From the NCBI GenBank assembly GCA_030604405.1, contig JAUVVY010000005.1:62001-126000 (forward strand): a stretch of 64,000 bases of DNA. Reading direction: 5' to 3'. Both the position numbers and the translations under genes were made by a program. Positions 1 to 64,000 of this stretch are shown piece after piece (the stretch's first letter is position 1; every line of letters starts with the position of its first letter). Source of the DNA: a bacterium. Lineage in GTDB: Bacteria > Armatimonadota > Zipacnadia > Zipacnadales > UBA11051. The notes below the pieces were generated by a model. It had not been told where the DNA came from. It made no database searches and saw only the letters and a program-made list of their open reading frames with translations.

Positions 1-111
1 CAGGGCACGGCACAAGCGTGTGCCACAGGATTGCTCAGTTAGCGGTTCTGTAGAGGCCCGCTTTAACCAGCACTGGTCGCACTGCAAGACGCAGCAGAGG
101 GAGAAGCTAGG

Positions 112-1377
112 ATGGGGCCTTCACTGCTAAGTCCCCGTCGGCGGGTAGTCATTACCGGGCTGGGAGTGGTAGCACCCAACGGCATAGGTAAGGACGCCTT
201 CTGGGATGCCATAACCGAGGGGCGTTCCGGGGTGGACTGGATTACCTCTTTCGACACCTCTGAGACGTACTGCAAGATCGGCGGGGAAGTGAGCGACTTC
301 GATGCCGCCGACTACATGCCCGCCAAGAAGGCCCGCAGAACCGGGCGCTTTTCCAGCTTTGCTGTCGCCGCTGCTCGGCTGGCTATGGAAGATGCTGGTA
401 TTGAGGTAGGGGGCATGGACCCCTACAAGATGGGCGCCATAATCGGAACCACTGTAGCCGGGCAAGGCAATATCACCGATGAGCTGTATCACCATTTTGA
501 GAACTACGGCGCAGCAGGTATTGACCAGCTCGCCCCTAGCCAGTTATCAGCACATGCGGCCACCGCCAGCGTCTTCATCGAGTTGGGCATGAAGGGCCCC
601 AACACGACCTGCAGTGCCGGGTGTGTGGCAGGCATAGACGCTGTGGCCACGTGCGCCAGTATACTGAAGTCGGGCCAGGCGCAGGTAATGGTTGCCGGTG
701 CCACCGAGGCCCCTCTGAGCCCTTTCGGTATGGGTCTGCTCTGTGCGCAGAAGGTGCTGACCCGCCACAATGACCCGCCGCACGAGGCATCTCGGCCTTA
801 CGATAATACCCGCGACGGCTTGGTGCTCAGCGAAGGTGGCGGAGCAGTTGTTCTGGAGACGGCCGAACATGCCATGGAGCGGGGAGCCCGCACATATGCC
901 GAGATTATGGGGTACGGGTCCACCACCGAAGCCTATCACTTGTTGTTGGCCGATCCCGGGGGCGAGGAGCTTGCCTACGCCTTCAGGAGGGCTCTACTTG
1001 CAGGCAAAGTAGCTGCTGACGAGATAGACTATGTATCGGCTCATGGCATCTCCAACCGCCAGTACGATATTGCCGAGACAAAAGCTGTAAAGATGGTTTT
1101 GGGACGACGGGCGTACAATGTGCCGATGAGCTCGATCAAGTCCAGTACTGGGCAGCCATTTGCTCCTGGTGGGACGTGGCAACTGGCCAGCGCCTGCATG
1201 AGCATTCAGACCGGCATGATACCGCCGACAATCAACTATCGGGTTCGAGACCCGGAATGTGACCTGGATTACGTGCCCAATTACGCACGCCGTGCGCGGG
1301 TTGATACTGCTATGATCAATTCGCACAGCGTTGGCGGAACCCACGGCTGTCTGATAATCCGCAGATTCCACCAGTAG
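112..1377 (+). CDS. Beta-ketoacyl-ACP synthase II-like protein with altered active site
   Basis: 421 aa, thiolase-fold condensing enzyme of the FabF/KAS II type, normally catalysing decarboxylative condensation of malonyl-ACP with an acyl chain. Visible: N-terminal VVITGLGVVAPNG; the nucleophile Cys in NTTCSAGC; the first His in YVSAHGIS; the conserved Lys in SIKSSTG; and the glycine-rich end SVGGTHG. Two normally invariant positions differ. The second catalytic His (TGH in FabF) is Gln (STGQPF, near 1150-1160), and the NSFGFGGT gate loop is NSHSVGGT. The start is supported by GAGGGAG about 8 bases upstream. The true condensing activity is uncertain; it could be a chain-length-factor-like partner or a KS for an unusual substrate. 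It lies 45-75 bases upstream of the kinase gene on the same strand. Confidence 0.85.
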   Translation: MGPSLLSPRRRVVITGLGVVAPNGIGKDAFWDAITEGRSGVDWITSFDTSETYCKIGGEVSDFDAADYMPAKKARRTGRFSSFAVAAARLAMEDAGIEVGGMDPYKMGAIIGTTVAGQGNITDELYHHFENYGAAGIDQLAPSQLSAHAATASVFIELGMKGPNTTCSAGCVAGIDAVATCASILKSGQAQVMVAGATEAPLSPFGMGLLCAQKVLTRHNDPPHEASRPYDNTRDGLVLSEGGGAVVLETAEHAMERGARTYAEIMGYGSTTEAYHLLLADPGGEELAYAFRRALLAGKVAADEIDYVSAHGISNRQYDIAETKAVKMVLGRRAYNVPMSSIKSSTGQPFAPGGTWQLASACMSIQTGMIPPTINYRVRDPECDLDYVPNYARRARVDTAMINSHSVGGTHGCLIIRRFHQ

Positions 1378-1452
1378 TGGTCTGATCACGGCGCCAGGTC
1401 GGCGGGCGCAGTAGCGTGGCAGTTGTCAGTGTCGGAAAGGGACCAGATAGTA

Positions 1453-3927
1453 ATGGGCTCTGACTTGGACCGGGTTATCCTGCTGACGACATCTATAGCC
1501 ACCGCCATGCTAGGCGTAGTCACGTACCATCGTGCACCGGATCGGGTCTGGAACCGCCTCTTCACCGTGCACGCCTTGGCGGTCAGTGCGTGGGTACTGC
1601 TTCACTACCTGGTACAATCTGTCACCGACGCTGCCGACGCCGATCTGCTGATTCGGCTGACCCACCCTGTCGGTGCTATAGCAATCTGCACCTGCCTTGA
1701 CCTGTTTTGGGTTTTTCCGGAGCAAGTGGAGTTCGCTCCCTTGGCGCGCAGGACCGTCCTGTACACAATCGGTGCAGCAGTCAGTACTGTGGCGGTAGCT
1801 CCCAATCTTTTCACTTCAATTGAGTTGTCTCAGGGAACCGTCATCATCCAGTACGGCTGGCCTTTCATACCCTTTGGCCTGTTTATCGTGGCAACGCTAG
1901 GCTATGCTGACTACGTTCTGTTCCGCAAGTCCCCGCGCCTCAGCGGCCTGCAGCGGGTCCAGGTCAAGTACGTGCTGGTCGGTATGATTAGCAGCCAGAT
2001 CGTCGTAGTGATGACCATAGTGCTGCTGCCATTGATCTGGGGCAACACCTACTACAGCCGGTGGGGCTCGGCCGGCTACATCTTCATGATCGGCTTCGTG
2101 GCCTACGCAATTGCCAAGCACAGAATCATCAGACCTGTAACAGCGCTGTACCGTGCCTCCGCGTACCTGCTGACCGGGGCTGCCGTGAGCGTACTACTTG
2201 TAGCTGTCTTCACAGTTGTCCGGCCGATTCTGGACGCCTCGATAATGTCCTCCACACTGGTATATGTAATTGCCGGTATCGTTCTGGGGGTACTCGTAGT
2301 ACCGATACATCAGCAGATCAGACAGGCGCTCGATCGGAGTCTGCCGCACAGCCGTGTGGCGGAGGCAATCAGGCACGCTTCTGACGCCATCCTGCGTACG
2401 CTGGACGCCGAGCAACTGCCCGAGTTCCTGTCCGACACCATATCCAGCATCCTGTATCCGGCCCACGTTAGCGTTTTTACCAACGCTGGGACCTCCGGGA
2501 ACTTTGTTTGCAGATCCCGGAATTCTACTTCCGGAAACGACAGCCTCCAAAGGGTGCCCATGAGCCTGTCACCCGATTCCATAGTGATTCAGGCCGCCTC
2601 GGAGGCGCGCGACCTGTTGGAGCGGTCGCAAATAATGCGCTTTCATTCCCTGGAGGAGGCCAAGCCGCTTCTGGCTGCGATGCGCGAGTTGGACACGGAG
2701 ATCGTGGCCCCGATACTGTGGGAAGACCGCCTTATTGGTCTGGTGCTTATCGGTGAAAAGTTGTCCGGCGACATGTACTCTCCCGACGAGCTGGCAATGC
2801 TGCGCAATATGATGCCGCAGGTGTCACTGGCCACGCGCAACGCTCAACTCTACGGCGAAGTGGTCCGCATCAATGAGTATAACGAGAATATCCTCCTGCA
2901 GATGAAAAGCGGCGTCATCGCAGTTGACGGCGACCAGACTATCGTTCTATTTAACCCGGCTGCAGAGGAGATACTCGGGATTTCGGCAGACCAAGCAATA
3001 AGCCAAGAGCTTGATGTGCTGCCGGAAAGCATCATTGAATGCTTGCGAGAAGCCCTTGCCGACAGTCCCAGACACTCCGAATATCACTTTCAGGTACAAA
3101 GGCCTGGCGGCGATACGGTGCCAGTGGCGTGCAGCACTACGGCGTGGGCGGGGTCGTCGCTGTCGCAAAGAGGCGCGATGGTCGTCATCAGCGATCTGAC
3201 AATCGTCGAGGAGCTTGAGCGTGAGCGCCAGCAGGCCGAACATCTGGCCTTGATCCGGGTGCTGTCCGCCGGCATGGCCCACGAGATTCGCAACCCGCTG
3301 GTGGCGATCCGCACATTCGCCGAGCTATTGCCATCACGCTGGGAGGACGCCGACTTCCGCGTCAATTTCCTGTCAACGGCCCGCGCTGAGATCGAGCGCA
3401 TTGAACGGCTGCTGACGGACCTGTTGATGCTGTCCAAACCGGCTGACGCAGTGGCCGAGAAGATTGATGTGGACGGGGTTTGTGAGGGTGTTGTGCGTAC
3501 TATGTCTCCCCGTGCCGAGGCGCGCGGGGTCGAGCTTGTCACGGAGCTGCAGACCGACGGTCGCCAGCCCGTCGGGGACAAAAGCCGGCTGCACCAGGCG
3601 CTGCTTAACTTGGTGACAAATGCCGTCGAGGCCGAGCCGCAGTCTGGATTGGTAAGAATCACAACTCGCGAAGCTGTTGACCGCGACAGGGACCCGATCG
3701 TAGTAATAAGCGTGCACAATGCCAACAGCCACATTGCCGAAGGTCAGCTCGAGGAGATATTCAAGCCATTCTATTCCCGCCGCTCAGGCGGTACAGGCCT
3801 CGGACTCGCCATTTGCCAGACCATCATCCAGGAGCACAATGGTGTGATTCGGGTCCAGTCAGACCCAGATAATGGCACCGAATTTGTCGTGGAACTGCCA
3901 CTTAACTCTGATAGCGGAGAAAGTTAG
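1453..3927 (+). CDS. Membrane sensor histidine kinase (7TM-type N-terminus, GAF, PAS)
   Basis: About 824 aa. The N-terminal ~300 residues hold eight or nine hydrophobic segments. Then come a GAF-like region (~310-455), a PAS domain (~475-580), HisKA with AGMAHEIRNP (His ~610) and a complete HATPase with N-box NLVTNAVEA (~719) and G-box GGTGLGLAI (~779). It should autophosphorylate in response to a membrane or cytosolic signal. The start is ambiguous: ATG 1453 has GGAAAGG 12 bases upstream, while an upstream in-frame TTG at 1423 would add 10 residues without a clear ribosome site. The next gene starts one base after this stop, so the two are translationally linked. The PAS/GAF arrangement repeats in the next protein. 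Confidence 0.92.
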   Translation: MGSDLDRVILLTTSIATAMLGVVTYHRAPDRVWNRLFTVHALAVSAWVLLHYLVQSVTDAADADLLIRLTHPVGAIAICTCLDLFWVFPEQVEFAPLARRTVLYTIGAAVSTVAVAPNLFTSIELSQGTVIIQYGWPFIPFGLFIVATLGYADYVLFRKSPRLSGLQRVQVKYVLVGMISSQIVVVMTIVLLPLIWGNTYYSRWGSAGYIFMIGFVAYAIAKHRIIRPVTALYRASAYLLTGAAVSVLLVAVFTVVRPILDASIMSSTLVYVIAGIVLGVLVVPIHQQIRQALDRSLPHSRVAEAIRHASDAILRTLDAEQLPEFLSDTISSILYPAHVSVFTNAGTSGNFVCRSRNSTSGNDSLQRVPMSLSPDSIVIQAASEARDLLERSQIMRFHSLEEAKPLLAAMRELDTEIVAPILWEDRLIGLVLIGEKLSGDMYSPDELAMLRNMMPQVSLATRNAQLYGEVVRINEYNENILLQMKSGVIAVDGDQTIVLFNPAAEEILGISADQAISQELDVLPESIIECLREALADSPRHSEYHFQVQRPGGDTVPVACSTTAWAGSSLSQRGAMVVISDLTIVEELERERQQAEHLALIRVLSAGMAHEIRNPLVAIRTFAELLPSRWEDADFRVNFLSTARAEIERIERLLTDLLMLSKPADAVAEKIDVDGVCEGVVRTMSPRAEARGVELVTELQTDGRQPVGDKSRLHQALLNLVTNAVEAEPQSGLVRITTREAVDRDRDPIVVISVHNANSHIAEGQLEEIFKPFYSRRSGGTGLGLAICQTIIQEHNGVIRVQSDPDNGTEFVVELPLNSDSGES

Positions 3928-3928
3928 T

Positions 3929-5935
3929 ATGCTCGTCGTGCTAACTAGCGATCTGAGTTCCGAATGGATTGATCGGGTCAGCAGCCAACTGGCCGATGAG
4001 GCTATGGTGGTGCCTGCAGAGGGCACAGATGCTGCTCTGGCCATCGTGCGCAGACTGTCGGTGTCCGTGGTTATCGCCAACATGAACCCACTGACCACGC
4101 AGAAGCTACTCGGGTACACGCGTATGGCTGAGGCGGCCGCGGACGCCGTGTTCGTTTGTGTTGCGCCGAATGAGGTCAAGGAGCAGATTCGGGTTGAGGA
4201 ACTCTTCGTACCGGACTTCTGGCTCGATCCGGACGCCAGGCCCACGGAGATAGCAGAGATGCTCAGCGCGGCCATGCAGAAAGCAGGGCTAACAGCCGGC
4301 AGCGCCGCCGCGCCCGTTAATCCGACCGCGGCGCACCCGGTCGCGCCGATACCCGACCAGCCTGTGTCCGACCACGAAGTCTTTCGCCGGCTGATGTCAG
4401 CACTGGCGGGAGGACGCGATACCGACCGTCTGCTGTCGGCGTACGTCGAAGCCGCCGGTGAACTGATCCACTGCGCCAGCTACTGCCTCCTGTGGCGCGA
4501 GCAAGATGCAGAGTGTCTGACCGTAAAGGCGTCCCGTGGGCTGCCTCCGGAGGTGGTCAGCAGGGGTCGGCTGCTGCCAGGCGATGCCGTGGCCAGTTGG
4601 TATCATCGCAACTGCCGGGTACTTACAAGAGACGAGTTGTCCGACTGGGCTGACGCCGCCCTCGCGGCAGACCTGGCCCGCGAGCTGGAGGTGTTCAGAG
4701 GCCGGGTGGCGGTGCCGCTTATGGTCCACGGTTGCCTCGACGGACTGCTGATCCTCGGCGAAAAGGTCATCGGTCAGCCGTACTCCAGCGCAGAGCTGGA
4801 AACTCTGTTTGTCATCGCTGGATATGTTGGGATACAGCTCGAAAGCATGCAGGCTCAGGCCGAGACGGAACGCACCGGGGCCTACATGGAGCAGAGTCTG
4901 TTGGGGATGCGATGTGGGGTTATTACACTGGGGCGCGACCAGCGGATTGTGGTGTGCAACCCGTATGCGGCTAATGCTCTGCAGATGCGGCGGGATGAGG
5001 TAGAGGGCGCCGACCTGCGCTGCCTGCCATCACCTCTCGGCGACCACCTTCACGCTGCCTTCACATCGTCACAGGCCGCAATTCACGGTCAGAAGGTTGA
5101 AATACCAAGCCTTGGGCTTTGCTTGCGCGTTAGTACATCCCGGCTCTTGGACCACGATGGTGCGCCGGTTGGCAGCGTGATGGTGTTGGAGGATGTAACG
5201 GCGGCAGTTAGCCGCGCCGACCAGACTCGCCAGCAGCAGCGCCTCGACATGCTCGGACAGATCATCCAGTGTATCGCCCACGACATAAGGACCCCGCTGA
5301 CGGCGATAAAGACTTACGCCCAGTTGATTGACGGGCCGCGATCAAGCCAAGAGCTGGCCGGTTTCTGGCACAGCACCGTAAGTCCGGAATTGGAAAGGCT
5401 TGACCGCCTGATCAACCAACTGGTGCGGATGGTCCAGCAGCCGGAGCCCAACTTCCAGTTGGTGGACCTCGAAGGCGTTGTGGAAGAGGCAGTCAAGCAA
5501 TTGTCCGACTCTGACGGCGATAAGCCGCCGCTGGATTTGCAGATCAAGACACCAGTTCCGCGAATTGTAGCCGACCCCACCTCGACACGCGAGGCTCTTT
5601 CATACTTGCTTCGCTACCTGCAGAACAACGGCTCGCCGGTCACTGTCCTTGTGCAGCGCGAGGAGAACGACTCAGAAGCCAGCGTATGCGTGAGGATGCG
5701 CACGTCTGGCAGCGCTGATCATGTAAGCGGCGACGAAATACTTGATCCGCTGTACGCTCTGCAGCAGCCGGACGCGGACCTCGGACCGGCCATAAGCCGG
5801 CAGATCGTTGACAAACAGGGGGGAAGAGTAGAAGCCAGGACAGAGAACGGGAATATCGAATTTCGGATTGCCTTTCCGATCGCGAGCCGAGAGACGATGA
5901 GTGCCCCGGAGGGATCCAAGGATGGAAAGGCCTAA
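3929..5935 (+). CDS. Soluble histidine kinase-like protein with degenerate ATPase domain
   Basis: 668 aa, no membrane segment. The first ~115 residues look like a receiver fold (MLVVLTSDLS...) without a clear phospho-acceptor Asp. GAF-like (~150-310) and PAS (~320-430) regions follow, then HisKA with IAHDIRTP (His ~451). The C-terminal part where HATPase should sit lacks a recognisable N-box (LLRYLQNN replaces NxxxNA) and a DxGxG G1 box, and keeps only a weak DADLGPAISRQIV. It may therefore accept or relay phosphate rather than bind ATP. Start: ATG 3929 preceded by GGAGAAAG, one base after the upstream kinase stop. Its end overlaps the next gene by 14 bases, so the three genes form one translational unit. 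Confidence 0.85.
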   Translation: MLVVLTSDLSSEWIDRVSSQLADEAMVVPAEGTDAALAIVRRLSVSVVIANMNPLTTQKLLGYTRMAEAAADAVFVCVAPNEVKEQIRVEELFVPDFWLDPDARPTEIAEMLSAAMQKAGLTAGSAAAPVNPTAAHPVAPIPDQPVSDHEVFRRLMSALAGGRDTDRLLSAYVEAAGELIHCASYCLLWREQDAECLTVKASRGLPPEVVSRGRLLPGDAVASWYHRNCRVLTRDELSDWADAALAADLARELEVFRGRVAVPLMVHGCLDGLLILGEKVIGQPYSSAELETLFVIAGYVGIQLESMQAQAETERTGAYMEQSLLGMRCGVITLGRDQRIVVCNPYAANALQMRRDEVEGADLRCLPSPLGDHLHAAFTSSQAAIHGQKVEIPSLGLCLRVSTSRLLDHDGAPVGSVMVLEDVTAAVSRADQTRQQQRLDMLGQIIQCIAHDIRTPLTAIKTYAQLIDGPRSSQELAGFWHSTVSPELERLDRLINQLVRMVQQPEPNFQLVDLEGVVEEAVKQLSDSDGDKPPLDLQIKTPVPRIVADPTSTREALSYLLRYLQNNGSPVTVLVQREENDSEASVCVRMRTSGSADHVSGDEILDPLYALQQPDADLGPAISRQIVDKQGGRVEARTENGNIEFRIAFPIASRETMSAPEGSKDGKA

Positions 5936-7559
5936 GATACTGGTCATAGACGACGAGCCAGGACCTCGTGAATCTTTGCGGATGATACTGAAAGACAACT
6001 ATGAGGTCATGTTGGCGGCGAACCCCATTGAGGGGCTGAAGCTGGCCGAGGAGCATCGCCCCGATATGGTCTTCCTCGACATCAAGATGCCGGAGATGGA
6101 AGGCACGGAGGTCCTGCGCCGTATCAAAGAGATTGATCCGGATATCGAGGTGGCCCTGTTTACTGCATATGCCGCAGTTGACTCGGCACAGCAGGCTGTG
6201 CGTCATGGCGCGATCGACTACTTGACCAAGCCTTTTTCCGTCGCGGAGATTATCTCGGTTGTGGACCGCGCACTGCAAAGACGCCGCCAGCGCGCGCGCG
6301 AGCTGGCCCTGTTGCAGCAGCTACGGCCCGCCGCTCAGGCCCTCTCAGGACAGTTGGACGCGCTCGATGAGCCGTCCTCTGCCTCCGACCAGCGCGAGAT
6401 ATTTCAGAATCTTGCTGAAGCTCATAACTCCATTGAGACGCAATTGAGCAAGGTCGCCCGCCTCAATGCCATTGGTGAGATCGCGGCTGAGGTCGCACAC
6501 GATGTCAGCAATTTCCTCACCGCCATATTGCTGCGCATTGAGATGCTGCTTATGAATCTGAAACAGTCGCGGCGGGTAGATGCCGATACCGTTAAGGACG
6601 CATTGCAGGACATAGTCGAGGCCGCCCGTAACGGCGTCCAGGCCGTGCAGCGCATCTCGGGTATCTCTAAGTCAGACCCCTACGAGCCTTCTCAGCCTGT
6701 AGATGTTAACGATGTCATTAGCGATGTGGTGAGCCTAAGCGTCGGCCAGTTCAACAGCGGGCAAGGCGATAAGATCATTGTGCGAACAGGTGAGGTTCCG
6801 CCGATCTACGGCAGCCCCACAGCCCTGCGCACCGCCATCATGAACATTGTCATCAATGCCAGGCAGGCTCTCACGGATGGCGGGCAGGTCTGGCTAACGA
6901 CATTTGCTGAGCAGGGCGAAGTGGTCATACAGGTGCGTGACACGGGTGTGGGCATCCCGCCTGAGCTGATATCCAGCATCACCGAACCATTCTTCACTAC
7001 CAAAGGCGAGCGGGGGTCGGGGCTGGGGCTCAGTGTAGCCCGCAAGGTCATCGCCCGCCACGGAGGGACACTTAGTTTCGACAGTGAGCCGGGCAAGGGC
7101 ACCACGGTCACCATACGGCTGCCGATTGCAAGGGAGCACGCTGCAAAGGACGATCGCGCCGCGCCCGAAGCTGCACCGGCCTCCGCTGGCGTGCCCGATG
7201 TGTTGGTGGTGGACGACGACAAGCGGATGTTGAACACTCTCAGAGCGTCTCTGGTAGGTGCGGGGCTGGTTGCCGAGGGGGCTGAGGATGCAGAGACGGG
7301 CCTGCGCAAGTTTGAAGACTACCTCCGCAACTCGCAGCGTGCGCCACGCGTGGTCATCGCAGACCTGCGGATGCCCGGCCTGCTCGGCACTGACATGGCC
7401 CAGCGCATCAAGCAACTGGCGCCAAATACCCGCTTCATACTCATTAGCGCCTATGTCAATGATGAGCCCGAGCTGGACTCGTGCCCTTATCTGGACGCCG
7501 TCATCAGAAAGCCGTTCAAAATATCCGACCTGCTCGAACACATGCTATTCGTGACCTGA
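5922..7559 (+). CDS. Hybrid REC-histidine kinase-REC protein
   Basis: 545 aa. The N-terminal receiver has the acidic pocket VIDDEPGP and phospho-Asp ~53 in VFLDIKMPEM, with KPF near 105. A dimerisation helix carries AHDVSNFL (His ~193). The HATPase is complete: N-box IVINARQAL, DTGVGIPP and GSGLGLSVARK. A second receiver (DVLVVDDDKR, Asp ~481 in IADLRMPG, RKPFK) ends the protein. This architecture allows phosphate relay in several directions with the two upstream proteins. Start: ATG 5922 with GGAGG 9 bases upstream inside the preceding gene. There is no DNA-binding domain, so the transcriptional output, if any, lies outside the window. It ends 13 bases from the convergent radical SAM gene. 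Confidence 0.92.
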   Translation: MERPKILVIDDEPGPRESLRMILKDNYEVMLAANPIEGLKLAEEHRPDMVFLDIKMPEMEGTEVLRRIKEIDPDIEVALFTAYAAVDSAQQAVRHGAIDYLTKPFSVAEIISVVDRALQRRRQRARELALLQQLRPAAQALSGQLDALDEPSSASDQREIFQNLAEAHNSIETQLSKVARLNAIGEIAAEVAHDVSNFLTAILLRIEMLLMNLKQSRRVDADTVKDALQDIVEAARNGVQAVQRISGISKSDPYEPSQPVDVNDVISDVVSLSVGQFNSGQGDKIIVRTGEVPPIYGSPTALRTAIMNIVINARQALTDGGQVWLTTFAEQGEVVIQVRDTGVGIPPELISSITEPFFTTKGERGSGLGLSVARKVIARHGGTLSFDSEPGKGTTVTIRLPIAREHAAKDDRAAPEAAPASAGVPDVLVVDDDKRMLNTLRASLVGAGLVAEGAEDAETGLRKFEDYLRNSQRAPRVVIADLRMPGLLGTDMAQRIKQLAPNTRFILISAYVNDEPELDSCPYLDAVIRKPFKISDLLEHMLFVT

Positions 7560-7572
7560 CCCACGTTGCCGG

Positions 7573-9213
7573 TCAGTTGCAGATTATGGCCTCGTTAGCG
7601 CGCCGTACCAGCCCACCCATGGCCTCTGCATCGCCTGTCACGCACCACAGTTGCGCCATATTCCGCAGTTGTCGTGGTTCCATCCCCGCTGATCTCGCAA
7701 TAGAGGCGAGCGTGTGGGAGAAGTTGGTTAGTATGCCCGCTGCCTCCAACTCTGCGGCAAATTGCATTGTTACCGCAGTCATTTCGTGGAAAGCCATCCC
7801 GTTGATCTTGTATGGCAGCGGCTCCCAGAACTGCGGCGGAAACAGCAGCTTTACTTTGTAATCGAGGTTACTGAACAGGTACTCGTCCACATCATCTATT
7901 TCAATACTGTACTTTTCCGGCTTCTCTATCCATGGTGTGGCGGGGAACACGCCTGGAAATTGCAGTGGCACTGAGTCGGGCCGCAGCTCTTTCACAAACT
8001 CCATGCTTTCGGCCAGGGTCTCGGGCGTGTCGAAGGGCAGCGGGACGATCATGGAAGCCGCCGAGAATATGCCCGCTGCCTGAGCGGCCATCAGCGTCTC
8101 TCTGACCTTCTCCAGCCTGATCCCCTTGTGTACAGCCTGGTCCAGGATTTCCTGGCTGCCCGACTCGAGGCCGAAGAATATCGAGTACAGACCCGACCGA
8201 GCCATCACCTCAAAATGGTCGGGATTTGAGGTGCGGAAATGGCCGAAGGAGTTGTATTCGATATCAAGGCCGCGATCAATAATCTCCTGAGCCACCGCGT
8301 ACATCAAATCTCCCGGCGTCGAAGCGCCCCCGAAGCGAAATACCGATATGCCATGCCGCTGCTGCAGATGCTGCATGGTGTCCACGATCTTACCGGGGGA
8401 GGCGGTGCGCTGCCGACCTCCATCCTCCATCGGATGGACACAGAAGGCACAGCGGTTGGAGCAGCCGCGGCTGTCGGTGAGGATTACCATCTTGATCTTG
8501 TCATCGCCGGCCATCGCGGGATACACTTCGGGGTCGTACACCGGCATCGGAAATGAATCAAGGTCCACGCTCTCGTCACGGGGATGCTCCACGATCTGTT
8601 TACCGGTCTGGCAGACGATACCGGGGGTTTCCTGCAGGCCGGCCGCGCCGTCGCTAGTATCGGCCAGCTTGACGATAACGTCTTCAGGGTCTCCGAAAAT
8701 GATGGTATCAAAGGCGGGAGTCGAGCGGAATATGATACCACGGAACCAGCAGGCTTTGCGGCCACCGGCGGTGATGTGCAGGTCTGGGAATTCCTCGCGC
8801 ATCCGCTCGGCCAGGTGAACGCTGCCGGCATAGCCGTCGCCGTCGGAAAGCTCGAAGGCCACCAGGTCCGGCTGCCAGCGCCGGCTCTGCGCGACCAACT
8901 CGCTGCCTATTTCGAAGACAGTCTGCTCCTGATGAGCGTCCAGTTGCGCCGACCACTCTTGCAGCTTTGCCAACTGCTCGGGATCCGGCTGGCCGCCGCC
9001 ACCCATCAGCCCGACACCGAGCGGCTTGAGTTGCGCGCTGATCGCCTCAGGAAACAGCCGCCTCATCATGGATACCGTGCCGTAGTCAACGATCATGGCC
9101 TCATGACCTGCGCCAATCAAGGCCCCGGCGAGGTTGGCCAGCCAGTTGCTCGCAACCAGATGTCTGGGGCTGGAGGGATAGCCGGGATAGCTGACTAGCA
9201 AGGCTCGCGCCAT
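7573..9213 (-). CDS. B12-binding domain radical SAM protein
   Basis: 546 aa. The N-terminal ~190 residues fit a cobalamin-binding Rossmann domain (ARALLVSYPGYP..., VAFELSDGDGYAGS, HITAGGRKA), although the classical DxHxxG is not obvious. The radical SAM core follows with the CX3CX2C cluster GCSNRCAFC (Cys ~251, 255, 258), then FRFGGAS and a Gly-rich FFGLESGSQEILD segment typical of MiaB/HpnR-like and P-methylase-like class B enzymes. It probably methylates or rearranges an unactivated carbon; the substrate is unknown. The chosen ATG has GAGGAG 10-11 bases upstream; the longer frame begins inside the upstream gene and lacks family similarity. It lies 61 bases downstream of the glycosidase-like gene and is probably in the same operon. 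Confidence 0.88.
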   Translation of the reverse strand: MARALLVSYPGYPSSPRHLVASNWLANLAGALIGAGHEAMIVDYGTVSMMRRLFPEAISAQLKPLGVGLMGGGGQPDPEQLAKLQEWSAQLDAHQEQTVFEIGSELVAQSRRWQPDLVAFELSDGDGYAGSVHLAERMREEFPDLHITAGGRKACWFRGIIFRSTPAFDTIIFGDPEDVIVKLADTSDGAAGLQETPGIVCQTGKQIVEHPRDESVDLDSFPMPVYDPEVYPAMAGDDKIKMVILTDSRGCSNRCAFCVHPMEDGGRQRTASPGKIVDTMQHLQQRHGISVFRFGGASTPGDLMYAVAQEIIDRGLDIEYNSFGHFRTSNPDHFEVMARSGLYSIFFGLESGSQEILDQAVHKGIRLEKVRETLMAAQAAGIFSAASMIVPLPFDTPETLAESMEFVKELRPDSVPLQFPGVFPATPWIEKPEKYSIEIDDVDEYLFSNLDYKVKLLFPPQFWEPLPYKINGMAFHEMTAVTMQFAAELEAAGILTNFSHTLASIARSAGMEPRQLRNMAQLWCVTGDAEAMGGLVRRANEAIICN

Positions 9214-9274
9214 ATCAATGCTGGCTCCTCGAGCTTCCATTTCATGCTGCCATGGGTAACCGGAAGCTCTCGAG

Positions 9275-10597
9275 CTATCCTTCCCCGGTAATGTAAACGA
9301 CGGCATCATGGTTGTAATCAGGGACATCCAAGGCCTTTTCCCCATCCACGGGCACGTGCCTGCGCTCATGAAATCGCTTTCCAGTAGCCGGGTCAATCCA
9401 CTCAACGCGGTATGAGCCCTGAGGAAGATTGACCTTGAATGGACCGTTGTCGCGTCCCCACATATAGGCAAGATAAGCTTGCCTCTCTTCACACCGTTGA
9501 GCCAATTTCTGCCCGGGGCACGACACGATCCAGGTATCGTCTTTTACAAAGCGCTCAAATGGAATACTGTTTGCAAACTCAACCAAAACAGATACATCCT
9601 GTAGGGTTTCCTCTTCGCTCGTCTTCCCGCCCCCCCAATGGTCAACGCAGAGCATGCCCTGCGCCATGAATATCGCCCAGAAGACGGCCCTCTGTATTTC
9701 CCGGGGATGATGCCACCACACATACAGTTCATTGAAGACAACTGGCTTCGCCTGGTCGTAGCCAACGATCTTCCTGTAGTAATTCAGAGGGTCGTTGATG
9801 CCTCCCTTGTGCCGGTTGATGACGCGGTTACCTTCATTGAGGGCATCGAAATCGCTGCAGTAATCAGCAATGGTGGAGATGATATAGTCGCCCTTGCTGT
9901 TCACGCGATCAACAAAGTGCTTTCTCCAAGCGCCACCTCCTGTTGAAAGCTCGTTGTCAATCTCGATGATCACGAAATCTCTCGCCAACGAGGTGTCAAC
10001 CGTCTCAAGCACCTTATCCACCCATCGCTCCTGAAGCGCCTGGCAGGGATTACCCAAAGTGTAGAGACTCTTTTCATCAACAGGATGCGCCTGGATATTG
10101 TTGACTGGATTCCACCAGTGGTTTTCCCACTCATATCGTGCGCCCCATGGGTTGAATAATGTTAACTCTTGAACGATTTTCGCGCTGGCAGACGCGTCCA
10201 ACATGCGTTTGAGCTTATTAAAGAAGTCGGGGTTGAATTGAGACAGATCCGCCTTGTTTCCCACCAGTTTGAACGGGCAAGTAATCCCCTCCCGCTTCCA
10301 TAACTCAAGCCATGTGCGGATGTAGTTAGCCTTGCCTTTTACTTCGTTGACTCTTTCAGAGCAACTGCCTTGAGAACCGGCCTCAAGACCGGCTCCAGCA
10401 CTATATCCGCCCAACCATAAGGGTTTCCCATCCTTCTCGAAATACCAGTTCTTCACCGTCAGTCTGTGCTGGGCGGAGGCCTCCGCGCTTGTATCAGCCC
10501 GAGCGGTCAGGACGCTCCCAAGCTCCAGCCCGGCGCTCGCGAGTAGGCAGACCGATCCAAACATCAACAGCTTGAGCCACATCCTGGATTGTTGCAT
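9275..10597 (-). CDS. Secreted clan-A glycoside hydrolase-like protein
   Basis: 440 aa. A signal peptide is visible (MQQSRMWLKLLMFGS..., cleavage likely after TARA). The body looks like a TIM-barrel glycosidase: IIEIDNELS gives the Asn-Glu acid/base pair (Glu ~216) and VVFNELYVWW a second Glu (~290), as in GH5/GH-A enzymes. The last ~60 residues (LPQGSYRVEWIDPATG...VVYITGEG) resemble the small beta-sandwich often annotated as a collagen-binding tail in such proteins. GGAG sits 10 bases before the chosen ATG. Substrate not deducible. The gene is downstream of a sulfatase on the same strand, which suggests attack on a sulfated or decorated glycan. Confidence 0.7.
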   Translation of the reverse strand: MQQSRMWLKLLMFGSVCLLASAGLELGSVLTARADTSAEASAQHRLTVKNWYFEKDGKPLWLGGYSAGAGLEAGSQGSCSERVNEVKGKANYIRTWLELWKREGITCPFKLVGNKADLSQFNPDFFNKLKRMLDASASAKIVQELTLFNPWGARYEWENHWWNPVNNIQAHPVDEKSLYTLGNPCQALQERWVDKVLETVDTSLARDFVIIEIDNELSTGGGAWRKHFVDRVNSKGDYIISTIADYCSDFDALNEGNRVINRHKGGINDPLNYYRKIVGYDQAKPVVFNELYVWWHHPREIQRAVFWAIFMAQGMLCVDHWGGGKTSEEETLQDVSVLVEFANSIPFERFVKDDTWIVSCPGQKLAQRCEERQAYLAYMWGRDNGPFKVNLPQGSYRVEWIDPATGKRFHERRHVPVDGEKALDVPDYNHDAVVYITGEG

Positions 10598-10815
10598 TCT
10601 GGTCACTCTCCACCTGTGCGACCTCGGAGTGACCTCCTCCGCTAGTGGTACCAGTTGCGTGGTGATTCTATCATGGCGGGCGTGCCGTCGCAACCGGATA
10701 CACCCCTGTGGGCGCGTGTACGACTGCCAGTTACCTTATGCCCTGCCTGCTTCGCTCCTATCTGCTCCCCGCTGCCCCGTCAGCCTAGCGGAAGCCCCTC
10801 CACGCACCCGTTGCT

Positions 10816-12183
10816 TCAGCACGGGTTGGTTTCGTCGCCGAGCTGTTTGCGCAGGGCGGCCAGTTCCGCCTTCAGCTCCTCGACGATGTCCGTATAGGCC
10901 GACTCGTCATATACGTTTATCAGCTCGCAGGGGTCTTCGTCGAGGTCGAACAACTCCCACTCCTGCGGCCCGGGCTCCTCCTCATAGTAATAGATCAGCT
11001 TGTAGCGTCTGGTACGGACGCCGTAGTGGGCATAGACATTGTGACCGTCGCAGTGCATGAAATAGCGATAGTACATCACCGTGCGCCAGTCCGCCGGCGT
11101 CTGCTCCTGCAAGAGCGGGCGGATGCTGTATCCTTGAACCTCATTCGGCACTTGTATGCCCGCGTACGCCAGGAAAGTCGGCGCGAAATCCACGTTGAGC
11201 ACTATGTCATCATTGACTGAACCGGACGAGACCTCTTGCGGGTACCGCACCAGCAACGGCATTCGCAGCGACTCCTCGTACATGAAGCGCTTGTCGTACC
11301 AGTTATGGTCGCCCAGGAAAAAGCCCTGGTCAGAGGTGTATATGACGACGGTGTTGTCGGCCAGGCCCTCTTCATCCAGGTAATCCAGCATCCGTCCGAC
11401 GTTGTCGTCAACCGAGGCCACACAACGCAGGTAGTCCTTGATATATCTCTGGTATTTCCACTTCTTCAGCTCCTGGCCCGAAAGGCCCTCTGGCGGCTTC
11501 TGCTTGAGGTCCTTCTCATCGAGATCGCGGTCAACGCGCATCGTTGCCGCCGCCGCAGCCGCGGCCCTGTTGGAGTAATCGTCATCAAACGTCGGCGGCT
11601 CGGGGATGTCCACGTCCTCGTACATATCTGCATGCTTGTCATCCGGTTCCCAGCGGCGGTGCGGGGCCTTGTGATGGCAAAGCAGGCAGAACGGCCTGTT
11701 TGCGTCCCTGGCTTTGAGCCAGTCGAGGCAGTAATCGGTAATCAGGTCGGTCACATAGCCCTCGTAAACCCTTGCCTGTCCCATCTCTATGAACTCCGGA
11801 TTGTGGTACAGCCCCTGCCCGGGCAGCACATTCCAGTAGTCAAAGCCGGTTGGGTCATGCCCTCCTCCGTGCCCCAGGTGCCACTTGCCGATGATTGCGG
11901 TTTGATAGCCGGCCTGCTGCAGCAACTGCGGAAATGTCGTCTGTCTGCCGTCGAATTTGTCGTGTAGCGTCTCCACGCCGTTGATGTGGCTGTATGTGCC
12001 TGCCAGGATCGAGGCGCGGCTTGGGGCGCAGATCGAGTTGGTGCAGAAGCAGTTATCGAAGCGCATACCCTCCTGGCCGATGCGGTCAATGTTGGGGGTC
12101 TGATTGATCCGGCTCCCGTAGCAACCGATCGCATGTGAGGCATGGTCATCGCTCATGATATATAGGATGTTCGGCTTGGCCAT
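10816..12183 (-). CDS. Type I sulfatase (Cys-type, FGly-dependent)
   Basis: 455 aa. Canonical arylsulfatase fold start (KPNILYIMSDDHASHAIGCYG) and the formylglycine signature ICAPSRAS with Cys ~52, so it needs an anaerobic or aerobic FGly-generating enzyme encoded elsewhere. Also visible: KWHLGHGG, DHNWYDKR, and a family-typical C-terminus with ELFDLDEDPCELINVY. No signal peptide is evident from the chosen ATG; a longer frame upstream is arginine-rich and not signal-like, so cytoplasmic action on imported substrate is possible. GGGGA is 10 bases before the ATG. It is separated from the downstream glycosidase gene by about 220 bases. Confidence 0.93.
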   Translation of the reverse strand: MAKPNILYIMSDDHASHAIGCYGSRINQTPNIDRIGQEGMRFDNCFCTNSICAPSRASILAGTYSHINGVETLHDKFDGRQTTFPQLLQQAGYQTAIIGKWHLGHGGGHDPTGFDYWNVLPGQGLYHNPEFIEMGQARVYEGYVTDLITDYCLDWLKARDANRPFCLLCHHKAPHRRWEPDDKHADMYEDVDIPEPPTFDDDYSNRAAAAAAATMRVDRDLDEKDLKQKPPEGLSGQELKKWKYQRYIKDYLRCVASVDDNVGRMLDYLDEEGLADNTVVIYTSDQGFFLGDHNWYDKRFMYEESLRMPLLVRYPQEVSSGSVNDDIVLNVDFAPTFLAYAGIQVPNEVQGYSIRPLLQEQTPADWRTVMYYRYFMHCDGHNVYAHYGVRTRRYKLIYYYEEEPGPQEWELFDLDEDPCELINVYDESAYTDIVEELKAELAALRKQLGDETNPC

Positions 12184-12594
12184 TTTGTGTATGTCCCCTG
12201 CTTCTGCGCTGTGGTCATTATTGTCGGGCGAGCACGACATTACTAGTATAGCGCCAGGCCGCCGTAGGTCAAGCCTGACGCAACTGCGTCGCGCCCGAGA
12301 GTCGGCAAACTGTACTGATCTCCTTCCCCGCAGCCGCGGACGACAGCTTGTGTGCAGGAGAAAACAGGCCTCATGTCGAATCGTCAAACACGGGATGAAG
12401 ACCGCCGCCAGTGGCACAGGTGAGAAGGATGGAACGGTCAGGACCGAGTTTCGTAATTGGTACTGTGTTGGTTACAATGATGGCGACTGTGGCGAGCGCC
12501 AACCCGGCGCAGGTCAAGCCTCCAACTCCATTGCAGGCGAGACCCTCCAACGGCGCCTGCCCGATTGATGGCAAACAATCAGAGGAGATGTGCG
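12184..12594. other. Divergent intergenic region between sulfatase and methyltransferase
   Basis: About 410 bases separating two divergent genes, so promoters for both are expected here. I see no convincing promoter pair, riboswitch or terminator. The right half carries a possible small secreted ORF, listed separately. Confidence 0.5.
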
Positions 12595-12602
12595 ATGTCT
12601 GA
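12429..12602 (+). CDS. Possible small or truncated secreted protein
   Basis: 57 codons overlapping the start of the methyltransferase gene by 8 bases. The N-terminus looks like a signal peptide: MERSG, a hydrophobic run with FVIGTVLVTMMA, then VASANPA as a plausible cleavage site, followed by a short Pro-rich tail containing two Cys. It may be a leader remnant of a secreted enzyme gene that has lost its body, or a chance frame. AGAAGG directly abuts the ATG, which is too close for a good ribosome site. Low confidence. Confidence 0.25.
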   Translation: MERSGPSFVIGTVLVTMMATVASANPAQVKPPTPLQARPSNGACPIDGKQSEEMCDV

Positions 12603-13107
12603 GACGCCTCACGTTCGTCCTTATGTCCTCAAGTACTGTCAAGGCCGAGGTGTGGACGTGGGCTGTGGCGTCGAGAAGATTACGCCCGAGGCTACCGGCA
12701 TAGACTACGCAATAGCCTACGATCTTGCCAATCATCCCGAAACCGCGGCTGATGTCACGTGCGGATGGGAGGAGTACCTCGCCTCCGTGCCTGCCGGCTC
12801 ACTGGACTACGTCTATTCCTCGCACCTACTGGAGGACTACGAGGACATAGAGCCGCCACTGCGGGCGTGGAGCGAGGCCGTGAAGCCGGGCGGCTATATG
12901 ATTCTGTACCTGCCCATAGAGGAACTGTTCAAGCAGCATTGCGAGGCGACCGGGCAAATCTACAACAAACACCATCAGCAGAACTGGCAGAGCGCCGAGG
13001 ACTTCTTGGCTCAGCTTCCGGCCTGGTTCATGGAGCAGATGGAGTGCGTCGAGGCCTCTGGGGTATTGGGCGCATACAGCTTCTACGTGGTGTTCAAGAA
13101 GCAATAG
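12595..13107 (+). CDS. Class I SAM-dependent methyltransferase
   Basis: 170 aa, small methyltransferase type 11-like domain. Motif I is GVDVGCG (residues ~20-26), followed by the acidic turn TGIDYAIAYDL. Motif IV is around SLDYVYSSHLLEDYED, and AVKPGGYMILYLP is the post-IV segment. Target unknown; such stand-alone enzymes often modify small molecules or glycans. GAGGAG 7 bases before ATG 12595 fixes the start. Convergent with the hydrogenase operon, with only 38 bases between stops. Confidence 0.85.
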   Translation: MSETPHVRPYVLKYCQGRGVDVGCGVEKITPEATGIDYAIAYDLANHPETAADVTCGWEEYLASVPAGSLDYVYSSHLLEDYEDIEPPLRAWSEAVKPGGYMILYLPIEELFKQHCEATGQIYNKHHQQNWQSAEDFLAQLPAWFMEQMECVEASGVLGAYSFYVVFKKQ

Positions 13108-13145
13108 GGGCCAGGAGATCCTGCGCCAAAACCAGCGAAGTGTTG

Positions 13146-13856
13146 TTAGTCACTGTCCCCTTCGTCTGTCAACTGTCCGCCAATTGCCGGCTCTTCCAGC
13201 GCCCACCAGGTGGTTGTGCGGTATTTGACATCCCCGGTGAGGTTGCGATGATCCAGAGGAGCGACGAGCTGGTCCATCAGCTCCAGCCGTCCGAGCTTTT
13301 GCAGTCGCTCGTAGATTTTTATCCACCCGCACGGGATGGCTCTGTCAACTTCACAACTGCCGTCCACGTCCGCTCCACCGCACTGGCCACTGACGAGGCC
13401 TTTGCTGCAAGCCACGCGCGGGCATATCCCTCCGGTATAGTGCAGCAGGCAATCCCCACATTCCATGCAGCGCTCCTCGCCCGGCCACAGCCCCTGGAAG
13501 CCGCCCATGGAAATCGTGTCCAGGACGGGATGAGTGATCTTGTCCACCGTACTCGCCACAGCTTGCACTCCGATGCCGCAAGACGAAACCAGCAGTGCGT
13601 CGGCCTCATTGAGTGCGTCGAGGCGCGCCATCAGACGCCGGGCGATGAGAATCTTATTACACAGAAAATCAATCGCTATGGTGTCAACAACTCGTTTGCC
13701 GGCCTCTGCCAGCCCCTGCTCAAGCCGCGCCAGTTGCTCGGCATCGCCGCTATCGCAGCCTTCAGGGCAGCCGGTGCACGCGATGATCAGAACCGACTGC
13801 TCGCCCTCCATGTACTCAACAATCTGTTCGATCGGCTTCGGTTTACTGGCTATCAT
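13146..13856 (-). CDS. MetV-like protein (methylene-THF reductase C-terminal family)
   Basis: 236 aa, last gene of the hydrogenase operon. Features of the MTHFR_C/MetV family: ACTGCPEGCDSGD near the N-terminus, SSCGIGVQ, then a Cys-rich segment GEERCMECGDCLLHYTGG followed by GICPRVACSKG and the conserved PCGWIKIYERL. The Cys sets should bind Fe-S and/or Zn. In acetogens and some other bacteria MetV pairs with MetF, supplying electrons for 5,10-methylene-THF reduction; in other genomes it sits with Hdr/Mvh modules. No metF is in the window. Start: ATG 13856 (AAAGGA upstream), overlapping the protease gene by 14 bases, so coupled translation is likely. Confidence 0.8.
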   Translation of the reverse strand: MIASKPKPIEQIVEYMEGEQSVLIIACTGCPEGCDSGDAEQLARLEQGLAEAGKRVVDTIAIDFLCNKILIARRLMARLDALNEADALLVSSCGIGVQAVASTVDKITHPVLDTISMGGFQGLWPGEERCMECGDCLLHYTGGICPRVACSKGLVSGQCGGADVDGSCEVDRAIPCGWIKIYERLQKLGRLELMDQLVAPLDHRNLTGDVKYRTTTWWALEEPAIGGQLTDEGDSD

Positions 13857-14334
13857 CTGTTCTTGTCCTTTCCGCAATTGCCTCAGCGATAGCGGTATCA
13901 ACAATCTTCGGCAGATTTGCCTCGACTTGCGGCGAAAGTTCGGTGCTCCACTCCACTTTGTGCGGCTGAACTCCGATTATTACGATGCGATCCGCCTCGA
14001 GGCCCCGAAGGCGCCACTCAGCCAGGGCCTCGGCCAGCGTGAACTCGTGCAGCGACAGCTCTGCATCCGTGTTCGCAGCCACGGACACCGGCAAGCGATA
14101 TACTGCTCCGGGCGGCCCGTCTGCCGCCACCGCATCCACGATTACCAGCCTGGCTATGTCGCCTACCGGCCCCAGGGCCTCCGTGGGCATCGTTCCGGCC
14201 TCGATTACTTCCACACCTTCGGGAAGCTCGACTTGTGCCAGCCGGCGCGCCACATGCACACCGACGCCCTCGTCACCGAGCAGCAGATTGCCCACGCCCA
14301 GAATGACTACTCGGCCCGCTTTTGTGTCCGTCAC
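13843..14334 (-). CDS. [NiFe] hydrogenase maturation protease (HyaD/HycI family)
   Basis: 163 aa endopeptidase that trims the C-terminus of the large subunit after nickel insertion. Visible: VVILGVGNLLLGDEGVGVHV with the Ni-sensing Glu/Asp region, VIVDAV, and SLHEFTLAEAL containing the conserved His. Its ATG overlaps the stop of the large-subunit gene by 4 bases, as expected for a dedicated maturation partner. The substrate here has a 15-residue extension after the DPCxxCxxH motif. Confidence 0.93.
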   Translation of the reverse strand: MTDTKAGRVVILGVGNLLLGDEGVGVHVARRLAQVELPEGVEVIEAGTMPTEALGPVGDIARLVIVDAVAADGPPGAVYRLPVSVAANTDAELSLHEFTLAEALAEWRLRGLEADRIVIIGVQPHKVEWSTELSPQVEANLPKIVDTAIAEAIAERTRTDDSQ

Positions 14335-15884
14335 ACGATCCGGTATCGGCCCAGTTCCTTGTCTTTGGCATCAATGATGTGGACAGCGCATGCCAGGCAG
14401 GGGTCGAATGATCTGGCTATCCGCACCACTTCGAACGGATTCTTCTCATCACGGATCTGGGTTCCAATCAAGGCCTGCTCGATCGGCCCTGGCTTATCCT
14501 CGTCGTCGCGGGGCGAGACGTTCCAGGTGGTGGGCACAACCAGTTGATACCGCGATATGACGCTATCCTCAATGTCTATATGGTGCAACAGTGCCCCGCG
14601 TGGGCCGTCAACCATGCCCGTGCCACTTCCTGTTTCGGGCAATTCGTAGTCGGCACAAACAGGCGCGCCGGGCTCGAGCTCCAGAACCCACTCGGCCATT
14701 GCGTCGGCAACAAGCTTGGCTTCCAAAGCGCGCGCGGCGTGACGGCCCAGTGTGGATTGCAAAGCCGCCGGCTCGGCATCCAGTGCCGCCAACAAGCTGT
14801 CAACAGCCGGCTTAACCTTCTCATCGCCCGCATGGTATGCTACAAGCCACCTGGCAAGCGGCCCGACCTCATACGGCTCTCCGTTGAGCCGCGGCGCTTT
14901 CGCCCAACTGTAAGCTTCCGGCTTGTCCGCTTGGGGCTCAGTGCGCCCTTCTGACGGGTGCAGGCGGCTGTAGTCGTCCTGGAAGTATGAGTACTTGAGG
15001 TCTTCGGTGATTGCCTGGGCGTCCACCGCCCCAAGCTGTCCGTTCAGCGCTCCGGAAGGCAGATACCGAGGCCGCTTCATCAGATCTGTCTCCGTGGTGT
15101 CCATGTCGAATAGACCGTATGCGAGATATCTGCCGCAGCCCTTTCCAATTTCAAAATAATCCGGGTAGGCCGTGGCGACAGCTACAACGTCGGGCACGTA
15201 ACACTCATCTATGAAGCGCTGGACATCCTGGAGCCTGCCCAGGAATGACGCCGCCTTGTCCGCCGTGGGGACCTCGCAGGCGCCTCCCGGCACGCACCCG
15301 ACCTCGTGCGGCATCTTGCCGCCGAAAGTCGCAACCATCTCATGAGTGAGGCGACGCATGTCCAGGGCGCGCACGTAATGCGATGCCGCGGCGGCATTGG
15401 TCTCCTTGTCCAGGCACAAGTCCCCTTCATACCGCGGCACAAAGGGGGCCCACTCGCCCCGTTGTAGGAACGCCGCAAGCTGTTGTAGCCCCGCGTCATC
15501 TCCGGTATAGTCCGCCGCGGCCGCCGGGTCAACATAGTCAAGCGCGGCCAGCGCGTAGAAGTGGAGTATGTGAGACTGAAGATAGTTGGCGCCGAGAATC
15601 AGATTGCGGATGATCCGGCCGTTGTCGGGGATCTGGTCTGCCACACCGATTGCCTGGTCCAAAGCCAGACTGGAGCAGACGGAGTGTACTGCCGGACAGA
15701 CCCCGCAAACCCGTGTCGTGAGGCGCTGGGCGTCCATCGGATGGCGCCCTATCAGAATCTGCTCGAACCCGCGAAACATCGGGCCGGAAGCCCGGGCATC
15801 TTTGACCTCGCCATTGTCCACAGTCACATCAATCTTGAGATGTCCTTCAACACGGCCAACCGGATCTATTGTGATGCGTGCCAT
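14331..15884 (-). CDS. [NiFe] hydrogenase large subunit, group 1-like
   Basis: 517 aa catalytic subunit. Both nickel-binding motifs are complete: L1 RVCGVCPAVHSVC (Cys ~60, 63) and L2 SFDPCLACAVH (Cys ~496, 499; His 502). The 15-residue tail (IIDAKDKELGRYRIV) is what the adjacent protease should remove. Other landmarks: ITIDPVGRVEGHLKI, MFRGFEQILIGR, GGKMPHE, and DGPRGALLHH near the C-terminus. The sequence resembles group 1 uptake enzymes more than group 3 or 4. AGGAG 8 bases before ATG 15884 sets the start; longer upstream frames lie in the intergenic region after the small-subunit stop. Confidence 0.96.
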   Translation of the reverse strand: MARITIDPVGRVEGHLKIDVTVDNGEVKDARASGPMFRGFEQILIGRHPMDAQRLTTRVCGVCPAVHSVCSSLALDQAIGVADQIPDNGRIIRNLILGANYLQSHILHFYALAALDYVDPAAAADYTGDDAGLQQLAAFLQRGEWAPFVPRYEGDLCLDKETNAAAASHYVRALDMRRLTHEMVATFGGKMPHEVGCVPGGACEVPTADKAASFLGRLQDVQRFIDECYVPDVVAVATAYPDYFEIGKGCGRYLAYGLFDMDTTETDLMKRPRYLPSGALNGQLGAVDAQAITEDLKYSYFQDDYSRLHPSEGRTEPQADKPEAYSWAKAPRLNGEPYEVGPLARWLVAYHAGDEKVKPAVDSLLAALDAEPAALQSTLGRHAARALEAKLVADAMAEWVLELEPGAPVCADYELPETGSGTGMVDGPRGALLHHIDIEDSVISRYQLVVPTTWNVSPRDDEDKPGPIEQALIGTQIRDEKNPFEVVRIARSFDPCLACAVHIIDAKDKELGRYRIV

Positions 15885-15939
15885 TGTGCTCTCTCCTTGC
15901 TTCGACAAGACGTGTTGCGGTGGTACGCCGCTGTTTGGA

Positions 15940-16878
15940 CTACTCGCTGGGCTCTGAGCATGGCGCTGAGGCCGGCGCGACATATTTCAACTCGCCGGTT
16001 GTCTCATCGCGTTCGATGCGAGGTAGTTGATCGGCGCTGATCTTCTTGTAAAGGGCGCTGCCGATGTCTGGGAAGCCGGGCTCGACGCACCCGAGGCACG
16101 GGCTGCCCGCACCAATCGGCCAACTGATCCCGCTGTTCCACTGTCGCAAGGGGCAGTCGCTGTAAGTCACCGGCCCCTTGCAGCCCAGCTCGTAGAGGCA
16201 TCCCGGCTCACCGTGGTGTGAGGCGAACTTGCCGGCATCAAAATCTGCGCGGCGCGGGCAGTTTTCGTGAATGAGTTGACCGAAGAAAGCGCGCGGCCGA
16301 CCGTGTTCATCAACATCGTCTGCTGTCGGCAAGCCGTGTAGCAGCACATGGACCAAAGTGCCCAGAATCCAGTCCGGGTGCGCCGGGCAGCCGGGCACAT
16401 TGACGCACGGAGTCTCGATGCCGTGCTCTGCCAGAACCTGGCTGGCAGGCTTAGACCCGGACGCGTTAGGCGCCGCAGCCGGAATGCCCCCGAACGCCGC
16501 ACACGTGCCTACCGCCACCACACACAGCGCTTTTTCGGCCAGCTCCGTAAAAGTCGTGACTATACTCAACTCCTCACCCTCACCTGTGGTCCCGCCGATG
16601 TAGGGCATCTTCTCTGGAATCGCGCCTTCGAGGATCAGCACATAGCCCTCTTCCGTTTCCTGCATATCGAAGAGGATTTCCAGCGCCAACTCGCCGGAGG
16701 CCGCCATTATGGTGGGATGGAAACGCACCTGAACGTGCTTGCCAGGGACAAGCTCCTCCAGCAACACGTTGGCGACACGTGGTGCTGCGGCGTTAAGCAG
16801 TGAGACGGAACAGCCGGAACAGCCTGTCCCTTGCAGCCAGACGACGGGGATTTCCTGTGTGCCTTGCTGAGTCATCAT
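15940..16878 (-). CDS. [NiFe] hydrogenase small subunit, group 1-like, no Tat signal
   Basis: 312 aa electron-transfer subunit. Proximal cluster ligands lie in WLQGTGCSGCSVSLL, VAVGTCAAFGG and NVPGCPAHPDW. The medial/distal cluster domain has CLYELGCKGPVTYSDCP and GAGSPCLGCVEPGFPD, a group 1-type C-terminus. The usual twin-arginine leader (RRxFxK) is absent at the chosen start (two adjacent ATGs, 16878/16875, with GAGGGGCGAGGG upstream) and also from the upstream in-frame stretch. The enzyme is therefore predicted to be cytoplasmic. First gene of a four-gene operon. No cytochrome b or other membrane anchor is next to it. Confidence 0.95.
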   Translation of the reverse strand: MMTQQGTQEIPVVWLQGTGCSGCSVSLLNAAAPRVANVLLEELVPGKHVQVRFHPTIMAASGELALEILFDMQETEEGYVLILEGAIPEKMPYIGGTTGEGEELSIVTTFTELAEKALCVVAVGTCAAFGGIPAAAPNASGSKPASQVLAEHGIETPCVNVPGCPAHPDWILGTLVHVLLHGLPTADDVDEHGRPRAFFGQLIHENCPRRADFDAGKFASHHGEPGCLYELGCKGPVTYSDCPLRQWNSGISWPIGAGSPCLGCVEPGFPDIGSALYKKISADQLPRIERDETTGELKYVAPASAPCSEPSE

Positions 16879-17183
16879 GTAGCCCTCGCCCCTCACAAAA
16901 ACACGGTACGCGGGACTGCACCGTGTGCCGACAGGCAGCCGTTGATATGTCTCTTGCCGACTGCCCGCGTAGCTTCTGCTCGTCCAACATAAGTCAATTC
17001 TTTCTCCGTGCTCCGTTGACCTCCTGCCGCAGAAATTTTTTTCGACAGACCCGGCTGCAGCAGGGGCGCTGCACCCTATATGGCAATTCACCATCGTTGT
17101 GCAGCAGGTCATACACTCAGCTAAGGCGAAGCCGGGCATCAACGTAACCCAACTCGTATTGATACGGGGACTATTGGACTAAC

Positions 17184-17215
17184 CCGAATAATTCACAAAA
17201 CGCGTAGCTCGGCCT
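17184..17215 (+). repeat. 32-bp dispersed repeat, copy 1
   Basis: A 32-base segment starting CCGAATAATTCACAAAACGC recurs in inverted orientation at 40246-40277 with two mismatches. Both copies border MttB-family genes. Function unknown. Confidence 0.75.
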
Positions 17216-17228
17216 CCCGTTCGACCGT

Positions 17229-17315
17229 TCGACAAGCTCACGGTGCTGAGCAACGTCGAAGCACAGGCTCACGGCCCTGCCTGCCCTGAGCTTGCCGAAG
17301 GGAGCAACGTCGAAG
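17229..17315. repeat. REP-like palindromic element
   Basis: TTCGACAAGCTCA (17229-17241) is matched in inverse by TGAGCTTGCCGAA (17287-17299) with one mismatch. GAGCAACGTCGAAG occurs twice as an exact direct repeat (17248-17261 and 17302-17315). This composition matches the common extragenic palindromes built on a TTCGACAAGCTCA core found in many environmental bacteria. It lies just before the MttB pair. Confidence 0.65.
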
Positions 17316-17360
17316 GGCAAGGGCAGCCCGAGGTCGTTGGCATACATGGAGGGGAGACGC

Positions 17361-18815
17361 ATGAGAGTGAATGTGCAGGCCAATACTGCCCCGCAGTTTC
17401 GCGTCCTATCGCAACAGGACGCAGAGCGCATCTACCTGGCCGCACTGCAAATCCTGGCCGACATCGGTATGCTCATTCACGAGCCGGCCGCTTGTCAGCT
17501 TCTCGCCGACAATGGCGCCAGGGTGAAGGCTGAGCTGGTGCAGATTCCTGAGAGTATGGTCAGGCGCGCCATTGCCGCCGCGCCACAGCGATTCACAGTC
17601 CACGCCCGTGACCCCGAGAAGTCTCTGCGTATTGAGCCCAACCGGGTTTACTATGGCCCCGGGCCGACGTGTCCGAACTTCATAGATCCGGACAGCGGCG
17701 AGCGACGGCCCTACGTCATGGATGATGCCATAGCGGTCGCCCGGACCTGCGACGCGCTTGACAACATTGATTTCGTCGAGTCACTGGGCTCTATCCTCGA
17801 TGCGCCCGCTGACCAGATGGATGTCTATGAATTCGCTCTGATGGCCCAATACACGGTCAAGCCCATCGTGGCTTGGTCGTTCAGCCAAGAGACCTGTGCC
17901 GACATCCACCGCATGGCTGTGGCGATGGCCGGTGGGGAGGAGGCTTTCGCACAAAAGCCCAACTACATCTTCTATGCCGAGCCGATGTCGCCTCTTAATA
18001 GCGGTCAGGACGCGATGCAGAAGCTGATGTACTGCGCGCGCCACCGGATTCCCATAGTGTTCACACCGGGCCTGCTTGCGGGCGCGACGGCCCCGGCGAC
18101 CTTCGCCGGCGTGCTGGCACAGGGGCTGGCCGAAGCGCTTCACGGTCTGGTAGTGGCGCAGCTCATCTCGCCGGGCACGCCCCTCATCATAGGCGGCGTC
18201 GTTTCGATCATGGATATGCGCGATATGGTGCTGGCCTACGGCGCGCCGGAGCTTTCCCTGCTCAGCGCCGGCCTCACCGAGGTGGCTCGCCTCCTGGGCC
18301 TGCCGATGTGGTCAACCGGCGGCTGCACCGACGCCAAGACCGTTGACGAGCAGGCCGCCATTGAGGCCGCAATTTCCATCGCCATGGCCGGGCTGTCAGG
18401 CCCTAATCTCGTTCATGATGTCGGCTACACCGATTCCGGTCTTACCGGCTCCCTGAGCATGCTTGTGATGTGTGACGAGATTATCGCCATGGTCAAGCGT
18501 GTACTTCGCGGCCTGGAAGTGACCCCGGAGACGCTGGCTGTCGAGGTCATTGATGCCGTCGGCCCGGGCGGCAATTTCATCGGCGAAGACCATACAGTGA
18601 AGCGGTTCCGCGCCGAATGTTACTTCCCCGAACTGGCCGACCGCAGCAATGTCGAGAGTTGGCAGGCCCGTGGCGCTACGACGATGGGCCAGCGGGTCGA
18701 GCAGAGAGTGAAAGAAATCCTCGCCACTCATCAACCGACGCCGCTGCCAGATGACGTGGTCGCCCAATTTGACGGGGTGCTGGCGGCAGCCGTCGCCCGC
18801 AGGGAAAGGGGTTGA
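17361..18815 (+). CDS. Trimethylamine/quaternary amine methyltransferase, MttB family (copy 1)
   Basis: 484 aa, TIM-barrel methyltransferase of the MttB superfamily, which moves a methyl group from a methylated or quaternary amine to a corrinoid protein. Landmarks: RVLSQQDAERIYLAALQIL at the N-terminus, ISIMDMRDMVLAYGAPE, GGCTDAKTVDEQAA, VGPGGNFIGEDHTVK. There is no in-frame amber codon, so it belongs to the non-pyrrolysine branch (glycine betaine, carnitine or proline betaine type demethylases are characterised there). GGAGGGG 6 bases before ATG 17361 sets the start. Only 4 bases separate it from the second copy. No corrinoid partner gene is adjacent. Confidence 0.92.
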   Translation: MRVNVQANTAPQFRVLSQQDAERIYLAALQILADIGMLIHEPAACQLLADNGARVKAELVQIPESMVRRAIAAAPQRFTVHARDPEKSLRIEPNRVYYGPGPTCPNFIDPDSGERRPYVMDDAIAVARTCDALDNIDFVESLGSILDAPADQMDVYEFALMAQYTVKPIVAWSFSQETCADIHRMAVAMAGGEEAFAQKPNYIFYAEPMSPLNSGQDAMQKLMYCARHRIPIVFTPGLLAGATAPATFAGVLAQGLAEALHGLVVAQLISPGTPLIIGGVVSIMDMRDMVLAYGAPELSLLSAGLTEVARLLGLPMWSTGGCTDAKTVDEQAAIEAAISIAMAGLSGPNLVHDVGYTDSGLTGSLSMLVMCDEIIAMVKRVLRGLEVTPETLAVEVIDAVGPGGNFIGEDHTVKRFRAECYFPELADRSNVESWQARGATTMGQRVEQRVKEILATHQPTPLPDDVVAQFDGVLAAAVARRERG

Positions 18816-18819
18816 GGAG

Positions 18820-20277
18820 ATGTTGGTGAATCAACTGACTGACGCAACCACCACCTTCCGCGTGCTCACCGACGATCAGTGCGAGCTTATCTACCGCGCC
18901 GCTCTGGAGATCCTCGCGCGAACTGGCGTAGTGGTGCACGATGACGAGGGGTTGCAGTTGCTGGAGGCGGCGGGCGCTGAAATCTCGGACGGCAAGCGCG
19001 CGCGCATTCCAGCTTCGGCTGTCGAGCAAGCTCTGGCGGTGACGCCCTCGACGATCCGCATCGTGGGCCGCGATCCGCACCAGGTCTGCCGCCTGGAAAA
19101 GGACCGTATCTATTTCGGCACCGGCTCCGACTGCCCGTTCTTGTATGATCGCGACACCGGCCAGCGGCGCGGTTGGACGTATGCCGATATCCGCGATGCC
19201 GCGCGTGTGGCCGATGCCCTTGACAACATCGGATTTCACATGTCCCTGGGCCTCACGCAGGACGTTCCGGAGATGACCTACGACCGCCACCAGTTCCTGG
19301 CAATGCTCGAGGGTACGGCCAAGCCACTTGTGCAGACCGCCGTGGACCGCGAGGGCCTGGCCGACCAATATGAAATGGCCTGCATCATTCGCGGGGGCGC
19401 CGAGGCCTTCGAACTGGCGCCCTTGCTGACTCTGTACGCGGAGCCCAGCAGCCCGCTGACCCACACCAGGACAGCCGTGGAAAAAGTGCTCTTCGCCGCG
19501 GAGAAACGCATCCCGTGCATCTACACGCCCGGTTCGATGGCCGGCGCCACCACGCCCATCACCGGGGCCGGTGCTTTGGCTTGCGGCCTCGCCGAAACCC
19601 TCAGCGGGATAGTCATGGCCCAGCAGAAAGCGCCGGGAGCGCCAATCATCGGCGGCGGCGTCATTTCGATCATGGACATGCGCGATCTCATCCTGAGCTA
19701 CGGCGCGCCTGAGCTGCATCTGTTCACGGCCGCATTCAGCGATGTGACCAAGTGGCTGGATTTGCCGATCTTCTCCATCGCCGGCTGCAGCGACTCCAAG
19801 GTGCTGGATCAACAAGCCGCCATCGAGTCTGCGCTGTCGCTGTTATTCGCCGCCCTGTCCGGGGGCAACCTGATACACGACGTCGGCTATCTCGAATCAG
19901 GGCTGGTCGGCTCATACGAGATGCTGACCCTTTCAGACGAGGTCATCGGGATGGTCAAACAGATCCTTCGCGGCATCCGTGTGGACGAGGAGACGCTGGC
20001 GGTGGACGTTATCTGCGAGGCCGGCCCGGGCGGACAGTACATCGCATCTGACCACACGTACAAGCACTTCCGCAGCTTCTGGGAGCCGACGACGATGGTG
20101 CGCCACGGATTTGAGCGGTGGGTGGCAGAGGGCTCCAGGACTATGGGCGAGCGCATCAGGGACCGCGTCACCGAGATTCTGCAGACGCATGAGCCAGTGC
20201 CGATCCCAGAGGATCAAATGGCGGAACTGAAGAGCATTGTCGCCGCAGCCGATGCCCAGCATGCCCGAGCAGAATAA
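18820..20277 (+). CDS. Trimethylamine/quaternary amine methyltransferase, MttB family (copy 2)
   Basis: 485 aa, clear paralogue of the preceding gene. Shared landmarks include FRVLTDDQCELIYRAALEIL, ISIMDMRDLILSYGAPE, AGCSDSKVLDQQAA, LIHDVGYLESGLVGS and AGPGGQYIASDHTYKHF. No amber codon. The tandem pair, 4 bases apart, may form a heteromeric enzyme or handle successive demethylations. Start ATG 18820 follows AAAGGGG and GAGGAG. The downstream neighbour is convergent. Confidence 0.92.
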   Translation: MLVNQLTDATTTFRVLTDDQCELIYRAALEILARTGVVVHDDEGLQLLEAAGAEISDGKRARIPASAVEQALAVTPSTIRIVGRDPHQVCRLEKDRIYFGTGSDCPFLYDRDTGQRRGWTYADIRDAARVADALDNIGFHMSLGLTQDVPEMTYDRHQFLAMLEGTAKPLVQTAVDREGLADQYEMACIIRGGAEAFELAPLLTLYAEPSSPLTHTRTAVEKVLFAAEKRIPCIYTPGSMAGATTPITGAGALACGLAETLSGIVMAQQKAPGAPIIGGGVISIMDMRDLILSYGAPELHLFTAAFSDVTKWLDLPIFSIAGCSDSKVLDQQAAIESALSLLFAALSGGNLIHDVGYLESGLVGSYEMLTLSDEVIGMVKQILRGIRVDEETLAVDVICEAGPGGQYIASDHTYKHFRSFWEPTTMVRHGFERWVAEGSRTMGERIRDRVTEILQTHEPVPIPEDQMAELKSIVAAADAQHARAE

Positions 20278-20356
20278 ACTCCCAGGTGGACGCTCCACTC
20301 GTCTGCCTTCGCGTTCCCTCACTCAATCATGGGCGTGACCAGTAGCGCTTGCACGC

Positions 20357-21319
20357 TCAAAGAGCATCGGCGATCTTCTGCAGCGCTTCCAGGCCCTTTT
20401 CTTCCGCGCCTCTCGCTTCCCGGATGAGTTGGGCCGCCTGCGGGCTGCGCAGCCTCTCGTCCTCCGTGTCCTCGGTTGGCACTTGGAAGGGATGAAGTTC
20501 GGACACTGCCTCTAACTTGGCGTGGACCTCGGAGTAGTGCTCTAGCGCCTCGTCGAACAGGCTGTCCGCCTTGCCGCCAAGACGTTGTTTGGCCTCTTTG
20601 AGGAAGACGACAGCTTGCGCCCGGCATTCCGTCCAGGCTACAGCGTTGAAGCGCTGCCCGAACCTGCTGGCCGTCCCGTTTTCCAGAGCATCCGCCCACA
20701 GCTCAAAGGCCCGCAGGCCGGTCCGGTAGTTGGGGTGACTCCAGCCCTCCTCAGTTCGGGCATGGTCCAGAACCGCCACGAACGCGGCCTTGACGACCTC
20801 TTCATCCGGCGCTGGCTGACAGGTCTCGAGCTTGTATAAGAGCAGGAAGCCAATGCCGGTGTCGCCCAGCTCCTGCCACGGCTTAGGACCGGCAGGGCCG
20901 TTGGCTACCATGTCCCAGTAATAGTACCCAGTCTCGTCGTAGCCGTGGACCGTGTAGTATTCCGGAATATCAAGCTCCCAGCCGTAGCATGGTATGCCCG
21001 CATCAATCCAACCGCGCACGGTATTCCAGGCCGCTTCCTGTTTCTCGGCGAAATCGGGCGAATTCTTGGCTGCGAACACGCCCTCAACGCTAAAGCCGAC
21101 ATTCAGGCCCAAAGGCAACAGCAGCTTGTCTGAATTCCACGCCGTTGGCCCGCTGGGGCACACCTCCTCGTGCATGTTGATGATGAAGGCGTGGCCCGTG
21201 CCGCCGTAGAGCCACGGCATGGTGATGTCGCAGCCGAGATACTCCAGACAGCCCTTGATGCAGCCGAGATGAGTTACCCAGACCGGCTTGGAGCGCAATC
21301 CTTCGAGTTCCCTTTTCAT
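20357..21319 (-). CDS. C39/BtrH-like papain-fold protein of unknown function
   Basis: 320 aa, soluble. I do not recognise a characterised orthologue. The N-terminus has HLGCIKGCLEYLG and MPWLYGGTGHAF, like the start of butirosin BtrH N-terminal domains. YTVHGYDETGYYYWD further on resembles the His-containing strand of C39-type cysteine peptidase folds. A Cys (20 or 24)/His pair would fit an acyltransferase or peptidase. The C-terminal 100 residues are helical and charged. GGGAGGG is 10 bases before ATG 21319. It converges on the MttB pair and precedes nothing obvious in its own operon. Confidence 0.5.
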   Translation of the reverse strand: MKRELEGLRSKPVWVTHLGCIKGCLEYLGCDITMPWLYGGTGHAFIINMHEEVCPSGPTAWNSDKLLLPLGLNVGFSVEGVFAAKNSPDFAEKQEAAWNTVRGWIDAGIPCYGWELDIPEYYTVHGYDETGYYYWDMVANGPAGPKPWQELGDTGIGFLLLYKLETCQPAPDEEVVKAAFVAVLDHARTEEGWSHPNYRTGLRAFELWADALENGTASRFGQRFNAVAWTECRAQAVVFLKEAKQRLGGKADSLFDEALEHYSEVHAKLEAVSELHPFQVPTEDTEDERLRSPQAAQLIREARGAEEKGLEALQKIADAL

Positions 21320-21399
21320 CTTGACAGTACCCTCCCTGGGGCCAACCACTTGTTCTTTGTTGGGTTCTTTCTCCTCGCTGATAAGCCAGCTCCGCGGAG

Positions 21400-21891
21400 C
21401 TACAGAGTCTGGTAGTACTCCACCATCGGCACCATCTGAACGAAGCCAGCCTTCTCATAGGCCGCCCGGGCCGGGGCATGAGCTTCGTCGAGGTTGGTGT
21501 GCACCTTGGCAAAGCACATTCCCTCGCTCCGGAATGCCTCCAGCACCCGGCGGTACAGCTCAGTCCCAAATCCCCGGCTTTGATACTCAGGGTCAACAGC
21601 GTTGTTGCCGATCACACCGAGTTGCCGGTCGCGGTTGAGGTGATAGGTGATGAAGCCGACCGCCTGGCCATCGAGCTCGGTCACCAGGCACCATTGCGGG
21701 TATTGCTGGCAGAAGTCCTCGATCTGCCGGCTCTTTTCCGCGCGCCAGTCCGGCCCCATTGCCGCATCGAACAGTTCATCTCCCATCAAGGCGCGACAGG
21801 CGTCGAAGTACGGCTCCCAGGCCCGCACTGCAATCTCGCACAGGCGGGGCAGATCCTCGGTGCGAAACGGTCGTATGTGAGCATTTGACAC
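21400..21891 (-). CDS. GNAT family N-acetyltransferase
   Basis: 163 aa with a standard GNAT core: IRPFRTEDLPRLCEIA at the start, then NNAVDPEYQSRGFGTELYRR, whose QSRGFG binds acetyl-CoA pyrophosphate, and a C-terminal ARAAYEKAGF. The acceptor is unknown. It starts at GTG 21891 with GGAGG 7 bases upstream. About 80 bases upstream of the C39-like gene on the same strand, so the two may be co-transcribed. Confidence 0.9.
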   Translation of the reverse strand: MSNAHIRPFRTEDLPRLCEIAVRAWEPYFDACRALMGDELFDAAMGPDWRAEKSRQIEDFCQQYPQWCLVTELDGQAVGFITYHLNRDRQLGVIGNNAVDPEYQSRGFGTELYRRVLEAFRSEGMCFAKVHTNLDEAHAPARAAYEKAGFVQMVPMVEYYQTL

Positions 21892-22270
21892 AGCATTACC
21901 TCCACGATTTCACTCGACTGTATGTGGTGTTTATTCATCTTCGCCGCACAGGCAGCGGCCTCCTCCGCTTCTGGCCGGTGCCTTGGCCGCGTAATCGCGG
22001 GCACGAGTAGCAACGCTGCAAGTACAGTCTCCGTGGCATAAGCAGCCGACTGCGACAAAATCCGCAGTTTGGCATAGGCGATAAGCTCCGTCATTGGACT
22101 TGCTTCACATCGGCCTACCGTCCGGACGGCGGCACCTGCCCGGTGTCAGCAACCGCTGATAATAAATATATGAATGGAGAAGGATTGCAGGCCTGAGCAC
22201 AGAAACTAAGAGAGTGGTTGCAGCTTTTCAGCAGGTGCGGGCGTAGCTGATGCTCGGCTGGGTGGTGCCC
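21892..22270. other. Divergent intergenic region
   Basis: About 380 bases between the GNAT gene and the Rrf2 gene. An AT-rich patch (GATAATAAATATATG near 22158) is the best promoter candidate for the Rrf2 gene. A minus-strand frame here with a short hydrophobic stretch lacks a ribosome site and was not called. Confidence 0.45.
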
Positions 22271-22840
22271 ATGCGTGTGTCACGAAAAACTCAGTATGCG
22301 ATACGAAGCGTCTTTGAACTGGCCAAGCGCCACGGTGACGATTCCGTGCGGATTGGACAAATCGCGAAGGCACAGGCAATCCCACAGCGCTTTCTTGAAG
22401 GCATTCTCAGCGAACTGAAGGCTGCGGGCGTGGCGACATCACAAAGGGGGAGGCGAGGTGGCTATGCGCTCCGGCGGCCGCCCAACGAGATCACCGTTGG
22501 GCAGATCGTGCGGTTGACGGGCGGCTCATGGCATCTGGTAGAATGCAGAGTCTGCGGCATCACGGAACAGTGCCCGTTCTACGGCAACTGCGTTTTTCTC
22601 GGCATGTGGGAGCGCGCGGAGACGGCTATAGCTGAGGTGCTCGACACGACGACCTTCCAGGATCTGGTGGACCAGGAAAGAGCAACGGCTGCGAAAGCGG
22701 GCTGGCGTCCGGGGAGGCCGGCCAGGATCCTTTCTCCCCGAACGCCGAGTACAACAGGGAGGCCCGCTACGACATACTGGCAAAAGCGCTGGAGGCCGCC
22801 TACGCTGCGGCTGTGGCCTGCTCAGCTAGCTCGCTGCTGA
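22271..22840 (+). CDS. Rrf2 family transcriptional regulator with possible frameshifted tail
   Basis: 189 aa. Residues ~1-85 are the Rrf2 winged helix (MRVSRKTQYAIRSVFELAK, GRRGGYALRRPPNEI). VECRVCGITEQC plus PFYGNC supplies the Cys cluster that ligates Fe-S in IscR/NsrR-type sensors. The domain normally ends near residue 150. Here the tail turns into a Pro/Arg-rich low-complexity stretch that runs into the antisense of the cheW gene. Another frame over 22720-22815 reads as a more natural helical tail (NAEYNREARYDILAK), which suggests a frameshift or rearranged junction. GGGTGGTG precedes the start weakly. Confidence 0.82.
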   Translation: MRVSRKTQYAIRSVFELAKRHGDDSVRIGQIAKAQAIPQRFLEGILSELKAAGVATSQRGRRGGYALRRPPNEITVGQIVRLTGGSWHLVECRVCGITEQCPFYGNCVFLGMWERAETAIAEVLDTTTFQDLVDQERATAAKAGWRPGRPARILSPRTPSTTGRPATTYWQKRWRPPTLRLWPAQLARC

Positions 22841-23354
22841 CTTGCTCGACATCGGCCTGTTCCTGCTGGCCCAGCACTTTCTGCACGTCCAGAACGATTA
22901 TCAGCCGGTTGCTGCTAGTGGCATCGTCGGTATTTCGCTTACCGATACCGGAGATGAAGTCCGTTTCAGCTCCACCGACGACTGCCGAGGGCGGCTCGAT
23001 GTCCTCATCTGACAGTCGGGTCACCTCTGAGACATCATCCACCAGAAATCCGACGATCTGATCGCCGATCTCGGTGATCACGATGCGCCCGTCTTCGCCG
23101 ACCTCGGTGTTGTCGAAGCCAAAGCGCTTCTTGAGGTTGATTACCGGGATGATGTCGCCGCGAACGTCAATGACGCCCTCCACGTAAGTGGGGGCGCGCG
23201 GGACGGGGGTGATCTCAGGCACCTGGATAAGACGCTGGACGCTGTATATGTTCACTCCGTAGTCTTCATCGGCCAGTTGGAACAGCACAAGCTGCTGCTC
23301 ATCTTCTATGCGCCGAACGGTTTCCCCGGTAATACTCTTTGCGGTCTGGTCCAT
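22800..23354 (-). CDS. cheW: CheW-like chemotaxis coupling protein
   Basis: 184 aa, CheW domain over residues ~20-165: QQLVLFQLADEDYGVNI, VIDVRGDIIPVINLKKRFG, and GFLVDDVSEV. It bridges chemoreceptors to CheA. A Glu/Gln-rich 20-residue tail follows. The gene is ~100 bases downstream of the chemoreceptor gene on the same strand. No CheA, CheY or methylation enzymes are nearby. The 3' end overlaps the convergent Rrf2 frame by about 40 bases. Confidence 0.95.
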   Translation of the reverse strand: MDQTAKSITGETVRRIEDEQQLVLFQLADEDYGVNIYSVQRLIQVPEITPVPRAPTYVEGVIDVRGDIIPVINLKKRFGFDNTEVGEDGRIVITEIGDQIVGFLVDDVSEVTRLSDEDIEPPSAVVGGAETDFISGIGKRNTDDATSSNRLIIVLDVQKVLGQQEQADVEQVSSELAEQATAAA

Positions 23355-23456
23355 GCTCTTACTCCTTCCTCGATTTAGAATCGTGTCTGCCCGGTTGGCA
23401 GGGGGGAGAACTGGTCTCCCCCCATCTGACTGGTTTGCTCCAGTCGCCGTGGCTGG

Positions 23457-25643
23457 CTAGGTTGCGGCTGCACTCTGGGCGGCTTCCGCTGTTGTCGCTT
23501 GCTCCTCGCCGCCCTCCTCGGTGTTCCCCAGCATCGCTGCGGTGGCGTTAAGCTGCTGCACCACGCTGGCGATCTGCTGAGCGGTGGCACTGACTTGCTG
23601 CATCGATGCCGATTGCTGCTGGATGGCTGCGGAGACCTCCTGGATGGCGGCGGCGTTTTGCTGGGCGATGCCGAGCACTTCGCTGCTGCGCTCGGCGGTC
23701 TGTTCGGCGGATTCCCTGACGCGGTTCGTTGCCTCAGTGGCCTGCTGGGCCCGTTCGGCGTTGGTCTTGCCCGCTTCGGCCACTTGCCCGGCGCTATCTC
23801 CTGCCGTCGTTGACTGCTCCACTACCTCGCCGGCCCTCTTGGCGTTGCTGTCGCCGTCTTCAGCAACCTGCCGCGAAGAGGATGCGACCTGCTGGGAGCT
23901 TGCAGCGACTTGCTGGGACGCGGCGCCGACCTCCTCCGAGACCTTCTGAATAGACTGCAGCCCCTCTTGTACCGCCCCGGTGGCGGTCAGCGCTCGAGCG
24001 GTGCCATCCACCGACTGCTCCATCGGGGCCTGCATAGCCTTGATCTGCTCATCAACCCCTCCGAGCACCTGTCCGGCCTCCTGGGCGTTGCTGCGGGCCT
24101 GCTCAGCCAACCCCCGCACTTCCTCGGCGACCACTGCAAAGCCTCGGCCCGCCTCGCCGGCGCGAGCCGCCTCAATCGCTGCATTCAGAGCCAGAAGGTT
24201 GGTCTGGGCCGCGATATCTTCGATGTTGCCGGCGATCTGGTTGACTTGCTCTGACATCTCTGCGAGCTGCTCCAGTTGTTGCTGGGCGGCACTGAGCACC
24301 TCTTGTACCTGGGTCATGACGGTCGCTACTTCACCCGCCTGGTTCAAGCCTTGCGCGCTCTGTTCCACCACTTGGCCCGCCTGCTCGCCGACCTGGCCGG
24401 AGGCCTCGCCCACATTCTGGGCTATGCCGGTCACTTCCTGAGCGGCTGCGGCCATGCCTTCCAGCGCTTCCCTGACAGCGTTACTGGCGTCGCGGACTTG
24501 GCCGCTTACGTCCAGCACTGCCTCGCTGGTCGCAACAATCTGCTCCATGTCAGTGGCCACTTCTCCTGAGATGCCGGCAACTTCCTGGGCAATTGAGGCA
24601 ATTTCAACGACAGCCTCACTGGCTTGCTGGGCCGCCTCCACCTGCTTCTCAGAGCCCGCGGCCACCTGCTGAATGGAAGAGGCCATTTCCTGGCTGCCAG
24701 CCGAGACCTGCTGCGCAACTGACGCCTGCTGTTCGCTGGCAGTGGCCAGTGTCGCGCTGATGTCTAGTATGTTGCGCTCCACTTCCACCTGGTCGGTGAT
24801 GTCGCGCACAAGTTCGAAGCCGTGGGTGATCTCGCCAGCGGCATTGCGGATAGCGCCAGCGGCGGCCAGCAAGGGGATTTTCTTACCCGCGCGGTTGGTC
24901 ATCGTCACCCGCGCGCCGGTGATTACCTCGCCGGTGCGGAAGCACTGCTGAAGAGCGCAGTTCGTTTGACAGATGTCGCTCTTGAACACCTCACTGCATC
25001 TCATCTTGCCCTCGACTTCTTCTCTGGAGTAGCCGGACGCCGCCGCGCAGGCGTCGTTCATCCAGGTGATCGTCAGGTCGCGGTCAGCCACAAACATCGG
25101 CTCCGAGATGCCCTCGAGGATGTTGGAGTAGTACTCCTCACGCGCCGCGATCTCATTCTCTCTTTCTACATCTGTGGTGATATCGCGGACCAACTCGAAG
25201 CCGCCAATGAGCTCGCCAGCGTCGTCGTGAATAGCGCCGGCGGCCGCGGCCAGGGGAACCTCCTGGCCGGCTCGGTCAGTCATCGTCACCCGCGCGCCGC
25301 CGATCGTTTCACCGGTGCGGAAACAATGCTGCAGGGCGCAGTTGGTCTCGCAAATGTCGGCATTGAACAGATCCCTGCATTGCATCTTGCCTTCGACTTC
25401 ATCTCTGGAGTAGCCTGTCAACTCCGCGCAGGCGTCGTTCATCCAGATGACTTGCAGGTCCTCGCCGGCCACGAACATCGGCTCCGAGACCGCCTCGATG
25501 ATGTTTATACAGTGCTCGGCTATATTGCTGCCCCGGTCCTGGCTCGCCTTCGCCTCGTCTGTCGCCTGGGTATTCGCGGCACTCGAACTTGACTTCTTGC
25601 TTGACTTCTTGGCACGAGTCTTCTTCTTACTGGTAGTGGCCAT
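23457..25643 (-). CDS. Soluble methyl-accepting chemotaxis protein with two Cys-rich PAS domains
   Basis: 728 aa with no transmembrane segment. A Lys/Ser-rich leader ([18 protein letters not shown]) is followed by two tandem PAS domains (~45-160 and ~165-285), each carrying the same four-Cys pattern, C-x8-C-x3-C-x4-C (CRDLF...[12 protein letters not shown] and CSEVF...[12 protein letters not shown]). This pattern may bind an Fe-S cluster, metal or haem for redox sensing. The rest is a long coiled coil with the MCP hairpin ([32 protein letters not shown]). AGGAGG sits 8 bases before ATG 25643. It presumably signals through the adjacent CheW to a cytoplasmic array. Confidence 0.95.
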
Positions 25644-26383
25644 CACGTAATCCTCCTTTAGGTATTTGCTTTGAGCATATGGCTGCGAGACTGTGCAGCC
25701 ATTGGTATGGGCAAGAGCGGCTGCCTAAAGAGTCTGGTGGCGGCGATCGGCCGACAGCCCTGATACCCAGTCGCCTTCGTAGCCCCCTGGTACTAGCCTC
25801 AAATTGAGTACCTGTCATGCCGATCCACTCCCCTGACGATCCTAGCAAGTTGTGTCATTGATACGAAACAGCATCGGTACCTAATGGCCCGCAGTTGGAG
25901 AAGTAGGTTACCTCTGCTCGCTCGGCCGCTATGAACCCGGATAGTCATTGCCACCAGCTCTGGTTGCTGCTACAGCTCGATTTATACCCGTCGCTTGGGG
26001 CCTCAGGGGATTGCTGTGCGTACATATCTCGGTTATGTCTATCGAGATAATGTAGATGTACGGCCAGCAATTTTCATGCCTATTTGCATTCTTTGGAGAA
26101 ACCTCAATATGATTCTTATCATCCGGGGAAAAATACGTCTGACGCAGCAAAGCTGACACTGGCCGATTTGCAGGTGGCTGGCGCGATCACGACGAGACGA
26201 CACCAACAGATCAACGATGAGGACTTGCACGTGTTTGTGGATGCAGAAAGGCAACTGGCCGCAGGGCACTGGCTTTCGGTAGCAACGCTGCAGGTACGGC
26301 GGGCCGGCACAAGGAAAAAGAAGACTGTTCGTCGGCCCATCGAATGATTCTTGCAGGACAATCCAACGCCGGGGAGGCCGGAT
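25644..26383. other. Long intergenic region without a supported gene
   Basis: About 740 bases between the chemoreceptor and dehydrogenase genes, which diverge. Short frames occur on both strands (for example plus 26084-26347 and minus 26039-26485), but none has a ribosome site, recognisable domain or consistent coding look. The dehydrogenase promoter and the chemoreceptor promoter should be here. I see no hairpin terminator or riboswitch. Confidence 0.5.
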
Positions 26384-27355
26384 ATGAGCAGCTTCAAAGT
26401 TGTGGTAACGGATTATGTTTTCCCCAACCTGGAGCCGGAGAAAGAGATATTGAGTGAGGTCGGCGCTGAGCTGGTGGCCGGACACTGTGAGACCAAACAG
26501 GAAGCTATCGAGTTGGTCCCCGGTGCCGACGCGGTGCTCAACACCTACTATGGCCCGATCGACGGCGACGTGATGGATGCGATGCCGGAGTGTCGGATTA
26601 TCGTGCGCTACGGCGTCGGCGTGGACACGATAGACATCCCGGCGGCGACAAACAGAGGGATCATGGTCGCCAATGTCCCCGACTACTGTGTGGATGAAGT
26701 ATCGGACCAGGCAGTGACCATGACGCTGGCGCTGCTGCGAAAACTCCGCCAGGCGGATCGCATGGTGCGTAGCGGCGAATGGGCCCTGGCCGAACTCAAG
26801 CCGATGCGGCGCATCAGTACGCTGACGGTGGGCATAATCGGCCTCGGCAGGATAGGGAGGGCTATCGCCGCCAAGATTTCACCCTTCGGCCCGCGCATCA
26901 TCTACTGCGATCCCTACGCGGACAGCAGCGCTACGCCGGAACTGACCAGTGTAGAACTCGGTGAGCTGCTGCGGACATCCGACGCCATAATCATCCAGGC
27001 GCCGTCCACGCCCCAGACGCGGCACATGCTCGATGCGGATGCTTTCGCGGCGATGGAGCGCAAGCCGGTGATAATCAACTGTGCGCGCGGCGATCTGATT
27101 GACACCGACGCGCTGGTGAAGGCCCTGGAGCAGGGGCAGGTCTCCGGCGCGGGTCTGGACGTGATCGAGAATACGCCGCCGCTGCCCGAGGACCATCCGC
27201 TCTTGATGTTCGACAATGTTATCCTCACACCTCATTCCGCGTGGTTCTCAGGCGACGCGCTTGATGCTCTGCAGCGCCTGGGGGCTATGGAAGTGGCCAG
27301 GGCCCTCAAAGGTGAGCAGCCCAGGCACCTGCTCAACCCGGAAGTCCTGGAGTGA
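26384..27355 (+). CDS. D-2-hydroxyacid dehydrogenase (phosphoglycerate dehydrogenase-like)
   Basis: 323 aa NAD-dependent dehydrogenase. The nucleotide-binding motif is VGIIGLGRIGRAIA (~145). Catalytic regions are INCARGDLIDTDAL (Arg), the following Glu segment (LDVIENTPPLPEDHPL) and TPHSAWFS (His). It lacks the ACT domain of SerA, so the substrate is a 2-hydroxy- or 2-ketoacid other than, or as well as, 3-phosphoglycerate. GGGGAGG 6 bases before ATG 26384 supports the start. The FAH-family gene follows after 63 bases, so the two probably act in one sugar-acid or aromatic catabolic route. Confidence 0.92.
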   Translation: MSSFKVVVTDYVFPNLEPEKEILSEVGAELVAGHCETKQEAIELVPGADAVLNTYYGPIDGDVMDAMPECRIIVRYGVGVDTIDIPAATNRGIMVANVPDYCVDEVSDQAVTMTLALLRKLRQADRMVRSGEWALAELKPMRRISTLTVGIIGLGRIGRAIAAKISPFGPRIIYCDPYADSSATPELTSVELGELLRTSDAIIIQAPSTPQTRHMLDADAFAAMERKPVIINCARGDLIDTDALVKALEQGQVSGAGLDVIENTPPLPEDHPLLMFDNVILTPHSAWFSGDALDALQRLGAMEVARALKGEQPRHLLNPEVLE

Positions 27356-27418
27356 GATTGCCTGCAGCACCGCCGTTTTCCGAGATGCCAACACTATCTG
27401 CGAAGGTGGAGACAAGCA

Positions 27419-28204
27419 ATGAAAATAGCCAGGTATGTTTCACGTGAAACATTAAGCTATGGGATAATCCAAGAAGACAAAGTGGCTGCAATCAAAGGGG
27501 AGCCATGGGACAGAGTAGAGGAAACGGGGGAGCAGTATCCACTGGTGGAGGTGAAGCTACTGTCTCCGGTGCAGCCGCCGGACGTTTTCGCCATCGGGAT
27601 CAATTACAAGGGCCACGCGGATGAGACCGGCTTTGAATACCCGCCGGCCCCCGTCATTTTCCTGAAGGCCACCAGCTCAGTCGTCGGCCCGGGTGACGAC
27701 ATCATATTGCCCGCGATGGCCCCGGATGAAGTGGACTACGAGGCCGAGCTGGTGATCGTCATAGGGCAGCCCTGTCGCAAGGTGTCGCAGGAGGAGGCGC
27801 TGGATTACGTGCTGGGCTACACCTGCGGCAATGATGTCAGCGCCCGCGATTGCCAGCTCAGGCATGACAGCCAATGGGCCAGGGGCAAGAGCTTTGACAC
27901 CTTCTGTCCGCTGGGGCCGTGGATCGAGACCGATATGGACCCTGACAATGCCGACATCGGCCTCAGGCTCAATGGCGAGATAATGCAGGACTCCAATACC
28001 AATGATCTGATCTTTTCCTGCGCGGAATTGGTAAGCTACTGCTCGCAAGTGGCCACTTTGCGCCCTGGCACAGTGATTGTGAGCGGGACGCCTTCGGGGG
28101 TGGGTTTCACTCGCCAGCCACCGGTATTCCTGCGCCCCGGCGACAAAGTGGAAGTCATCATTGAGGGTATCGGCGTGCTTGAGAACACTGTCGTTGAGGA
28201 ATAG
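27419..28204 (+). CDS. Fumarylacetoacetate hydrolase (FAH) family protein
   Basis: 261 aa. FAH superfamily core: FAIGINYKGHADETG, PVIFLKATSSVVGPGD, the metal ligands in VDYEAELVIVIG, GYTCGNDVSARD, and TVIVSGTPSGVGF. Members hydrolyse or decarboxylate acylpyruvates and 2-keto-3-deoxy sugar acids. With the upstream dehydrogenase a sugar-acid or homoprotocatechuate-type pathway is possible. GGAG is 7 bases upstream of ATG 27419. Codons 6-11 (Y-V-S-R-E-T) are made of a perfect parS palindrome. The gene is followed after 51 bases by the HEAT-repeat family. Confidence 0.93.
   Translation: MKIARYVSRETLSYGIIQEDKVAAIKGEPWDRVEETGEQYPLVEVKLLSPVQPPDVFAIGINYKGHADETGFEYPPAPVIFLKATSSVVGPGDDIILPAMAPDEVDYEAELVIVIGQPCRKVSQEEALDYVLGYTCGNDVSARDCQLRHDSQWARGKSFDTFCPLGPWIETDMDPDNADIGLRLNGEIMQDSNTNDLIFSCAELVSYCSQVATLRPGTVIVSGTPSGVGFTRQPPVFLRPGDKVEVIIEGIGVLENTVVEE
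27435..27452. promoter_or_regulatory. parS: parS centromere site (ParB-binding palindrome)
   Basis: ATGTTTCACGTGAAACAT is an exact 18-base palindrome whose inner 16 bases match the conserved bacterial parS consensus TGTTNCACGTGAAACA at every position. It is embedded in codons 6-11 of the FAH-family gene. ParB loads at such sites to organise origin segregation, so this stretch is likely in the origin-proximal part of the chromosome. No parA/parB gene is in the window and I noticed no second copy. Confidence 0.9.
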
Positions 28205-28216
28205 GTGCCCAGGAAA

Positions 28217-28337
28217 TACGACCGAAGAATGTGCAGCGTTAGAAGGAGGTTCGCTATGTGGCCATTCAGACCCAACATTGAGAAGATGGAAAAGAGGGGA
28301 AATGTGCGCGGTCTCATCAATGCACTCAAAAACAGCG
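28217..28337 (+). repeat. Duplicated 5' leader of HEAT gene, copy 1
   Basis: From TACGACCGAAGAATGTGCAG through the ribosome site AAGGAGG and the first ~27 codons of the HEAT gene, this stretch is nearly identical to 30483-30603. It marks a gene-scale duplication with its translation-start region. Confidence 0.85.
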
Positions 28338-29437
28338 ACGACGATGTGCGCTCGTGGGCCGCGGAGGCGCTGGGACACATCGGCGATGCGCGGGCCGTGG
28401 AGCCGCTGTGTGAGGCCCTGAAAGACAGGGATGAGTTTGTGCGCCAGGTCGCCGCGTGGGCGCTGGTGGAGATCGGCGATGCGCGAGCCGTGGAGCCGCT
28501 GTGCGAGGCCCTCAAAGATAGCGACGACGATGTGCGCGGGAACGGCGCGCGGGCGCTGGGGCGGATTGGCGATGCGCGGGCCGTGGCGGCACTCTGTGAG
28601 GTCCTTAGAGACAGCGAGCGCATGGTGTGCTACCACGCCGCGGAGGCGCTGGGGCTGATCGGCGATGTGCGAGCCGTGGAGCCGCTGTGTGAGGCTCTGA
28701 AAGAGAGCAAGTGCTATAGGTACGATGTGGCCTCGGGCGCCGCGAGGGCACTGGGGAGAATCGGCGATGCGCGGGCCGTGGAGCCGCTGTGTGTGGTCCT
28801 CAAAGACAGCTTTGGCAATGTGAACTCGGCTGCTGTGCAGGCGCTGGGGGCGATCGGCGATGCGCGGGCGGTGGAGCCGCTGTGTCAGGGCCTCAAAGAC
28901 AGCGGGAGCTATGTGCGCTCGGCCGTCGCGCACGCGCTGGGAGAAATTGGCGATGCGCGGGTCGTGGAGCCGCTGTGTGAGGCCCTCAAAGATAGCGAGC
29001 GCTATGTGCGCGAGGCCGCCGCGGAGGCGCTGGTCAAGATCGGTGCTCCGGCCGTGGAGGCACTCTGTGAGGCCCTCAAACGCACCGAGTCGTGTGTGCG
29101 CCGGGCCGCCGCGGAGGCGCTGGGGCAGATCGGCGATCCCCGGGCCGTGGAGCCACTCTGTGAGGCGCTGGGAGACAACTACTGGCTTGTGCTCCCGGCC
29201 GCCGTGCAGGCGCTGGTCAAGATCGGTGCTCCGGCCGTGGGGCCGCTGTGTGAGGCCCTCAAAGATAGCGACTGGCGTGTGCGCTCGGATGCCGCGTGGG
29301 CGCTGGGGCGGGTCGGCGATAGGCGAGCCGTGGATCCACTGCGTGAGAGGGCGCGCAAAGACGTGCACACCGATGTCCGCGAGGCCGCCGAGGAGGCGCT
29401 CCACGACATTCGCTTGCGCGGCGACGGAACCGTGTAG
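28256..29437 (+). CDS. HEAT-repeat protein A (12 repeats)
   Basis: 393 aa. After a short basic start ([19 protein letters not shown]) the whole protein consists of about twelve 31-residue HEAT/PBS-lyase-type repeats of the form [19 protein letters not shown] plus xxAAxALGxIGD. Such solenoids are usually protein-protein scaffolds; phycobilin lyase activity is not implied. AAGGAGG 6 bases before ATG 28256 is an excellent ribosome site. The DNA repeats (about 93 bases) are highly similar to each other, so copy number is probably unstable. The gene lies 51 bases after the FAH gene and may be read from the same promoter. Confidence 0.93.
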
Positions 29438-29553
29438 GCGTGGCACGCTGTGGCAAGAGGGGGGGCGACTCGCGCGGCATCGCGGGGTGCCGTCGCTATG
29501 GAGGTGGCGTGTGAGGCGCTCAAGGACAGCTACGCCGATGTGCGCTCGGCCGC
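29432..29553 (+). repeat. HEAT cassette junction repeat, copy 1
   Basis: The end of gene A (GTGTAGGCGTG...), the linker with GCGACTCGCGCGGCATCGC, and the start of gene B (ATGGAGGTGGCG...GTGCGCTCGGCCGCC) are repeated at 30248-30373 with few differences. This is a direct repeat marking the recombination unit. Confidence 0.85.
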
Positions 29554-30253
29554 CTCGGAGGCGCTGGGAAAGATCGGCGATGGGCGGGCCGTGGAGCTCT
29601 TGCTTGAGGCCCTCAAAGATAGCCACGACGATGTGCGCTGGGCCGCCGCGAGGGCGCTGGGAGAGATCGGCGATGCGCGAGCCGTGGAGCCGCTATGTGA
29701 GGCGCTGAAACAGAGTCACGGCTCTGTGCGCTTGGTCCCCGCGTACGCGCTGGGGAAGATCGGCGATGCGCGAGCCGTGGAGCCGCTCATTGAGGCCCTG
29801 AAAGACAGGAGGGAGGATCTGCGCTCGGCCGCCGCGTGGGCGCTGGGAAAGATCCGCGATCCGCGAGTCGTGGAGCCGCTGTGTGAGGCGCTGAAAGACA
29901 GCCACAGCGATGTGCGGTACAGGGGCGCGGAGGCGCTGGCGCGGATCGGCGATGGGCGGGCCGTGGAGCCGCTGTGTGAGGCGCTGAAAGACAACGAAGC
30001 CAATGTGCGCTCGGCCGCCGCGAAGGCGCTGGGGCAGATCGGCGATGCGGGAGCCGTGGAGCCGCTGTGTGAGGCCCTCAAAGACAACACCTATTTCGTG
30101 CGCCGGGACGCCGCGTGGGCGCTGGGCAAGATCGGCGATGCGCGAGCCGTGGAGGCGCTCCGTGAGGCCCTCAAAGACAGCGACGGCGAAGTGCGTTTGG
30201 CCGCTCGCGAGGCGCTTAACGAGATTCGCGCGCGCCGCGACGCAACTGTGTAG
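29498..30253 (+). CDS. HEAT-repeat protein B (8 repeats), lacks normal leader
   Basis: About 251 aa of eight 31-residue HEAT repeats ([16 protein letters not shown]...), ending EIRARRDATV like protein A's LRGDGTV end. Unlike A and C it lacks the MWPF leader and the AAGGAGG site. The frame begins within a repeat (MEVACEALKDSYADVR), and the nearest start codons (ATG 29498 or GTG 29450) have poor ribosome sites. It may be a 5'-truncated duplicate, expressed weakly by readthrough or not at all. Its stop is followed by the same junction repeat that follows protein A. Confidence 0.7.
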   Translation: MEVACEALKDSYADVRSAASEALGKIGDGRAVELLLEALKDSHDDVRWAAARALGEIGDARAVEPLCEALKQSHGSVRLVPAYALGKIGDARAVEPLIEALKDRREDLRSAAAWALGKIRDPRVVEPLCEALKDSHSDVRYRGAEALARIGDGRAVEPLCEALKDNEANVRSAAAKALGQIGDAGAVEPLCEALKDNTYFVRRDAAWALGKIGDARAVEALREALKDSDGEVRLAAREALNEIRARRDATV

Positions 30254-30373
30254 GCGTGCCACGCTCTAGCAGCAAGAGGAGAGGCGACTCGCGCGGCATC
30301 GCTGGGTGCCGTCGCTATGGAGGTGGTGTGTGAGGCCCTCAAGGACAGCTACGCCGATGTGCGCTCGGCCGCC
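30248..30373 (+). repeat. HEAT cassette junction repeat, copy 2
   Basis: Second copy of the junction at 29432-29553: the stop of gene B, the GCGACTCGCGCGGCATCGC linker and a restarted MEVVCEALKDSYADVR frame. Differences are small substitutions plus short indels in the linker. Confidence 0.85.
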
Positions 30374-30385
30374 GCGTCGGGATGA
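30317..30385 (+). pseudogene. Truncated HEAT-repeat fragment
   Basis: 22 codons beginning MEVVCEALKDSYADVRSAA, equivalent to the start of protein B, then an immediate stop (TGA 30383-30385). It is the stub of a third copy whose remaining repeats have been deleted. Confidence 0.75.
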
Positions 30386-30470
30386 GGTTGCTTTGCTAAA
30401 CACAACATGGTGGGTTGGCCGCAAGGGCAGCACAATCGCCTTTTTCGAGCATGCAGTGTCTCAAAGTGTT

Positions 30471-30479
30471 TGATACAAT
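30471..30479 (+). promoter_or_regulatory. Candidate extended -10 promoter for HEAT gene C
   Basis: TGATACAAT fits an extended -10 element (TGnTAnAAT) in a more AT-rich patch about 43 bases before ATG 30522. No good -35 hexamer is visible. Nothing equivalent precedes gene A, which abuts the FAH gene. Confidence 0.4.
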
Positions 30480-30482
30480 GCG

Positions 30483-30603
30483 TACGACCGAAGAATGTGC
30501 AGCGTTAGAAGGAGGTTAGCTATGTGGCCATTCAAACCCAACATCTGGAAGATGAAAAAGAGGGGGAACGTGCGCGGTCTCATCAAGGCACTCAAGAACA
30601 GGG
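30483..30603 (+). repeat. Duplicated 5' leader of HEAT gene, copy 2
   Basis: Near-identical partner of 28217-28337, covering the TACGACCGAAGAATGTGCAG leader, AAGGAGG and the first codons of gene C. Confidence 0.85.
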
Positions 30604-31826
30604 ACGAGTATGTGCGTCGGAAGGCCGCGAAGGCGCTGAGGAAAATCGGCGGTCGGCGGGCCGTGGGGCCGCTGTGCGAGGCCCTCAAAGACAGCGACGA
30701 CCGTGTGCGCCGGAACGCTGCCGGGGCGCTGGGGGAGATCGGCGCTCCGGCCGTGGAGCGGCTGTGTGTGGCCCTAAAGGACAGCAACTGGCATGTGCGC
30801 TCGTACGGCGCGTGGGCGCTGGGGCGGATCGGCGATGCGCGAGCTGTGGAGCCGCTGTGTGAGGCCCTGAAAGACAGGCCCTTCCAGGTGCGCTCGTACG
30901 CCGCGTGGGCACTGGGGCAGACCGGCGATGCGCGAGCCGTGGAGCCGCTGTGTGAGGCCCTCAAAGACAGCGACGCCAATGTGCGCTGGCGCGCCGCGAG
31001 GGTACTGGGGCAGATCGGCGATGCGCCAGCCGTGGAGCCGCTGTGTAAGGCCCTCAAAGACAGCGACCGCTATGTGCGCTTGGCCGCGGCGAGGGCGCTG
31101 GGGCAGATCGGCGATGCGCGGGCCGTGAAGCCGCTGCTTGAGGCCCTGAAAGACACCAAGGAGGATGTGCGCACGCACGCCGCGGAGGCGCTGGTCAAGA
31201 TCGGCGCTCCGGCCGTGGAGCCGCTATGCGAGGCGCTCAACGGAGGCTTCCCGCATACGCGGGGCCTGGCCGCGTATGCGCTGGGGCAGATCGGCGATGC
31301 GCGAGCCGTGGAGCCGCTATCTGAGGCCCTGAAAGACAGGCACGCCGATGTGCGCTCGGCTACCGCGGAGGCGCTGCTCAAGATGCGGGCGCTGGACGCG
31401 CTTGTGGCCGTACTCACCGTCCCGGACACGGAGGTATGTAGGGACCTTCTGTACGTCCTCGCCACTACCGAAGATGTGTGGGCTGAGAAGCCCCTTCGGG
31501 CCACGCTTGAGAGCGGCCATCAAGCTGCTCGCGACGCGGCCTCGCGGGCGCTTCGGTGCTGGGAGCGACCCAACATTCCTATCGGCACGTCTCAGGCCGA
31601 CGTGAAAGCCCTGCTGGGCGAGCCGCACGCCGCGGCCACAGGTACCGACTTACTCGCGGCGACGCGAAAGGACCGCGCCCGCTGGGTCGGAACGAGTGCC
31701 GCCGTGGACAGGGTGGAGTCCTTGTGGGCAGAACTGGGTACCTGGCGCTACAAGTTTGACGATACAACGTACGAGATACGCTTCGAGAGTGGCAGGGTAC
31801 ACAGCGTGTCGAAATATCCGACGTGA
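30522..31826 (+). CDS. HEAT-repeat protein C with SmpA/BamE-like C-terminus
   Basis: 434 aa. It begins [19 protein letters not shown], like protein A, continues with nine regular and two degenerate HEAT repeats to about residue 345, and ends in a different domain. That domain ([20 protein letters not shown] ... [19 protein letters not shown]) resembles SmpA/OmlA-BamE-type folds (start GxSxxDVxxLLGxP), here probably cytoplasmic because no signal peptide is present. AAGGAGG precedes ATG 30522. The family may have gained or lost this C-terminal module by recombination in the repeats. Confidence 0.9.
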
Positions 31827-32086
31827 ATCTTTGAGGGCAGCATGCGGCGGCACTCGGCTTTGCCTTTGGTAAACCGTATCCAGTCCGCCCCGTGCAGATC
31901 GGGCCTTCTCATCGAAAGAGCGCAACGCAGAATGGCAGTGACAACGATCACGTGCTCCGGCAGTGGCACATGCACGTTGAGTGGCAAATGACTAAGAATG
32001 CCGCGAAATGAGTAGTGGTTGAACAGAGACGCGCTGGAACCCATGCGGGCGCTTTCACTAGCTTGACTGAGAAAAGGGTGTGTGAA

Positions 32087-33391
32087 ATGAGCAATGTGCC
32101 GATGACAAGGCCGGAAGAGGCGCTGGCGATTCATGAACAGCACTATGGGCACTCGGTCACCTTCGTCGGGTTGGAGGGCGGCCGGATACTCGAATCCACC
32201 GGCGCAGAATTCCTCTACAGCGATGACGGGGGGATAACGTGGTCTGAGCCGTATCCGGCTCTTGACGAGAATGGGCAGCAGTTGCAGGGCCACTGCGCCT
32301 CACTGGTCAATCTCTCTGGCGACGCGATCGGGCTGGCAACGTTGCGCTACAGGCCCGAATCCACCAATCAGTATGACACCGAGATGGTCTTCAGGACCTC
32401 GGAAGACCAGGGCCATACCTGGTCGCCGCCGAGGGTGATGAACCAGTGCCTGCTGCGCGCCCATGCTCTGCAGGACGTGATGATACGGACCGTGTCGGGG
32501 CGCATCATTCTGCCGGTCTATTTCGCCGTCGGTCAGGGCAGTTGGCACGAGCAGGGCAAACCGTTTGTGGGAGGCTATCTCAACGGCAATTTCGTCTCGA
32601 CCGACGCGCATTTCCTCGACCCCCACTTCTGCGGCAGCTATGTGGTGTACAGCGACGACGAGGGCGCTACGTGGCAACCCAACAGCGATGGGGAGCTGTT
32701 CGTCGTCAGGGAGTTCGGCGGGCCATCGGAGAGCGCACCGGAGCCGGCGGTGGTGGAGGTCGAGCCGGGCAAGCTGATGATGATCGTGCGGACCGGGCTG
32801 GGGCGGCTGTTCCAGGCCTGGTCTGATGACAATGGCGAGAGCTGGTCACGGCTGCAGCCGACGCAACTGGCAGGTACTCAGGCACCGGGGCAACTCCGCA
32901 AGTTCCCGCAGACCGGCCATCTTCTGGTAGTCTGGACCCAGCAAAGCGAGCGGGAGATACGCGAGGGCTTCATCCGGACGCGGCTGTCGTCGGCCATCAG
33001 CAGAAACGGTGGCGGGCTGTGGGAGCACTTCCAGAATGTGGAATCGCTGCACGAGGCGACCCACGTCGAGCCAGGCCCGATCTACCAGGTCCGACCCGAG
33101 GGCTGTTATGCGGTGCACCCAGAGGTGCCCGCGTCCGAGGTTGAGGCCGAGTATGCAGTGCCTTTGCCGGAAGGCTACGGTCGCTGGGCGTATCCCTCGG
33201 CATTCGTCGCCGAGGACCGCGTGCTGATTTCCCACACCTACTCGCTACACGACAGCGTCACCGGGGAGGTCGTCAACCCGGGCACAAGCAAGCTGAAGGT
33301 GCTGCCGATCTCGTGGTTCTACGGCGGGGACGATCCCGCACGGGAAAGCGGCCTGCTCAAGAAGATCGAAGACCAGGCACCCAAGCCGTGA
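32087..33391 (+). CDS. BNR/Asp-box sialidase-fold protein
   Basis: 434 aa six-bladed propeller. At least four Asp-box motifs are visible (SDDGGITW, SEDQGHTW, SDDEGATW, SDDNGESW). Related proteins are annotated as sialidases or exo-alpha-sialidases; Arg/Glu/Tyr catalytic residues cannot be assigned by eye. No signal peptide, so it seems cytoplasmic, unlike most secreted sialidases. AAGGG 8 bases before ATG 32087. An aldolase of the N-acetylneuraminate lyase superfamily follows after ~160 bases, which suggests, without proving, a sialic-acid-like or related sugar-acid pathway. Confidence 0.82.
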   Translation: MSNVPMTRPEEALAIHEQHYGHSVTFVGLEGGRILESTGAEFLYSDDGGITWSEPYPALDENGQQLQGHCASLVNLSGDAIGLATLRYRPESTNQYDTEMVFRTSEDQGHTWSPPRVMNQCLLRAHALQDVMIRTVSGRIILPVYFAVGQGSWHEQGKPFVGGYLNGNFVSTDAHFLDPHFCGSYVVYSDDEGATWQPNSDGELFVVREFGGPSESAPEPAVVEVEPGKLMMIVRTGLGRLFQAWSDDNGESWSRLQPTQLAGTQAPGQLRKFPQTGHLLVVWTQQSEREIREGFIRTRLSSAISRNGGGLWEHFQNVESLHEATHVEPGPIYQVRPEGCYAVHPEVPASEVEAEYAVPLPEGYGRWAYPSAFVAEDRVLISHTYSLHDSVTGEVVNPGTSKLKVLPISWFYGGDDPARESGLLKKIEDQAPKP

Positions 33392-33441
33392 GCGCGGTGG
33401 CATCTACGAGCGGTGGACGGATCTTGCTACCGAAGTCTCGG

Positions 33442-33534
33442 GGTAACTACTCACGTTGTGGCTTGGCCTAACCCCCTAGCCCCCTTCCCTGGTAGGGAAG
33501 GGGGAATCAAAAGGGGGTTAGGTAAGTAGTCACG
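33442..33534. repeat. Nested palindromic repeat element
   Basis: Three nested inverted arms. The centre is CCCCCTTCCCT (33480-33490) with AGGGAAGGGGG (33494-33504), perfect over 11 bp with a 3-base loop. The middle is CCTAACCCCCT (33467-33477) with AGGGGGTTAGG (33512-33522), also perfect. The outer arms near 33442-33455 and 33521-33534 are imperfect. It resembles miniature palindromic elements common in environmental genomes. It could also act as a terminator for the sialidase-like gene. Confidence 0.8.
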
Positions 33535-33552
33535 ACTTAGGAAGGTGTGAAA

Positions 33553-34497
33553 ATGAGCAGCCGACTGAGCCGAGAAAACCTGAAAGGTATATGGGCAGCG
33601 GCGCCGCTTTCATGGGACGAGAGCTATGAGTTGGATGAGGCGGCGTTTCGTGAGAATTTGCAGCGGCTGATGGCCGCCGAGCCGCACGGGATTTACACCT
33701 TCGGCAGCACCGGCGAGTTTCATGCGCTTGGCTACCACGAATTCTGCCGCATCGTGGACATATTCATCGAGGAAGTCGGCCCCAGCGACATTCCTACCCA
33801 GGTCGGCTGCCATGCCACGGCCACTCACCAGGTCATCCGGATGCTCAAGTATGCGCAGGACGCTGGAGCCGATGGGGGACAGGTGGCGCTGCCGTTCTGG
33901 ATGAAGCTGACTGAGGAGGAGATACTGAAGTTCTGGGGCGATGTCTCCAGCGCGGTGCCTGACTTGCCGCTGACTTGCTACAACTCCAGCCGCACCAAGT
34001 GGAGTCTGTCGGGCGAGCAGTTCGCCGATATTGTTCAGGCAGCGCCTAATCTGATTGGCGTGAAGTGGGCCGGCGAGATCGAAATAGATACCTTCCAGGA
34101 GGTCATTGACCTGACGCCTGAGCTGGCCCACTTTGTCGGCGAGCCGCATCTGATGGACGGGATGAAGATCGGCTCACCCGGCAGCTATAGCTCGTGGGTG
34201 CTCTGGCAGCCGGAGTTGACCGTGAAGATGTTTAACCTGGCCGAGGCGGACGAGTGGGAAAAAGCCGAGGAGATTGCCACGGGGATGACCGAAGTGACGC
34301 AGTTTGCGATTACCATGTGCGGGGAGCTTGGCCTGGGTATGATGGACCCGGTGATAGACAAGGGCCTGATGGTCGTGACGGGCTTCCTGGTCGGCCACCA
34401 GCGCACGCGGCCGCCGTACCTCGGCTGGCCGGACGATGGATTGGACGACATGCGCCGCCGCTTGAAAGCCAAATTCCCGTGGTTCATTCCGGACTAG
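33553..34497 (+). CDS. Dihydrodipicolinate synthase/N-acetylneuraminate lyase family protein
   Basis: 314 aa class I aldolase. FGSTGEF (GxTGE carboxylate-binding loop), Tyr ~143 in LTCYNSS and Schiff-base Lys ~171 in IGVKWAG are in the family positions. It may cleave or form a 2-keto-3-deoxy acid; whether it makes dihydrodipicolinate, cleaves sialic acid or handles another keto acid cannot be told from sequence alone. GGAAGG 7 bases before ATG 33553, two codons after an alternative GTG. Neighbouring sialidase-fold protein points toward sugar-acid catabolism. Confidence 0.9.
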   Translation: MSSRLSRENLKGIWAAAPLSWDESYELDEAAFRENLQRLMAAEPHGIYTFGSTGEFHALGYHEFCRIVDIFIEEVGPSDIPTQVGCHATATHQVIRMLKYAQDAGADGGQVALPFWMKLTEEEILKFWGDVSSAVPDLPLTCYNSSRTKWSLSGEQFADIVQAAPNLIGVKWAGEIEIDTFQEVIDLTPELAHFVGEPHLMDGMKIGSPGSYSSWVLWQPELTVKMFNLAEADEWEKAEEIATGMTEVTQFAITMCGELGLGMMDPVIDKGLMVVTGFLVGHQRTRPPYLGWPDDGLDDMRRRLKAKFPWFIPD

Positions 34498-34509
34498 CAA
34501 CTGGAGGCA

Positions 34510-34719
34510 TTGCTTTCCATTTTCAACAAACTGAGCCTGTTGGCGATCCGTTGTGACGCCGCACGTTATGGCAAGACGGCAGTCGGCGCTACCGTGGACG
34601 GGCGGCCGGTGGAAGCAACGCCGCGAACCATCCTCGGTCCACAGTACGCGCTCGTGCCGGTAGAGCTTTCATCACCGGGCGAGAGCAAGCGAGTGCGTGT
34701 GGAGTTCGCCGACGAATAG
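34510..34719 (+). pseudogene. C-terminal fragment of an unidentified gene
   Basis: A 60-70 codon frame, in the same phase as the aldolase but after its stop, reading ...ATVDGRPVEATPRTILGP then LVPVELSSPGESKRVRVEF. It looks like the beta-rich end of a larger protein. It starts at a poor TTG without ribosome site. Probably a decayed gene end. Parent family unknown. Confidence 0.4.
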
Positions 34720-34837
34720 ATTGCAGGGCGTCTGGCGATACGAAGAGAAATGGCATGTACGGCTAGCCGTTGCCTGGCCGCCACGAGAAGCTGAAGATAC
34801 GGAACGCAGGCCCAATCTGAAAGGAGTGATGCGTGGG

Positions 34838-35803
34838 ATGTCAATCGAAGAGATTACGGCAAGCGAGCTGAACCCGGAGCAGTTTATAGCGGAGCAAGTG
34901 GCCGCGATCTGTGATACCGTGGGAGAGGGCCTTGCAATAAATGCCTTGTCGGGCGGTGTTGATTCCTCAGCCGTCACCATGCTCAGCCACAAGGCTTTGG
35001 GTGACCGGCTTAAGACGTACTTCATTGATAACGGGCTGATGAGACAGGATGAGCCACAGCAGACCGTGGCCCTTTTTGCGGAGCTGGGCGTCCACGTCGA
35101 ACTGCTTGATGCTCAAGACGAGTTCCTTGACGCACTCGCGGGCATCACGGACCCTGAGGAAAAGCGCGAAGCGGTTACCCAGACATTCTACAAGAACGTT
35201 TTTGGGCGTCTGGTAAGAGAAAGTGGCGCGAAGCACCTCCTGCAGGGAACCATCTTGACCGATGTGGATGAGACGGTTGCCGGCATCAAGCGGCAGCACA
35301 ATGTATTCGAGCAATTGGGCATTGATCCCCAGGAGGCGTTCGGATACCAGATCATCGAACCCCTCATCCAGCTCCGCAAGGACGGCGTGAGGAAGGTCGC
35401 GGAAGCACTCGGGCTGCCGGAATCCGTGTACAGCAAGATGCCATTCCCCGGGCCGGCTCTGGCCGCACGGGTGATCGGAGAGGTGACACGCGAAAGACTG
35501 GCGCTAGTCAGGCAGGTGACGGTGATTGCGGAAGCGGAACTGGCAGACATTGATGCTTTTCAATACATGGCGATACTGCACGAAGATCGCGTCACCGGCA
35601 TGCGCGAGGGCCAGAGGGATTTTGGCCTGCAAATCGAGATCAGGTGTTGGGACAGTGTTGATGCGCGGACGGCTACACCGACTCGGCTGCGCTGGGAAGT
35701 CCTGGAGAAGCTCAGCAGTAGAATCGTGTCAGAGGTGCCCGGCGTCGTAAGCGTCACCTACAACATCGCCACCAAGCCCCCATCCACGATGGAAGTCGTC
35801 TAG
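34838..35803 (+). CDS. GMP synthase ATP-pyrophosphatase-type protein without glutaminase domain
   Basis: 321 aa corresponding to the C-terminal two-thirds of GuaA. The PP-loop is LSGGVDSS (residues ~37-44). Then come FIDNGLMR, ITDPEEKREAV, the IKRQHNV segment, PFPGPALAARVIGEVT and the dimerisation end SEVPGVVSVTYNI...KPPSTMEVV. It would use ATP to adenylylate XMP and aminate it, but needs ammonia or a separate amidotransferase (as in archaeal GuaAa/GuaAb), none of which is adjacent. It may be a specialised paralogue rather than the housekeeping enzyme. AAAGGAG lies 11 bases before ATG 34838 (ATG 34829 is too close to it). Confidence 0.85.
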   Translation: MSIEEITASELNPEQFIAEQVAAICDTVGEGLAINALSGGVDSSAVTMLSHKALGDRLKTYFIDNGLMRQDEPQQTVALFAELGVHVELLDAQDEFLDALAGITDPEEKREAVTQTFYKNVFGRLVRESGAKHLLQGTILTDVDETVAGIKRQHNVFEQLGIDPQEAFGYQIIEPLIQLRKDGVRKVAEALGLPESVYSKMPFPGPALAARVIGEVTRERLALVRQVTVIAEAELADIDAFQYMAILHEDRVTGMREGQRDFGLQIEIRCWDSVDARTATPTRLRWEVLEKLSSRIVSEVPGVVSVTYNIATKPPSTMEVV

Positions 35804-35843
35804 TTCCTATTCGCAGGAATCTTCCAGACGGCTGACAGGCGCA

Positions 35844-35888
35844 CTACCAGGCCACGTATCTGCCGTCCACCGACAGGCAATGGCCGGT
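35844..35888 (-). pseudogene. Remnant of an SDR gene 3' end
   Basis: On the minus strand this reads GHCLSVDGRYVAW followed by a stop, matching the C-terminus of the intact SDR at 37772-38539 (GHCLSVDGGYVAW). The 45 bases are about 87% identical to 37772-37816. No upstream SDR sequence remains. The ECF sigma gene lies exactly between the two copies. Confidence 0.75.
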
Positions 35889-35898
35889 TGCAGCACTG

Positions 35899-37665
35899 TT
35901 ACAACTTTCGGTTCCCCACTGTGGTGCCGGTAATGTAGGCCTTGCCGTCCTCGTCAATGTGGGTCAGGCGCGAGACCATGAGCGCATCCAGGTCCTCAGG
36001 CGGCTCCGCTGGCACATGTTCCCAGCGCGTCCCAAGTACCAGCGGGACCCATTCCTCCCGCTCTTCAGGGCACTCGAACTTCGACAGGACTGTGTGGACG
36101 GTTATGCCATCGGCCCTTTCGTGCCGGTAGGCGACCGGCCCTACGCCCCTGGCCAGCCAGCAGTAGTGCTGCCCACACCAGATTTTGTTCAGCTCGCGTT
36201 GTCGCGACTCGTTGTCGGCATCCAGCGGCGATTCGGTGGTCTCAGCACGCACCAGCAGACATCCCTCGAACTCTCCGGCTGGGGTACTCACGCCCTCTTC
36301 TTCGCTTTCTATGCGGATGCGTGTGTGTGTCGGGTTGCCTGTATAGGAGAAGGTACTGATTTCCTCTTGCCAGCCCTTCTGTGGACCCGTATATGGTAAC
36401 CAGCGGATTTGCCACAGCAAGTCGAAGCCGCTCATGAACTTGGCCGTTTCCTCCCGCGTACCGTTAGTGACTGAAAAGCCAGGCTGCCCTTCAAAGCAGA
36501 GGCGTTCGTTTTGTACTTTGACGACATCACATCCAGCGCCCCAGTTCACTTTGGCGTCGCGATCAAGTTGTCCGCCGGTGATCGTTTGGAAGTCGTCTGA
36601 GGCGTCCAGGCACGCGTGCCATAGCATGTAAGGCTCGTCTTTGATGGCGTCACGGGCTTGCTCGAGCATCTCGAAGCCCTCATCAAACTTGCCACAGGAA
36701 ATATGGTGCCAGCCGCGGAAGAACAGGGCTCCGCCAAGATCCACGTATTGGTTAGTTTCCTTGAACAGTTCGATCGCACGTGCCTCCAGCGCATCACGCT
36801 CAGTTCGCGTGAGTTGGCGGTCACCATTCACCAAGGTGTACAGCAATTGGGCAACCTGCGCTCGGTCATCCACGTCTTCGCAAATCCGCAGCGCCTCCCG
36901 CGTGGCCTTCTGCCAGCGCTCTTTATCGGCGAAGTACGTGGACGCCCGCACGATACCCAGCCCCTCTAGGCGCAAAGTGCGTTGCTCTTCCTCCCTGCCC
37001 TCGGCCTCCGAGAGCGCTTCCAGAGCCTCCTCTGCCATGGCTCTGGCCGCGCTGAGTTCTTGCCGCTCGACAGCCTCCCGGGCCCTGTCCATGCTCTTGC
37101 GCACGGTATCCAGTGTGAACTGCTGGTCGGGCGCGCCGCTCTTCAGCGTGTCTTCCGTCATTTGCAACACCTCCTCTGAAAGCTTCCGCCTTGCCCTTTC
37201 AATTCTACCCTTGACAGTGGTTACGGGTACGTCTGTGAGGTCCGCAACCTCCTGGTAGCTGTACCCGTTCACCAAGAAGAGCGAGAGGGCGAGGCGGTTG
37301 TCATTGGAAAGTGCGGAGAGCGCGCGTGCCACCAGGTCCTTGGATACCACGGTTGACGCCGTATCGGGGAAGGACATGTCTATGCCGTCCAGGGACACCC
37401 ATTCTCGCTCGGGCTTGCGAAGCCAGCTCGTCGCCAGGTTGCGTGAGATGCGAACTATCCAACTGGGAAAGCACGCCAGGTCTCGCAAGGTCCCGAGCAG
37501 CTCGTATGCGCGAATGAACGTCTCCTGGGCAATGTCGCGGGCTGCTTCGACATCCAGCACCTTCTCGTACGCGGTGGCGAACACGGCATCCTGGAACCTG
37601 CGCACCAGCTCGGTGTACGCTTCGGCATCCCCGGCTTGGGCACGTCTTACTAGCTTCGCGACCAT
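35899..37665 (-). CDS. ECF-type RNA polymerase sigma factor with large C-terminal fusion
   Basis: 588 aa, three times the usual ECF length. Residues ~1-75 are sigma region 2 (RRFQDAVFATAYEKVLD, ARDIAQETFIRAYELLG, SWIVRISRNLATSWL). Residues ~105-170 are region 4 (NGYSYQEVADLTDVPVTTVKGRIERARRKL written in two parts). A helical, TPR-like section follows (~190-330). The last ~200 residues contain STPAGEFEGCLLVRAETTES and YCWLARGVGPVAYRHE, the pattern (TPAGxFxxCLxV ... ARGVGxV) seen in secreted lipoprotein-like beta domains, here without any signal or membrane segment. The tail may sense a ligand and control the sigma activity. It could be autonomously regulated, since no anti-sigma gene is nearby. 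Confidence 0.88.
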   Translation of the reverse strand: MVAKLVRRAQAGDAEAYTELVRRFQDAVFATAYEKVLDVEAARDIAQETFIRAYELLGTLRDLACFPSWIVRISRNLATSWLRKPEREWVSLDGIDMSFPDTASTVVSKDLVARALSALSNDNRLALSLFLVNGYSYQEVADLTDVPVTTVKGRIERARRKLSEEVLQMTEDTLKSGAPDQQFTLDTVRKSMDRAREAVERQELSAARAMAEEALEALSEAEGREEEQRTLRLEGLGIVRASTYFADKERWQKATREALRICEDVDDRAQVAQLLYTLVNGDRQLTRTERDALEARAIELFKETNQYVDLGGALFFRGWHHISCGKFDEGFEMLEQARDAIKDEPYMLWHACLDASDDFQTITGGQLDRDAKVNWGAGCDVVKVQNERLCFEGQPGFSVTNGTREETAKFMSGFDLLWQIRWLPYTGPQKGWQEEISTFSYTGNPTHTRIRIESEEEGVSTPAGEFEGCLLVRAETTESPLDADNESRQRELNKIWCGQHYCWLARGVGPVAYRHERADGITVHTVLSKFECPEEREEWVPLVLGTRWEHVPAEPPEDLDALMVSRLTHIDEDGKAYITGTTVGNRKL

Positions 37666-37771
37666 TGCACTTCCGCCCTTCTAGTTAAAGGACGCGCTAG
37701 CGGCCCAGATTTCCATGTTGAAAGCATATCCGACTTGCAGGCTGATGTAGGAATCTGCCGGAGGGGGGCTG

Positions 37772-38539
37772 CTACCACGCCACGTACCCGCCATCAACCG
37801 ACAGGCAGTGGCCGGTCACGAAGTCGGCCGCCGGCGATGCGAGATAGACCACGGCTGCGGCTACATCCTCCACCTCCCCTACGTGGTGAGCGGGGATGCG
37901 GCGGATTATCTCCCCATAGAACTTCTCGTCAGCGAAGGCCTCTTCGTTCAGCGCGGTGCGGATGAAGGTCGGGGCAATGGCGTTGACCTGAATATCGTGG
38001 TCGGCAAGCTCGATTGCCATCGTCTTGGTAAGCTGCAGGACGCCGCCCTTGCTGGCGCAATAAACGGCCCGCTTCTCCCCGCCGACCAGGGCCATCGCTG
38101 AAACGATATTGATGATCTTGCCACCTGCGCCGGCTGCGATCATCTGGCGGGCGACCTTCTGGCTGATGAAGAAAAGCGCCTTCAGGTTTGTGCCAACGAT
38201 GGTATCGAATTCTTCTTCAGGGACATCTACGAAATCGCGATAGACATTCGTCGCGGCGTTGTTGACCAGCACATCTATCCGACCGAAATGATCCACCGCC
38301 TGCGCCACTGTCTGATCCTGGGCCGCCAGATCGCAAATATCCAAGACCAGCGGAAGAGCCTGCTGGCATTGTGCCTCGACCTCTGCGGCTGTCGCTTCTA
38401 TCTCTTCGGCGGTGCGGCTGATCGGCACTATGTCGGCACCAGCCCCCGCACAGGCGATAGCAATTCCCTTGCCGATGCCCCGCCCGGCACCTGTTACCAT
38501 TACCACCTTGCCATCCAGCCGGAAGTTGATCTCAGCCAT
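37772..38539 (-). CDS. Short-chain dehydrogenase/reductase (copy 1)
   Basis: 255 aa classical SDR. Cofactor motif VTGAGRGIGKG, NNAAT, catalytic Ser in NIVSAMA, YxxxK in YCASKGG, and C-terminal LSVDGGYVAW. Probably oxidises or reduces a hydroxy/keto group of the substrate degraded by this minus-strand gene block. 37 bases downstream of the cyclase gene. A 45-base copy of its 3' end is found beyond the sigma gene. Confidence 0.95.
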   Translation of the reverse strand: MAEINFRLDGKVVMVTGAGRGIGKGIAIACAGAGADIVPISRTAEEIEATAAEVEAQCQQALPLVLDICDLAAQDQTVAQAVDHFGRIDVLVNNAATNVYRDFVDVPEEEFDTIVGTNLKALFFISQKVARQMIAAGAGGKIINIVSAMALVGGEKRAVYCASKGGVLQLTKTMAIELADHDIQVNAIAPTFIRTALNEEAFADEKFYGEIIRRIPAHHVGEVEDVAAAVVYLASPAADFVTGHCLSVDGGYVAW

Positions 38540-38576
38540 TGTCGCACTCTCCCCGATGCATCATTTGCAGATGAGA

Positions 38577-39245
38577 CTATGGCTCAAACTCGATGGCCAC
38601 TACACGCGCCGGCGCACCGGCCGTATCCTCCAAAGCCAGCGGCAAGGCGACAATCAGCCACGGCACCGGCTCAAGGATTTCGGGCGGGAATTTCAGGCCT
38701 TCGAGCACCCACTTCTCCGCTTTCGCCAGTGTCTGGTGAGTCGCGTAGTCCTCTTCTTCCTCCATGCCGGCGATGCTGATGTGGTCTATGCCGACGCCGG
38801 CAATGCCGCGCTCGACGAGCCACTGGGCGCCGTCCTGGCGCAGCCAGGGCGACTCGAAGAGCCACTCCTTCGTATAGCCCAACTTCTCCACCCAGCCGGT
38901 CACCAGCAGAGCGATGCTGCCGTCCGCCAGCTCCACGTCCGCTGCCGCCAGATCATCGGCGGTGATGGCCTCTCGCGCCTGCTTGTGGCGCATGTCGAAG
39001 ACGGCGGCGGGGCCCACGAAGCCTGAAATCGGAAGCTCGTGCAGCGGCCCGCCGTGTTCCCACATGTGCCCTGGTCCATCAATGTGCGTCCCGTCGTGGG
39101 TGTAGGTGACCAGGCGCTCCATCTGGTAGCCGTCGGTGGCGTGGTTAGCGGTGACGGTAATCTCCACCGGCGGCAGGGCCGGATTTGCTGGATTATTCGG
39201 ATAGATCGGCAGTGACAGGTCCAACACTCGCTTCACTTGTCGCAT
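38577..39245 (-). CDS. Cyclase family protein (kynurenine formamidase-like fold)
   Basis: 222 aa. The metal-binding signature HDGTHIDGPGH of the cyclase/kynurenine formamidase family is intact (residues ~50-60), followed by FVGPAAVFDM and ITADDLAA. Members hydrolyse amides or lactones with Zn or Mn. GGAGG lies 6 bases before ATG 39245; the longer frame overlaps the upstream SDR out of phase. It sits between two SDR genes with gaps of 19 and 37 bases, so all three are probably one transcript. Confidence 0.9.
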   Translation of the reverse strand: MRQVKRVLDLSLPIYPNNPANPALPPVEITVTANHATDGYQMERLVTYTHDGTHIDGPGHMWEHGGPLHELPISGFVGPAAVFDMRHKQAREAITADDLAAADVELADGSIALLVTGWVEKLGYTKEWLFESPWLRQDGAQWLVERGIAGVGIDHISIAGMEEEEDYATHQTLAKAEKWVLEGLKFPPEILEPVPWLIVALPLALEDTAGAPARVVAIEFEP

Positions 39246-39264
39246 GACGCTCCTCCAAAACGGT

Positions 39265-40017
39265 TCAGGTGATGAGTTGCCCGCCGTCCACCGGTATGTT
39301 AGCGCCGGTGATGTAGTCGGAGTCGCTGCCGGCCAGAAAGACCGCGGCCCCGGCCACATCTTGTGGCTGGCCCACGCGCCTGAGCGGAATGGCTTCGAAG
39401 CGGTGCTGGTTGGCCGGGTCTTCGAACCACTCGCGGGCGCTTTCTACGAATATCTCGCCCGGCGAAATGGCGTTAACATTGATCCCGTGCGGCCCCAACT
39501 CGCCAGCCAGGTTGATGACCAGCGAGTTCAGCCCGCCCTTGGTAGCCACATAGTGAGCGCTGTCTGCCTGGGCCATCTGGGCGACATTGGAACTGATGAA
39601 GATGATCTTCCCGCCGCGCCGGGCCTCGATCATTTCCGCCGCAACTTTCTGCGTCAGGAAGAAGCTGCCCTTGAGGTTGACCGCTGTGACTTTATCGAAG
39701 CGCTCCTCGGTGCACTCGAAGAATGGCCCGAATTCTGTCACCAGCCCGGCGTTATTGACAAGGATGTCAATTTGTCCAAACTGACTGAGCGTCTCCGCGA
39801 CCAGGTTATCAAGCTGCTCAAGGCGGCTGATATCGGTCTGCACGTAGGCGACGCTGTAGCCCTGATCGGTGAGTTCCTGTGAGGCAGCCTCCCCGACTTC
39901 GGCACGGCGCGAGGCGATCACTACCTTTGCGCCCTCGCGCGCGTAGGCTTCGGTGATGGCTTGGCCGATGCCGGTGGCTCCGCCGGTGACTATGGCAACT
40001 TTGTCTTTCAGGCGCAT
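39265..40017 (-). CDS. Short-chain dehydrogenase/reductase (copy 2)
   Basis: 250 aa. VTGGATGIGQA, NNAGLV, FISSNVA, YVATKGG and C-terminal IPVDGGQLIT. A classical SDR, clearly distinct from the other SDR here. It starts a short operon (SDR, cyclase, SDR) after a 261-base gap from the MttB gene. That gap contains two hairpins. Confidence 0.95.
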   Translation of the reverse strand: MRLKDKVAIVTGGATGIGQAITEAYAREGAKVVIASRRAEVGEAASQELTDQGYSVAYVQTDISRLEQLDNLVAETLSQFGQIDILVNNAGLVTEFGPFFECTEERFDKVTAVNLKGSFFLTQKVAAEMIEARRGGKIIFISSNVAQMAQADSAHYVATKGGLNSLVINLAGELGPHGINVNAISPGEIFVESAREWFEDPANQHRFEAIPLRRVGQPQDVAGAAVFLAGSDSDYITGANIPVDGGQLIT

Positions 40018-40194
40018 GGTTCCCTCTCTCTCGCAGTGGCCAGACCCGGGTTGGGCTGGCTTATATTATTCATGAGTGAAATGGAATAGCTAGCAAAACT
40101 GCACGGACACGCGGCGCATGGATACATAGAGCGGTTGTTGCGAAGGGGCGCAAAATGACACACTGTAATCAGCCCAACGACCTCGGGCTGGAAG

Positions 40195-40248
40195 CTGAGA
40201 ATGCTGTCGCATTCTCACCTGAGCTTTGCAAACACCACAAAGCTCAGG
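40195..40248. repeat. Two tandem perfect hairpins after the third MttB gene
   Basis: TGAGAATGC (40196-40204) pairs with GCATTCTCA (40209-40217) around a 4-base loop. It is followed immediately by CCTGAGCTTTG (40218-40228) pairing with CAAAGCTCAGG (40238-40248) around 9 bases. On the minus strand they lie just past the MttB stop, so they may be a processing or termination structure. No U-tract follows. Confidence 0.75.
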
Positions 40249-40277
40249 CCGAGCCACGCGTTTTGTAAATTATTCGG
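40246..40277 (-). repeat. 32-bp dispersed repeat, copy 2
   Basis: Inverted copy, with two mismatches, of 17184-17215. It ends two bases from the MttB stop codon and its left end merges with the second hairpin. Confidence 0.75.
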
Positions 40278-40278
40278 A

Positions 40279-41742
40279 CTAGGAGGAGCATTTCGCCTCC
40301 TGATCTTTCTGCGCCGCGCGAGCAATCCGGTCAATCTCCGCAGCTTGCTCTTCGCTGACATATTCCGGGTGGTGCTCGGCCAGGATGCGCCGGGCTTCGG
40401 CGTTGGCACGCTGCCGCATAGTTGTCGCACCGCGCTCTTCCCAGGTCTCCCACTGCGAGCGGTCTGTGAGTGCCGGCTGCCACCGCTGGCTGCGCAGGTA
40501 CTTGACGGTGTGGTCGGTGCCAAGGAAATTTCCACCGGGACCGACTTCGGCCAGCACCTCAACCCCCAGCGTGCTCTGGTCTATCTGAATGCCCTCGACG
40601 ATGCGAAAAGTCGCGCCCAGGATCTCATGGTCAACGACACACTGCTCGTAGCTGGCTGTTCGCATGGCCTCGAGATTTCCGGTAGCAACGTGGATGATGT
40701 TACAGCCGGCAAGAGCCAGGGTGAGAAAATGGCTGGCGCGCTCGTAGCCGCACTGGGCGTCGGGTACCTTCGCGTCCGTTGGATTAGCACCCTGGAAGGG
40801 CAGATGGTAGTAGTGCGACAACTGCGTCTGAGCTGCGTGAATCAGCGTCGCTTCGGGGGCGTTGCCGACGTAATTGACCTCGCGCATGTCCATAATCCCA
40901 GTCGAGGACGAGTAGATGCAGGGCGCGCCCGGCCGCACCCACTGCGCCAGCGCAATGCAGGCCAGCACGTTGGCATTGACCTCTACCAGCACTCCGGCCA
41001 TCGTGAACGGACTGCTGGCTCCGGCGATAGCGTCGGCCTCGACCAGCATCGGCAGGTGACGCTGGGCACACGCGATGGTCTCATCGAGCGCCTCGTACGG
41101 ATGATGCAGGGGGCTGTGGACGCACACGTTGACGGCGAAAGTAGGATGCTCTTCGACTGTCTGTACGCTGCCCGCAAGCACGGAGGCAGTTTCGACCAGC
41201 CACTTGATGCCATTACTCCCGCCGCCGAGGGTGTGGTGAGGCCGCTGCGTATTCTTTTGCATCTCGGCGAAGACCAGTTGCTCTGAACCGATCTGGGGCA
41301 TGTCCTGCGGCAGTACCAGAAAGTGGGCGATGTGGTAGTACTTGAAAGCATCCTGGAGGCGGGTCAGGTCACGCAAGTCCTGGCTGGTGGCAGGCCGCCG
41401 CTCCCCTTCCAGATCCACAACCCACAGCGACCCGGCGCCGCCCATCGTGTAAACGTCATCAGAGTCGTCGAGCATGACGTCCCGCTCAGGCACCTGTCCA
41501 TACAGTGTAACTTGCGAAGGGGCACGAGCCAGGGCCTCTTTCCACACCTCCTCACGCATCTTGACGATTTGATTAGCGAAGTCCACCTCGCAGCCGTTAT
41601 CGGCACAGACCTTGAGCGCCTCCGGGTGCTCCATCCTGATGCCGGTTTTCTCCAGCACCTGCACGGTCGCCTGGTCAATCTGGGCCAACTCTTGCTCGGT
41701 CAGGACCTTCAGTTGTCCGCCTTTCAGCGGCGTGGCTGGCAT
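40279..41742 (-). CDS. MttB-family methyltransferase (copy 3, divergent)
   Basis: 487 aa. It keeps the family frame (LKVLTEQELAQIDQATVQVL, TGIMDMREVNY, VGPGGNFLGTDHTVKYL, WEERGATTM) but differs markedly from the tandem pair, for example in ANPTDAKVPDAQ where they have GCTDAKTVDEQ. No amber codon. It lies 16 bases after a class III aminotransferase gene and in line with two amidohydrolase-fold genes, so its substrate is likely an N-methylated compound whose remainder is deaminated and hydrolysed. No corrinoid protein gene is present. Confidence 0.9.
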   Translation of the reverse strand: MPATPLKGGQLKVLTEQELAQIDQATVQVLEKTGIRMEHPEALKVCADNGCEVDFANQIVKMREEVWKEALARAPSQVTLYGQVPERDVMLDDSDDVYTMGGAGSLWVVDLEGERRPATSQDLRDLTRLQDAFKYYHIAHFLVLPQDMPQIGSEQLVFAEMQKNTQRPHHTLGGGSNGIKWLVETASVLAGSVQTVEEHPTFAVNVCVHSPLHHPYEALDETIACAQRHLPMLVEADAIAGASSPFTMAGVLVEVNANVLACIALAQWVRPGAPCIYSSSTGIMDMREVNYVGNAPEATLIHAAQTQLSHYYHLPFQGANPTDAKVPDAQCGYERASHFLTLALAGCNIIHVATGNLEAMRTASYEQCVVDHEILGATFRIVEGIQIDQSTLGVEVLAEVGPGGNFLGTDHTVKYLRSQRWQPALTDRSQWETWEERGATTMRQRANAEARRILAEHHPEYVSEEQAAEIDRIARAAQKDQEAKCSS

Positions 41743-41758
41743 GTGCCAGTGGCTCCTT

Positions 41759-43141
41759 TCATTTGCGGAAAGAACCGTGAGCGGGCCATTGCCTTACGAT
41801 AGTATCATTAGCCTGCAGGATAGTCTTCTTCACGATGTCAATTATCCGGTCAATATCTTCCTGCGGGATGGTGAAAGGCGGCTTGATTATTGTGACGTCT
41901 CCGAGCATGCCGTCCACGCCGCCCGTGACCGGACAGGTAGCGAGGCCATTTTCAAAGGCCAGGTCACTAATCTGTCCGGCCAGATTCAGCTCGGCGGTGA
42001 ACGGCTCGCGGGTGTCCTTGTCCTGGACGTACTCGATGCCCATGTAGAGGCCCTTGCCGCCGTGAATGTCGCCTACCAGCGGCAGGTCTGTAAGCTCCGC
42101 GCGAGCTTTTTCATACATGTAGCTGCCCAGCTCAGCCGAGCGCTGCACCAGGTTGTGCTTCTGGATGTAGTTCTGCGCGGCCAGACCGACGGCGCATGAC
42201 AGCGGATTACCGCCGTAGGTGAACCCGGGCAGTGATCGCTTCGCCTCAGCCAGCACGTTCCATATCTTCTCGTGGATCAACGTTGCGGCCAGCGGCGAGT
42301 AGCCCGATGAAATCCCCTTGCCGGTCGCGATCAGGTCGGGAACTGTGTCGTAGTGGCCGTTGATGGCGAAATATACCCCGCAGCGCCCAAACGCCGTGAT
42401 CACCTCATCGGCAATCATCACCACGTCATACTTGTCGCAGATCTTCCGGATGACGGAGAAGTAGTCCGGCGGTGGCGCGACACAGCCGAGCGTATTGCCA
42501 ATCGGCTCCTGGATGAAACAGGACACATGCTCCGGGCCGATGTGGCGAATGGCCTGTTCGAGCGCGTGGGCGCAGTGCAGGCCGCAGTCCGGATACGTCT
42601 TCCGGTACGGGCAGTGGTAGCAGTACGGCGGCTCCATCCTGGTCGTCGGGAAAAAGTAGGGGTGCAACTCGTGGCGGCGGCTGCTGCGCCCGGAGTATGA
42701 CGTGGCAGCGATTGAACTCCCGTGGTAGCCATTCCAGATGCTGATGATGTGGTACTTTGTCGCGTTGCCCCTGCACAGGTGGTACAATCGGGCGAGTTTG
42801 ATGGCGAGTTCGTTCGCTTCCGTGCCGGTGGAGGTGAAGTACGCCCTGACCATCCCCGGCGGGGCGAGCTCATCGCAGAGCTTGTTCGCCAGGTCAATCT
42901 GCGGCTGGTTTTCGTACATGGATACATGGGCGAAGACGAGCGTGCGGGCCTGTTCGGTCATGGCCTGCACGATTTCTTCAACCCCGTGTCCGATATTACA
43001 CGGGCCGACGCCGCCAGATGCGCCGTCAATAATGCGGCGCTCCTGGTCATCTATGAGATAAGGTCCCTCGCCGCGAACGATGCGGGGGTAATCACGAGTA
43101 AGACTTTGCCGCATCAAATGATCTTCAGGCTTGCCTGTCAC
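41759..43141 (-). CDS. Class III PLP-dependent aminotransferase
   Basis: 460 aa, fold type I omega-aminotransferase. PLP Lys ~275 in ATGKGISSGYSPL, preceded by MIADEVITAFGRCG (phosphate/pyridine Asp) and STGTEANELAIKLAR. An unusual Cys/His-rich insertion YCYHCPYRKTYPDCGLHC near residues 180-200 could bind a metal; such insertions occur in alanine-glyoxylate/taurine-pyruvate type relatives. GTG start with GAGAGGTG upstream. Gaps to neighbours are 37 and 16 bases: one operon with amidohydrolases and MttB. Confidence 0.93.
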   Translation of the reverse strand: MTGKPEDHLMRQSLTRDYPRIVRGEGPYLIDDQERRIIDGASGGVGPCNIGHGVEEIVQAMTEQARTLVFAHVSMYENQPQIDLANKLCDELAPPGMVRAYFTSTGTEANELAIKLARLYHLCRGNATKYHIISIWNGYHGSSIAATSYSGRSSRRHELHPYFFPTTRMEPPYCYHCPYRKTYPDCGLHCAHALEQAIRHIGPEHVSCFIQEPIGNTLGCVAPPPDYFSVIRKICDKYDVVMIADEVITAFGRCGVYFAINGHYDTVPDLIATGKGISSGYSPLAATLIHEKIWNVLAEAKRSLPGFTYGGNPLSCAVGLAAQNYIQKHNLVQRSAELGSYMYEKARAELTDLPLVGDIHGGKGLYMGIEYVQDKDTREPFTAELNLAGQISDLAFENGLATCPVTGGVDGMLGDVTIIKPPFTIPQEDIDRIIDIVKKTILQANDTIVRQWPAHGSFRK

Positions 43142-43178
43142 TACTCTTCACCTCTCTAGACGGGGCGCGATGCCCGGT

Positions 43179-44072
43179 TCAACGGCCGCTGGTTGGCCGG
43201 ACACGTTCTAGCAGGCCCTGCGCATTCCGGTAGCAGATGTCCTTCCGTGCCTCGTCATCAATCCGCGCAAACATGATCGCCCCGGCAGCGAAGTGCGGGC
43301 TGTACCAGGGCATGTCGGTGCCGAAAACGACCTTCTTCGATGAAGCGTGCTCCACCATGTATTCGATGATTCCGTTGACGTGCAGAGACGATGCAAGCTG
43401 TACCGGCGTGGAGCTTCCGGCCGGCAGCATCGAAAAATCATGCGCGGAGTACACGCAAGTAAGCTCCAGATATGCGTGCTCGTAATCCCGCGCCACACGC
43501 ACCGAGGTCTCGAAGTCACCAAAGCCCGAGTGCCCCATCAGCAATGCCGCCTCGGGATAGCGCTCGGCGACTGCTGCTACTTGCTGGGGCGAGTCAAAGG
43601 CGCTACCTCCCCAGGTGTGGATCAGCACGATTAGCTTGTGCTCATTGGCGTACTCGAGCGCCGGGGCGTAACGTGGCCCATCCAGCGGGTAGGTGTGATA
43701 TTCCGGCCCCAGCTTGAAGCCGACAAAGCCGCGCGTGTTTTCGTAGTCGCTGATGAGCCGCTGCATGGCATCGGAATACCTCGGGTTGACCACCCAGTAG
43801 CCGCGAAACAGGTCCGGCTCCCTGTCAACGGCCTGCTGGGTCATGGCGTTGCCGAAGTCAACGTCTCCCAGGATTGCCTCGTGTGACGAGCAGAGAGCCT
43901 TGCTCACGCCGGCCCGCCGCAGCGCGTGGCACATCTTCTCGTGAGGCATTACCGGCAGATAAGCCCCCTGGTAGGGCCCGTAATGGGTATGTGTATCAAT
44001 AATCGGGCAGTCATCCGAGCAGCCCTGTTGCATGAAGTCGTGCGCAAGTGTCGAGGGGTTGGTCGGGTTCAT
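43179..44072 (-). CDS. Amidohydrolase family 2 metal-dependent hydrolase
   Basis: 297 aa TIM-barrel of the amidohydrolase-2 group (aminocarboxymuconate semialdehyde decarboxylase type). Metal ligands are visible: IDTHTHYG (HxH), VLIHTWGG, MGHSGFGD and the catalytic Asp in FGTDMPW. It probably hydrolyses or decarboxylates the product of the operon. Its ATG overlaps the stop of the next upstream gene by 4 bases. That gene is a paralogue lacking metal ligands. Confidence 0.9.
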   Translation of the reverse strand: MNPTNPSTLAHDFMQQGCSDDCPIIDTHTHYGPYQGAYLPVMPHEKMCHALRRAGVSKALCSSHEAILGDVDFGNAMTQQAVDREPDLFRGYWVVNPRYSDAMQRLISDYENTRGFVGFKLGPEYHTYPLDGPRYAPALEYANEHKLIVLIHTWGGSAFDSPQQVAAVAERYPEAALLMGHSGFGDFETSVRVARDYEHAYLELTCVYSAHDFSMLPAGSSTPVQLASSLHVNGIIEYMVEHASSKKVVFGTDMPWYSPHFAAGAIMFARIDDEARKDICYRNAQGLLERVRPTSGR

Positions 44073-44833
44073 ATCCGCACCTCCTCCAGCAGGCGCTCCA
44101 GATTGTCCCCGGCAATGGCTCGCTTCGCCTCATCGTCAATTTCCGCCTGCGTCAGGCGCAGGAGCGCAGAGCCGCTGCAATTGTCCGGAAACGCCGAGCC
44201 AAACAGCAGACGCCGCGGCCCATATCTCTCGCAGAACTCCTCTATCAGGCCTTCTACCAGCAGATAGGACGTATCCAGGTAAAGATTGGGATAAGTATCA
44301 AAGAGCGGACGCAGGTATCGCTCCAGGCTGTGCGGCCCTTGGTTCACAGCGACGGCTGTCAGGTCGGGGAAGTCCTTCATCAGCTCACCGAGAGCGATCG
44401 CATTGAGCTTCACAAACAGCGGAATGTGCTTTTCGGTCAGCAGTTCGAGCAGATCCCCGAACGTGACGCCGTCGAGGCGGTAGTGATGCTCGTTGGGGAA
44501 GGCCCAGAGCGCGCGCACGCCGCTGGCTTTCATCTGCGTCACGAACTGCTCCGGCGGTGACTGCTCGCCCGTCTGGGAGGGCAGGATACCCCATGTCGGC
44601 TCCAGCCTCGGCTGCGAGGCCAGGTCCGGCGCCGTCAGTTCGTTCCACAGCACCGGAGAGCCGTAGCGCAGGCCGGCGACATAGACCAGACCGCGGTCTA
44701 TCCCGCACCAATCCATCTCCTCCAACAGTTCGGCAGGAGTGCGCGCAAAGCGGAACGCCGGATGTGACGGCACTCCGTAGCTGCAGTTGCAGTCAAAGAA
44801 GTTCATAGTGCGTGTGTCTGCGGGCTTCTTCAT
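44069..44833 (-). CDS. Amidohydrolase-fold paralogue lacking metal ligands
   Basis: 254 aa, similar in layout to its downstream partner but with the key positions changed. The N-terminal HxH becomes FDCNCSYG, the FGTDxP Asp region becomes LFGSAFPD, and no GHSG strand is seen. It is probably catalytically silent and may act as a structural or regulatory subunit with the overlapping active enzyme. ATG 44833 lacks a strong ribosome site; an internal ATG (44806) directly before NFFDCNC is an alternative. First gene of the minus-strand operon. Confidence 0.78.
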   Translation of the reverse strand: MKKPADTRTMNFFDCNCSYGVPSHPAFRFARTPAELLEEMDWCGIDRGLVYVAGLRYGSPVLWNELTAPDLASQPRLEPTWGILPSQTGEQSPPEQFVTQMKASGVRALWAFPNEHHYRLDGVTFGDLLELLTEKHIPLFVKLNAIALGELMKDFPDLTAVAVNQGPHSLERYLRPLFDTYPNLYLDTSYLLVEGLIEEFCERYGPRRLLFGSAFPDNCSGSALLRLTQAEIDDEAKRAIAGDNLERLLEEVRI

Positions 44834-45086
44834 GGCATTGTTGCAGAGTTCTACATTGCGCCCAGTTTCCCCTGCTCAGCACATTCTCCCGCCGTCGCAA
44901 GCTAGCCTGTTTACAGCGCATCATTGTGCGGGTCGAGCAGGCGAAGCCGTTCCCGACCGCGAATTAGACGGCGAGCGTGTCACGGGCATCTCAAACGTAT
45001 TCACGTGGCACGGGCTTTCCAGACGCTGCTGCTTTTTGAAATAGGGTATGTGCGGGGACTGTCCCCCAGAGCCCAGAGCTTCGCCA

Positions 45087-46745
45087 ATGTGGAGCGGCCG
45101 ACGAACAACAATCATTGTGCTGTTGACCATCATGGCTGCGGCCGTAGTGCTGCGCACCTATGGTCTGCGCAGTCTCGTCTATTGCAATCCGGACGAAGCG
45201 CTGTGGGCGTATTTCCTCGTCAACAACGCGAAGCTCTCCGTACTCAACCTTGACCTCATGGACAACGGCCTGGCGAGAATTCTCAGTTGGGATTATGGCT
45301 GGCCTGTTTTTGTGTTCTACCTGGCCTACGTGAAAGGTCTCGACGCGCTGCACATACCCATTTCCGAGGCGACCTTACCCATACCGCTTGCGCTCGTGAG
45401 CGCTTTGATTTGTCTTCTGGTCTTTCGCCTGGGCCTGGAGTTGCGCACAGTGACGACTGGGATAATAGCGGCCTTGCTTGTCGCGATCATGCCGCTTACG
45501 GTGATTTACGGACGTTCGATCGGCGGGTTCCACCACCTGGGCAGCAGCTTATTCTTCTTGCTCTCCGTTCTCATGTTGGTCCGCTATTTGCGCGATCCGA
45601 CGAGTCGGCGACAGAGGTTGTGGGCAGGATTGGCTGTCGCTCTGTACGTTTGCGCGGACCTTCAGTTCCCCATCGGCCTGGTGGTCCTGGGCGCGCTGCT
45701 GTTGATTTGGCCGAAAGACCAGCAGTACCGTGACTGGCAGGGCCTGAAACGCCTCATCTTCAAGCCCGAGTTGCTGGTGCCTCCGCTGGTGCTGTTTTGC
45801 CCCTACGTCCTCATCTATATATATGCCTGCCGTCTCGGGTATCCCGATCAGACTTATCTCGGCACGATGCTGGCGGAACACAATGCCGACTGGGGCCTGC
45901 ACGTATCTGGCTTTTTTTCCGACCTGCGGCATAACATGGGCCTGCCCTTGGTGGTGTCGCTGATTCTGGTCCCGTCGGCCATCGCCGCAAGCTGGACCGA
46001 CAATCGCCTCAAATGGCTGACCTTGTGGGCGGGGCTGACAGCTTTTCCGTTCCTGGTGGCCGTCTCGCGCGAGGTCACGATGTCGTATGGCTATCACGAG
46101 CATCTGATCGTGGCCCTAGCGCTTCTCGTGGCCATTGCGCTGGGTGCTGTGCGTACCCGCTGGCTTGCTGCAACTTTGGCCACCATTGTGGTCTGTGGCA
46201 CGCTTGCGACTACACTAGGCGGCGTCCTCAGCGTGAAGCCGTTCACCGTATTCTGGCATTTGCCTGGGACGGTTTACGGCGGCGTAGCGCCGAATTACGG
46301 AATGAAGACGGCGGGTTATTGGGTGCGAGAGAATGTCGGTCCGGACCAGCGACTATTTGTGGAGAATGACCCGGCGGTGGCCTACTGGTACCTGGGGCGG
46401 CCGGCAATCACCGGCGGCTACGGCCACAACGAGCAATATCGCAGGGAGTTCCTGGGACGGGTCAGAGACGAGGTTGAGGTAGCCATACTTCCTGCGTATT
46501 CCCGAGAGTGGGCGATGCAGAACCTCGTCCCTTACGGCTTTGCAGGCCACATCGTCATCCGCTCGCAGGGCGAGGACGTACAGGACATCTTTACTAGATG
46601 GGCGGTGGAGGAAGAACTCGACACCGAGGTAGTGGATCCCCTATACGACCGCAAGTACAATAGCCTCAGCACGATTCTTCCGACTGTCGGCCCTTACGTC
46701 CCGGAAAAGCCGATTGTGGTACCAAGACCTCCAGGCCGCCAATAG
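45087..46745 (+). CDS. Polytopic membrane protein, GT-C glycosyltransferase-like
   Basis: About 552 aa. Ten or more hydrophobic segments follow the start TTIIVLLTIMAAAVVLR. The first loop has the acidic pair CNPDEALWAYF, typical of GT-C enzymes that use lipid-linked sugar donors (ArnT/PMT-type). The last ~150 residues are a soluble domain (NYGMKTAGYWVRENV, YGHNEQYRREF). Acceptor unknown. Another ATG at 45048 would add 13 residues. It diverges from the amidohydrolase operon and converges with the other GT-C gene. Confidence 0.8.
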   Translation: MWSGRRTTIIVLLTIMAAAVVLRTYGLRSLVYCNPDEALWAYFLVNNAKLSVLNLDLMDNGLARILSWDYGWPVFVFYLAYVKGLDALHIPISEATLPIPLALVSALICLLVFRLGLELRTVTTGIIAALLVAIMPLTVIYGRSIGGFHHLGSSLFFLLSVLMLVRYLRDPTSRRQRLWAGLAVALYVCADLQFPIGLVVLGALLLIWPKDQQYRDWQGLKRLIFKPELLVPPLVLFCPYVLIYIYACRLGYPDQTYLGTMLAEHNADWGLHVSGFFSDLRHNMGLPLVVSLILVPSAIAASWTDNRLKWLTLWAGLTAFPFLVAVSREVTMSYGYHEHLIVALALLVAIALGAVRTRWLAATLATIVVCGTLATTLGGVLSVKPFTVFWHLPGTVYGGVAPNYGMKTAGYWVRENVGPDQRLFVENDPAVAYWYLGRPAITGGYGHNEQYRREFLGRVRDEVEVAILPAYSREWAMQNLVPYGFAGHIVIRSQGEDVQDIFTRWAVEEELDTEVVDPLYDRKYNSLSTILPTVGPYVPEKPIVVPRPPGRQ

Positions 46746-46787
46746 GGCAGGGGGGCGGGGCGGTTTATTGATCTGGGGCCATCCCCA

Positions 46788-48350
46788 CTACAGTGTGCGC
46801 TCACCGGGCCAGGACTCCGCCAGGTAGCTACCTAGCGCGCTTTGCGGCTCGGCCATTAGCCACAGATAATAACCTGGTGGGTGGGCAACACAGACGCCGA
46901 CACGTTCCATGCGCCTGCGCAGACACTCTTCGTATAGGCCCTCTTCCCACGGGAACAGGGGGTTGAAGCTGTCGGGGCGGGACGAAACCAACACAACGAG
47001 GTCAGGTGTCGGCTGCAGGACATGGTCTGGATTGCGGTCGTTCTGAAGAGCGATATTGGGATTATTGAGGCCGAAGGTGTCGATCGTCAACCATCTGGAG
47101 AAATACGGGATCGCTCCTGCATCGCCTACTGCCACCACCAGCGGTCCACCCGCCTCCAATCCAAAAGCTCGCAGGCACTTGCCTAGCCTCACATGCGCCC
47201 TTGCAAGCGCCTCCGCGTCCCGGCGTTTGCTGGCCAGATCCTTGGCCAGCATGGGTCCGTATCCCGCCGTCGCCACAACGAGCAGCGCTGCAAGCAGCAG
47301 CGCGGCGCTGGCTTTTTGCAGAGTGCCTGCTGCTGGAAGCCACGATCTTGCTTTTTCCGCCACAGCCCCGATGCCTAACGCCGCCGGCACTATCAAGAAG
47401 CAGCTAACCGGGTACAGGTAGCGGAAGTCGTAGCTCATCAGATGTTCCGGGAACAGGAAGAAAGCTCCCAGCGCCACCATCGCCACCGCCCCGGGTACAA
47501 TCCGCTTGTCCGCCCTTGCCAAGCCCGGAATAGCAAGTACCAGCAGCGGGAGTCCTATCAATTTGAGATACCGCAGCACCGGGCCGAGACCTGCCAGACC
47601 TGGGTGGGCGGTCGTTTTGATGTAGAAGGGGAGCGGGAACAGGTGGCCGTAGTAACCCAGGCGCCAGCCAAAATAGGCCAGGGCCGGCAAGACGTAACCT
47701 ATGGCGCATGCCTTCAGCAATAACTTTCGCTGTTTCGGACCACTCATGGCCATTAACGCTGTGATTCCCGCTATAGCGGCCAGATTCCCTTCCGGGCGCG
47801 TCAGCCCGGTCAGAAGCGCCGCGAAGGCTATCTTCGCGGCCAATCCGGGCCCGGGCTTGCTGGCGAACAGGGTGACATGGTATAGAAAGAGCATCAGCAG
47901 CAGGGCGAACAATGCGGTCTCCATGCCGGCGACGGCATGCACCGCCGTGGGGTGATAGCAAGCAAGCAGCAGAACCGCCACCGCCGCTACCATACGCTCG
48001 CCGCTGATCTGCCAGGCGGCGGCTAGATGGCGTACAAGAGCGAACTCCACGCCCAGCAGCGCCAGGGCGAACACTACGCCCAGCAACTTCCCGAGGACCA
48101 CCGGCTCCCGGACAAGGAGATGGGCCGGAGCCATGATCAGCATCCACAGAAACGTCGTATAGCCTTCAATCGGCGGCTCCCCGACATTGTACGTCGGCCC
48201 GTAGCCGCCGGCCAGGTTCTGTGAATATCTAAACGTGATGAATGCGTCATCCACCGTAAAGGGCCAGAACGCCACAACCAGCCAGGCAAAGATCCCCAGC
48301 GCAAGGACGATCAGCGGCCAGTGTCCGCGAGCATACATAACGTTATTCAC
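46788..48350 (-). CDS. Polytopic membrane protein, GT-C glycosyltransferase-like
   Basis: 520 aa. The N-terminal VDDAFITFRYSQNLAGG with GYTTFLW is a recognisable GT-C start (acidic pair in the first periplasmic loop). About ten membrane segments and a soluble C-terminal part (VVAVGDAGAIPYFSRW) follow. It likely transfers a sugar to a lipid- or protein-linked acceptor. The GTG start (48350) directly abuts the DegT gene stop; ATG 48338 is an alternative. Last gene of the glycan operon. Confidence 0.82.
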   Translation of the reverse strand: MNNVMYARGHWPLIVLALGIFAWLVVAFWPFTVDDAFITFRYSQNLAGGYGPTYNVGEPPIEGYTTFLWMLIMAPAHLLVREPVVLGKLLGVVFALALLGVEFALVRHLAAAWQISGERMVAAVAVLLLACYHPTAVHAVAGMETALFALLLMLFLYHVTLFASKPGPGLAAKIAFAALLTGLTRPEGNLAAIAGITALMAMSGPKQRKLLLKACAIGYVLPALAYFGWRLGYYGHLFPLPFYIKTTAHPGLAGLGPVLRYLKLIGLPLLVLAIPGLARADKRIVPGAVAMVALGAFFLFPEHLMSYDFRYLYPVSCFLIVPAALGIGAVAEKARSWLPAAGTLQKASAALLLAALLVVATAGYGPMLAKDLASKRRDAEALARAHVRLGKCLRAFGLEAGGPLVVAVGDAGAIPYFSRWLTIDTFGLNNPNIALQNDRNPDHVLQPTPDLVVLVSSRPDSFNPLFPWEEGLYEECLRRRMERVGVCVAHPPGYYLWLMAEPQSALGSYLAESWPGERTL

Positions 48351-49448
48351 TCAGTTCCCATACTCTAGCGCCGCGGCTACCTCTTGTACTTCCTCGGCGG
48401 TCAGACCCGGAAACATCGGCAGCGAGAGAATCTCGGCGCACGCGCTCTCTGCGACGGGGAAGCTGCCGGGCCCCAGGCCCAGGTGCTGGTAGGCCGGCTG
48501 CAGATGTATCGGAATTGGGTAGTGCAGCCCCCAGCCTATCCCTGCTCTATCAAGACACTCAGCCACGACATCGCGCTCGCCACACCTCACCACGTACAGA
48601 TGATAGACGTGCTCGGCGTAGTCCGCTATGGCAGGAGTAACCAGGGGCGAATCTTCCAGGAGCTGATCATACCGTGCCGCTGCCTCCCGCCGAGACGCGT
48701 TCCACTCATCCAGGTGAGGCAGCTTCGTCAGCAGCACGGCGGCCTGCAGCGTGTCCAGACGCCGGTTGTAGGCCAGGTACAGGTGGTGGTATTTCACCTC
48801 CTGGCCATAATTGCGCAGCATCCGCATTTGCTCGGCAAGCTCACCGTCATTGGTGACCAGTGCCCCGCCATCCCCAAATGCGCCGAGGTTCTTGGCAGGG
48901 TAGAAGCTGAACGCAGCGGCGTGGCCCAGACTGCCACAGCGCCGTCCCTTGTATCGCGCGCCATGCGCCTGGCAGGCATCCTCCAGCACCTTCAGGCCGT
49001 GCTTGTCGGCGATCTCCATGATCGGGTCCATGTCCGCAGGCTGGCCGTAGAGATGGACGGGGAGAATGGCTTTGGTGCGCGGCGTTATGGCGTCTTCGAT
49101 TTGATTGACATCAATGGTGTAGGTGCCCGGTTCAATGTCCACAAACACGGGTTGTGCCCCGGTGAATGCGATGGCAGAGGCCGTGGCAATGAAGGAGTTC
49201 GGCGCGGTGATTACCTCATCACCCTCACCGATGCCCCACGCCCGCAGGCACAGCTCGAGTGCCGAGGTGCCGGTGTCAGTTCCCACGGCGTGTTCGACTT
49301 CGCAGTAGGCCGCGAAATCGGCCTCGAACTGCTCCACATCATCCCCTAATATGAATGCGTTGCGATCAATGACCGCACCCATCGCCGCATCTAGTTCAGC
49401 GCGGATGGGATCATGGCTGCGGTTCATATCAACGAATGGGACCGCCAT
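48351..49448 (-). CDS. DegT/DnrJ/EryC1/StrS sugar aminotransferase
   Basis: 365 aa PLP enzyme that aminates keto-sugar nucleotides. Internal aldimine Lys ~186 in FYPAKNLGAFGDGG; also TGTSALELCLRA and VLEDACQAHGARYKG. Among known groups WbpE (UDP-3-oxo-GlcNAcA 3-aminotransferase) and FdtB are plausible analogues, because a Gfo/Idh dehydrogenase and a hexapeptide acyltransferase lie in the same operon. Confidence 0.94.
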   Translation of the reverse strand: MAVPFVDMNRSHDPIRAELDAAMGAVIDRNAFILGDDVEQFEADFAAYCEVEHAVGTDTGTSALELCLRAWGIGEGDEVITAPNSFIATASAIAFTGAQPVFVDIEPGTYTIDVNQIEDAITPRTKAILPVHLYGQPADMDPIMEIADKHGLKVLEDACQAHGARYKGRRCGSLGHAAAFSFYPAKNLGAFGDGGALVTNDGELAEQMRMLRNYGQEVKYHHLYLAYNRRLDTLQAAVLLTKLPHLDEWNASRREAAARYDQLLEDSPLVTPAIADYAEHVYHLYVVRCGERDVVAECLDRAGIGWGLHYPIPIHLQPAYQHLGLGPGSFPVAESACAEILSLPMFPGLTAEEVQEVAAALEYGN

Positions 49449-49490
49449 TCAAGTACCTCCCTATGGGCGCGCGTGTCACGGCATTTCTTG

Positions 49491-50222
49491 CTATTTCTTC
49501 AGCCCCAGGCCCAGCAGGAAGATTGGCCTCAGGATGCTCCACCATCCGCTGAATGCCCTCATCTTGGTCTGGCCCAGCTCTCGCGGCGGATAGATCTTGG
49601 TGCACGGCGCCTCCAGGTGCCGGTAGCCCAACTTGATGGTCTTAAACAGAATGTAGGGTTCCAGCTCGTACTTATCCAGCCAATCCTGCCGCCAGTCAAT
49701 CCGCGGGTCCTCGAGAACTCGCCGGTGGATGGCTCGAAAGCCGTTTGTGCTCTCTGTCAGCCACTTGCGGGCGAATAATGAGAAGAGCAGGGCATGGAAT
49801 CGCGTCGCCAGCACCCGGTACAGAGGCATGTTGCCATATTGGCCGCTGCGTGTGAAGCGAGAGCCCTGTACGAAATCGGCCTCGCCGTTCTTGATTGGCT
49901 CCACCAGGCGCGGAATCTCCAACGGCTCGTCCTTATTGTTGCCCGCCATTATCACCATTATCTCGTACTCGTTTTCGAGTGCATAGGTGAAAGCCGTCTT
50001 CAGGGCGGCTCCCACGCCGCGGTTGTCCTCATGTCGAGCAACTATCGCCCCGCCTTGCCTCGCTATCTCACCGCTGCCATCGGTAGAGCCGTCGTCCACG
50101 ACCAGGATGTCATAGTCGTGATCGGCCGGATAGCGGGTCATCATAGCCTTCAGTTTGTCACTCTCGTTGTAGCAGGAGGCTATCACTATCGTTCTTGACA
50201 GTCGGTCTGTGTTTGAATGCAT
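49491..50222 (-). CDS. Family 2 glycosyltransferase
   Basis: 243 aa GT-A enzyme. IVIASCYNESDKL starts the nucleotide-binding fold, LVVDDGSTDGSG is the first Asp-containing motif, and AGNNKDEP replaces the usual DxD. Its layout resembles dolichol/undecaprenyl-phosphate mannosyltransferases (DPM1 type) and probably charges a lipid carrier for the GT-C proteins. No C-terminal membrane domain, although the end (ILRPIFLLGLGLKK) is hydrophobic. ATG 50222 is preceded by an in-frame ATG at 50225. Confidence 0.9.
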   Translation of the reverse strand: MHSNTDRLSRTIVIASCYNESDKLKAMMTRYPADHDYDILVVDDGSTDGSGEIARQGGAIVARHEDNRGVGAALKTAFTYALENEYEIMVIMAGNNKDEPLEIPRLVEPIKNGEADFVQGSRFTRSGQYGNMPLYRVLATRFHALLFSLFARKWLTESTNGFRAIHRRVLEDPRIDWRQDWLDKYELEPYILFKTIKLGYRHLEAPCTKIYPPRELGQTKMRAFSGWWSILRPIFLLGLGLKK

Positions 50223-50286
50223 CATAGTAGTGGCTGGCCTTTGTCAATCCGGCCGAATCTACAGCCTGCATATCAACTTTTTGGGC

Positions 50287-51045
50287 TCATTCGATGTCAT
50301 CATCGGAGGCTGGCTCCACCCCTTCGGGCAGCCATTCAGGGCGGACGTTGCCGACCACTCGAGCAGGCACGCCGAGGGCGAGCTTTTTCGGTGGCACGGC
50401 ATGAGTGACCACTGCGCCGCTGCCGACAATGGCGTACTCGCCAACCTCGATGCCCGGAAGCACCGAAGCCAGCGCGCCGATGCTGGCACCCCGGCGGATG
50501 GTCGGCCCTTTGTATTCCTCGTCCGCAGAAGACCGGTCCATGCTGTTGTCGTTGCTGGTGCCCACCAGGGGGGCAATGAAGACATCATCCTCAATTATCA
50601 TATTGCCGCTGATGTGTGCGCTGTCCAGTATCTTCACTCGGTCGCCGACAATGGCGTGGTAATTCAAGGTGACACCGCGGGCGACTATGCAGTGGTCGCC
50701 TACCTGGCATTCCTCGCGGATCGAAGCCAGGTCTCCAATCAGCGTCTGCTGCCCAATTGTGGTACCACAGTAAAGGACTGTACAGGCACCGATCACGCAT
50801 CCCGCTCCGATGCGTAGTGGCGCCAGGTCTTCGCGGATCTTGCGCGTCATGGCGCCCGTTCCCTGCGGCGGCCGTCCCAGCACCGCGTGGTCATAGACTG
50901 TGCAGTCAGACCCGATCTGGGTACCTTCATACACCACGACGCCGCTCTTGAGCACGACCCGATCGCCGATTGCAGCATTGGCCTCGATCACTACACCGTA
51001 GCCGAGCGACACGTTCTCACCGATTTTCGCACTCGGGTGAATCAT
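50287..51045 (-). CDS. Left-handed beta-helix acyltransferase (hexapeptide repeat)
   Basis: 252 aa. Repeated [LIV]-G-x4 hexapeptides run from MIHPSAKIGENVSLGYG through SIREECQVGDHCIVARGV to LGVPARVVGNVRPEWLP, the WbpD/FdtC-like C-terminal signature. It would N-acetylate the amino group introduced by the DegT enzyme. AGAGG precedes ATG 51045 by 9 bases; ATG 51054 is closer to the same site and less likely. Confidence 0.9.
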   Translation of the reverse strand: MIHPSAKIGENVSLGYGVVIEANAAIGDRVVLKSGVVVYEGTQIGSDCTVYDHAVLGRPPQGTGAMTRKIREDLAPLRIGAGCVIGACTVLYCGTTIGQQTLIGDLASIREECQVGDHCIVARGVTLNYHAIVGDRVKILDSAHISGNMIIEDDVFIAPLVGTSNDNSMDRSSADEEYKGPTIRRGASIGALASVLPGIEVGEYAIVGSGAVVTHAVPPKKLALGVPARVVGNVRPEWLPEGVEPASDDDIE

Positions 51046-51278
51046 AATCTTCATCCTCTCGCCGGGGCGTAGTTGATTCTGCGCGATGCACAAGGGTGCC
51101 GCTGCGCGTTTACACGCTGCACCAGGCGAATTGTATCATCGGGCTTCCGCTGGCGCAACTCTCCTCGCAGGGCACGCCTGTGAGAGCAGGACTGTAACCG
51201 GACGTGGGTCTCCTGTCGAGGTCATCTGAATTTCGGTATGTGTGGGCAGCCCGTAATGCAGTCCCCTTGCAGCCGGGG

Positions 51279-52283
51279 TCAAGCAAGCCGCGACAGCTTT
51301 ACCTGACAGCGCCAGGCGCAGACTGCCCCAATCAGACATCCTGGCACAAGCTGGCTTGCGTGCAGCAAAACGGCGTATGCGGCTGCGTCGCTGCGCCCCA
51401 CCCCTGCATAGCTCACCGCCACTATGACCGCAAATTCGAAGGTCCCTACCCCACCAGGCGCAGCCGGCAGTAACATGCCCAGTGCGGTTGCGACTAATAC
51501 CAGGCCCGATGCCGTTGCAGGAACGTCCAGATGCACGGCCTTCAGGGATATCCAGATCGCAAGCAGCACCGTCGCCCACACGGCTGCGCTGAGGGCGATG
51601 ACGCTTACCGTTCGCAAGGGCTCGCGCAGAAACTGACCGCCATCTGCAAAAGAGCCGGCCACGGACTGAGTTCGCTCGCGCCAACTTGCAGGTAGCAGAC
51701 GAGCAAGGTACGTGCCAAGCCCGTGTAGTTGACTTCGCAGACGTACCAGCAGCACTACCACAGCTATGATGCCGGCCGCCACGCCCAACCCCACGTGCAC
51801 CTTCGCTCTGACCTCGTCGGGGAATGGATAGAGCCATACGGCAACGGCTCCGATGGCCAGCAGAGCGATCGCATCCAGCAGCCGTTCAGCGACAATTGAG
51901 CCAAAGGCCGCGGCCCGGCTGACGCCCTCGCGGCGGCCCAGCACATGCGCGCGAATGAACTCTCCGGCACGCGCGGGCAGGACACTGTTTCCCAGAAAGC
52001 CGACCAGCACCGCGTCATAAGCCGCCACGTGGCCGATCTGTTTGATGGGCCCCAGCATCTGCTGCCAGCGCACGGCCCTCACGTTGAAGCTTGCCAGGCC
52101 AACCAGCGCGCTGAGAATAAGCAGCCAGACGTCTGCGCCGTAAATGGCGGCCCAGAACGTGGGGAAGTCAATTCCGTAGAAGGCGGCGATGAGGCAGACG
52201 ATCGTAACGACGCCGCCGATCGCCAGCGCGAGACGCCGGCGTCCCTGCGGCGGCCCCGGTTGTTGATCTATACCCTCTGCCAT
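51279..52283 (-). CDS. Lysylphosphatidylglycerol synthase TM-like (UPF0104) flippase family protein
   Basis: 334 aa, about eight membrane segments, with the family cores FNVRAVRWQQML, GNSVLPARAGEFIRAHVLG and LPAAPGGVGTFEFA. Related proteins are found with polyprenyl-linked sugar clusters, and some are proposed to flip lipids. Only 3 bases separate it from the upstream Gfo/Idh gene. A 233-base gap before the acyltransferase gene may hold a second promoter. Confidence 0.88.
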   Translation of the reverse strand: MAEGIDQQPGPPQGRRRLALAIGGVVTIVCLIAAFYGIDFPTFWAAIYGADVWLLILSALVGLASFNVRAVRWQQMLGPIKQIGHVAAYDAVLVGFLGNSVLPARAGEFIRAHVLGRREGVSRAAAFGSIVAERLLDAIALLAIGAVAVWLYPFPDEVRAKVHVGLGVAAGIIAVVVLLVRLRSQLHGLGTYLARLLPASWRERTQSVAGSFADGGQFLREPLRTVSVIALSAAVWATVLLAIWISLKAVHLDVPATASGLVLVATALGMLLPAAPGGVGTFEFAVIVAVSYAGVGRSDAAAYAVLLHASQLVPGCLIGAVCAWRCQVKLSRLA

Positions 52284-52286
52284 GAT

Positions 52287-53357
52287 TCAACTGGTGCTCT
52301 GTTCTTCATAGTTCGAGCCGGCAGTTTCGCCCGTGCCAGGCATGTCGGTAATTGGCACGGGAGCGCCTCCGCATTTGGCTGAGGCCTCGGCCGCTTTCAG
52401 TATGGCGCAGATCCGGTAACCGTCCCAGACATCGGTCAGGGGCTGCGTGCCGCTGGCGATGCAGTTGAGGAACTCCTCACACTGCGCCTTTAGCGGCTCG
52501 TGCATTTCGATGACGGGAATAATTACATTGCTTGCGTGGGCGACAAGCTGAAACTCGCCGAAGGTGCTATAGACCGGCTCGGTGCGCAGCCCCCGCTGCG
52601 AAATCCGTACGGGCTCGGCCAGATTCATGTCGTCAAACTCCAGCATCGAATTTGACCCTATCACCTGTACCTCGCGCCGCTTCTTCGGGTCCAGCCAGCT
52701 TACGTGCATCCTGGTCAACACACCGTTCGGGAAGGTTGTGGTGATGAAGGCCGTGTCGCCTCTGGAGCCGTCCAGGTACGTGCCGGTGACGGCGGATACC
52801 TCGGTGGGCATGTTGTTGAGCAGATGCAGAGCGATTGACAGATCGTGTGGCGCCAGGTCCCAGATGACAGATACGTCGTTGCGCACCGGGCCCAGGTTGG
52901 TGCGTACGAAGCTCATGTAGCGCAACTCGCCCAGCGTGCCGTCATACATCAACTCGCGCATCTTGTTGACACCGGCGTTGAAGCGAAAGATATGTCCTAC
53001 CATCAGGATTTGGCCGTCGGCTAGCGGCGATTGGGCCAGGGCGAGCGCGTCTTCTGCACTGGCGGCCAACGGCTTTTCCACCAGCACATGCTTGCCCGCG
53101 CCGAGACAGTCTTGCACTATTTCGCGATGCGTGGCGGCAGGGGTGACTACGACCACAGCATCACACTCGCCTTCCTGCAGCATATCACGGTAGTCTGTGT
53201 ATGTGCGCAGGCCGGGATAGCGTTGTGAGAGCCTGTCAATAGCCTCCGCATCCTGATCGCAGCAGGCAGCAACTTCGCTTTCTGGAATTTCCATGAAATT
53301 GCGGACATAGTTTGGGCCCCATCGCCCACAGCCGACAACAGCGATTTTCGTCATCAT
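52287..53357 (-). CDS. Gfo/Idh/MocA family oxidoreductase
   Basis: 356 aa NAD(P)-dependent sugar dehydrogenase. The nucleotide-binding motif is AVVGCGRWGPNYVRN. VLVEKPLA has the conserved Lys, and IWDLAPHDLSIALHLL contains the catalytic Asp-x3-His. WbpB-like activity (oxidising C3 of a UDP-sugar acid) fits the DegT aminotransferase and acyltransferase in the same operon. GGGAGG lies 5 bases before ATG 53357 (53354 is an adjacent alternative). First gene of this operon. Confidence 0.93.
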   Translation of the reverse strand: MMTKIAVVGCGRWGPNYVRNFMEIPESEVAACCDQDAEAIDRLSQRYPGLRTYTDYRDMLQEGECDAVVVVTPAATHREIVQDCLGAGKHVLVEKPLAASAEDALALAQSPLADGQILMVGHIFRFNAGVNKMRELMYDGTLGELRYMSFVRTNLGPVRNDVSVIWDLAPHDLSIALHLLNNMPTEVSAVTGTYLDGSRGDTAFITTTFPNGVLTRMHVSWLDPKKRREVQVIGSNSMLEFDDMNLAEPVRISQRGLRTEPVYSTFGEFQLVAHASNVIIPVIEMHEPLKAQCEEFLNCIASGTQPLTDVWDGYRICAILKAAEASAKCGGAPVPITDMPGTGETAGSNYEEQSTS

Positions 53358-53643
53358 TGCAGCCTCCCTTGATTTTGCCTTTCTTTGCTGCAATGCCAAC
53401 TTTGGCCATCGGCCTCGTGCAGTCGAACCTCTCTTTGCACGGGCTCGGCGAAGCATCTAATACTGGCGGCTGAAGGTAGCGCGTTGCAACAGGTGATATC
53501 ATTCATCATGTTGGGTAGATCGGCACCAGGGATATTCGCGATGGAGTTCATCAGGATAATTTGCGCAAGTCCCAAGATCAATAGTCCCAAGTCCCTGCCA
53601 TCAATATAGTTCCCAGAGATCTTGCTGGCTGGCTCAAGTCACA

Positions 53644-55302
53644 TTACATTCGTCCAGATGGTTTGGCAGCGGATACGCGACGGTACATAACGGTCTCTGG
53701 GCCATTACCGGTGTCGACGCGATAGACCTCCTGCCATTCGTGTGAATTAAAGAGTGTTTCGTAAAAGATACGCCGCTTTCGGAACCCCTCGTATATCGGT
53801 GAGTCGGGCCGGGACGGTATGGAAGTGAAAACTCCATGTGTAAAGAAGCGCTTATAGCATCCGCTACTGGTAACTAGGAACTCCGCATCCGTCTCGTGCA
53901 GCCAGTCTATGGAGTATTGAATCGAAAGCACATCGTAGAGCGGGACTTCCGCCGCCAGTTCATCGACCACGCGAAGCCCTGCCTGCCCGAACCGGGATTG
54001 GAATTGGCGCAGGCGGCTGATTCGTTCCCTCGAGTAGAGTTTCGGCACATAGTCCCAGTCCACGGCCACTGTGCTCTCAACTGGTATGTTATGGTAGATC
54101 CATTGGCGCGCGAGTTCGGTTGAGTTCGGCCGGAGGTAGCGCACACCTGTTGTCCAAGACATCGCAACGGGGATAATAGCTGCTACGGCGATGACAAGGA
54201 CGACGGTTTTCGGGTGTTTCCTGTGAGACCATGTATGTACTGCGGTCCCTATAAAGAATGCCGCCGCCGGAAACAGGGGAAACAGGAATTGCAGGCTTTG
54301 TTTCTGCGCGTTGGCTGTAAGAATGAGCGTGGCCACTATCAGGCTTACGGCCACCCAGCCCGCTCTGTCAGTGCGTCGCGACCATGCTAGAATTGCCACA
54401 AGCGCAGCCATGCTCAGCACCGGGGCACTTCTAACCATTAACTCGAGCTGCCCTAGCAGGGGCACGCCGCTCGCCCCCGTGTGTCCCGTGGCCATGTGCA
54501 ACTGTACAGATCGGAGCGCGGTCCAGTAAGAATGCGGAACCAGCAGCCATCCTGGACAACCTACCAGGAAGCCGCCAACCATCGCCACACCGGCCACTGC
54601 AAAGAGACTCATAGCACTTGTCAGTGAAAGCTTATTGCCCCTTGCGACTAGGCCAATGGCCACTAACACCGGAATAATAGCGACGGCACCATTGTACTTG
54701 CTGGCAGTGGCGAGCCCGGCTAGCAAGCCGCCCAGCGCCACCTGCCACGAAAGGTTGACCGCTCCCTTTCGGAATTCGGCTATCCTAAGAGCCTGTAAGA
54801 GGGCAAGCGCAGCAAAGAGCATGGTAGTGACGTCCGGGAGTCCATAAGCACCATATCTAAGGAGTGCTGGCGTGACCAAAAGTGCACCACCTGCAGCCAG
54901 CCCTGCCAACCGGCTGTGTCGGTGGGCGACAAAAGCGCCCACAATAAGCGCGCAGGCCAGCAAAGCCAGTACAGTGAACGCCCGTGCGGGCCAGACTACC
55001 TTTAACGGCTCGGACGAATACAGTATTGGTATTTCGGAGAAACTCCGTATCTCGCCGCTCAGCTTAAGCGTAACGGCATTAGCCCCAATGAAAGGACTGA
55101 CCAGGTACGGGTAGAGGGTCGGGTAGTTCTTGTGATGGGGTATGATAGTCCTATCTCCAAAGAATCGCAGAACATCTGCGTTTATGACCCATTCGTCTTG
55201 GAAAAAGGGCTGCCGGCACTGGAGAACGTGGGGCACGAGAGCTACCACGATGGCCATAATAAGAAGTGACTTACCTGCAGTATGACGAATCCTCAGTTTC
55301 AC
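53644..55302 (-). CDS. Polytopic membrane protein, GT-C glycosyltransferase-like
   Basis: 552 aa. FFQDEWVINADVL in the first loop carries the acidic motif. The multiple hydrophobic segments between residues 80 and 390 and the soluble tail (VDWDYVPKLYSRERI, VTSSGCYKRFF) match other GT-C proteins in the window. It is separated from the Gfo/Idh gene by about 290 bases without a recognisable gene. Acceptor and donor unknown. Confidence 0.8.
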   Translation of the reverse strand: MKLRIRHTAGKSLLIMAIVVALVPHVLQCRQPFFQDEWVINADVLRFFGDRTIIPHHKNYPTLYPYLVSPFIGANAVTLKLSGEIRSFSEIPILYSSEPLKVVWPARAFTVLALLACALIVGAFVAHRHSRLAGLAAGGALLVTPALLRYGAYGLPDVTTMLFAALALLQALRIAEFRKGAVNLSWQVALGGLLAGLATASKYNGAVAIIPVLVAIGLVARGNKLSLTSAMSLFAVAGVAMVGGFLVGCPGWLLVPHSYWTALRSVQLHMATGHTGASGVPLLGQLELMVRSAPVLSMAALVAILAWSRRTDRAGWVAVSLIVATLILTANAQKQSLQFLFPLFPAAAFFIGTAVHTWSHRKHPKTVVLVIAVAAIIPVAMSWTTGVRYLRPNSTELARQWIYHNIPVESTVAVDWDYVPKLYSRERISRLRQFQSRFGQAGLRVVDELAAEVPLYDVLSIQYSIDWLHETDAEFLVTSSGCYKRFFTHGVFTSIPSRPDSPIYEGFRKRRIFYETLFNSHEWQEVYRVDTGNGPETVMYRRVSAAKPSGRM

Positions 55303-55631
55303 TGGGCTACTCCATTCTCACATCCACCTGCAGGGATGAGTTACCTGCACCTTAGTTGAAGCTAAGGCAGTTTGTTGATTCTGCCACACAATTGCTCTGA
55401 ATTGAATGACTTGGCTGAAATCTTCGCCGCAGACGAGCGTTCTCCTTCAAAGGCTCTGTGCACCACAAACAGGGCCAGCCTTACAGCATTGTCCGTCAAC
55501 TCGTGCCACGAAAACCACATCCACTCCAGGGCATACAGGATAAAGGACAGCAGGCGTCGAACTCCACAACCAAGACGCCAATGCGATCTCGTCCCACGCC
55601 GAACACCGTTGCTGAGAAGGGAGCATATCCC
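55303..55631. other. Divergent intergenic region with possible gene remnant
   Basis: About 330 bases between the GT-C gene (minus) and the ceramidase-like gene (plus). On the minus strand, part of an open frame (55362-55600) has a hydrophobic stretch (LLSFILYALEWMWFSW) and ends SFNSEQLCGRINKLP. It could be the C-terminus of a lost membrane protein, but there is no start signal. GAGAAGGGAG just before 55632 is the ribosome site of the next gene. Confidence 0.4.
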
Positions 55632-56906
55632 ATGAGAGCAGGATTTGCAAAGGTCCCGATAACACCGCCCATCGGAACGCGGATGATGGGCTTCGGAGGC
55701 CGAGACCGCGAGCACGGGTGTACGGCAATCCACGACGACATCTTCGTGCGGGCTGTCTATCTGGAACACGCTGGGGAAGCGGCCCTGATCATGGGCTTTG
55801 ATCTATGCTTTATCGGACGAGCCGACGCGGATCGGCTCAAAAGCGCCATTGGACAGAGGCTGAACCTTGCCGCCAAGCAGATACTCCTGAATACCTCACA
55901 CAACCACGTCGGCCCGGCGGTGGGCACATGGCACTCGGCGGGTTACATCGCCCCCGACCATCGCTACCTCAAGGACCTGGATGCGGCCGTGGTCAGTGTA
56001 GCATGTCAGGCCCGAGACGCGCCGCGTGAGGTCACCGTGTCCGCTGGAGTCGGTCGCTCGGCGCTACCGATGAGCAGGCGCATAAGACATGAGGACGGCA
56101 GCGTGACCAGTGGTCCCAATCCCGATGGCGTGGTTTATGATGCCGTGCCGATTTGCTTGCTGAAAGACCTGGCGGGCGAGCCGGTGTGCCTGCTGTTTTC
56201 CGTCTCGTGTCACCCGGTCATAATGAGCGGTTTCGAGGTCTCCGCCGAGTACCCGGGCGCTGCCATGGACCGGCTTGACGCGCAGCTTGGCACCAGCGCA
56301 AGTCTTTTCCTGCAGGGAGCGGGAGCCGATGCCAATGTCAGCGTTAGGCGAGACACCTGGGACGATGTGGCCGAGGCCGGAGAAATGGTCGCCGATGAGG
56401 TAATCCGGCCGCTAGAGGCGGGGTTTGTAGAGATAGAGCCACAGGTTCGTACTCACTTGGTGCAAGTGCAGTGGCCGCTGCAGCCCGCCCTGGGCAAGGA
56501 TGTGTATGTGGCCGTGGCCGAGGATCCGCAGGGCGACGAAACCCGGCGGCTGTGGGCGCAGAGCATACTTGAGCGCATCGAGCGCGGCGAGCCGCTGCCG
56601 ACTTCGGTGCCAATACTCATCCAGGGCGTGCAGCTTGGCAAGGGCTTGCGCATCGTCGGGGTCGAAGGCGAGATGGTCGCCGGACTGGGAATTCTTATTC
56701 GGGATTTCTACGGCGAGGGCGTTACGTTCCCGCTGGGGTACAGCAATGGTGAAGGCCTCTATATGCCGACCTCGGACATGATTGACGAGGGCGGATACGA
56801 GGTGGTGAGCTATTGGGAGTATAGATACCCGGCGCCGCTGGCCAAGGGCTTTGAAAGCATATTGATACAGGCTCTGGAGCAACTCCGCGCCAGCGGGATA
56901 GAGTAG
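55632..56906 (+). CDS. Neutral/alkaline ceramidase-like hydrolase
   Basis: 424 aa. Features of the N-terminal ceramidase domain: MRAGFAKVPITPPIG, GFGGRDREH, LNTSHNHVGP (zinc His pair), VSCHPVIMSG and FLQGAGADANV. Family members hydrolyse amides such as ceramides; many bacterial members with this short form have unknown substrates. No signal peptide is seen, so it may act inside the cell. AAGGGAG lies 8 bases before ATG 55632. The next operon starts 193 bases downstream, perhaps with its own promoter. Confidence 0.88.
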   Translation: MRAGFAKVPITPPIGTRMMGFGGRDREHGCTAIHDDIFVRAVYLEHAGEAALIMGFDLCFIGRADADRLKSAIGQRLNLAAKQILLNTSHNHVGPAVGTWHSAGYIAPDHRYLKDLDAAVVSVACQARDAPREVTVSAGVGRSALPMSRRIRHEDGSVTSGPNPDGVVYDAVPICLLKDLAGEPVCLLFSVSCHPVIMSGFEVSAEYPGAAMDRLDAQLGTSASLFLQGAGADANVSVRRDTWDDVAEAGEMVADEVIRPLEAGFVEIEPQVRTHLVQVQWPLQPALGKDVYVAVAEDPQGDETRRLWAQSILERIERGEPLPTSVPILIQGVQLGKGLRIVGVEGEMVAGLGILIRDFYGEGVTFPLGYSNGEGLYMPTSDMIDEGGYEVVSYWEYRYPAPLAKGFESILIQALEQLRASGIE

Positions 56907-57099
56907 TACCAGCACGGAAATACGGAATACTCAGCTTGAGCTTGGAATCACATCATCACCCTCTGTGGCAGGAGGGGAGGTTGCCTAAAGCGAAATCAAG
57001 CCCATACCCAGCCGCGAGAATTGTGAGGGCTCCACTGTTTTGCAGTGATAGGTATTGCCGACAAGCGGGAGGACAAAGGTGGCAGGGCGGGAGACATAG

Positions 57100-57987
57100 A
57101 TGATTTGCCTGACGGGCGATGTGCACCACATGTCATTGCGCTGCAACGACCAGAGGTTCCTGACCGAGCCGGGTGACACCGAGGTCAAGGTCACGCAGCG
57201 CTATCTGGCCCTGCTGGAAGAATATGAGGTGAAATCCACTCTCTACATCTGCGGGAAGTGCTTCACCGAAGAGTGGGAGGAGCTGGAGCCGGTCGTGAAA
57301 TCTCCCCTGGTCGAAGTCGGCGGCCACGGCTTTCGAGCCAGGCAGCCGCGCAAGTTTTTCGACTGGTACGGCCGGCACACGGGGAACTGGAACGGGCCGA
57401 AGGCCTATCAGGCCTGGGACATCCGCAAGAATGTGCAGGTCTGCGAGCAGAAAGTCGGCTACCGGCCGGTCTCGTGGCGTGCCCACAGCTACAAGGTGGA
57501 CCCGAACACCTATCCGCTCCTGGCACACTATGGCTTCAAGCTGGTGTCAGACGAAGTATCGGCGGACAATATTTGGCCTGAACGCATACAAAATGGATTG
57601 ATCTCCCACCCGATGAACGTAATTCCCGACCATGACCACCTCTATCACGCCCACCGCGATGAGGAGTTCGTTGAGGCTGCCAACCGCAGGGGTTACGGGG
57701 CCGATGCCTTCGGCGCGGCTTCCTACACGATCCAGGAGTGGGGCAAGCTGGTGTTGGAGCAGGCGCAGGCCATCGAAAATAAGGGCGGCGTTGTGACCAT
57801 CCTGGCGCACCCGATCTGTATGTACCTGGCTGACGGCTTCACGACTCTTCAGATGCTGCTGGAGTACCTTTCGACGCAGCAGACAATCTGGGCCAGAGAA
57901 ATTATGGACCTGGTGGACAATCCGCCGGCGGCCGTACAAGCTGCACAGCGCGGTAATGCCGGCCGGGAAGCCCGCCCCACAGCATAA
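57100..57987 (+). CDS. Polysaccharide deacetylase-like (NodB-fold) protein
   Basis: 295 aa. The fold start ICLTGDVHHMSLRCN with the catalytic-type Asp, EVGGHGFRAR (motif 2 region), WRAHSYKVDP (motif 3) and LAHPICMYLAD (motif 5 His) match the NodB/CE4 layout. The usual TFDDG and HxxxH motifs are changed, so metal binding or substrate may differ. GGGAG precedes ATG 57100 by 8 bases. First gene of a six-gene plus-strand operon; 39-base gap to the next. Confidence 0.72.
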   Translation: MICLTGDVHHMSLRCNDQRFLTEPGDTEVKVTQRYLALLEEYEVKSTLYICGKCFTEEWEELEPVVKSPLVEVGGHGFRARQPRKFFDWYGRHTGNWNGPKAYQAWDIRKNVQVCEQKVGYRPVSWRAHSYKVDPNTYPLLAHYGFKLVSDEVSADNIWPERIQNGLISHPMNVIPDHDHLYHAHRDEEFVEAANRRGYGADAFGAASYTIQEWGKLVLEQAQAIENKGGVVTILAHPICMYLADGFTTLQMLLEYLSTQQTIWAREIMDLVDNPPAAVQAAQRGNAGREARPTA

Positions 57988-58026
57988 TACTGGGCATTAG
58001 CAAAATCCAGACGGAGGAGAATCATC

Positions 58027-58986
58027 GTGGAGACGCTGGTATATCTAAATGGCGAACTGGTGCCGGAGCAGGAAGCCAAGGTATCTATCTTCGACATCGG
58101 CTTCATGTACAGCGCGGTTTTCATGGAGGCGGTGCGCACCTTCAAGCATAAGGTTTTCCGCCTCGGAGATCACCTGGAGCGGCTCGAGAAGTCCATGCGT
58201 TACGTCGGCCTGGAGCCGCTCCTCAGCCAGGAGCAGATGGAGCACGTCATCAATCAAGTCATCCAGGCCAATATCGCCAACTTCCCGGAGGACGATGACT
58301 GCTGGGTCTGCGCGCAGGTGACGCCCGGCCTCGGCTTTCCGCACCCTATGATGAAGGGCAAACACAGCAAGCCCACGGTGATGGCATACGTCAGCCGGCT
58401 GCCGTACGACCAATATGCCCACTGCTATGCGGAAGGCCAAGCGGCGGTTGTGTCCAATGTGCGCAACGTGCCGCCGGCGTGTGTTGACCCGCGCGGCAAG
58501 ACCCGGTTCCGCCTGCACTATTTCATGGCGAAGCTGGAGGCCAAAGTCAGCGATCCCGACGCCTTCGCGCTGATGCTGGACACCGACGGGTACGTGACAG
58601 AGGGGACCGGCGCCAACTTCTTCATTGCCTCCAAAGGGGTACTGTACACGGCGACGACGCGTAACATTCTCGAAGGCATCAGCCGGCAGACCGTGATCGA
58701 GCTGGCTGGTAAGCTGGACATTCCGGTGGTAGAGCGGGACCTGACGCTTTATGATGTCTATGGGGCCGACGAGGGTTTCTGGACCACCTCCTCGTACTGC
58801 ATGTTGCCACTGTCCACAGTGAATCACGTGGCCATGAAGCAGGTGCCCGGGCCACTGACGCAGGCGCTGTTGCAGGCGTGGAGCGATGAAGTCGGGGTTG
58901 ACATCGTGGCGCAGGCCGTGAAATACGCGGACAGACCCAGTAATGTCTGGCGAGGCGAGGAAGAGGAGGCCACGTCGCCAGGCTGA
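58027..58986 (+). CDS. Class IV PLP enzyme (BCAT/ADC lyase family)
   Basis: 319 aa, fold type IV. VSIFDIGFMYSAVFMEAVRT at the start, PLP Lys ~158 in DPRGKTRFRLHY, and EGTGANFFIASKG as the phosphate-binding EGxxxN motif. The family includes branched-chain aminotransferases, D-amino acid transaminase and aminodeoxychorismate lyase; substrate cannot be assigned. GTG start with GGAGG about 9 bases upstream. 18 bases to the next gene. Confidence 0.9.
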   Translation: METLVYLNGELVPEQEAKVSIFDIGFMYSAVFMEAVRTFKHKVFRLGDHLERLEKSMRYVGLEPLLSQEQMEHVINQVIQANIANFPEDDDCWVCAQVTPGLGFPHPMMKGKHSKPTVMAYVSRLPYDQYAHCYAEGQAAVVSNVRNVPPACVDPRGKTRFRLHYFMAKLEAKVSDPDAFALMLDTDGYVTEGTGANFFIASKGVLYTATTRNILEGISRQTVIELAGKLDIPVVERDLTLYDVYGADEGFWTTSSYCMLPLSTVNHVAMKQVPGPLTQALLQAWSDEVGVDIVAQAVKYADRPSNVWRGEEEEATSPG

Positions 58987-59004
58987 TAGCGCGGGGAGAA
59001 AAGC

Positions 59005-60288
59005 ATGAACGTACTGGTAATACTCGAGGACGCGGTGCGCCCGGCGCACATGGGATGCTACGGCTACCCGAAGAACACGACGCCGAACTGCGACCGGCTG
59101 GCGCGTGAGGGCGTCCGCTTCGACAACTGCATCGCCGTGTCCACCCACACCTTCCCGTCGGTGGCTTCGATCATCACCGGCCAGACGACGGCCACGCACG
59201 GCCTCATGAGCCCCACCAACTACACAGCGTGGATGAATGAAGGCCTCTGGGAGGGCCACCGCACACCCTTGCACCTGCTTCGAGACAACGGCTTCCTCGT
59301 AGATGGCGAACAGGTGACCCGTTGGGCCCCGCTTGGGTTTCCCCACGATGCCGACGACCTTGAGGGTTACATGGAGCAAAATCGCGACAGGCGGTGGTTC
59401 TACTTCGCCGAGCCGTATCCGACGCACTTGCCCTACGACCCGCCACAGCGATACTACGATATGTTCGTGGACGAGGATTTCGAGCCGAGCCCGGAGACTC
59501 TAGAACGCCTGGAGATCGTCAGGACGCGGATGATCCTGCACCCGCCGGACGTGCAGTCGGCGCTGGAAGCCGGCCGCGAAGACCCCATCGGCGTCGGCGA
59601 CGGTGCTCACAAGCGCAGCACGGCTATCGTCGAGTTCCAGCCCGAGGATGCACCGGGGATACGCGCGCTCTATGACGGCGAGATGCGCGTCTTCGATGAC
59701 ATGGTCGGGCGCTGGATCGCCAAGCTTCAAGAGCTTGACCAGCTTGACGATACGCTGGTAGTCATCATCTCCGACCACGGCGAGGAGCTCCTCGAACGCG
59801 GTCACGTCGGCCATACCTCGTGCAACCTCAAGGGTACGCTGTACGATGAGTGCATTCGCGTGCCGCTGATAATGCGCTATCCGAAGAAGCTGCCGGCCGG
59901 GAAGGTCGTGACGCAGCAGGTCTCGCAGATTGATATGATGCCAACCATCTTCGACATCCTCGGCCTGGAGCTTTCGCTCCCCCACGATGGTGCCTCGACA
60001 CTGCCGCTGATCCACGGCGGGAGCGAGCGGCTCCGCGAGGAGGCCTACGCCGAGACCATGCCGGCGGGATGGCAGGCCCTCGATGGCGACGAGCGCCGCA
60101 TCTGGTGCGTTCGGACGCTTGAATGGAAGCTGATTATGAACCTCGACCCCGTTACGGATACGCAGAGCTACGAGCTTTACAATCTGCTCGATGACCCCGG
60201 AGAGCAGAATAATGTCTTCGACCAGGAGCCGGCAAAGGCGGCCGAGTTGAAAGACAAGCTGGAGGCCCACATGGCCAGCCCAGATTAA
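59005..60288 (+). CDS. Sulfatase-fold (alkaline phosphatase superfamily) enzyme with Thr nucleophile position
   Basis: 427 aa. The start NVLVILEDAVRPAHMGCYGY, DHGEELLERGHVGH and LYNLLDDPGEQNNV match sulfatases. But the C-x-P-S-R formylglycine motif reads T49-F-P-S-V, so the enzyme cannot be an FGly sulfatase. Thr at this place is the nucleophile in phosphoethanolamine transferases, LtaS and phosphodiesterase-type members. It likely cleaves or transfers a phospho-group. No signal peptide, so probably intracellular, unlike LtaS/EptA. Operon position (18-base and 41-base gaps) ties it to the adjacent enzymes. Confidence 0.85.
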   Translation: MNVLVILEDAVRPAHMGCYGYPKNTTPNCDRLAREGVRFDNCIAVSTHTFPSVASIITGQTTATHGLMSPTNYTAWMNEGLWEGHRTPLHLLRDNGFLVDGEQVTRWAPLGFPHDADDLEGYMEQNRDRRWFYFAEPYPTHLPYDPPQRYYDMFVDEDFEPSPETLERLEIVRTRMILHPPDVQSALEAGREDPIGVGDGAHKRSTAIVEFQPEDAPGIRALYDGEMRVFDDMVGRWIAKLQELDQLDDTLVVIISDHGEELLERGHVGHTSCNLKGTLYDECIRVPLIMRYPKKLPAGKVVTQQVSQIDMMPTIFDILGLELSLPHDGASTLPLIHGGSERLREEAYAETMPAGWQALDGDERRIWCVRTLEWKLIMNLDPVTDTQSYELYNLLDDPGEQNNVFDQEPAKAAELKDKLEAHMASPD

Positions 60289-60329
60289 GGGCCTATGCGC
60301 GCAAAATTCGAAGAGCGAGGTGCACAATA

Positions 60330-61391
60330 ATGAACAATGAAGTGATTCGACTTGGGATCATCGGCATGTCGCCGACCAATATGGCCTCGACCTTCGCACT
60401 CCTGAGCGACGAGCCGGACCTCAGGTATGAGATCACGGCGATCTGCGCGCGGCGCCAGGAAGTGCTCGACCAGTGCATGGCGCAGTTCGACGTGCCGTTC
60501 GGGACGCTGGATTACCGCGAGCTTGCCCAACGTGATGACGTGGATGTGGTTTGTGTCTTCACGCCGGATCATCTCCACGCCGATCACTGCGCCGCTGCCA
60601 TTGAGGCCGGCAAGCACGTCGTCTGCACCAAGCCGATGGTCACATCCCTCGAAGAGGCCAGGAGGCTCGTGGACCTGGTGCGCGAGCATGGCGTCAAGTT
60701 CCTCGTCGGCGAGACGATGCGCTTCGACCGCCAGTTCTACATGTCCAAGAAGCTCTTCGACGACGGCGACCTCGGCGACCTCATCGCCATCGAGAGCTAC
60801 TACGTCCATGACCTGCGCGCGGTCTTCGAGTTCACCCCCTGGCGGCTGACCGTGCCTCAGGATTTTCTCTACGGTGGCTGTTGCCATTCCGTGGATGCCA
60901 TCCGCGCCTTCGCCGGCGATATTGACACTGTTCACGCCATCGCCATCAGGGGCGACCTCACCGCAGGCTACCCGCTCGAGGACAACTTCTTCCTCAACCT
61001 CAAGTTCAAGTCCGGTGTCATCGGACGTGTCTCCGGCCTCTACGGGATCATCCATCCGCCCACGCCGATGATGCAGATCGGCATCTACGGCACCAGGGGC
61101 AGCCTGCAGACGGAGTTCACCGATAACGAACCCGGCCAGGTGCGCGTCGTTCTGGACAAGCTCGTTGACCACAAGCCTCTGGTCGCCGATTTCGAACCCG
61201 AAACCGACCTCAGCGCCTATGGGCTTGGCGCTGCTGTCATCCGCTACATGCGCCATTTCCAGGACTGTCTCGACAACGACCTCGAGCCGGTTCCCGGTGT
61301 GGTCGAAAGCGCCAAGACGATGGCCGTCATCGCCGCCGCATGGGAGTCCATCGAGACCGGCCAGGTCGTCGAGGCCTTCAACGAATTCTGA
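60330..61391 (+). CDS. Gfo/Idh/MocA family oxidoreductase
   Basis: 353 aa. N-terminal Rossmann fold with a modified glycine motif (RLGIIGMSPTNMAS), FTPDHLHADHC, VVCTKPMVTS (TKP for the usual EKP) and GGCCHSVDAIRAF in the catalytic region. Probably oxidises or reduces a cyclic polyol or amino-sugar-like intermediate. The gap to the MtaA/UROD-like gene is 24 bases. It is only distantly similar to the glycan-operon Gfo/Idh at 52287-53357. Confidence 0.92.
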   Translation: MNNEVIRLGIIGMSPTNMASTFALLSDEPDLRYEITAICARRQEVLDQCMAQFDVPFGTLDYRELAQRDDVDVVCVFTPDHLHADHCAAAIEAGKHVVCTKPMVTSLEEARRLVDLVREHGVKFLVGETMRFDRQFYMSKKLFDDGDLGDLIAIESYYVHDLRAVFEFTPWRLTVPQDFLYGGCCHSVDAIRAFAGDIDTVHAIAIRGDLTAGYPLEDNFFLNLKFKSGVIGRVSGLYGIIHPPTPMMQIGIYGTRGSLQTEFTDNEPGQVRVVLDKLVDHKPLVADFEPETDLSAYGLGAAVIRYMRHFQDCLDNDLEPVPGVVESAKTMAVIAAAWESIETGQVVEAFNEF

Positions 61392-61415
61392 GCCGCTGCC
61401 CAGGGGAAAACGTGC

Positions 61416-62471
61416 ATGAACGCTCGAAAACGCCTTTCAACGGTATATCGGGGGAGTCTTGCGGACCGCATCCCGTGGGCGCCGATCGTCACAAAGGCGA
61501 CTCTTTCGACTTATCCGGACCGCGTCCAGACAGAAGGCACAATCGCTTTCACCCGCGCTGTTGGCGGTGACGTGCTGTACCGGGGCACGGCTCATCGTAT
61601 TGAGCAGCCGCAGGTTGAGATCGCTCGCCACGCCGAGCGGGACACGCAGGTCACCGAGTATCAGACACCCTTCGGCACGCTTCGGCAAGTGTATCGCTCC
61701 GGCTCTCTCGTGGAACGTCAGATAAAGACCCTCAGCGACTACGAGGCCTTCAGGTTTGTTTACGAAAATCAGCGGTTTGTGCTGGACGAAGACGCTCTGC
61801 GTGAAGCTGAGCACCAGGTCGGGGACGCCGGCATCGTCACAGCAAGCATCGGCCCGACGCCGGTCCAGCGCTTGCTGCAGTTTGAGTTGGGCGTTGAGGG
61901 TTTCGCGTATCACCTGGCCGATTGCCAGCGCGAGCTCGAGGGCCTGATGGCTGTTATGCACGCGAAGAACCTGGAGCTTTACGAGTTGGTAGCTTCCTCC
62001 TCAGCCGAGTTCGTCATGCTGTACGAGAACACTTCCACCACCATGGTCTCACCTGCGATCTATGACTGCTATAGCCTCGAGCACGTACGCGGGTTCGTAG
62101 AGGCCATGCACGCGCAGGGCAAGGTGGCGATCGTACACATGTGCGGCAAGGTCAACCGGTTGCTGCACCTGATCCGCCAGACCGGTCTGGACGCCATTGA
62201 TTGCCTGACGCCGGCGCCGACGGGGGATGTGGACTTTGAAGAGGCATTCGAGATCCTGGGCGATAGTGTGATCATACACGGCTTGCTGGACCCGTCCGAA
62301 TGGACCCACCGTCCTATCGAGGAGATCGAGCGGAACATCCAGGCGCTCCTGACACCAGAGATCCTCAAGCGGCCTTTCGTATTTTGCACTGCTGCAGACG
62401 GCTTGCCGGGAATCCCGATGGAGAAGTTCGAGGCGATTGGCCGCATCATGAGCCGCTACCAGTTTGCTTGA
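61416..62471 (+). CDS. Uroporphyrinogen decarboxylase/MtaA-CmuA family methyltransferase-like protein
   Basis: 351 aa TIM barrel. The zinc-thiolate signature HxCx~80C of MtaA/CmuA corrinoid methyltransferases is met by His 241-Met-Cys 243 (VHMCGKVN) and Cys 324 (FVFCTAADG). Other landmarks: RIPWAPIVTKAT, MLYENTSTTMVSP. Such enzymes move methyl groups between a corrinoid protein and a thiol, or demethylate methoxylated compounds. Haem synthesis is less likely because the neighbours are unrelated. Functionally it could connect to the three MttB genes. Confidence 0.85.
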   Translation: MNARKRLSTVYRGSLADRIPWAPIVTKATLSTYPDRVQTEGTIAFTRAVGGDVLYRGTAHRIEQPQVEIARHAERDTQVTEYQTPFGTLRQVYRSGSLVERQIKTLSDYEAFRFVYENQRFVLDEDALREAEHQVGDAGIVTASIGPTPVQRLLQFELGVEGFAYHLADCQRELEGLMAVMHAKNLELYELVASSSAEFVMLYENTSTTMVSPAIYDCYSLEHVRGFVEAMHAQGKVAIVHMCGKVNRLLHLIRQTGLDAIDCLTPAPTGDVDFEEAFEILGDSVIIHGLLDPSEWTHRPIEEIERNIQALLTPEILKRPFVFCTAADGLPGIPMEKFEAIGRIMSRYQFA

Positions 62472-62596
62472 ACGACCTCAGGTGGGACTTGGCCGCGCCA
62501 GAGGGCCGACAGGACATCTTACCTGATTTGCGCGCGGTACGATCGCACAAGCAAGAGAGAGCCAAAGTGCCCTGACGCGGCGGAAGGGATGTGAAG

Positions 62597-64000
62597 ATGC
62601 CCCGTCTTACATTTACGAGGATTGTCTCGTTAGCGGTCTGCGTTTGTGTAGCGCATTGCAGCGTCGCTGAGGAGTTCACTTATGCGCCGCTGGATGACTT
62701 CGAGGATGCAAGCCCCTGGATTAAGGGAGATCCGAACACCGATCTTGAGCAGAAAGATGCTGCAGTCGTCCCTAATAGTGACTTCGTCAAGCAGGGCAAG
62801 CAGTCGCTGGCATTCATGATCCGCGTGAACTGGACGCCCAGGCCCGGGGAGAAGTACCCCAGGGGCTGGCCGATGATGTCGCGCGGCTTCGACCCGCCGC
62901 AAGACTGGTCGCAGTTTGACAGGGTCTTCTTCTGGCTCTACACCGAGACAGGGGCCTCACTGCCCGAGGACCGCGTCCTGCGCTGTGCGCCGATTCGCGC
63001 TGGTGCAGGAAATGTCGATTGGTACACGCTGCCTGACATCGAGCCGGGCCGCTGGCAGCTCATGTCGGTGCCCTTGGCCGCTGGGACTGATTTCACCCAG
63101 GTTACGGGCTTTACATTTTACGTCGCCGAGGGCTGGTATCGAGACGGCGATGAGATCAATTTCTACGTGGATGACATGCGGCTGGGGCAGCGCACCTGGC
63201 CCGTCTTTCAGAGTTGCTCAGTCACATCGCGCATCTTCCCGCGTGGGAGCAGTGTCGGCGGAGTCGTGGCGATCGAAGGCCCGCCCGAGGGAAGCAGTTT
63301 TTGCTGCACAGTCACTGACACGGGCGGCAGCAGACAGTTCTCTCGCGAGATGCGCATGAGGCACAAGAGTGAACGGTGGCGGCGCTACACCGAGACCCTT
63401 ACACCCGGCGGACACTACGCGACCGCAGAACTCCTTGACAAATCGGGGGAAATACGTGACTCCCGTCGCCAGTATTTCCGCAGCCTGGAGCCGCAGAGGC
63501 GGACTTACCTTTCGCTGATAAGCTTCTACTCGCCGACGCTCGAAAAGGCGACTGCCGAAAGGCTCAGCGTACTCAACGCCTCGGCTTACGCGGGTGTGGC
63601 AATTCCGCTTTGGAGCGGGTACGAGACCGACCCGGTGCCCGAGTATGAAGCTTTACAGCCGCAACTAAAGCTGGTAGGAGAGGCGCTTGAGATTGATCCG
63701 TGGCCGTGGGTCTTCACCAACCGCTTCATCGGCGCTCCGGCGGACGCTCAGAGCCACGCCAGCAAGCATGCCAAGGACCCCGGGTACTTTGAGCGCATCC
63801 CGATTCTCGACCTCGACAATGAGACCGGCGCCCGCGCCGACATGCTGAAGATGTGGCGGATTGCGGTGCGCGCAGCCAGGCAGTGGCGCTCGCCCGGCAT
63901 AGTCCTGGATATGGAGGCATACAATAACTATCGCGCATACAGCGTCGAGTACGTGGCCCAGCAGCGCGGCGAGAGCATCGCGGAGGTTATCGAAAAGTGC
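62597..64000 (+). CDS. Secreted protein with carbohydrate-binding-like N-terminus (cut by window end)
   Basis: At least 468 codons, open at the right edge. MPRLTFTRIVSLAVCVC... followed by CSVA is a signal peptide. Residues ~28-190 (PLDDFEDASPWIKGD, YVDDMRLGQ) have the look of a beta-sandwich CBM-like domain. A linker follows, then what seems to be the start of a barrel (RTYLSLISFYSPTL, IVLDMEAYNNY with a potential catalytic acid pair). GGAAGGG is 8 bases before ATG 62597. 125 bases from the MtaA-like gene and may belong to its operon. Family not identified. Confidence 0.8.
   Translation, partial: MPRLTFTRIVSLAVCVCVAHCSVAEEFTYAPLDDFEDASPWIKGDPNTDLEQKDAAVVPNSDFVKQGKQSLAFMIRVNWTPRPGEKYPRGWPMMSRGFDPPQDWSQFDRVFFWLYTETGASLPEDRVLRCAPIRAGAGNVDWYTLPDIEPGRWQLMSVPLAAGTDFTQVTGFTFYVAEGWYRDGDEINFYVDDMRLGQRTWPVFQSCSVTSRIFPRGSSVGGVVAIEGPPEGSSFCCTVTDTGGSRQFSREMRMRHKSERWRRYTETLTPGGHYATAELLDKSGEIRDSRRQYFRSLEPQRRTYLSLISFYSPTLEKATAERLSVLNASAYAGVAIPLWSGYETDPVPEYEALQPQLKLVGEALEIDPWPWVFTNRFIGAPADAQSHASKHAKDPGYFERIPILDLDNETGARADMLKMWRIAVRAARQWRSPGIVLDMEAYNNYRAYSVEYVAQQRGESIAEVIEKC

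What the first reader, a model, noticed from the sequence alone, without database searches (positions are those of the whole stretch)
13146..16878. Cytoplasmic group-1-like [NiFe] hydrogenase in one operon with a MetV-like protein
Both subunits have group 1-type motifs, yet no Tat leader and no membrane cytochrome are present. The operon ends with a MetV/MTHFR-C protein overlapping the maturation protease. MetV is known to work with MetF or with Hdr-type modules, not with a two-subunit group 1 enzyme. This could be a compact route from H2 to methylene-THF reduction or to a ferredoxin/thiol acceptor.
Basis: partly seen in the sequence, partly recalled or inferred. Interest (0 to 1): 0.62.

Follow-up and report, generated by a model that had tools for sequence, protein, structure and literature searches.

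The report
Hydrogenase operon with its own MetV
This bacterium carries a small hydrogen-splitting enzyme, apparently inside the cell, in one operon with a special version of the electron-carrying subunit of a carbon-fixation enzyme; relatives in two phyla keep the same arrangement, often with the missing partner beside it, which points to a direct but still untested path from hydrogen gas to carbon reduction.

Summary
The four genes are real: [NiFe] small subunit, large subunit, maturation protease and a MetV (PF12225) overlapping the protease. The small subunit has no Tat leader; no membrane partner lies in the operon. The host belongs to Zipacnadia/WS1 (Armatimonadota). In 46 class genomes, 5 carry this hydrogenase, and just those 5 carry an intact extra MetV beside it. 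Across the phylum, 15 of 16 genomes with a large-subunit match have MetV adjacent; in 11, MetF follows. In Bipolaricaulota the order is small-large-MetV-MetF, usually then Fhs, and in 11 of 11 genomes counted this MetV is the only one. Hydrogenase-linked MetVs of both phyla form one clade (100/99) with a C-terminal W/Y-A-L-E-like tail (24 of 24, against 0 of 33 other MetVs). Best reading: an H2:methylene-THF oxidoreductase, MetV carrying electrons from hydrogenase to MetF. In the window's lineage MetF lies elsewhere, in a folate/acetyl-CoA gene cluster, so that step is inferred. HysAB-MetVF adjacency and this idea were already proposed in one sentence for Great Salt Lake Bipolaricaulia (PMC11287216). 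I found no report of the MetV subtype, its tail, the Armatimonadota operons or the MetF-less form, and no biochemistry.

The parts
15940..16878 (-). [NiFe] hydrogenase small subunit, no Tat leader, no C-terminal membrane anchor seen
   Evidence: PF01058 + PF14720; PDB hits to NiFeSe/NiFe small subunits; N-terminus
14331..15884 (-). [NiFe] hydrogenase large subunit, Cys (not Sec) in L2, with cleavable C-terminal tail
   Evidence: PF00374 and NF033181 over cut-offs; PDB hits; C-terminus; start
13843..14334 (-). hydrogenase maturation protease (HycI/HupD superfamily)
   Evidence: PF01750, TIGR00072
13146..13856 (-). hydrogenase-linked MetV subtype with 12 conserved cysteines and a C-terminal WALE tail; overlaps the protease by 14 nt
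   Evidence: PF12225; MetV tree; conserved residues; start

Best explanation
The operon encodes the hydrogen-oxidising part and the electron adaptor of an H2-dependent methylene-tetrahydrofolate reductase. Shown here: a two-subunit group 1-type [NiFe] hydrogenase without export signal, with its own protease, in one tight gene run with a MetV subtype that (with few exceptions explained by contig ends or inserted genes) is found only beside such hydrogenases; in most relatives the next gene is metF. Inferred: H2 is split at the NiFe site in the cytoplasm; electrons run along the small-subunit Fe-S chain to the clusters of this MetV, docked perhaps by its W-A-L-E tail; MetV passes them to the flavin of MetF, which reduces methylene-THF to methyl-THF in the Wood-Ljungdahl pathway. 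In the window's lineage MetF is the single copy in the fchA-folD-metF cluster and would have to serve both this MetV and the genome's second MetV.
For: MetV adjacency in 15 of 16 Armatimonadota genomes with the LSU, MetF following in 11. SSU-LSU-MetV-MetF, usually with Fhs, in Bipolaricaulota. In 11 of 11 Bipolaricaulota genomes counted the linked MetV is the only PF12225 protein. Co-occurrence of LSU and intact extra MetV in 5 of 46 class genomes. One MetV clade across two phyla, 100/99; subtype tail 24 of 24 against 0 of 33; all 12 cysteines kept. No Tat leader. MetF, Fhs, acetyl-CoA synthase and HypD in G000, MetF in a folate/acsE locus read by eye. Same proposal for Bipolaricaulia in PMC11287216.
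Against: No biochemistry. In the window, G016, G017 and G024 metF is not seen in the operon (contig ends in G016 and G017), and MetF does not split by context in a tree. G000 also has a second MetV. A soluble H2:methylene-THF reaction would give up about 41 kJ/mol (own arithmetic from -414 and -200 mV in PMC8760232) without evident conservation. LSU monophyly is unresolved.
Confidence: 0.7

Rival explanations
1. In the window's lineage the hydrogenase-MetV unit has lost its link with MetF and uses MetV as an exit to ferredoxin or another soluble carrier, as an H2:ferredoxin valve.
For: metF is not in this operon; a second MetV exists that could serve MetF; MetVF enzymes accept ferredoxin electrons in vitro (PMC8760232, passages).
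Against: MetV keeps all 12 cysteines, the subtype residues and low dN/dS; relatives in the same class (G030) keep MetF in the operon.
Confidence: 0.15
2. The unit runs backwards: methyl-THF from methylamine-type substrates (two MttB-like genes lie divergently beside it) is oxidised and H2 is made.
For: Two PF06253 genes at 17292-20277; hydrogenases are reversible (general knowledge).
Against: The couple at about -200 mV makes H2 production strongly uphill (PMC8760232); MttB-like genes were not seen beside the operon in most relatives read by eye (one MttB-like ORF recognised by eye in L239).
Confidence: 0.06
3. An ordinary respiratory group 1a hydrogenase exported to the periplasm; MetV is a chance neighbour.
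For: Sequence class is group 1 nearest to periplasmic enzymes; PMC10290634 reads group 1a in Zipacnadia in the usual respiratory way.
Against: No Tat leader in linked SSUs (pattern hit in 1 of 23, upstream of the likely start), while all 11 printed close unlinked relatives show an RR leader; no cytochrome in the operon; adjacency conserved in two phyla.
Confidence: 0.04

Closest known systems
HysAB beside MetVF in Ca. Bipolaricaulia of Great Salt Lake (PMC11287216; section 16 and passages read)
   Same: Group 1a hydrogenase next to MetV and MetF; proposed to supply electrons for methylene-THF reduction.
   Different: One sentence, no subtype, no tail, no localisation argument; Armatimonadota and operons without MetF are not treated.
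MetVF methylene-THF reductases, types II-IV (PMC8760232, passages read)
   Same: MetV as electron-input subunit for MetF.
   Different: Donors there are ferredoxin, NADH through RnfC2, or Hdr/MvhD modules; here a two-subunit hydrogenase is the partner.
Periplasmic [NiFeSe]/[NiFe] group 1 hydrogenases (e.g. PDB 5jsu, 4kl8)
   Same: Closest solved sequences of both subunits.
   Different: Those are exported and the NiFeSe ones use Sec; this one has Cys, no leader and a MetV partner.
Hydrogen-dependent CO2 reductase of acetogens (recalled)
   Same: A soluble hydrogenase coupled directly to another Wood-Ljungdahl step.
   Different: [FeFe] hydrogenase and formate dehydrogenase; unrelated proteins and step.

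Membership tests
Group 1 [NiFe] hydrogenase (1a / Hys-like) | Large and small subunit families with group 1-type L2 motif and nearest solved relatives in group 1 | tested here: met
   L2 RSFDPCLACAVH
Group 1 [NiFe] hydrogenase (1a / Hys-like) | Twin-arginine leader on the small subunit (export) | tested here: not met
Group 1 [NiFe] hydrogenase (1a / Hys-like) | HydDB or reference-tree subgroup | not tested
   No HydDB; published HydDB calls of 1a for related taxa only
[NiFeSe] hydrogenase | Selenocysteine in L2 | tested here: not met
   Cys in the window; in-frame TGA in L056 and L060
MetVF-type methylene-THF reductase | MetV with PF12225 and its conserved cysteines | tested here: met
MetVF-type methylene-THF reductase | MetF beside MetV | tested here: not met
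   Not in the window operon; single MetF elsewhere; adjacent in 11 of 16 Armatimonadota genomes with the LSU
MetVF-type methylene-THF reductase | Methylene-THF reduction activity | not testable with these tools
   Needs enzyme assay
Type III / IV MetVF complexes | RnfC2 or Hdr/MvhD subunit in the operon | tested here: not met
   The four operon genes are hydrogenase subunits, protease and MetV; the rest of the genome was not searched for these subunits

The most novel reading that the evidence does not exclude
A fifth architecture of methylene-THF reductase: a soluble H2:methylene-THF oxidoreductase made of a cytoplasmic group 1 hydrogenase, a dedicated MetV with a WALE docking tail, and MetF. 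In the window's lineage MetV has become an exchangeable electron adaptor: one MetF served by two MetVs, one wired to H2 and one to another donor.
Probability: 0.4. Interest if true: 0.75.

Novelty: new variant of a known kind. Interest (0 to 1): 0.6.

Why it matters
The physiological electron donor of MetVF-type methylene-THF reductases is an open question in acetogen bioenergetics (PMC8760232). A hydrogenase wired straight to MetV would be a defined donor that can be tested, with a sequence signature (the tail) to tell H2-wired from other MetVs in genomes. It would also change how group 1a hydrogenases of uncultured Armatimonadota and Bipolaricaulota are read: cytoplasmic carbon reduction rather than respiration. 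The operons without MetF would be a natural case of adaptor swapping on one flavoenzyme.

Tried and rejected
A periplasmic respiratory role was rejected (no leader). Type III/IV coupling was rejected for the operon (no RnfC2/Hdr gene in it). AlphaFold2 model of the window MetV with 15 sequences: mean pLDDT 63.9, most of the cluster domain and the tail under 50; Foldseek against PDB gave only generic matches of the N-terminal part; neither is used as evidence. No solved chain matches MetV by sequence at E up to 1. In one search the query named MetF2 was taken from the wrong strand; its hits are antisense artefacts and were ignored. The Tat pattern is crude: it hits 12 of 60 unlinked SSUs, most of those 60 being beta-proteobacterial rows with distant large subunits; only the 11 printed close relatives were compared by eye (all show RR; 8 by the pattern). 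Rows dropped: 3 of 61 MetVs before the tree, 4 of 61 before the residue count, 1 of 49 MetFs; one search left out two LSU fragments and most beta-proteobacterial rows. Colman et al. 2022, cited by PMC11287216, was not held, so an earlier report there cannot be excluded.
Full report
What is there. On the minus strand at 16878-13146 lie four tightly packed genes: small subunit (SSU), large subunit (LSU), HycI/HupD-type protease, and a MetV with PF12225. Starts were refined from ribosome-binding sequence and relatives: SSU ATG 16878, LSU ATG 15884 and MetV ATG 13856. Against the sister genome G017 dN/dS is 0.137 (MetV), 0.245 (protease), 0.146 (LSU) and 0.088 (SSU), so all four are maintained.

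What kind of hydrogenase. The best solved relatives of both subunits are periplasmic NiFeSe and NiFe group 1 enzymes; the LSU passes the cut-off of NF033181. The L2 motif is RSFDPCLACAVH followed by a cleavable tail; Cys stands where true NiFeSe enzymes of the set (L056, L060) have an in-frame TGA. The SSU has no twin-arginine leader, also not in the upstream open frame. Among SSUs of MetV-linked operons the Tat pattern hit 1 of 23, a stretch upstream of the likely start in G110, while the 11 printed close unlinked relatives all show an RR leader. HydDB was not available; group 1a is the published HydDB call for such enzymes in Zipacnadia (5 of 64 MAGs) and Hebobacteria (11 of 13) (PMC10290634, passages) and in Bipolaricaulia (PMC11287216, section 16).

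Whose genome. The window is part of contig C69 of G000. Named relatives with 93 and 64% LSU identity are Candidatus Zipacnadia and one with 72% is candidate division WS1; Zipacnadia is a class of Armatimonadota (PMC10290634). G000 has one MetF, in a locus that, read by eye, also holds folP, fchA, folD and acsE. Fhs, acetyl-CoA synthase and HypD are present. PF12225 occurs twice in G000: the window copy and a second MetV on C63, not beside metF.

Conservation in the class and phylum. Of 46 class genomes, 5 have the LSU. MetV matches occur in 38 of 46; six genomes have two. Five of these six are the LSU genomes, whose extra MetV lies beside the hydrogenase; the sixth, G037, has a 41-residue MetV fragment next to a protease fragment without subunit genes, which looks like a decayed remnant of the operon. 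Across the phylum, 16 of 291 genomes match the LSU profile. MetV is adjacent in 15 of these 16, and MetF follows in 11: G030, G110, G237, G240-G246 and G258. G074, the exception, is divergent and carries a Tat leader. G000 and G024 have no MetF after MetV; in G016 and G017 the contig ends there, but each has a single MetF elsewhere.

Other phyla. A scan of the species-genome collection with the LSU alignment kept the best 80 of 168 loci; MetV lies in 14 of these 80: 3 Zipacnadia/WS1 and 11 titled mostly Acetothermia/Bipolaricaulota. There the order is SSU-LSU-MetV, then MetF where the contig reaches, then usually Fhs. Their LSUs end right after DPCLACA[IV]Q (10 of 11) or H (1 of 11), without a cleavable tail, and no protease was detected in these loci. 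Records titled Neomarinimicrobiota (L063) and Caldisericota (L067) fall into the same phylum set. In that phylum 35 of 100 held genomes have a MetV match. Of 30 loci examined (of 38 matches), an LSU is directly upstream in 21, one of them a weak, frame-broken match (L223). In L227 the hydrogenase lies about 4 kb upstream behind regulatory genes; L224 comes near a contig end; 7 are plain MetVs beside MetF without hydrogenase. In 11 of 11 Bipolaricaulota genomes counted, the linked MetV is the only PF12225 match (4 of 4, 7 of 7). Of 10 further Armatimonadota genomes with the operon, 9 have two PF12225 matches and G110 has one.

A dedicated MetV. In a tree of 58 MetVs, the 25 hydrogenase-linked ones from both phyla form one side of a branch with support 100/99. 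Twelve cysteines are invariant in linked (24 of 24) and other (33 of 33) MetVs. Linked ones share Gly29, Leu70, Trp124, Tyr140, Gly177 (nearly all rows) and a C-terminal W/Y-A-L-E-like stretch: 24 of 24, against 0 of 33. In the wider Bipolaricaulota set the tail varies (WALE, WAIE, WDLE, WAVD, WAID, WAVE) and is absent from all 7 plain MetVs; in L213 the contig is cut and in L223 the frame is broken before it. MetF does not split by context, and the LSU tree neither proves nor excludes one origin. So the specialised part is the adaptor, MetV.

Mechanism. MetV is the Fe-S subunit of MetVF enzymes, whose donors define types II-IV (PMC8760232, passages). A dedicated MetV next to a soluble hydrogenase and, in relatives, MetF and Fhs is best read as H2 -> hydrogenase -> MetV -> MetF -> methylene-THF. 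The span of -414 to -200 mV (same paper) makes this about -41 kJ/mol (own arithmetic): a strong pull without evident energy conservation, which would suit heterotrophic acetogens; Zipacnadia are described as lacking Rnf (PMC10290634). For the window the MetF step is an inference, because metF is not in the operon. That the tail docks to the hydrogenase is a guess from its distribution.

Prior art. PMC11287216 states that HysAB is adjacent to MetVF in two Bipolaricaulia populations and may supply electrons for methylene-THF reduction. PMC10290634 reports group 1a hydrogenases in Zipacnadia and Hebobacteria and holds no mention of MetV. Searches gave no other statement of this pairing and no enzyme data in the listings and passages I saw; only open-licence papers are held.

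Verdict. Observation confirmed; interpretation supported in its first alternative; new variant of a known kind.

Noticed in passing
window 17292-20277 (+): Two MttB-family (PF06253) methyltransferase genes start divergently from the hydrogenase operon; below the cut-off of the pyrrolysine-type TIGR02369 model.
   Followed up: no
L061-L068, L072, L074, L075 (LSU 3' ends): Bipolaricaulota large subunits are encoded without the cleavable C-terminal tail and end in Gln instead of His in 10 of 11, with no protease detected in these loci.
   Followed up: partly
window 16000-16200 (SSU) and relatives: The medial-cluster position reads SWP in the window and G017 (as in [3Fe-4S] enzymes, recalled) but WC in nearly all other linked SSUs (as in NiFeSe enzymes).
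   Followed up: no
L240 4213-4696: Overlapping decayed fragments of the protease and the hydrogenase-linked MetV in G037, without subunit genes: a remnant of a lost operon.
   Followed up: partly
L237 4609-9267: In one Bipolaricaulota genome signal-transduction genes (cyclic-nucleotide-binding-like protein, response regulators, by eye) sit between the hydrogenase and MetV-MetF.
   Followed up: no
window 28205-31826 (+): Three neighbouring proteins made almost wholly of HEAT/PBS-lyase repeats.
   Followed up: no
window 35899-37665 (-): Sigma-70 family protein of 588 aa whose sigma domains cover only the first third.
   Followed up: no
window 7573-9492 (-): Radical SAM protein with a weak B12-binding match, below cut-off.
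   Followed up: no

Follow-up and report, generated by a model that had tools for sequence, protein, structure and literature searches.

Organization of the operon

The window, by which we mean the whole 64,000-nucleotide stretch analyzed, belongs to an Armatimonadota genome of 4.37 Mb in 96 contigs whose close relatives in the dac profile search are Armatimonadota MAGs, including 'Candidatus Zipacnadia'; a relative from the same genus is itself a Zipacnadia MAG. The class Zipacnadia was described from Guaymas Basin sediment as anaerobic, fermentative or acetogenic (PMC10290634). Toward the end of the window five open reading frames follow one another on the plus strand: dac (57100..57987), for a CE4-fold (polysaccharide-deacetylase-like) hydrolase; plp4 (58027..58986, with a GTG start), for a fold-type IV PLP aminotransferase-like enzyme; sulf (59005..60288), for an alkaline-phosphatase/sulfatase-superfamily hydrolase with Thr49 at the nucleophile position; gfo (60330..61391), for a Gfo/Idh/MocA NAD(P) oxidoreductase; and urod (61416..62471), for a UROD-superfamily (MtaA-like) protein with an HxCG...C motif. 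As set out below, dac, plp4, and sulf are core genes, gfo is a genus-level member, and urod is a variable one. The sequence-only reading of this DNA had described a five-gene operon on one strand with gaps of 18 to 41 bases, and all five reading frames are real, separated by 39, 18, 41, and 24 bases; its family assignments (deacetylase-like, class IV PLP, Thr-type, Gfo/Idh, and UROD/MtaA-like) likewise agree with Pfam and NCBIfam. Purine-rich, Shine-Dalgarno-like stretches lie upstream of all five starts. A promoter and terminator scan of the operon gave nothing above shuffled expectation, and co-transcription thus rests on spacing and strand. None of the five proteins has a signal peptide visible by reading.

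Two flanking genes on the same strand may be associated with the operon. Upstream is a neutral-ceramidase-like hydrolase (55632..56906, ATG at 55632; Pfam Ceramidase_alk, E 0.066), which is kept upstream of dac in genome G262 at 93% identity and was not found there in G260 or G263. Downstream is g7 (62591..64000, continuing beyond the window end), for a secreted protein of 657 residues that has no Pfam match and does not align significantly with the secreted protein encoded near sulf in G259, a genome from another genus of the family (here Gnnn denotes genomes and Lnnn individual loci). After g7 comes a secreted protein of 1456 residues with carbohydrate-binding-like domains (L021:14650-19017), which has a 92% identical counterpart of 1457 residues at the same position in G262. 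Upstream of the operon, at 45048-53456, lies a glycosylation or surface-polysaccharide cluster, almost all on the opposite strand, in which a DegT-like aminotransferase, an acyltransferase, a second Gfo/Idh protein, and glycosyltransferase-like membrane proteins were recognized by reading.

Active sites of the three core enzymes

The dac product matches Pfam Polysacc_deac_1 (PF01522) above the cut-off (2.4e-9), and its AF2 model (pLDDT 94.9) has the NodB-homology fold, with Z scores of 24.9 against 3rxz and of more than 16 against CE4 enzymes. The nearest solved folds, with Z scores of 20-25, are 3rxz, HpPgdA (3qbu), PuuE (1z7a/3cl6), and ArnD (8t0j). These are CE4-fold cytoplasmic deacylases, which hydrolyze amides or imides and, like dac, have no secretion signal, and the match covers nearly the whole chain (214-242 residues aligned). 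However, identity to them is only 14-18%, and the canonical CE4 metal-triad motifs are not present: among 54 homologues the TFDD of NodB is TGDxHH, and the HxxxH is reduced to a lone conserved His76. The invariant residues of the family are D7, H9, H76, R127, H129, D177-H178, H180, H183, and H237, and an invariant PDHxHxxH block is its mark. We are confident of the CE4 fold from this model, which places dac nearest the cytoplasmic small-molecule types; the conserved residues show a changed active site. When 60 dac proteins were placed in a tree, the ten module members all fell into one clade (100/98) together with two Lentisphaerota rows, separate from a clade of 44 rows, some of them from exopolysaccharide clusters. 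Most of the loci L067-L120 belong to a large group of dac relatives that share the invariant PDHxHxxH block and span many phyla, with hosts that include Campylobacterota, Myxococcota, Shewanella benthica, Cloacimonadota, and one Halorubrum; some of these wider-family members sit in exopolysaccharide clusters (for example L020). A plasmid search with dac returned a single match, at 23%.

The plp4 protein is a class IV aminotransferase-fold protein (Pfam Aminotran_4, 4.5e-40) in which the Schiff-base Lys158 is invariant in all eight module members, within the motif RxKxRxR. It resembles the BCAT and D-amino-acid aminotransferases (5cm0, 3daa) in its fold type, the catalytic Lys, and a retained TEGTGAN stretch. 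It differs from BCAT in the invariant RxKxRxR around the Lys and in the loss, on alignment to 5cm0, of the Tyr-x-Arg residues that bind carboxylate, and it scores 149 bits against the NCBIfam ilvE_I cut-off of 245.55. The carboxylate-site stretch of D-amino-acid transaminase also appears to be replaced. Since the usual carboxylate-binding residues are absent, transamination by plp4 is putative. RxKxRxR was considered as a signature of the cassette and rejected, because ~40% identical paralogues outside it carry K-x-R-x-R, some of which adjoin sulfatase, SDR, or Gfo genes. An iron-sulfur protein resembling QueG and reductive dehalogenases lies near plp4 at L015:2795-3754 (minus strand) and L132:449-1234 (plus strand), in one Armatimonadota and one Omnitrophota genome; the two copies are 56% identical.

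The sulf protein matches Pfam Sulfatase (1e-41) and, across its N-terminus, Phosphodiest (3.9e-12). H48-T49-x-P51, D9, and D257-H258 are invariant in nine of nine orthologues, and this Thr at the nucleophile position, together with the signatures of a predicted metal site, bears out the earlier description of a Thr-type, phosphatase-fold enzyme. By its superfamily matches and metal-site Asp/His signatures sulf resembles both the Thr-nucleophile members of the AP superfamily (type I phosphodiesterases/NPP, phosphonoacetate hydrolase, and phosphoethanolamine transferases) and the S1 sulfatases. It differs in having no visible signal peptide and no CxPSR formylglycine motif: Thr replaces the sulfatase Cys/Ser and the Arg is absent, the window sequence reading T-F-P-S-V. 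An FGly-dependent S1 sulfatase was therefore rejected, as the C/S-x-P-S-R motif is absent and H-T-x-P is found in all nine, and sulf should not depend on formylglycine. The protein scores below the cut-off of every NCBIfam equivalog and is a member of none. Among possible chemistries the Phosphodiest match favors phosphorus, and the Thr is that of the phosphodiesterase/phosphonoacetate-hydrolase branch, although the substrate of sulf could also be a sulfate ester or a different compound. Its AF2 model (mean pLDDT 59.9) was set aside. An imperfect palindrome of ~50 bases lies in frame inside the sulf and ABC permease genes of G259 (L050, ~8299 and 10560, minus strand), and further copies of its core occur at other places in the same genome (L015, L037, and L055), as a repeat that lives inside proteins. 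The expectation that three members of the operon have altered catalytic motifs is accurate for dac, plp4, and sulf; urod is not degenerate.

Conservation of the core gene set

Within Armatimonadota, dac has matches in 10 of 291 genomes, at 62% identity or more in five of them (four of the genus plus G259), and exactly the same five carry close orthologues (≥70%) of plp4 and sulf. The order dac-plp4-sulf-gfo is found in G263 and in G262, where it is preceded by the ceramidase-like gene and followed by the 1457-residue secreted protein; in G260, dac-plp4-sulf runs to a contig end and gfo opens another contig. In G259, dac and plp4 are ~3 kb apart and sulf is found at a distance of ~90 kb, where ABC importer genes immediately precede it and genes for a secreted protein, a CxPSR sulfatase, and a UROD-like protein follow.

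Scanning genome contigs with a dac profile yielded 65 loci, in which the other genes were then placed by tblastn. It should be noted that these loci are MAG fragments, several of which end near the cassette, and that neighboring genes without a family search are named from reading their sequence. The three core genes occur together, at 43-58% identity, in Omnitrophota (L062, in the order plp4-sulf-dac-UROD), in Desantisbacteria (L063, plp4-sulf-dac-ROK-transketolase, the last as two halves by reading), and in two Planctomycetota (L064, SDR-plp4-TAT protein-dac-sulf; L065, SSS-plp4-TAT protein-dac-sulf). Surveys with sulf added the Lentisphaerota-group genome G819 (L130, ROK-dac-UROD-plp4-DAPDH-like-sulf) and a second Omnitrophota genome, G997 (L132, three Gfo/Idh genes-sulf-plp4 to the contig end), and in the Lentisphaerae MAG G296 sulf lies apart from dac. 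The sulf gene is rare, being present in 5 of 291 Armatimonadota, 2 of 289 genomes from the phylum of the Lentisphaerae MAG, 2 of 35 Omnitrophota, and 1 of 382 sampled Planctomycetota, where scoring the top four candidates per genome returned the known member only. In the 12 genomes known to carry it, plp4 lies within ~5 kb in ten and dac in nine. The concern that the genes might be neighbors only in this genome is thus removed for the core genes, since dac, plp4, and sulf are neighbors in at least five phyla.

Genes that keep company while their order is shuffled are a classic sign of a functional set. Hence, from the recurrence of the core trio in shuffled order in at least five unrelated phyla, dac, plp4, and sulf very probably carry out one pathway, and they constitute a conserved, horizontally spread gene set. 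The Armatimonadota dac proteins group with those of Lentisphaerota (98/98), and in G819 the identities to the window proteins are uneven (58% for sulf, 44-48% for dac and plp4), from which it seems that the cassette has been transferred between phyla and reassorted. No published description of it was found in the open-access literature.

The variable oxidoreductase and UROD positions

The linkage proposed for the five genes holds for dac, plp4, and sulf, but they are not part of a fixed set, as gfo and urod are replaced elsewhere. The gfo protein (Pfam GFO_IDH_MocA, 5e-25) has orthologues only within the genus. The urod protein (Pfam URO-D, 5e-16) combines an MtaA/UROD domain with a retained HxCG...C zinc motif (HMCG and FC), and no orthologue above 37% was found in relatives of the family. 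At the locus in G262, the closest relative, both urod and g7 are missing between gfo and the gene for the 1457-residue secreted protein. A strict five-gene operon was therefore rejected. The URO-D domain and the HxCG...C of the zinc members are shared with the UROD-superfamily corrinoid methyltransferases (MtaA/MtbA, CmuA, and CdmB, PMC13222342). Unlike those systems, the operon encodes no cognate corrinoid protein or activating enzyme; a single B12-binding_2 corrinoid protein was found in the genome, on another contig. The urod scores are also far below the curated cut-offs, including that of its best NCBIfam subfamily, methylcobalamin:CoM methyltransferase (5.5e-11). Genes of the MttB-like trimethylamine-methyltransferase superfamily occur elsewhere in the window, at 17292-20277 and 40279-41742; the one at 40279 matches Pfam at 2.2e-99, and the two at 17-20 kb were assigned by reading.

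These data raise the question of membership, which is compatible with any interpretation of the chemistry: only dac, plp4, and sulf might be linked, with gfo and urod as passengers in the genus that share no pathway with them. The limited range of gfo, the G259 core without an orthologous gfo, the absence of urod together with g7 in G262, and the lack of a family urod orthologue would all fit. We nevertheless consider this somewhat doubtful, as the reaction types recur in several phyla though the genes differ. The oxidoreductase position is filled by unrelated families, namely an SDR (L064), a DAPDH-like protein (L130), and three Gfo/Idh proteins (L132), and UROD-like genes lie near core genes in four further loci (L050, L061, L062, and L130). 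The UROD-like proteins of L061 and L062 are orthologous (47%), and this position is otherwise occupied by divergent subfamilies. If UROD-like genes make up ~1% of genes, neighbors in five loci exceed expectation. Such genes are, however, numerous in the genome family, with 37 loose candidates in G000, so some of the adjacency may be due to chance and the link is less certain than that of the core.

A hypothetical pathway for an imported amino-sugar derivative

Based on these data we tentatively put forward, as the likeliest reading though somewhat short of an even call, that the genes form a cassette for the catabolism, in the cytoplasm, of a decorated derivative of an amino sugar (or amino-cyclitol) taken up from outside. 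We propose that dac would hydrolyze an N-acyl (acetyl or formyl) amide and that sulf would use its Thr nucleophile, without formylglycine, to remove a phosphate, phosphodiester, or related group. The freed amino group would be removed by transamination by plp4, and the product oxidized by an NAD(P) oxidoreductase, Gfo/Idh here and an SDR or 2,4-diaminopentanoate-dehydrogenase-like enzyme elsewhere. Where the substrate carries an O- or N-methyl group, the UROD-superfamily protein would hand it on to a corrinoid protein whose gene lies elsewhere in the genome. The combination of deacylase, aminotransferase-like, and phosphoesterase-like enzymes suggests an amino sugar that is N-acylated and phosphorylated (or carries a similar substituent); the substrate and the order of steps are what we infer from these enzyme types. 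The phosphorylated, N-acylated, methylated sugar or cyclitol of the sequence-only reading is accordingly possible, with methyl transfer as its weakest part.

The context favors degradation over synthesis. ROK-type regulators are present in L061, L062, L063, and L130 (one confirmed by Pfam, the others by reading), an ABC importer adjoins sulf in G259, a sodium:solute symporter adjoins plp4 in L065, and glycosidase-like secreted proteins (weak Pfam matches) are found in L130 and L131. Together with the transketolase and the lack of signal peptides on the core proteins, these point to a sugar derivative that is imported and then broken down in the cytoplasm. The types of transporter differ among loci (ABC, SSS, NCS2, and EamA-like), so no single substrate class is indicated.

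The same enzymes could instead be biosynthetic, producing a modified amino sugar destined for a surface polysaccharide or secondary metabolite, with the oxidoreductase forming a ketone, plp4 adding the amino group, dac removing a protecting acyl group, and sulf acting as a transferase. The glycosylation cluster adjoining the operon (~45-55 kb of the window), the exopolysaccharide-cluster members of the wider dac family such as that in L020, a DegT aminotransferase gene that follows gfo in G260, and the phosphoethanolamine transferases of the Thr-type AP superfamily, to which sulf has weak NCBIfam matches, are consistent with this. However, that cluster lies on the opposite strand, and it was not seen beside the operons of G260 and G263, where the neighbors are M16 peptidases, an AMP-binding enzyme, and PAS kinases. 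In addition, no glycosyltransferases were recognized in L062, L063, L065, L130, or L132, the ROK proteins and importers suit catabolism, and the module dac clade stands apart from the 44-row clade with exopolysaccharide-type members. We therefore regard biosynthesis as unlikely. Equally improbable is a catabolic route for an amino compound that has a phosphonate or phosphodiester linkage and is not a sugar (an N-acylated aminophosphonate, for instance, or a phosphoryl-amino-acid ester), which would suit the N-terminal Phosphodiest match and Thr lineage of sulf, the invariant Arg residues at K+2 and K+4 of plp4, and the protein in L130 that resembles 2,4-diaminopentanoate dehydrogenase, an amine dehydrogenase of amino acids, whereas the ROK, transketolase, glycosidase-like, and Gfo/Idh proteins point to sugars and K-x-R-x-R is also carried by the ~40% paralogues outside the cassette.

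Implications

Three enzymes of familiar superfamilies, all of them with an altered active site, are linked in phyla that have almost no cultured members. We offer as a possibility, short of a probability, that they belong to a catabolic pathway, so far undescribed, that has spread horizontally among bacteria of sediments and the subsurface in at least five phyla and that strips an amino-sugar derivative, with demethylation feeding the C1 pathway in some hosts. In it, a deacylase of the CE4 fold whose active site has been rebuilt would act with a sulfatase-fold hydrolase that needs no formylglycine and a class IV PLP enzyme whose substrate pocket is new. The cassette thereby offers a small pathway that can be tested, along with three candidates for new enzyme specificities, and it suggests that there is an overlooked substrate in anoxic sediments.
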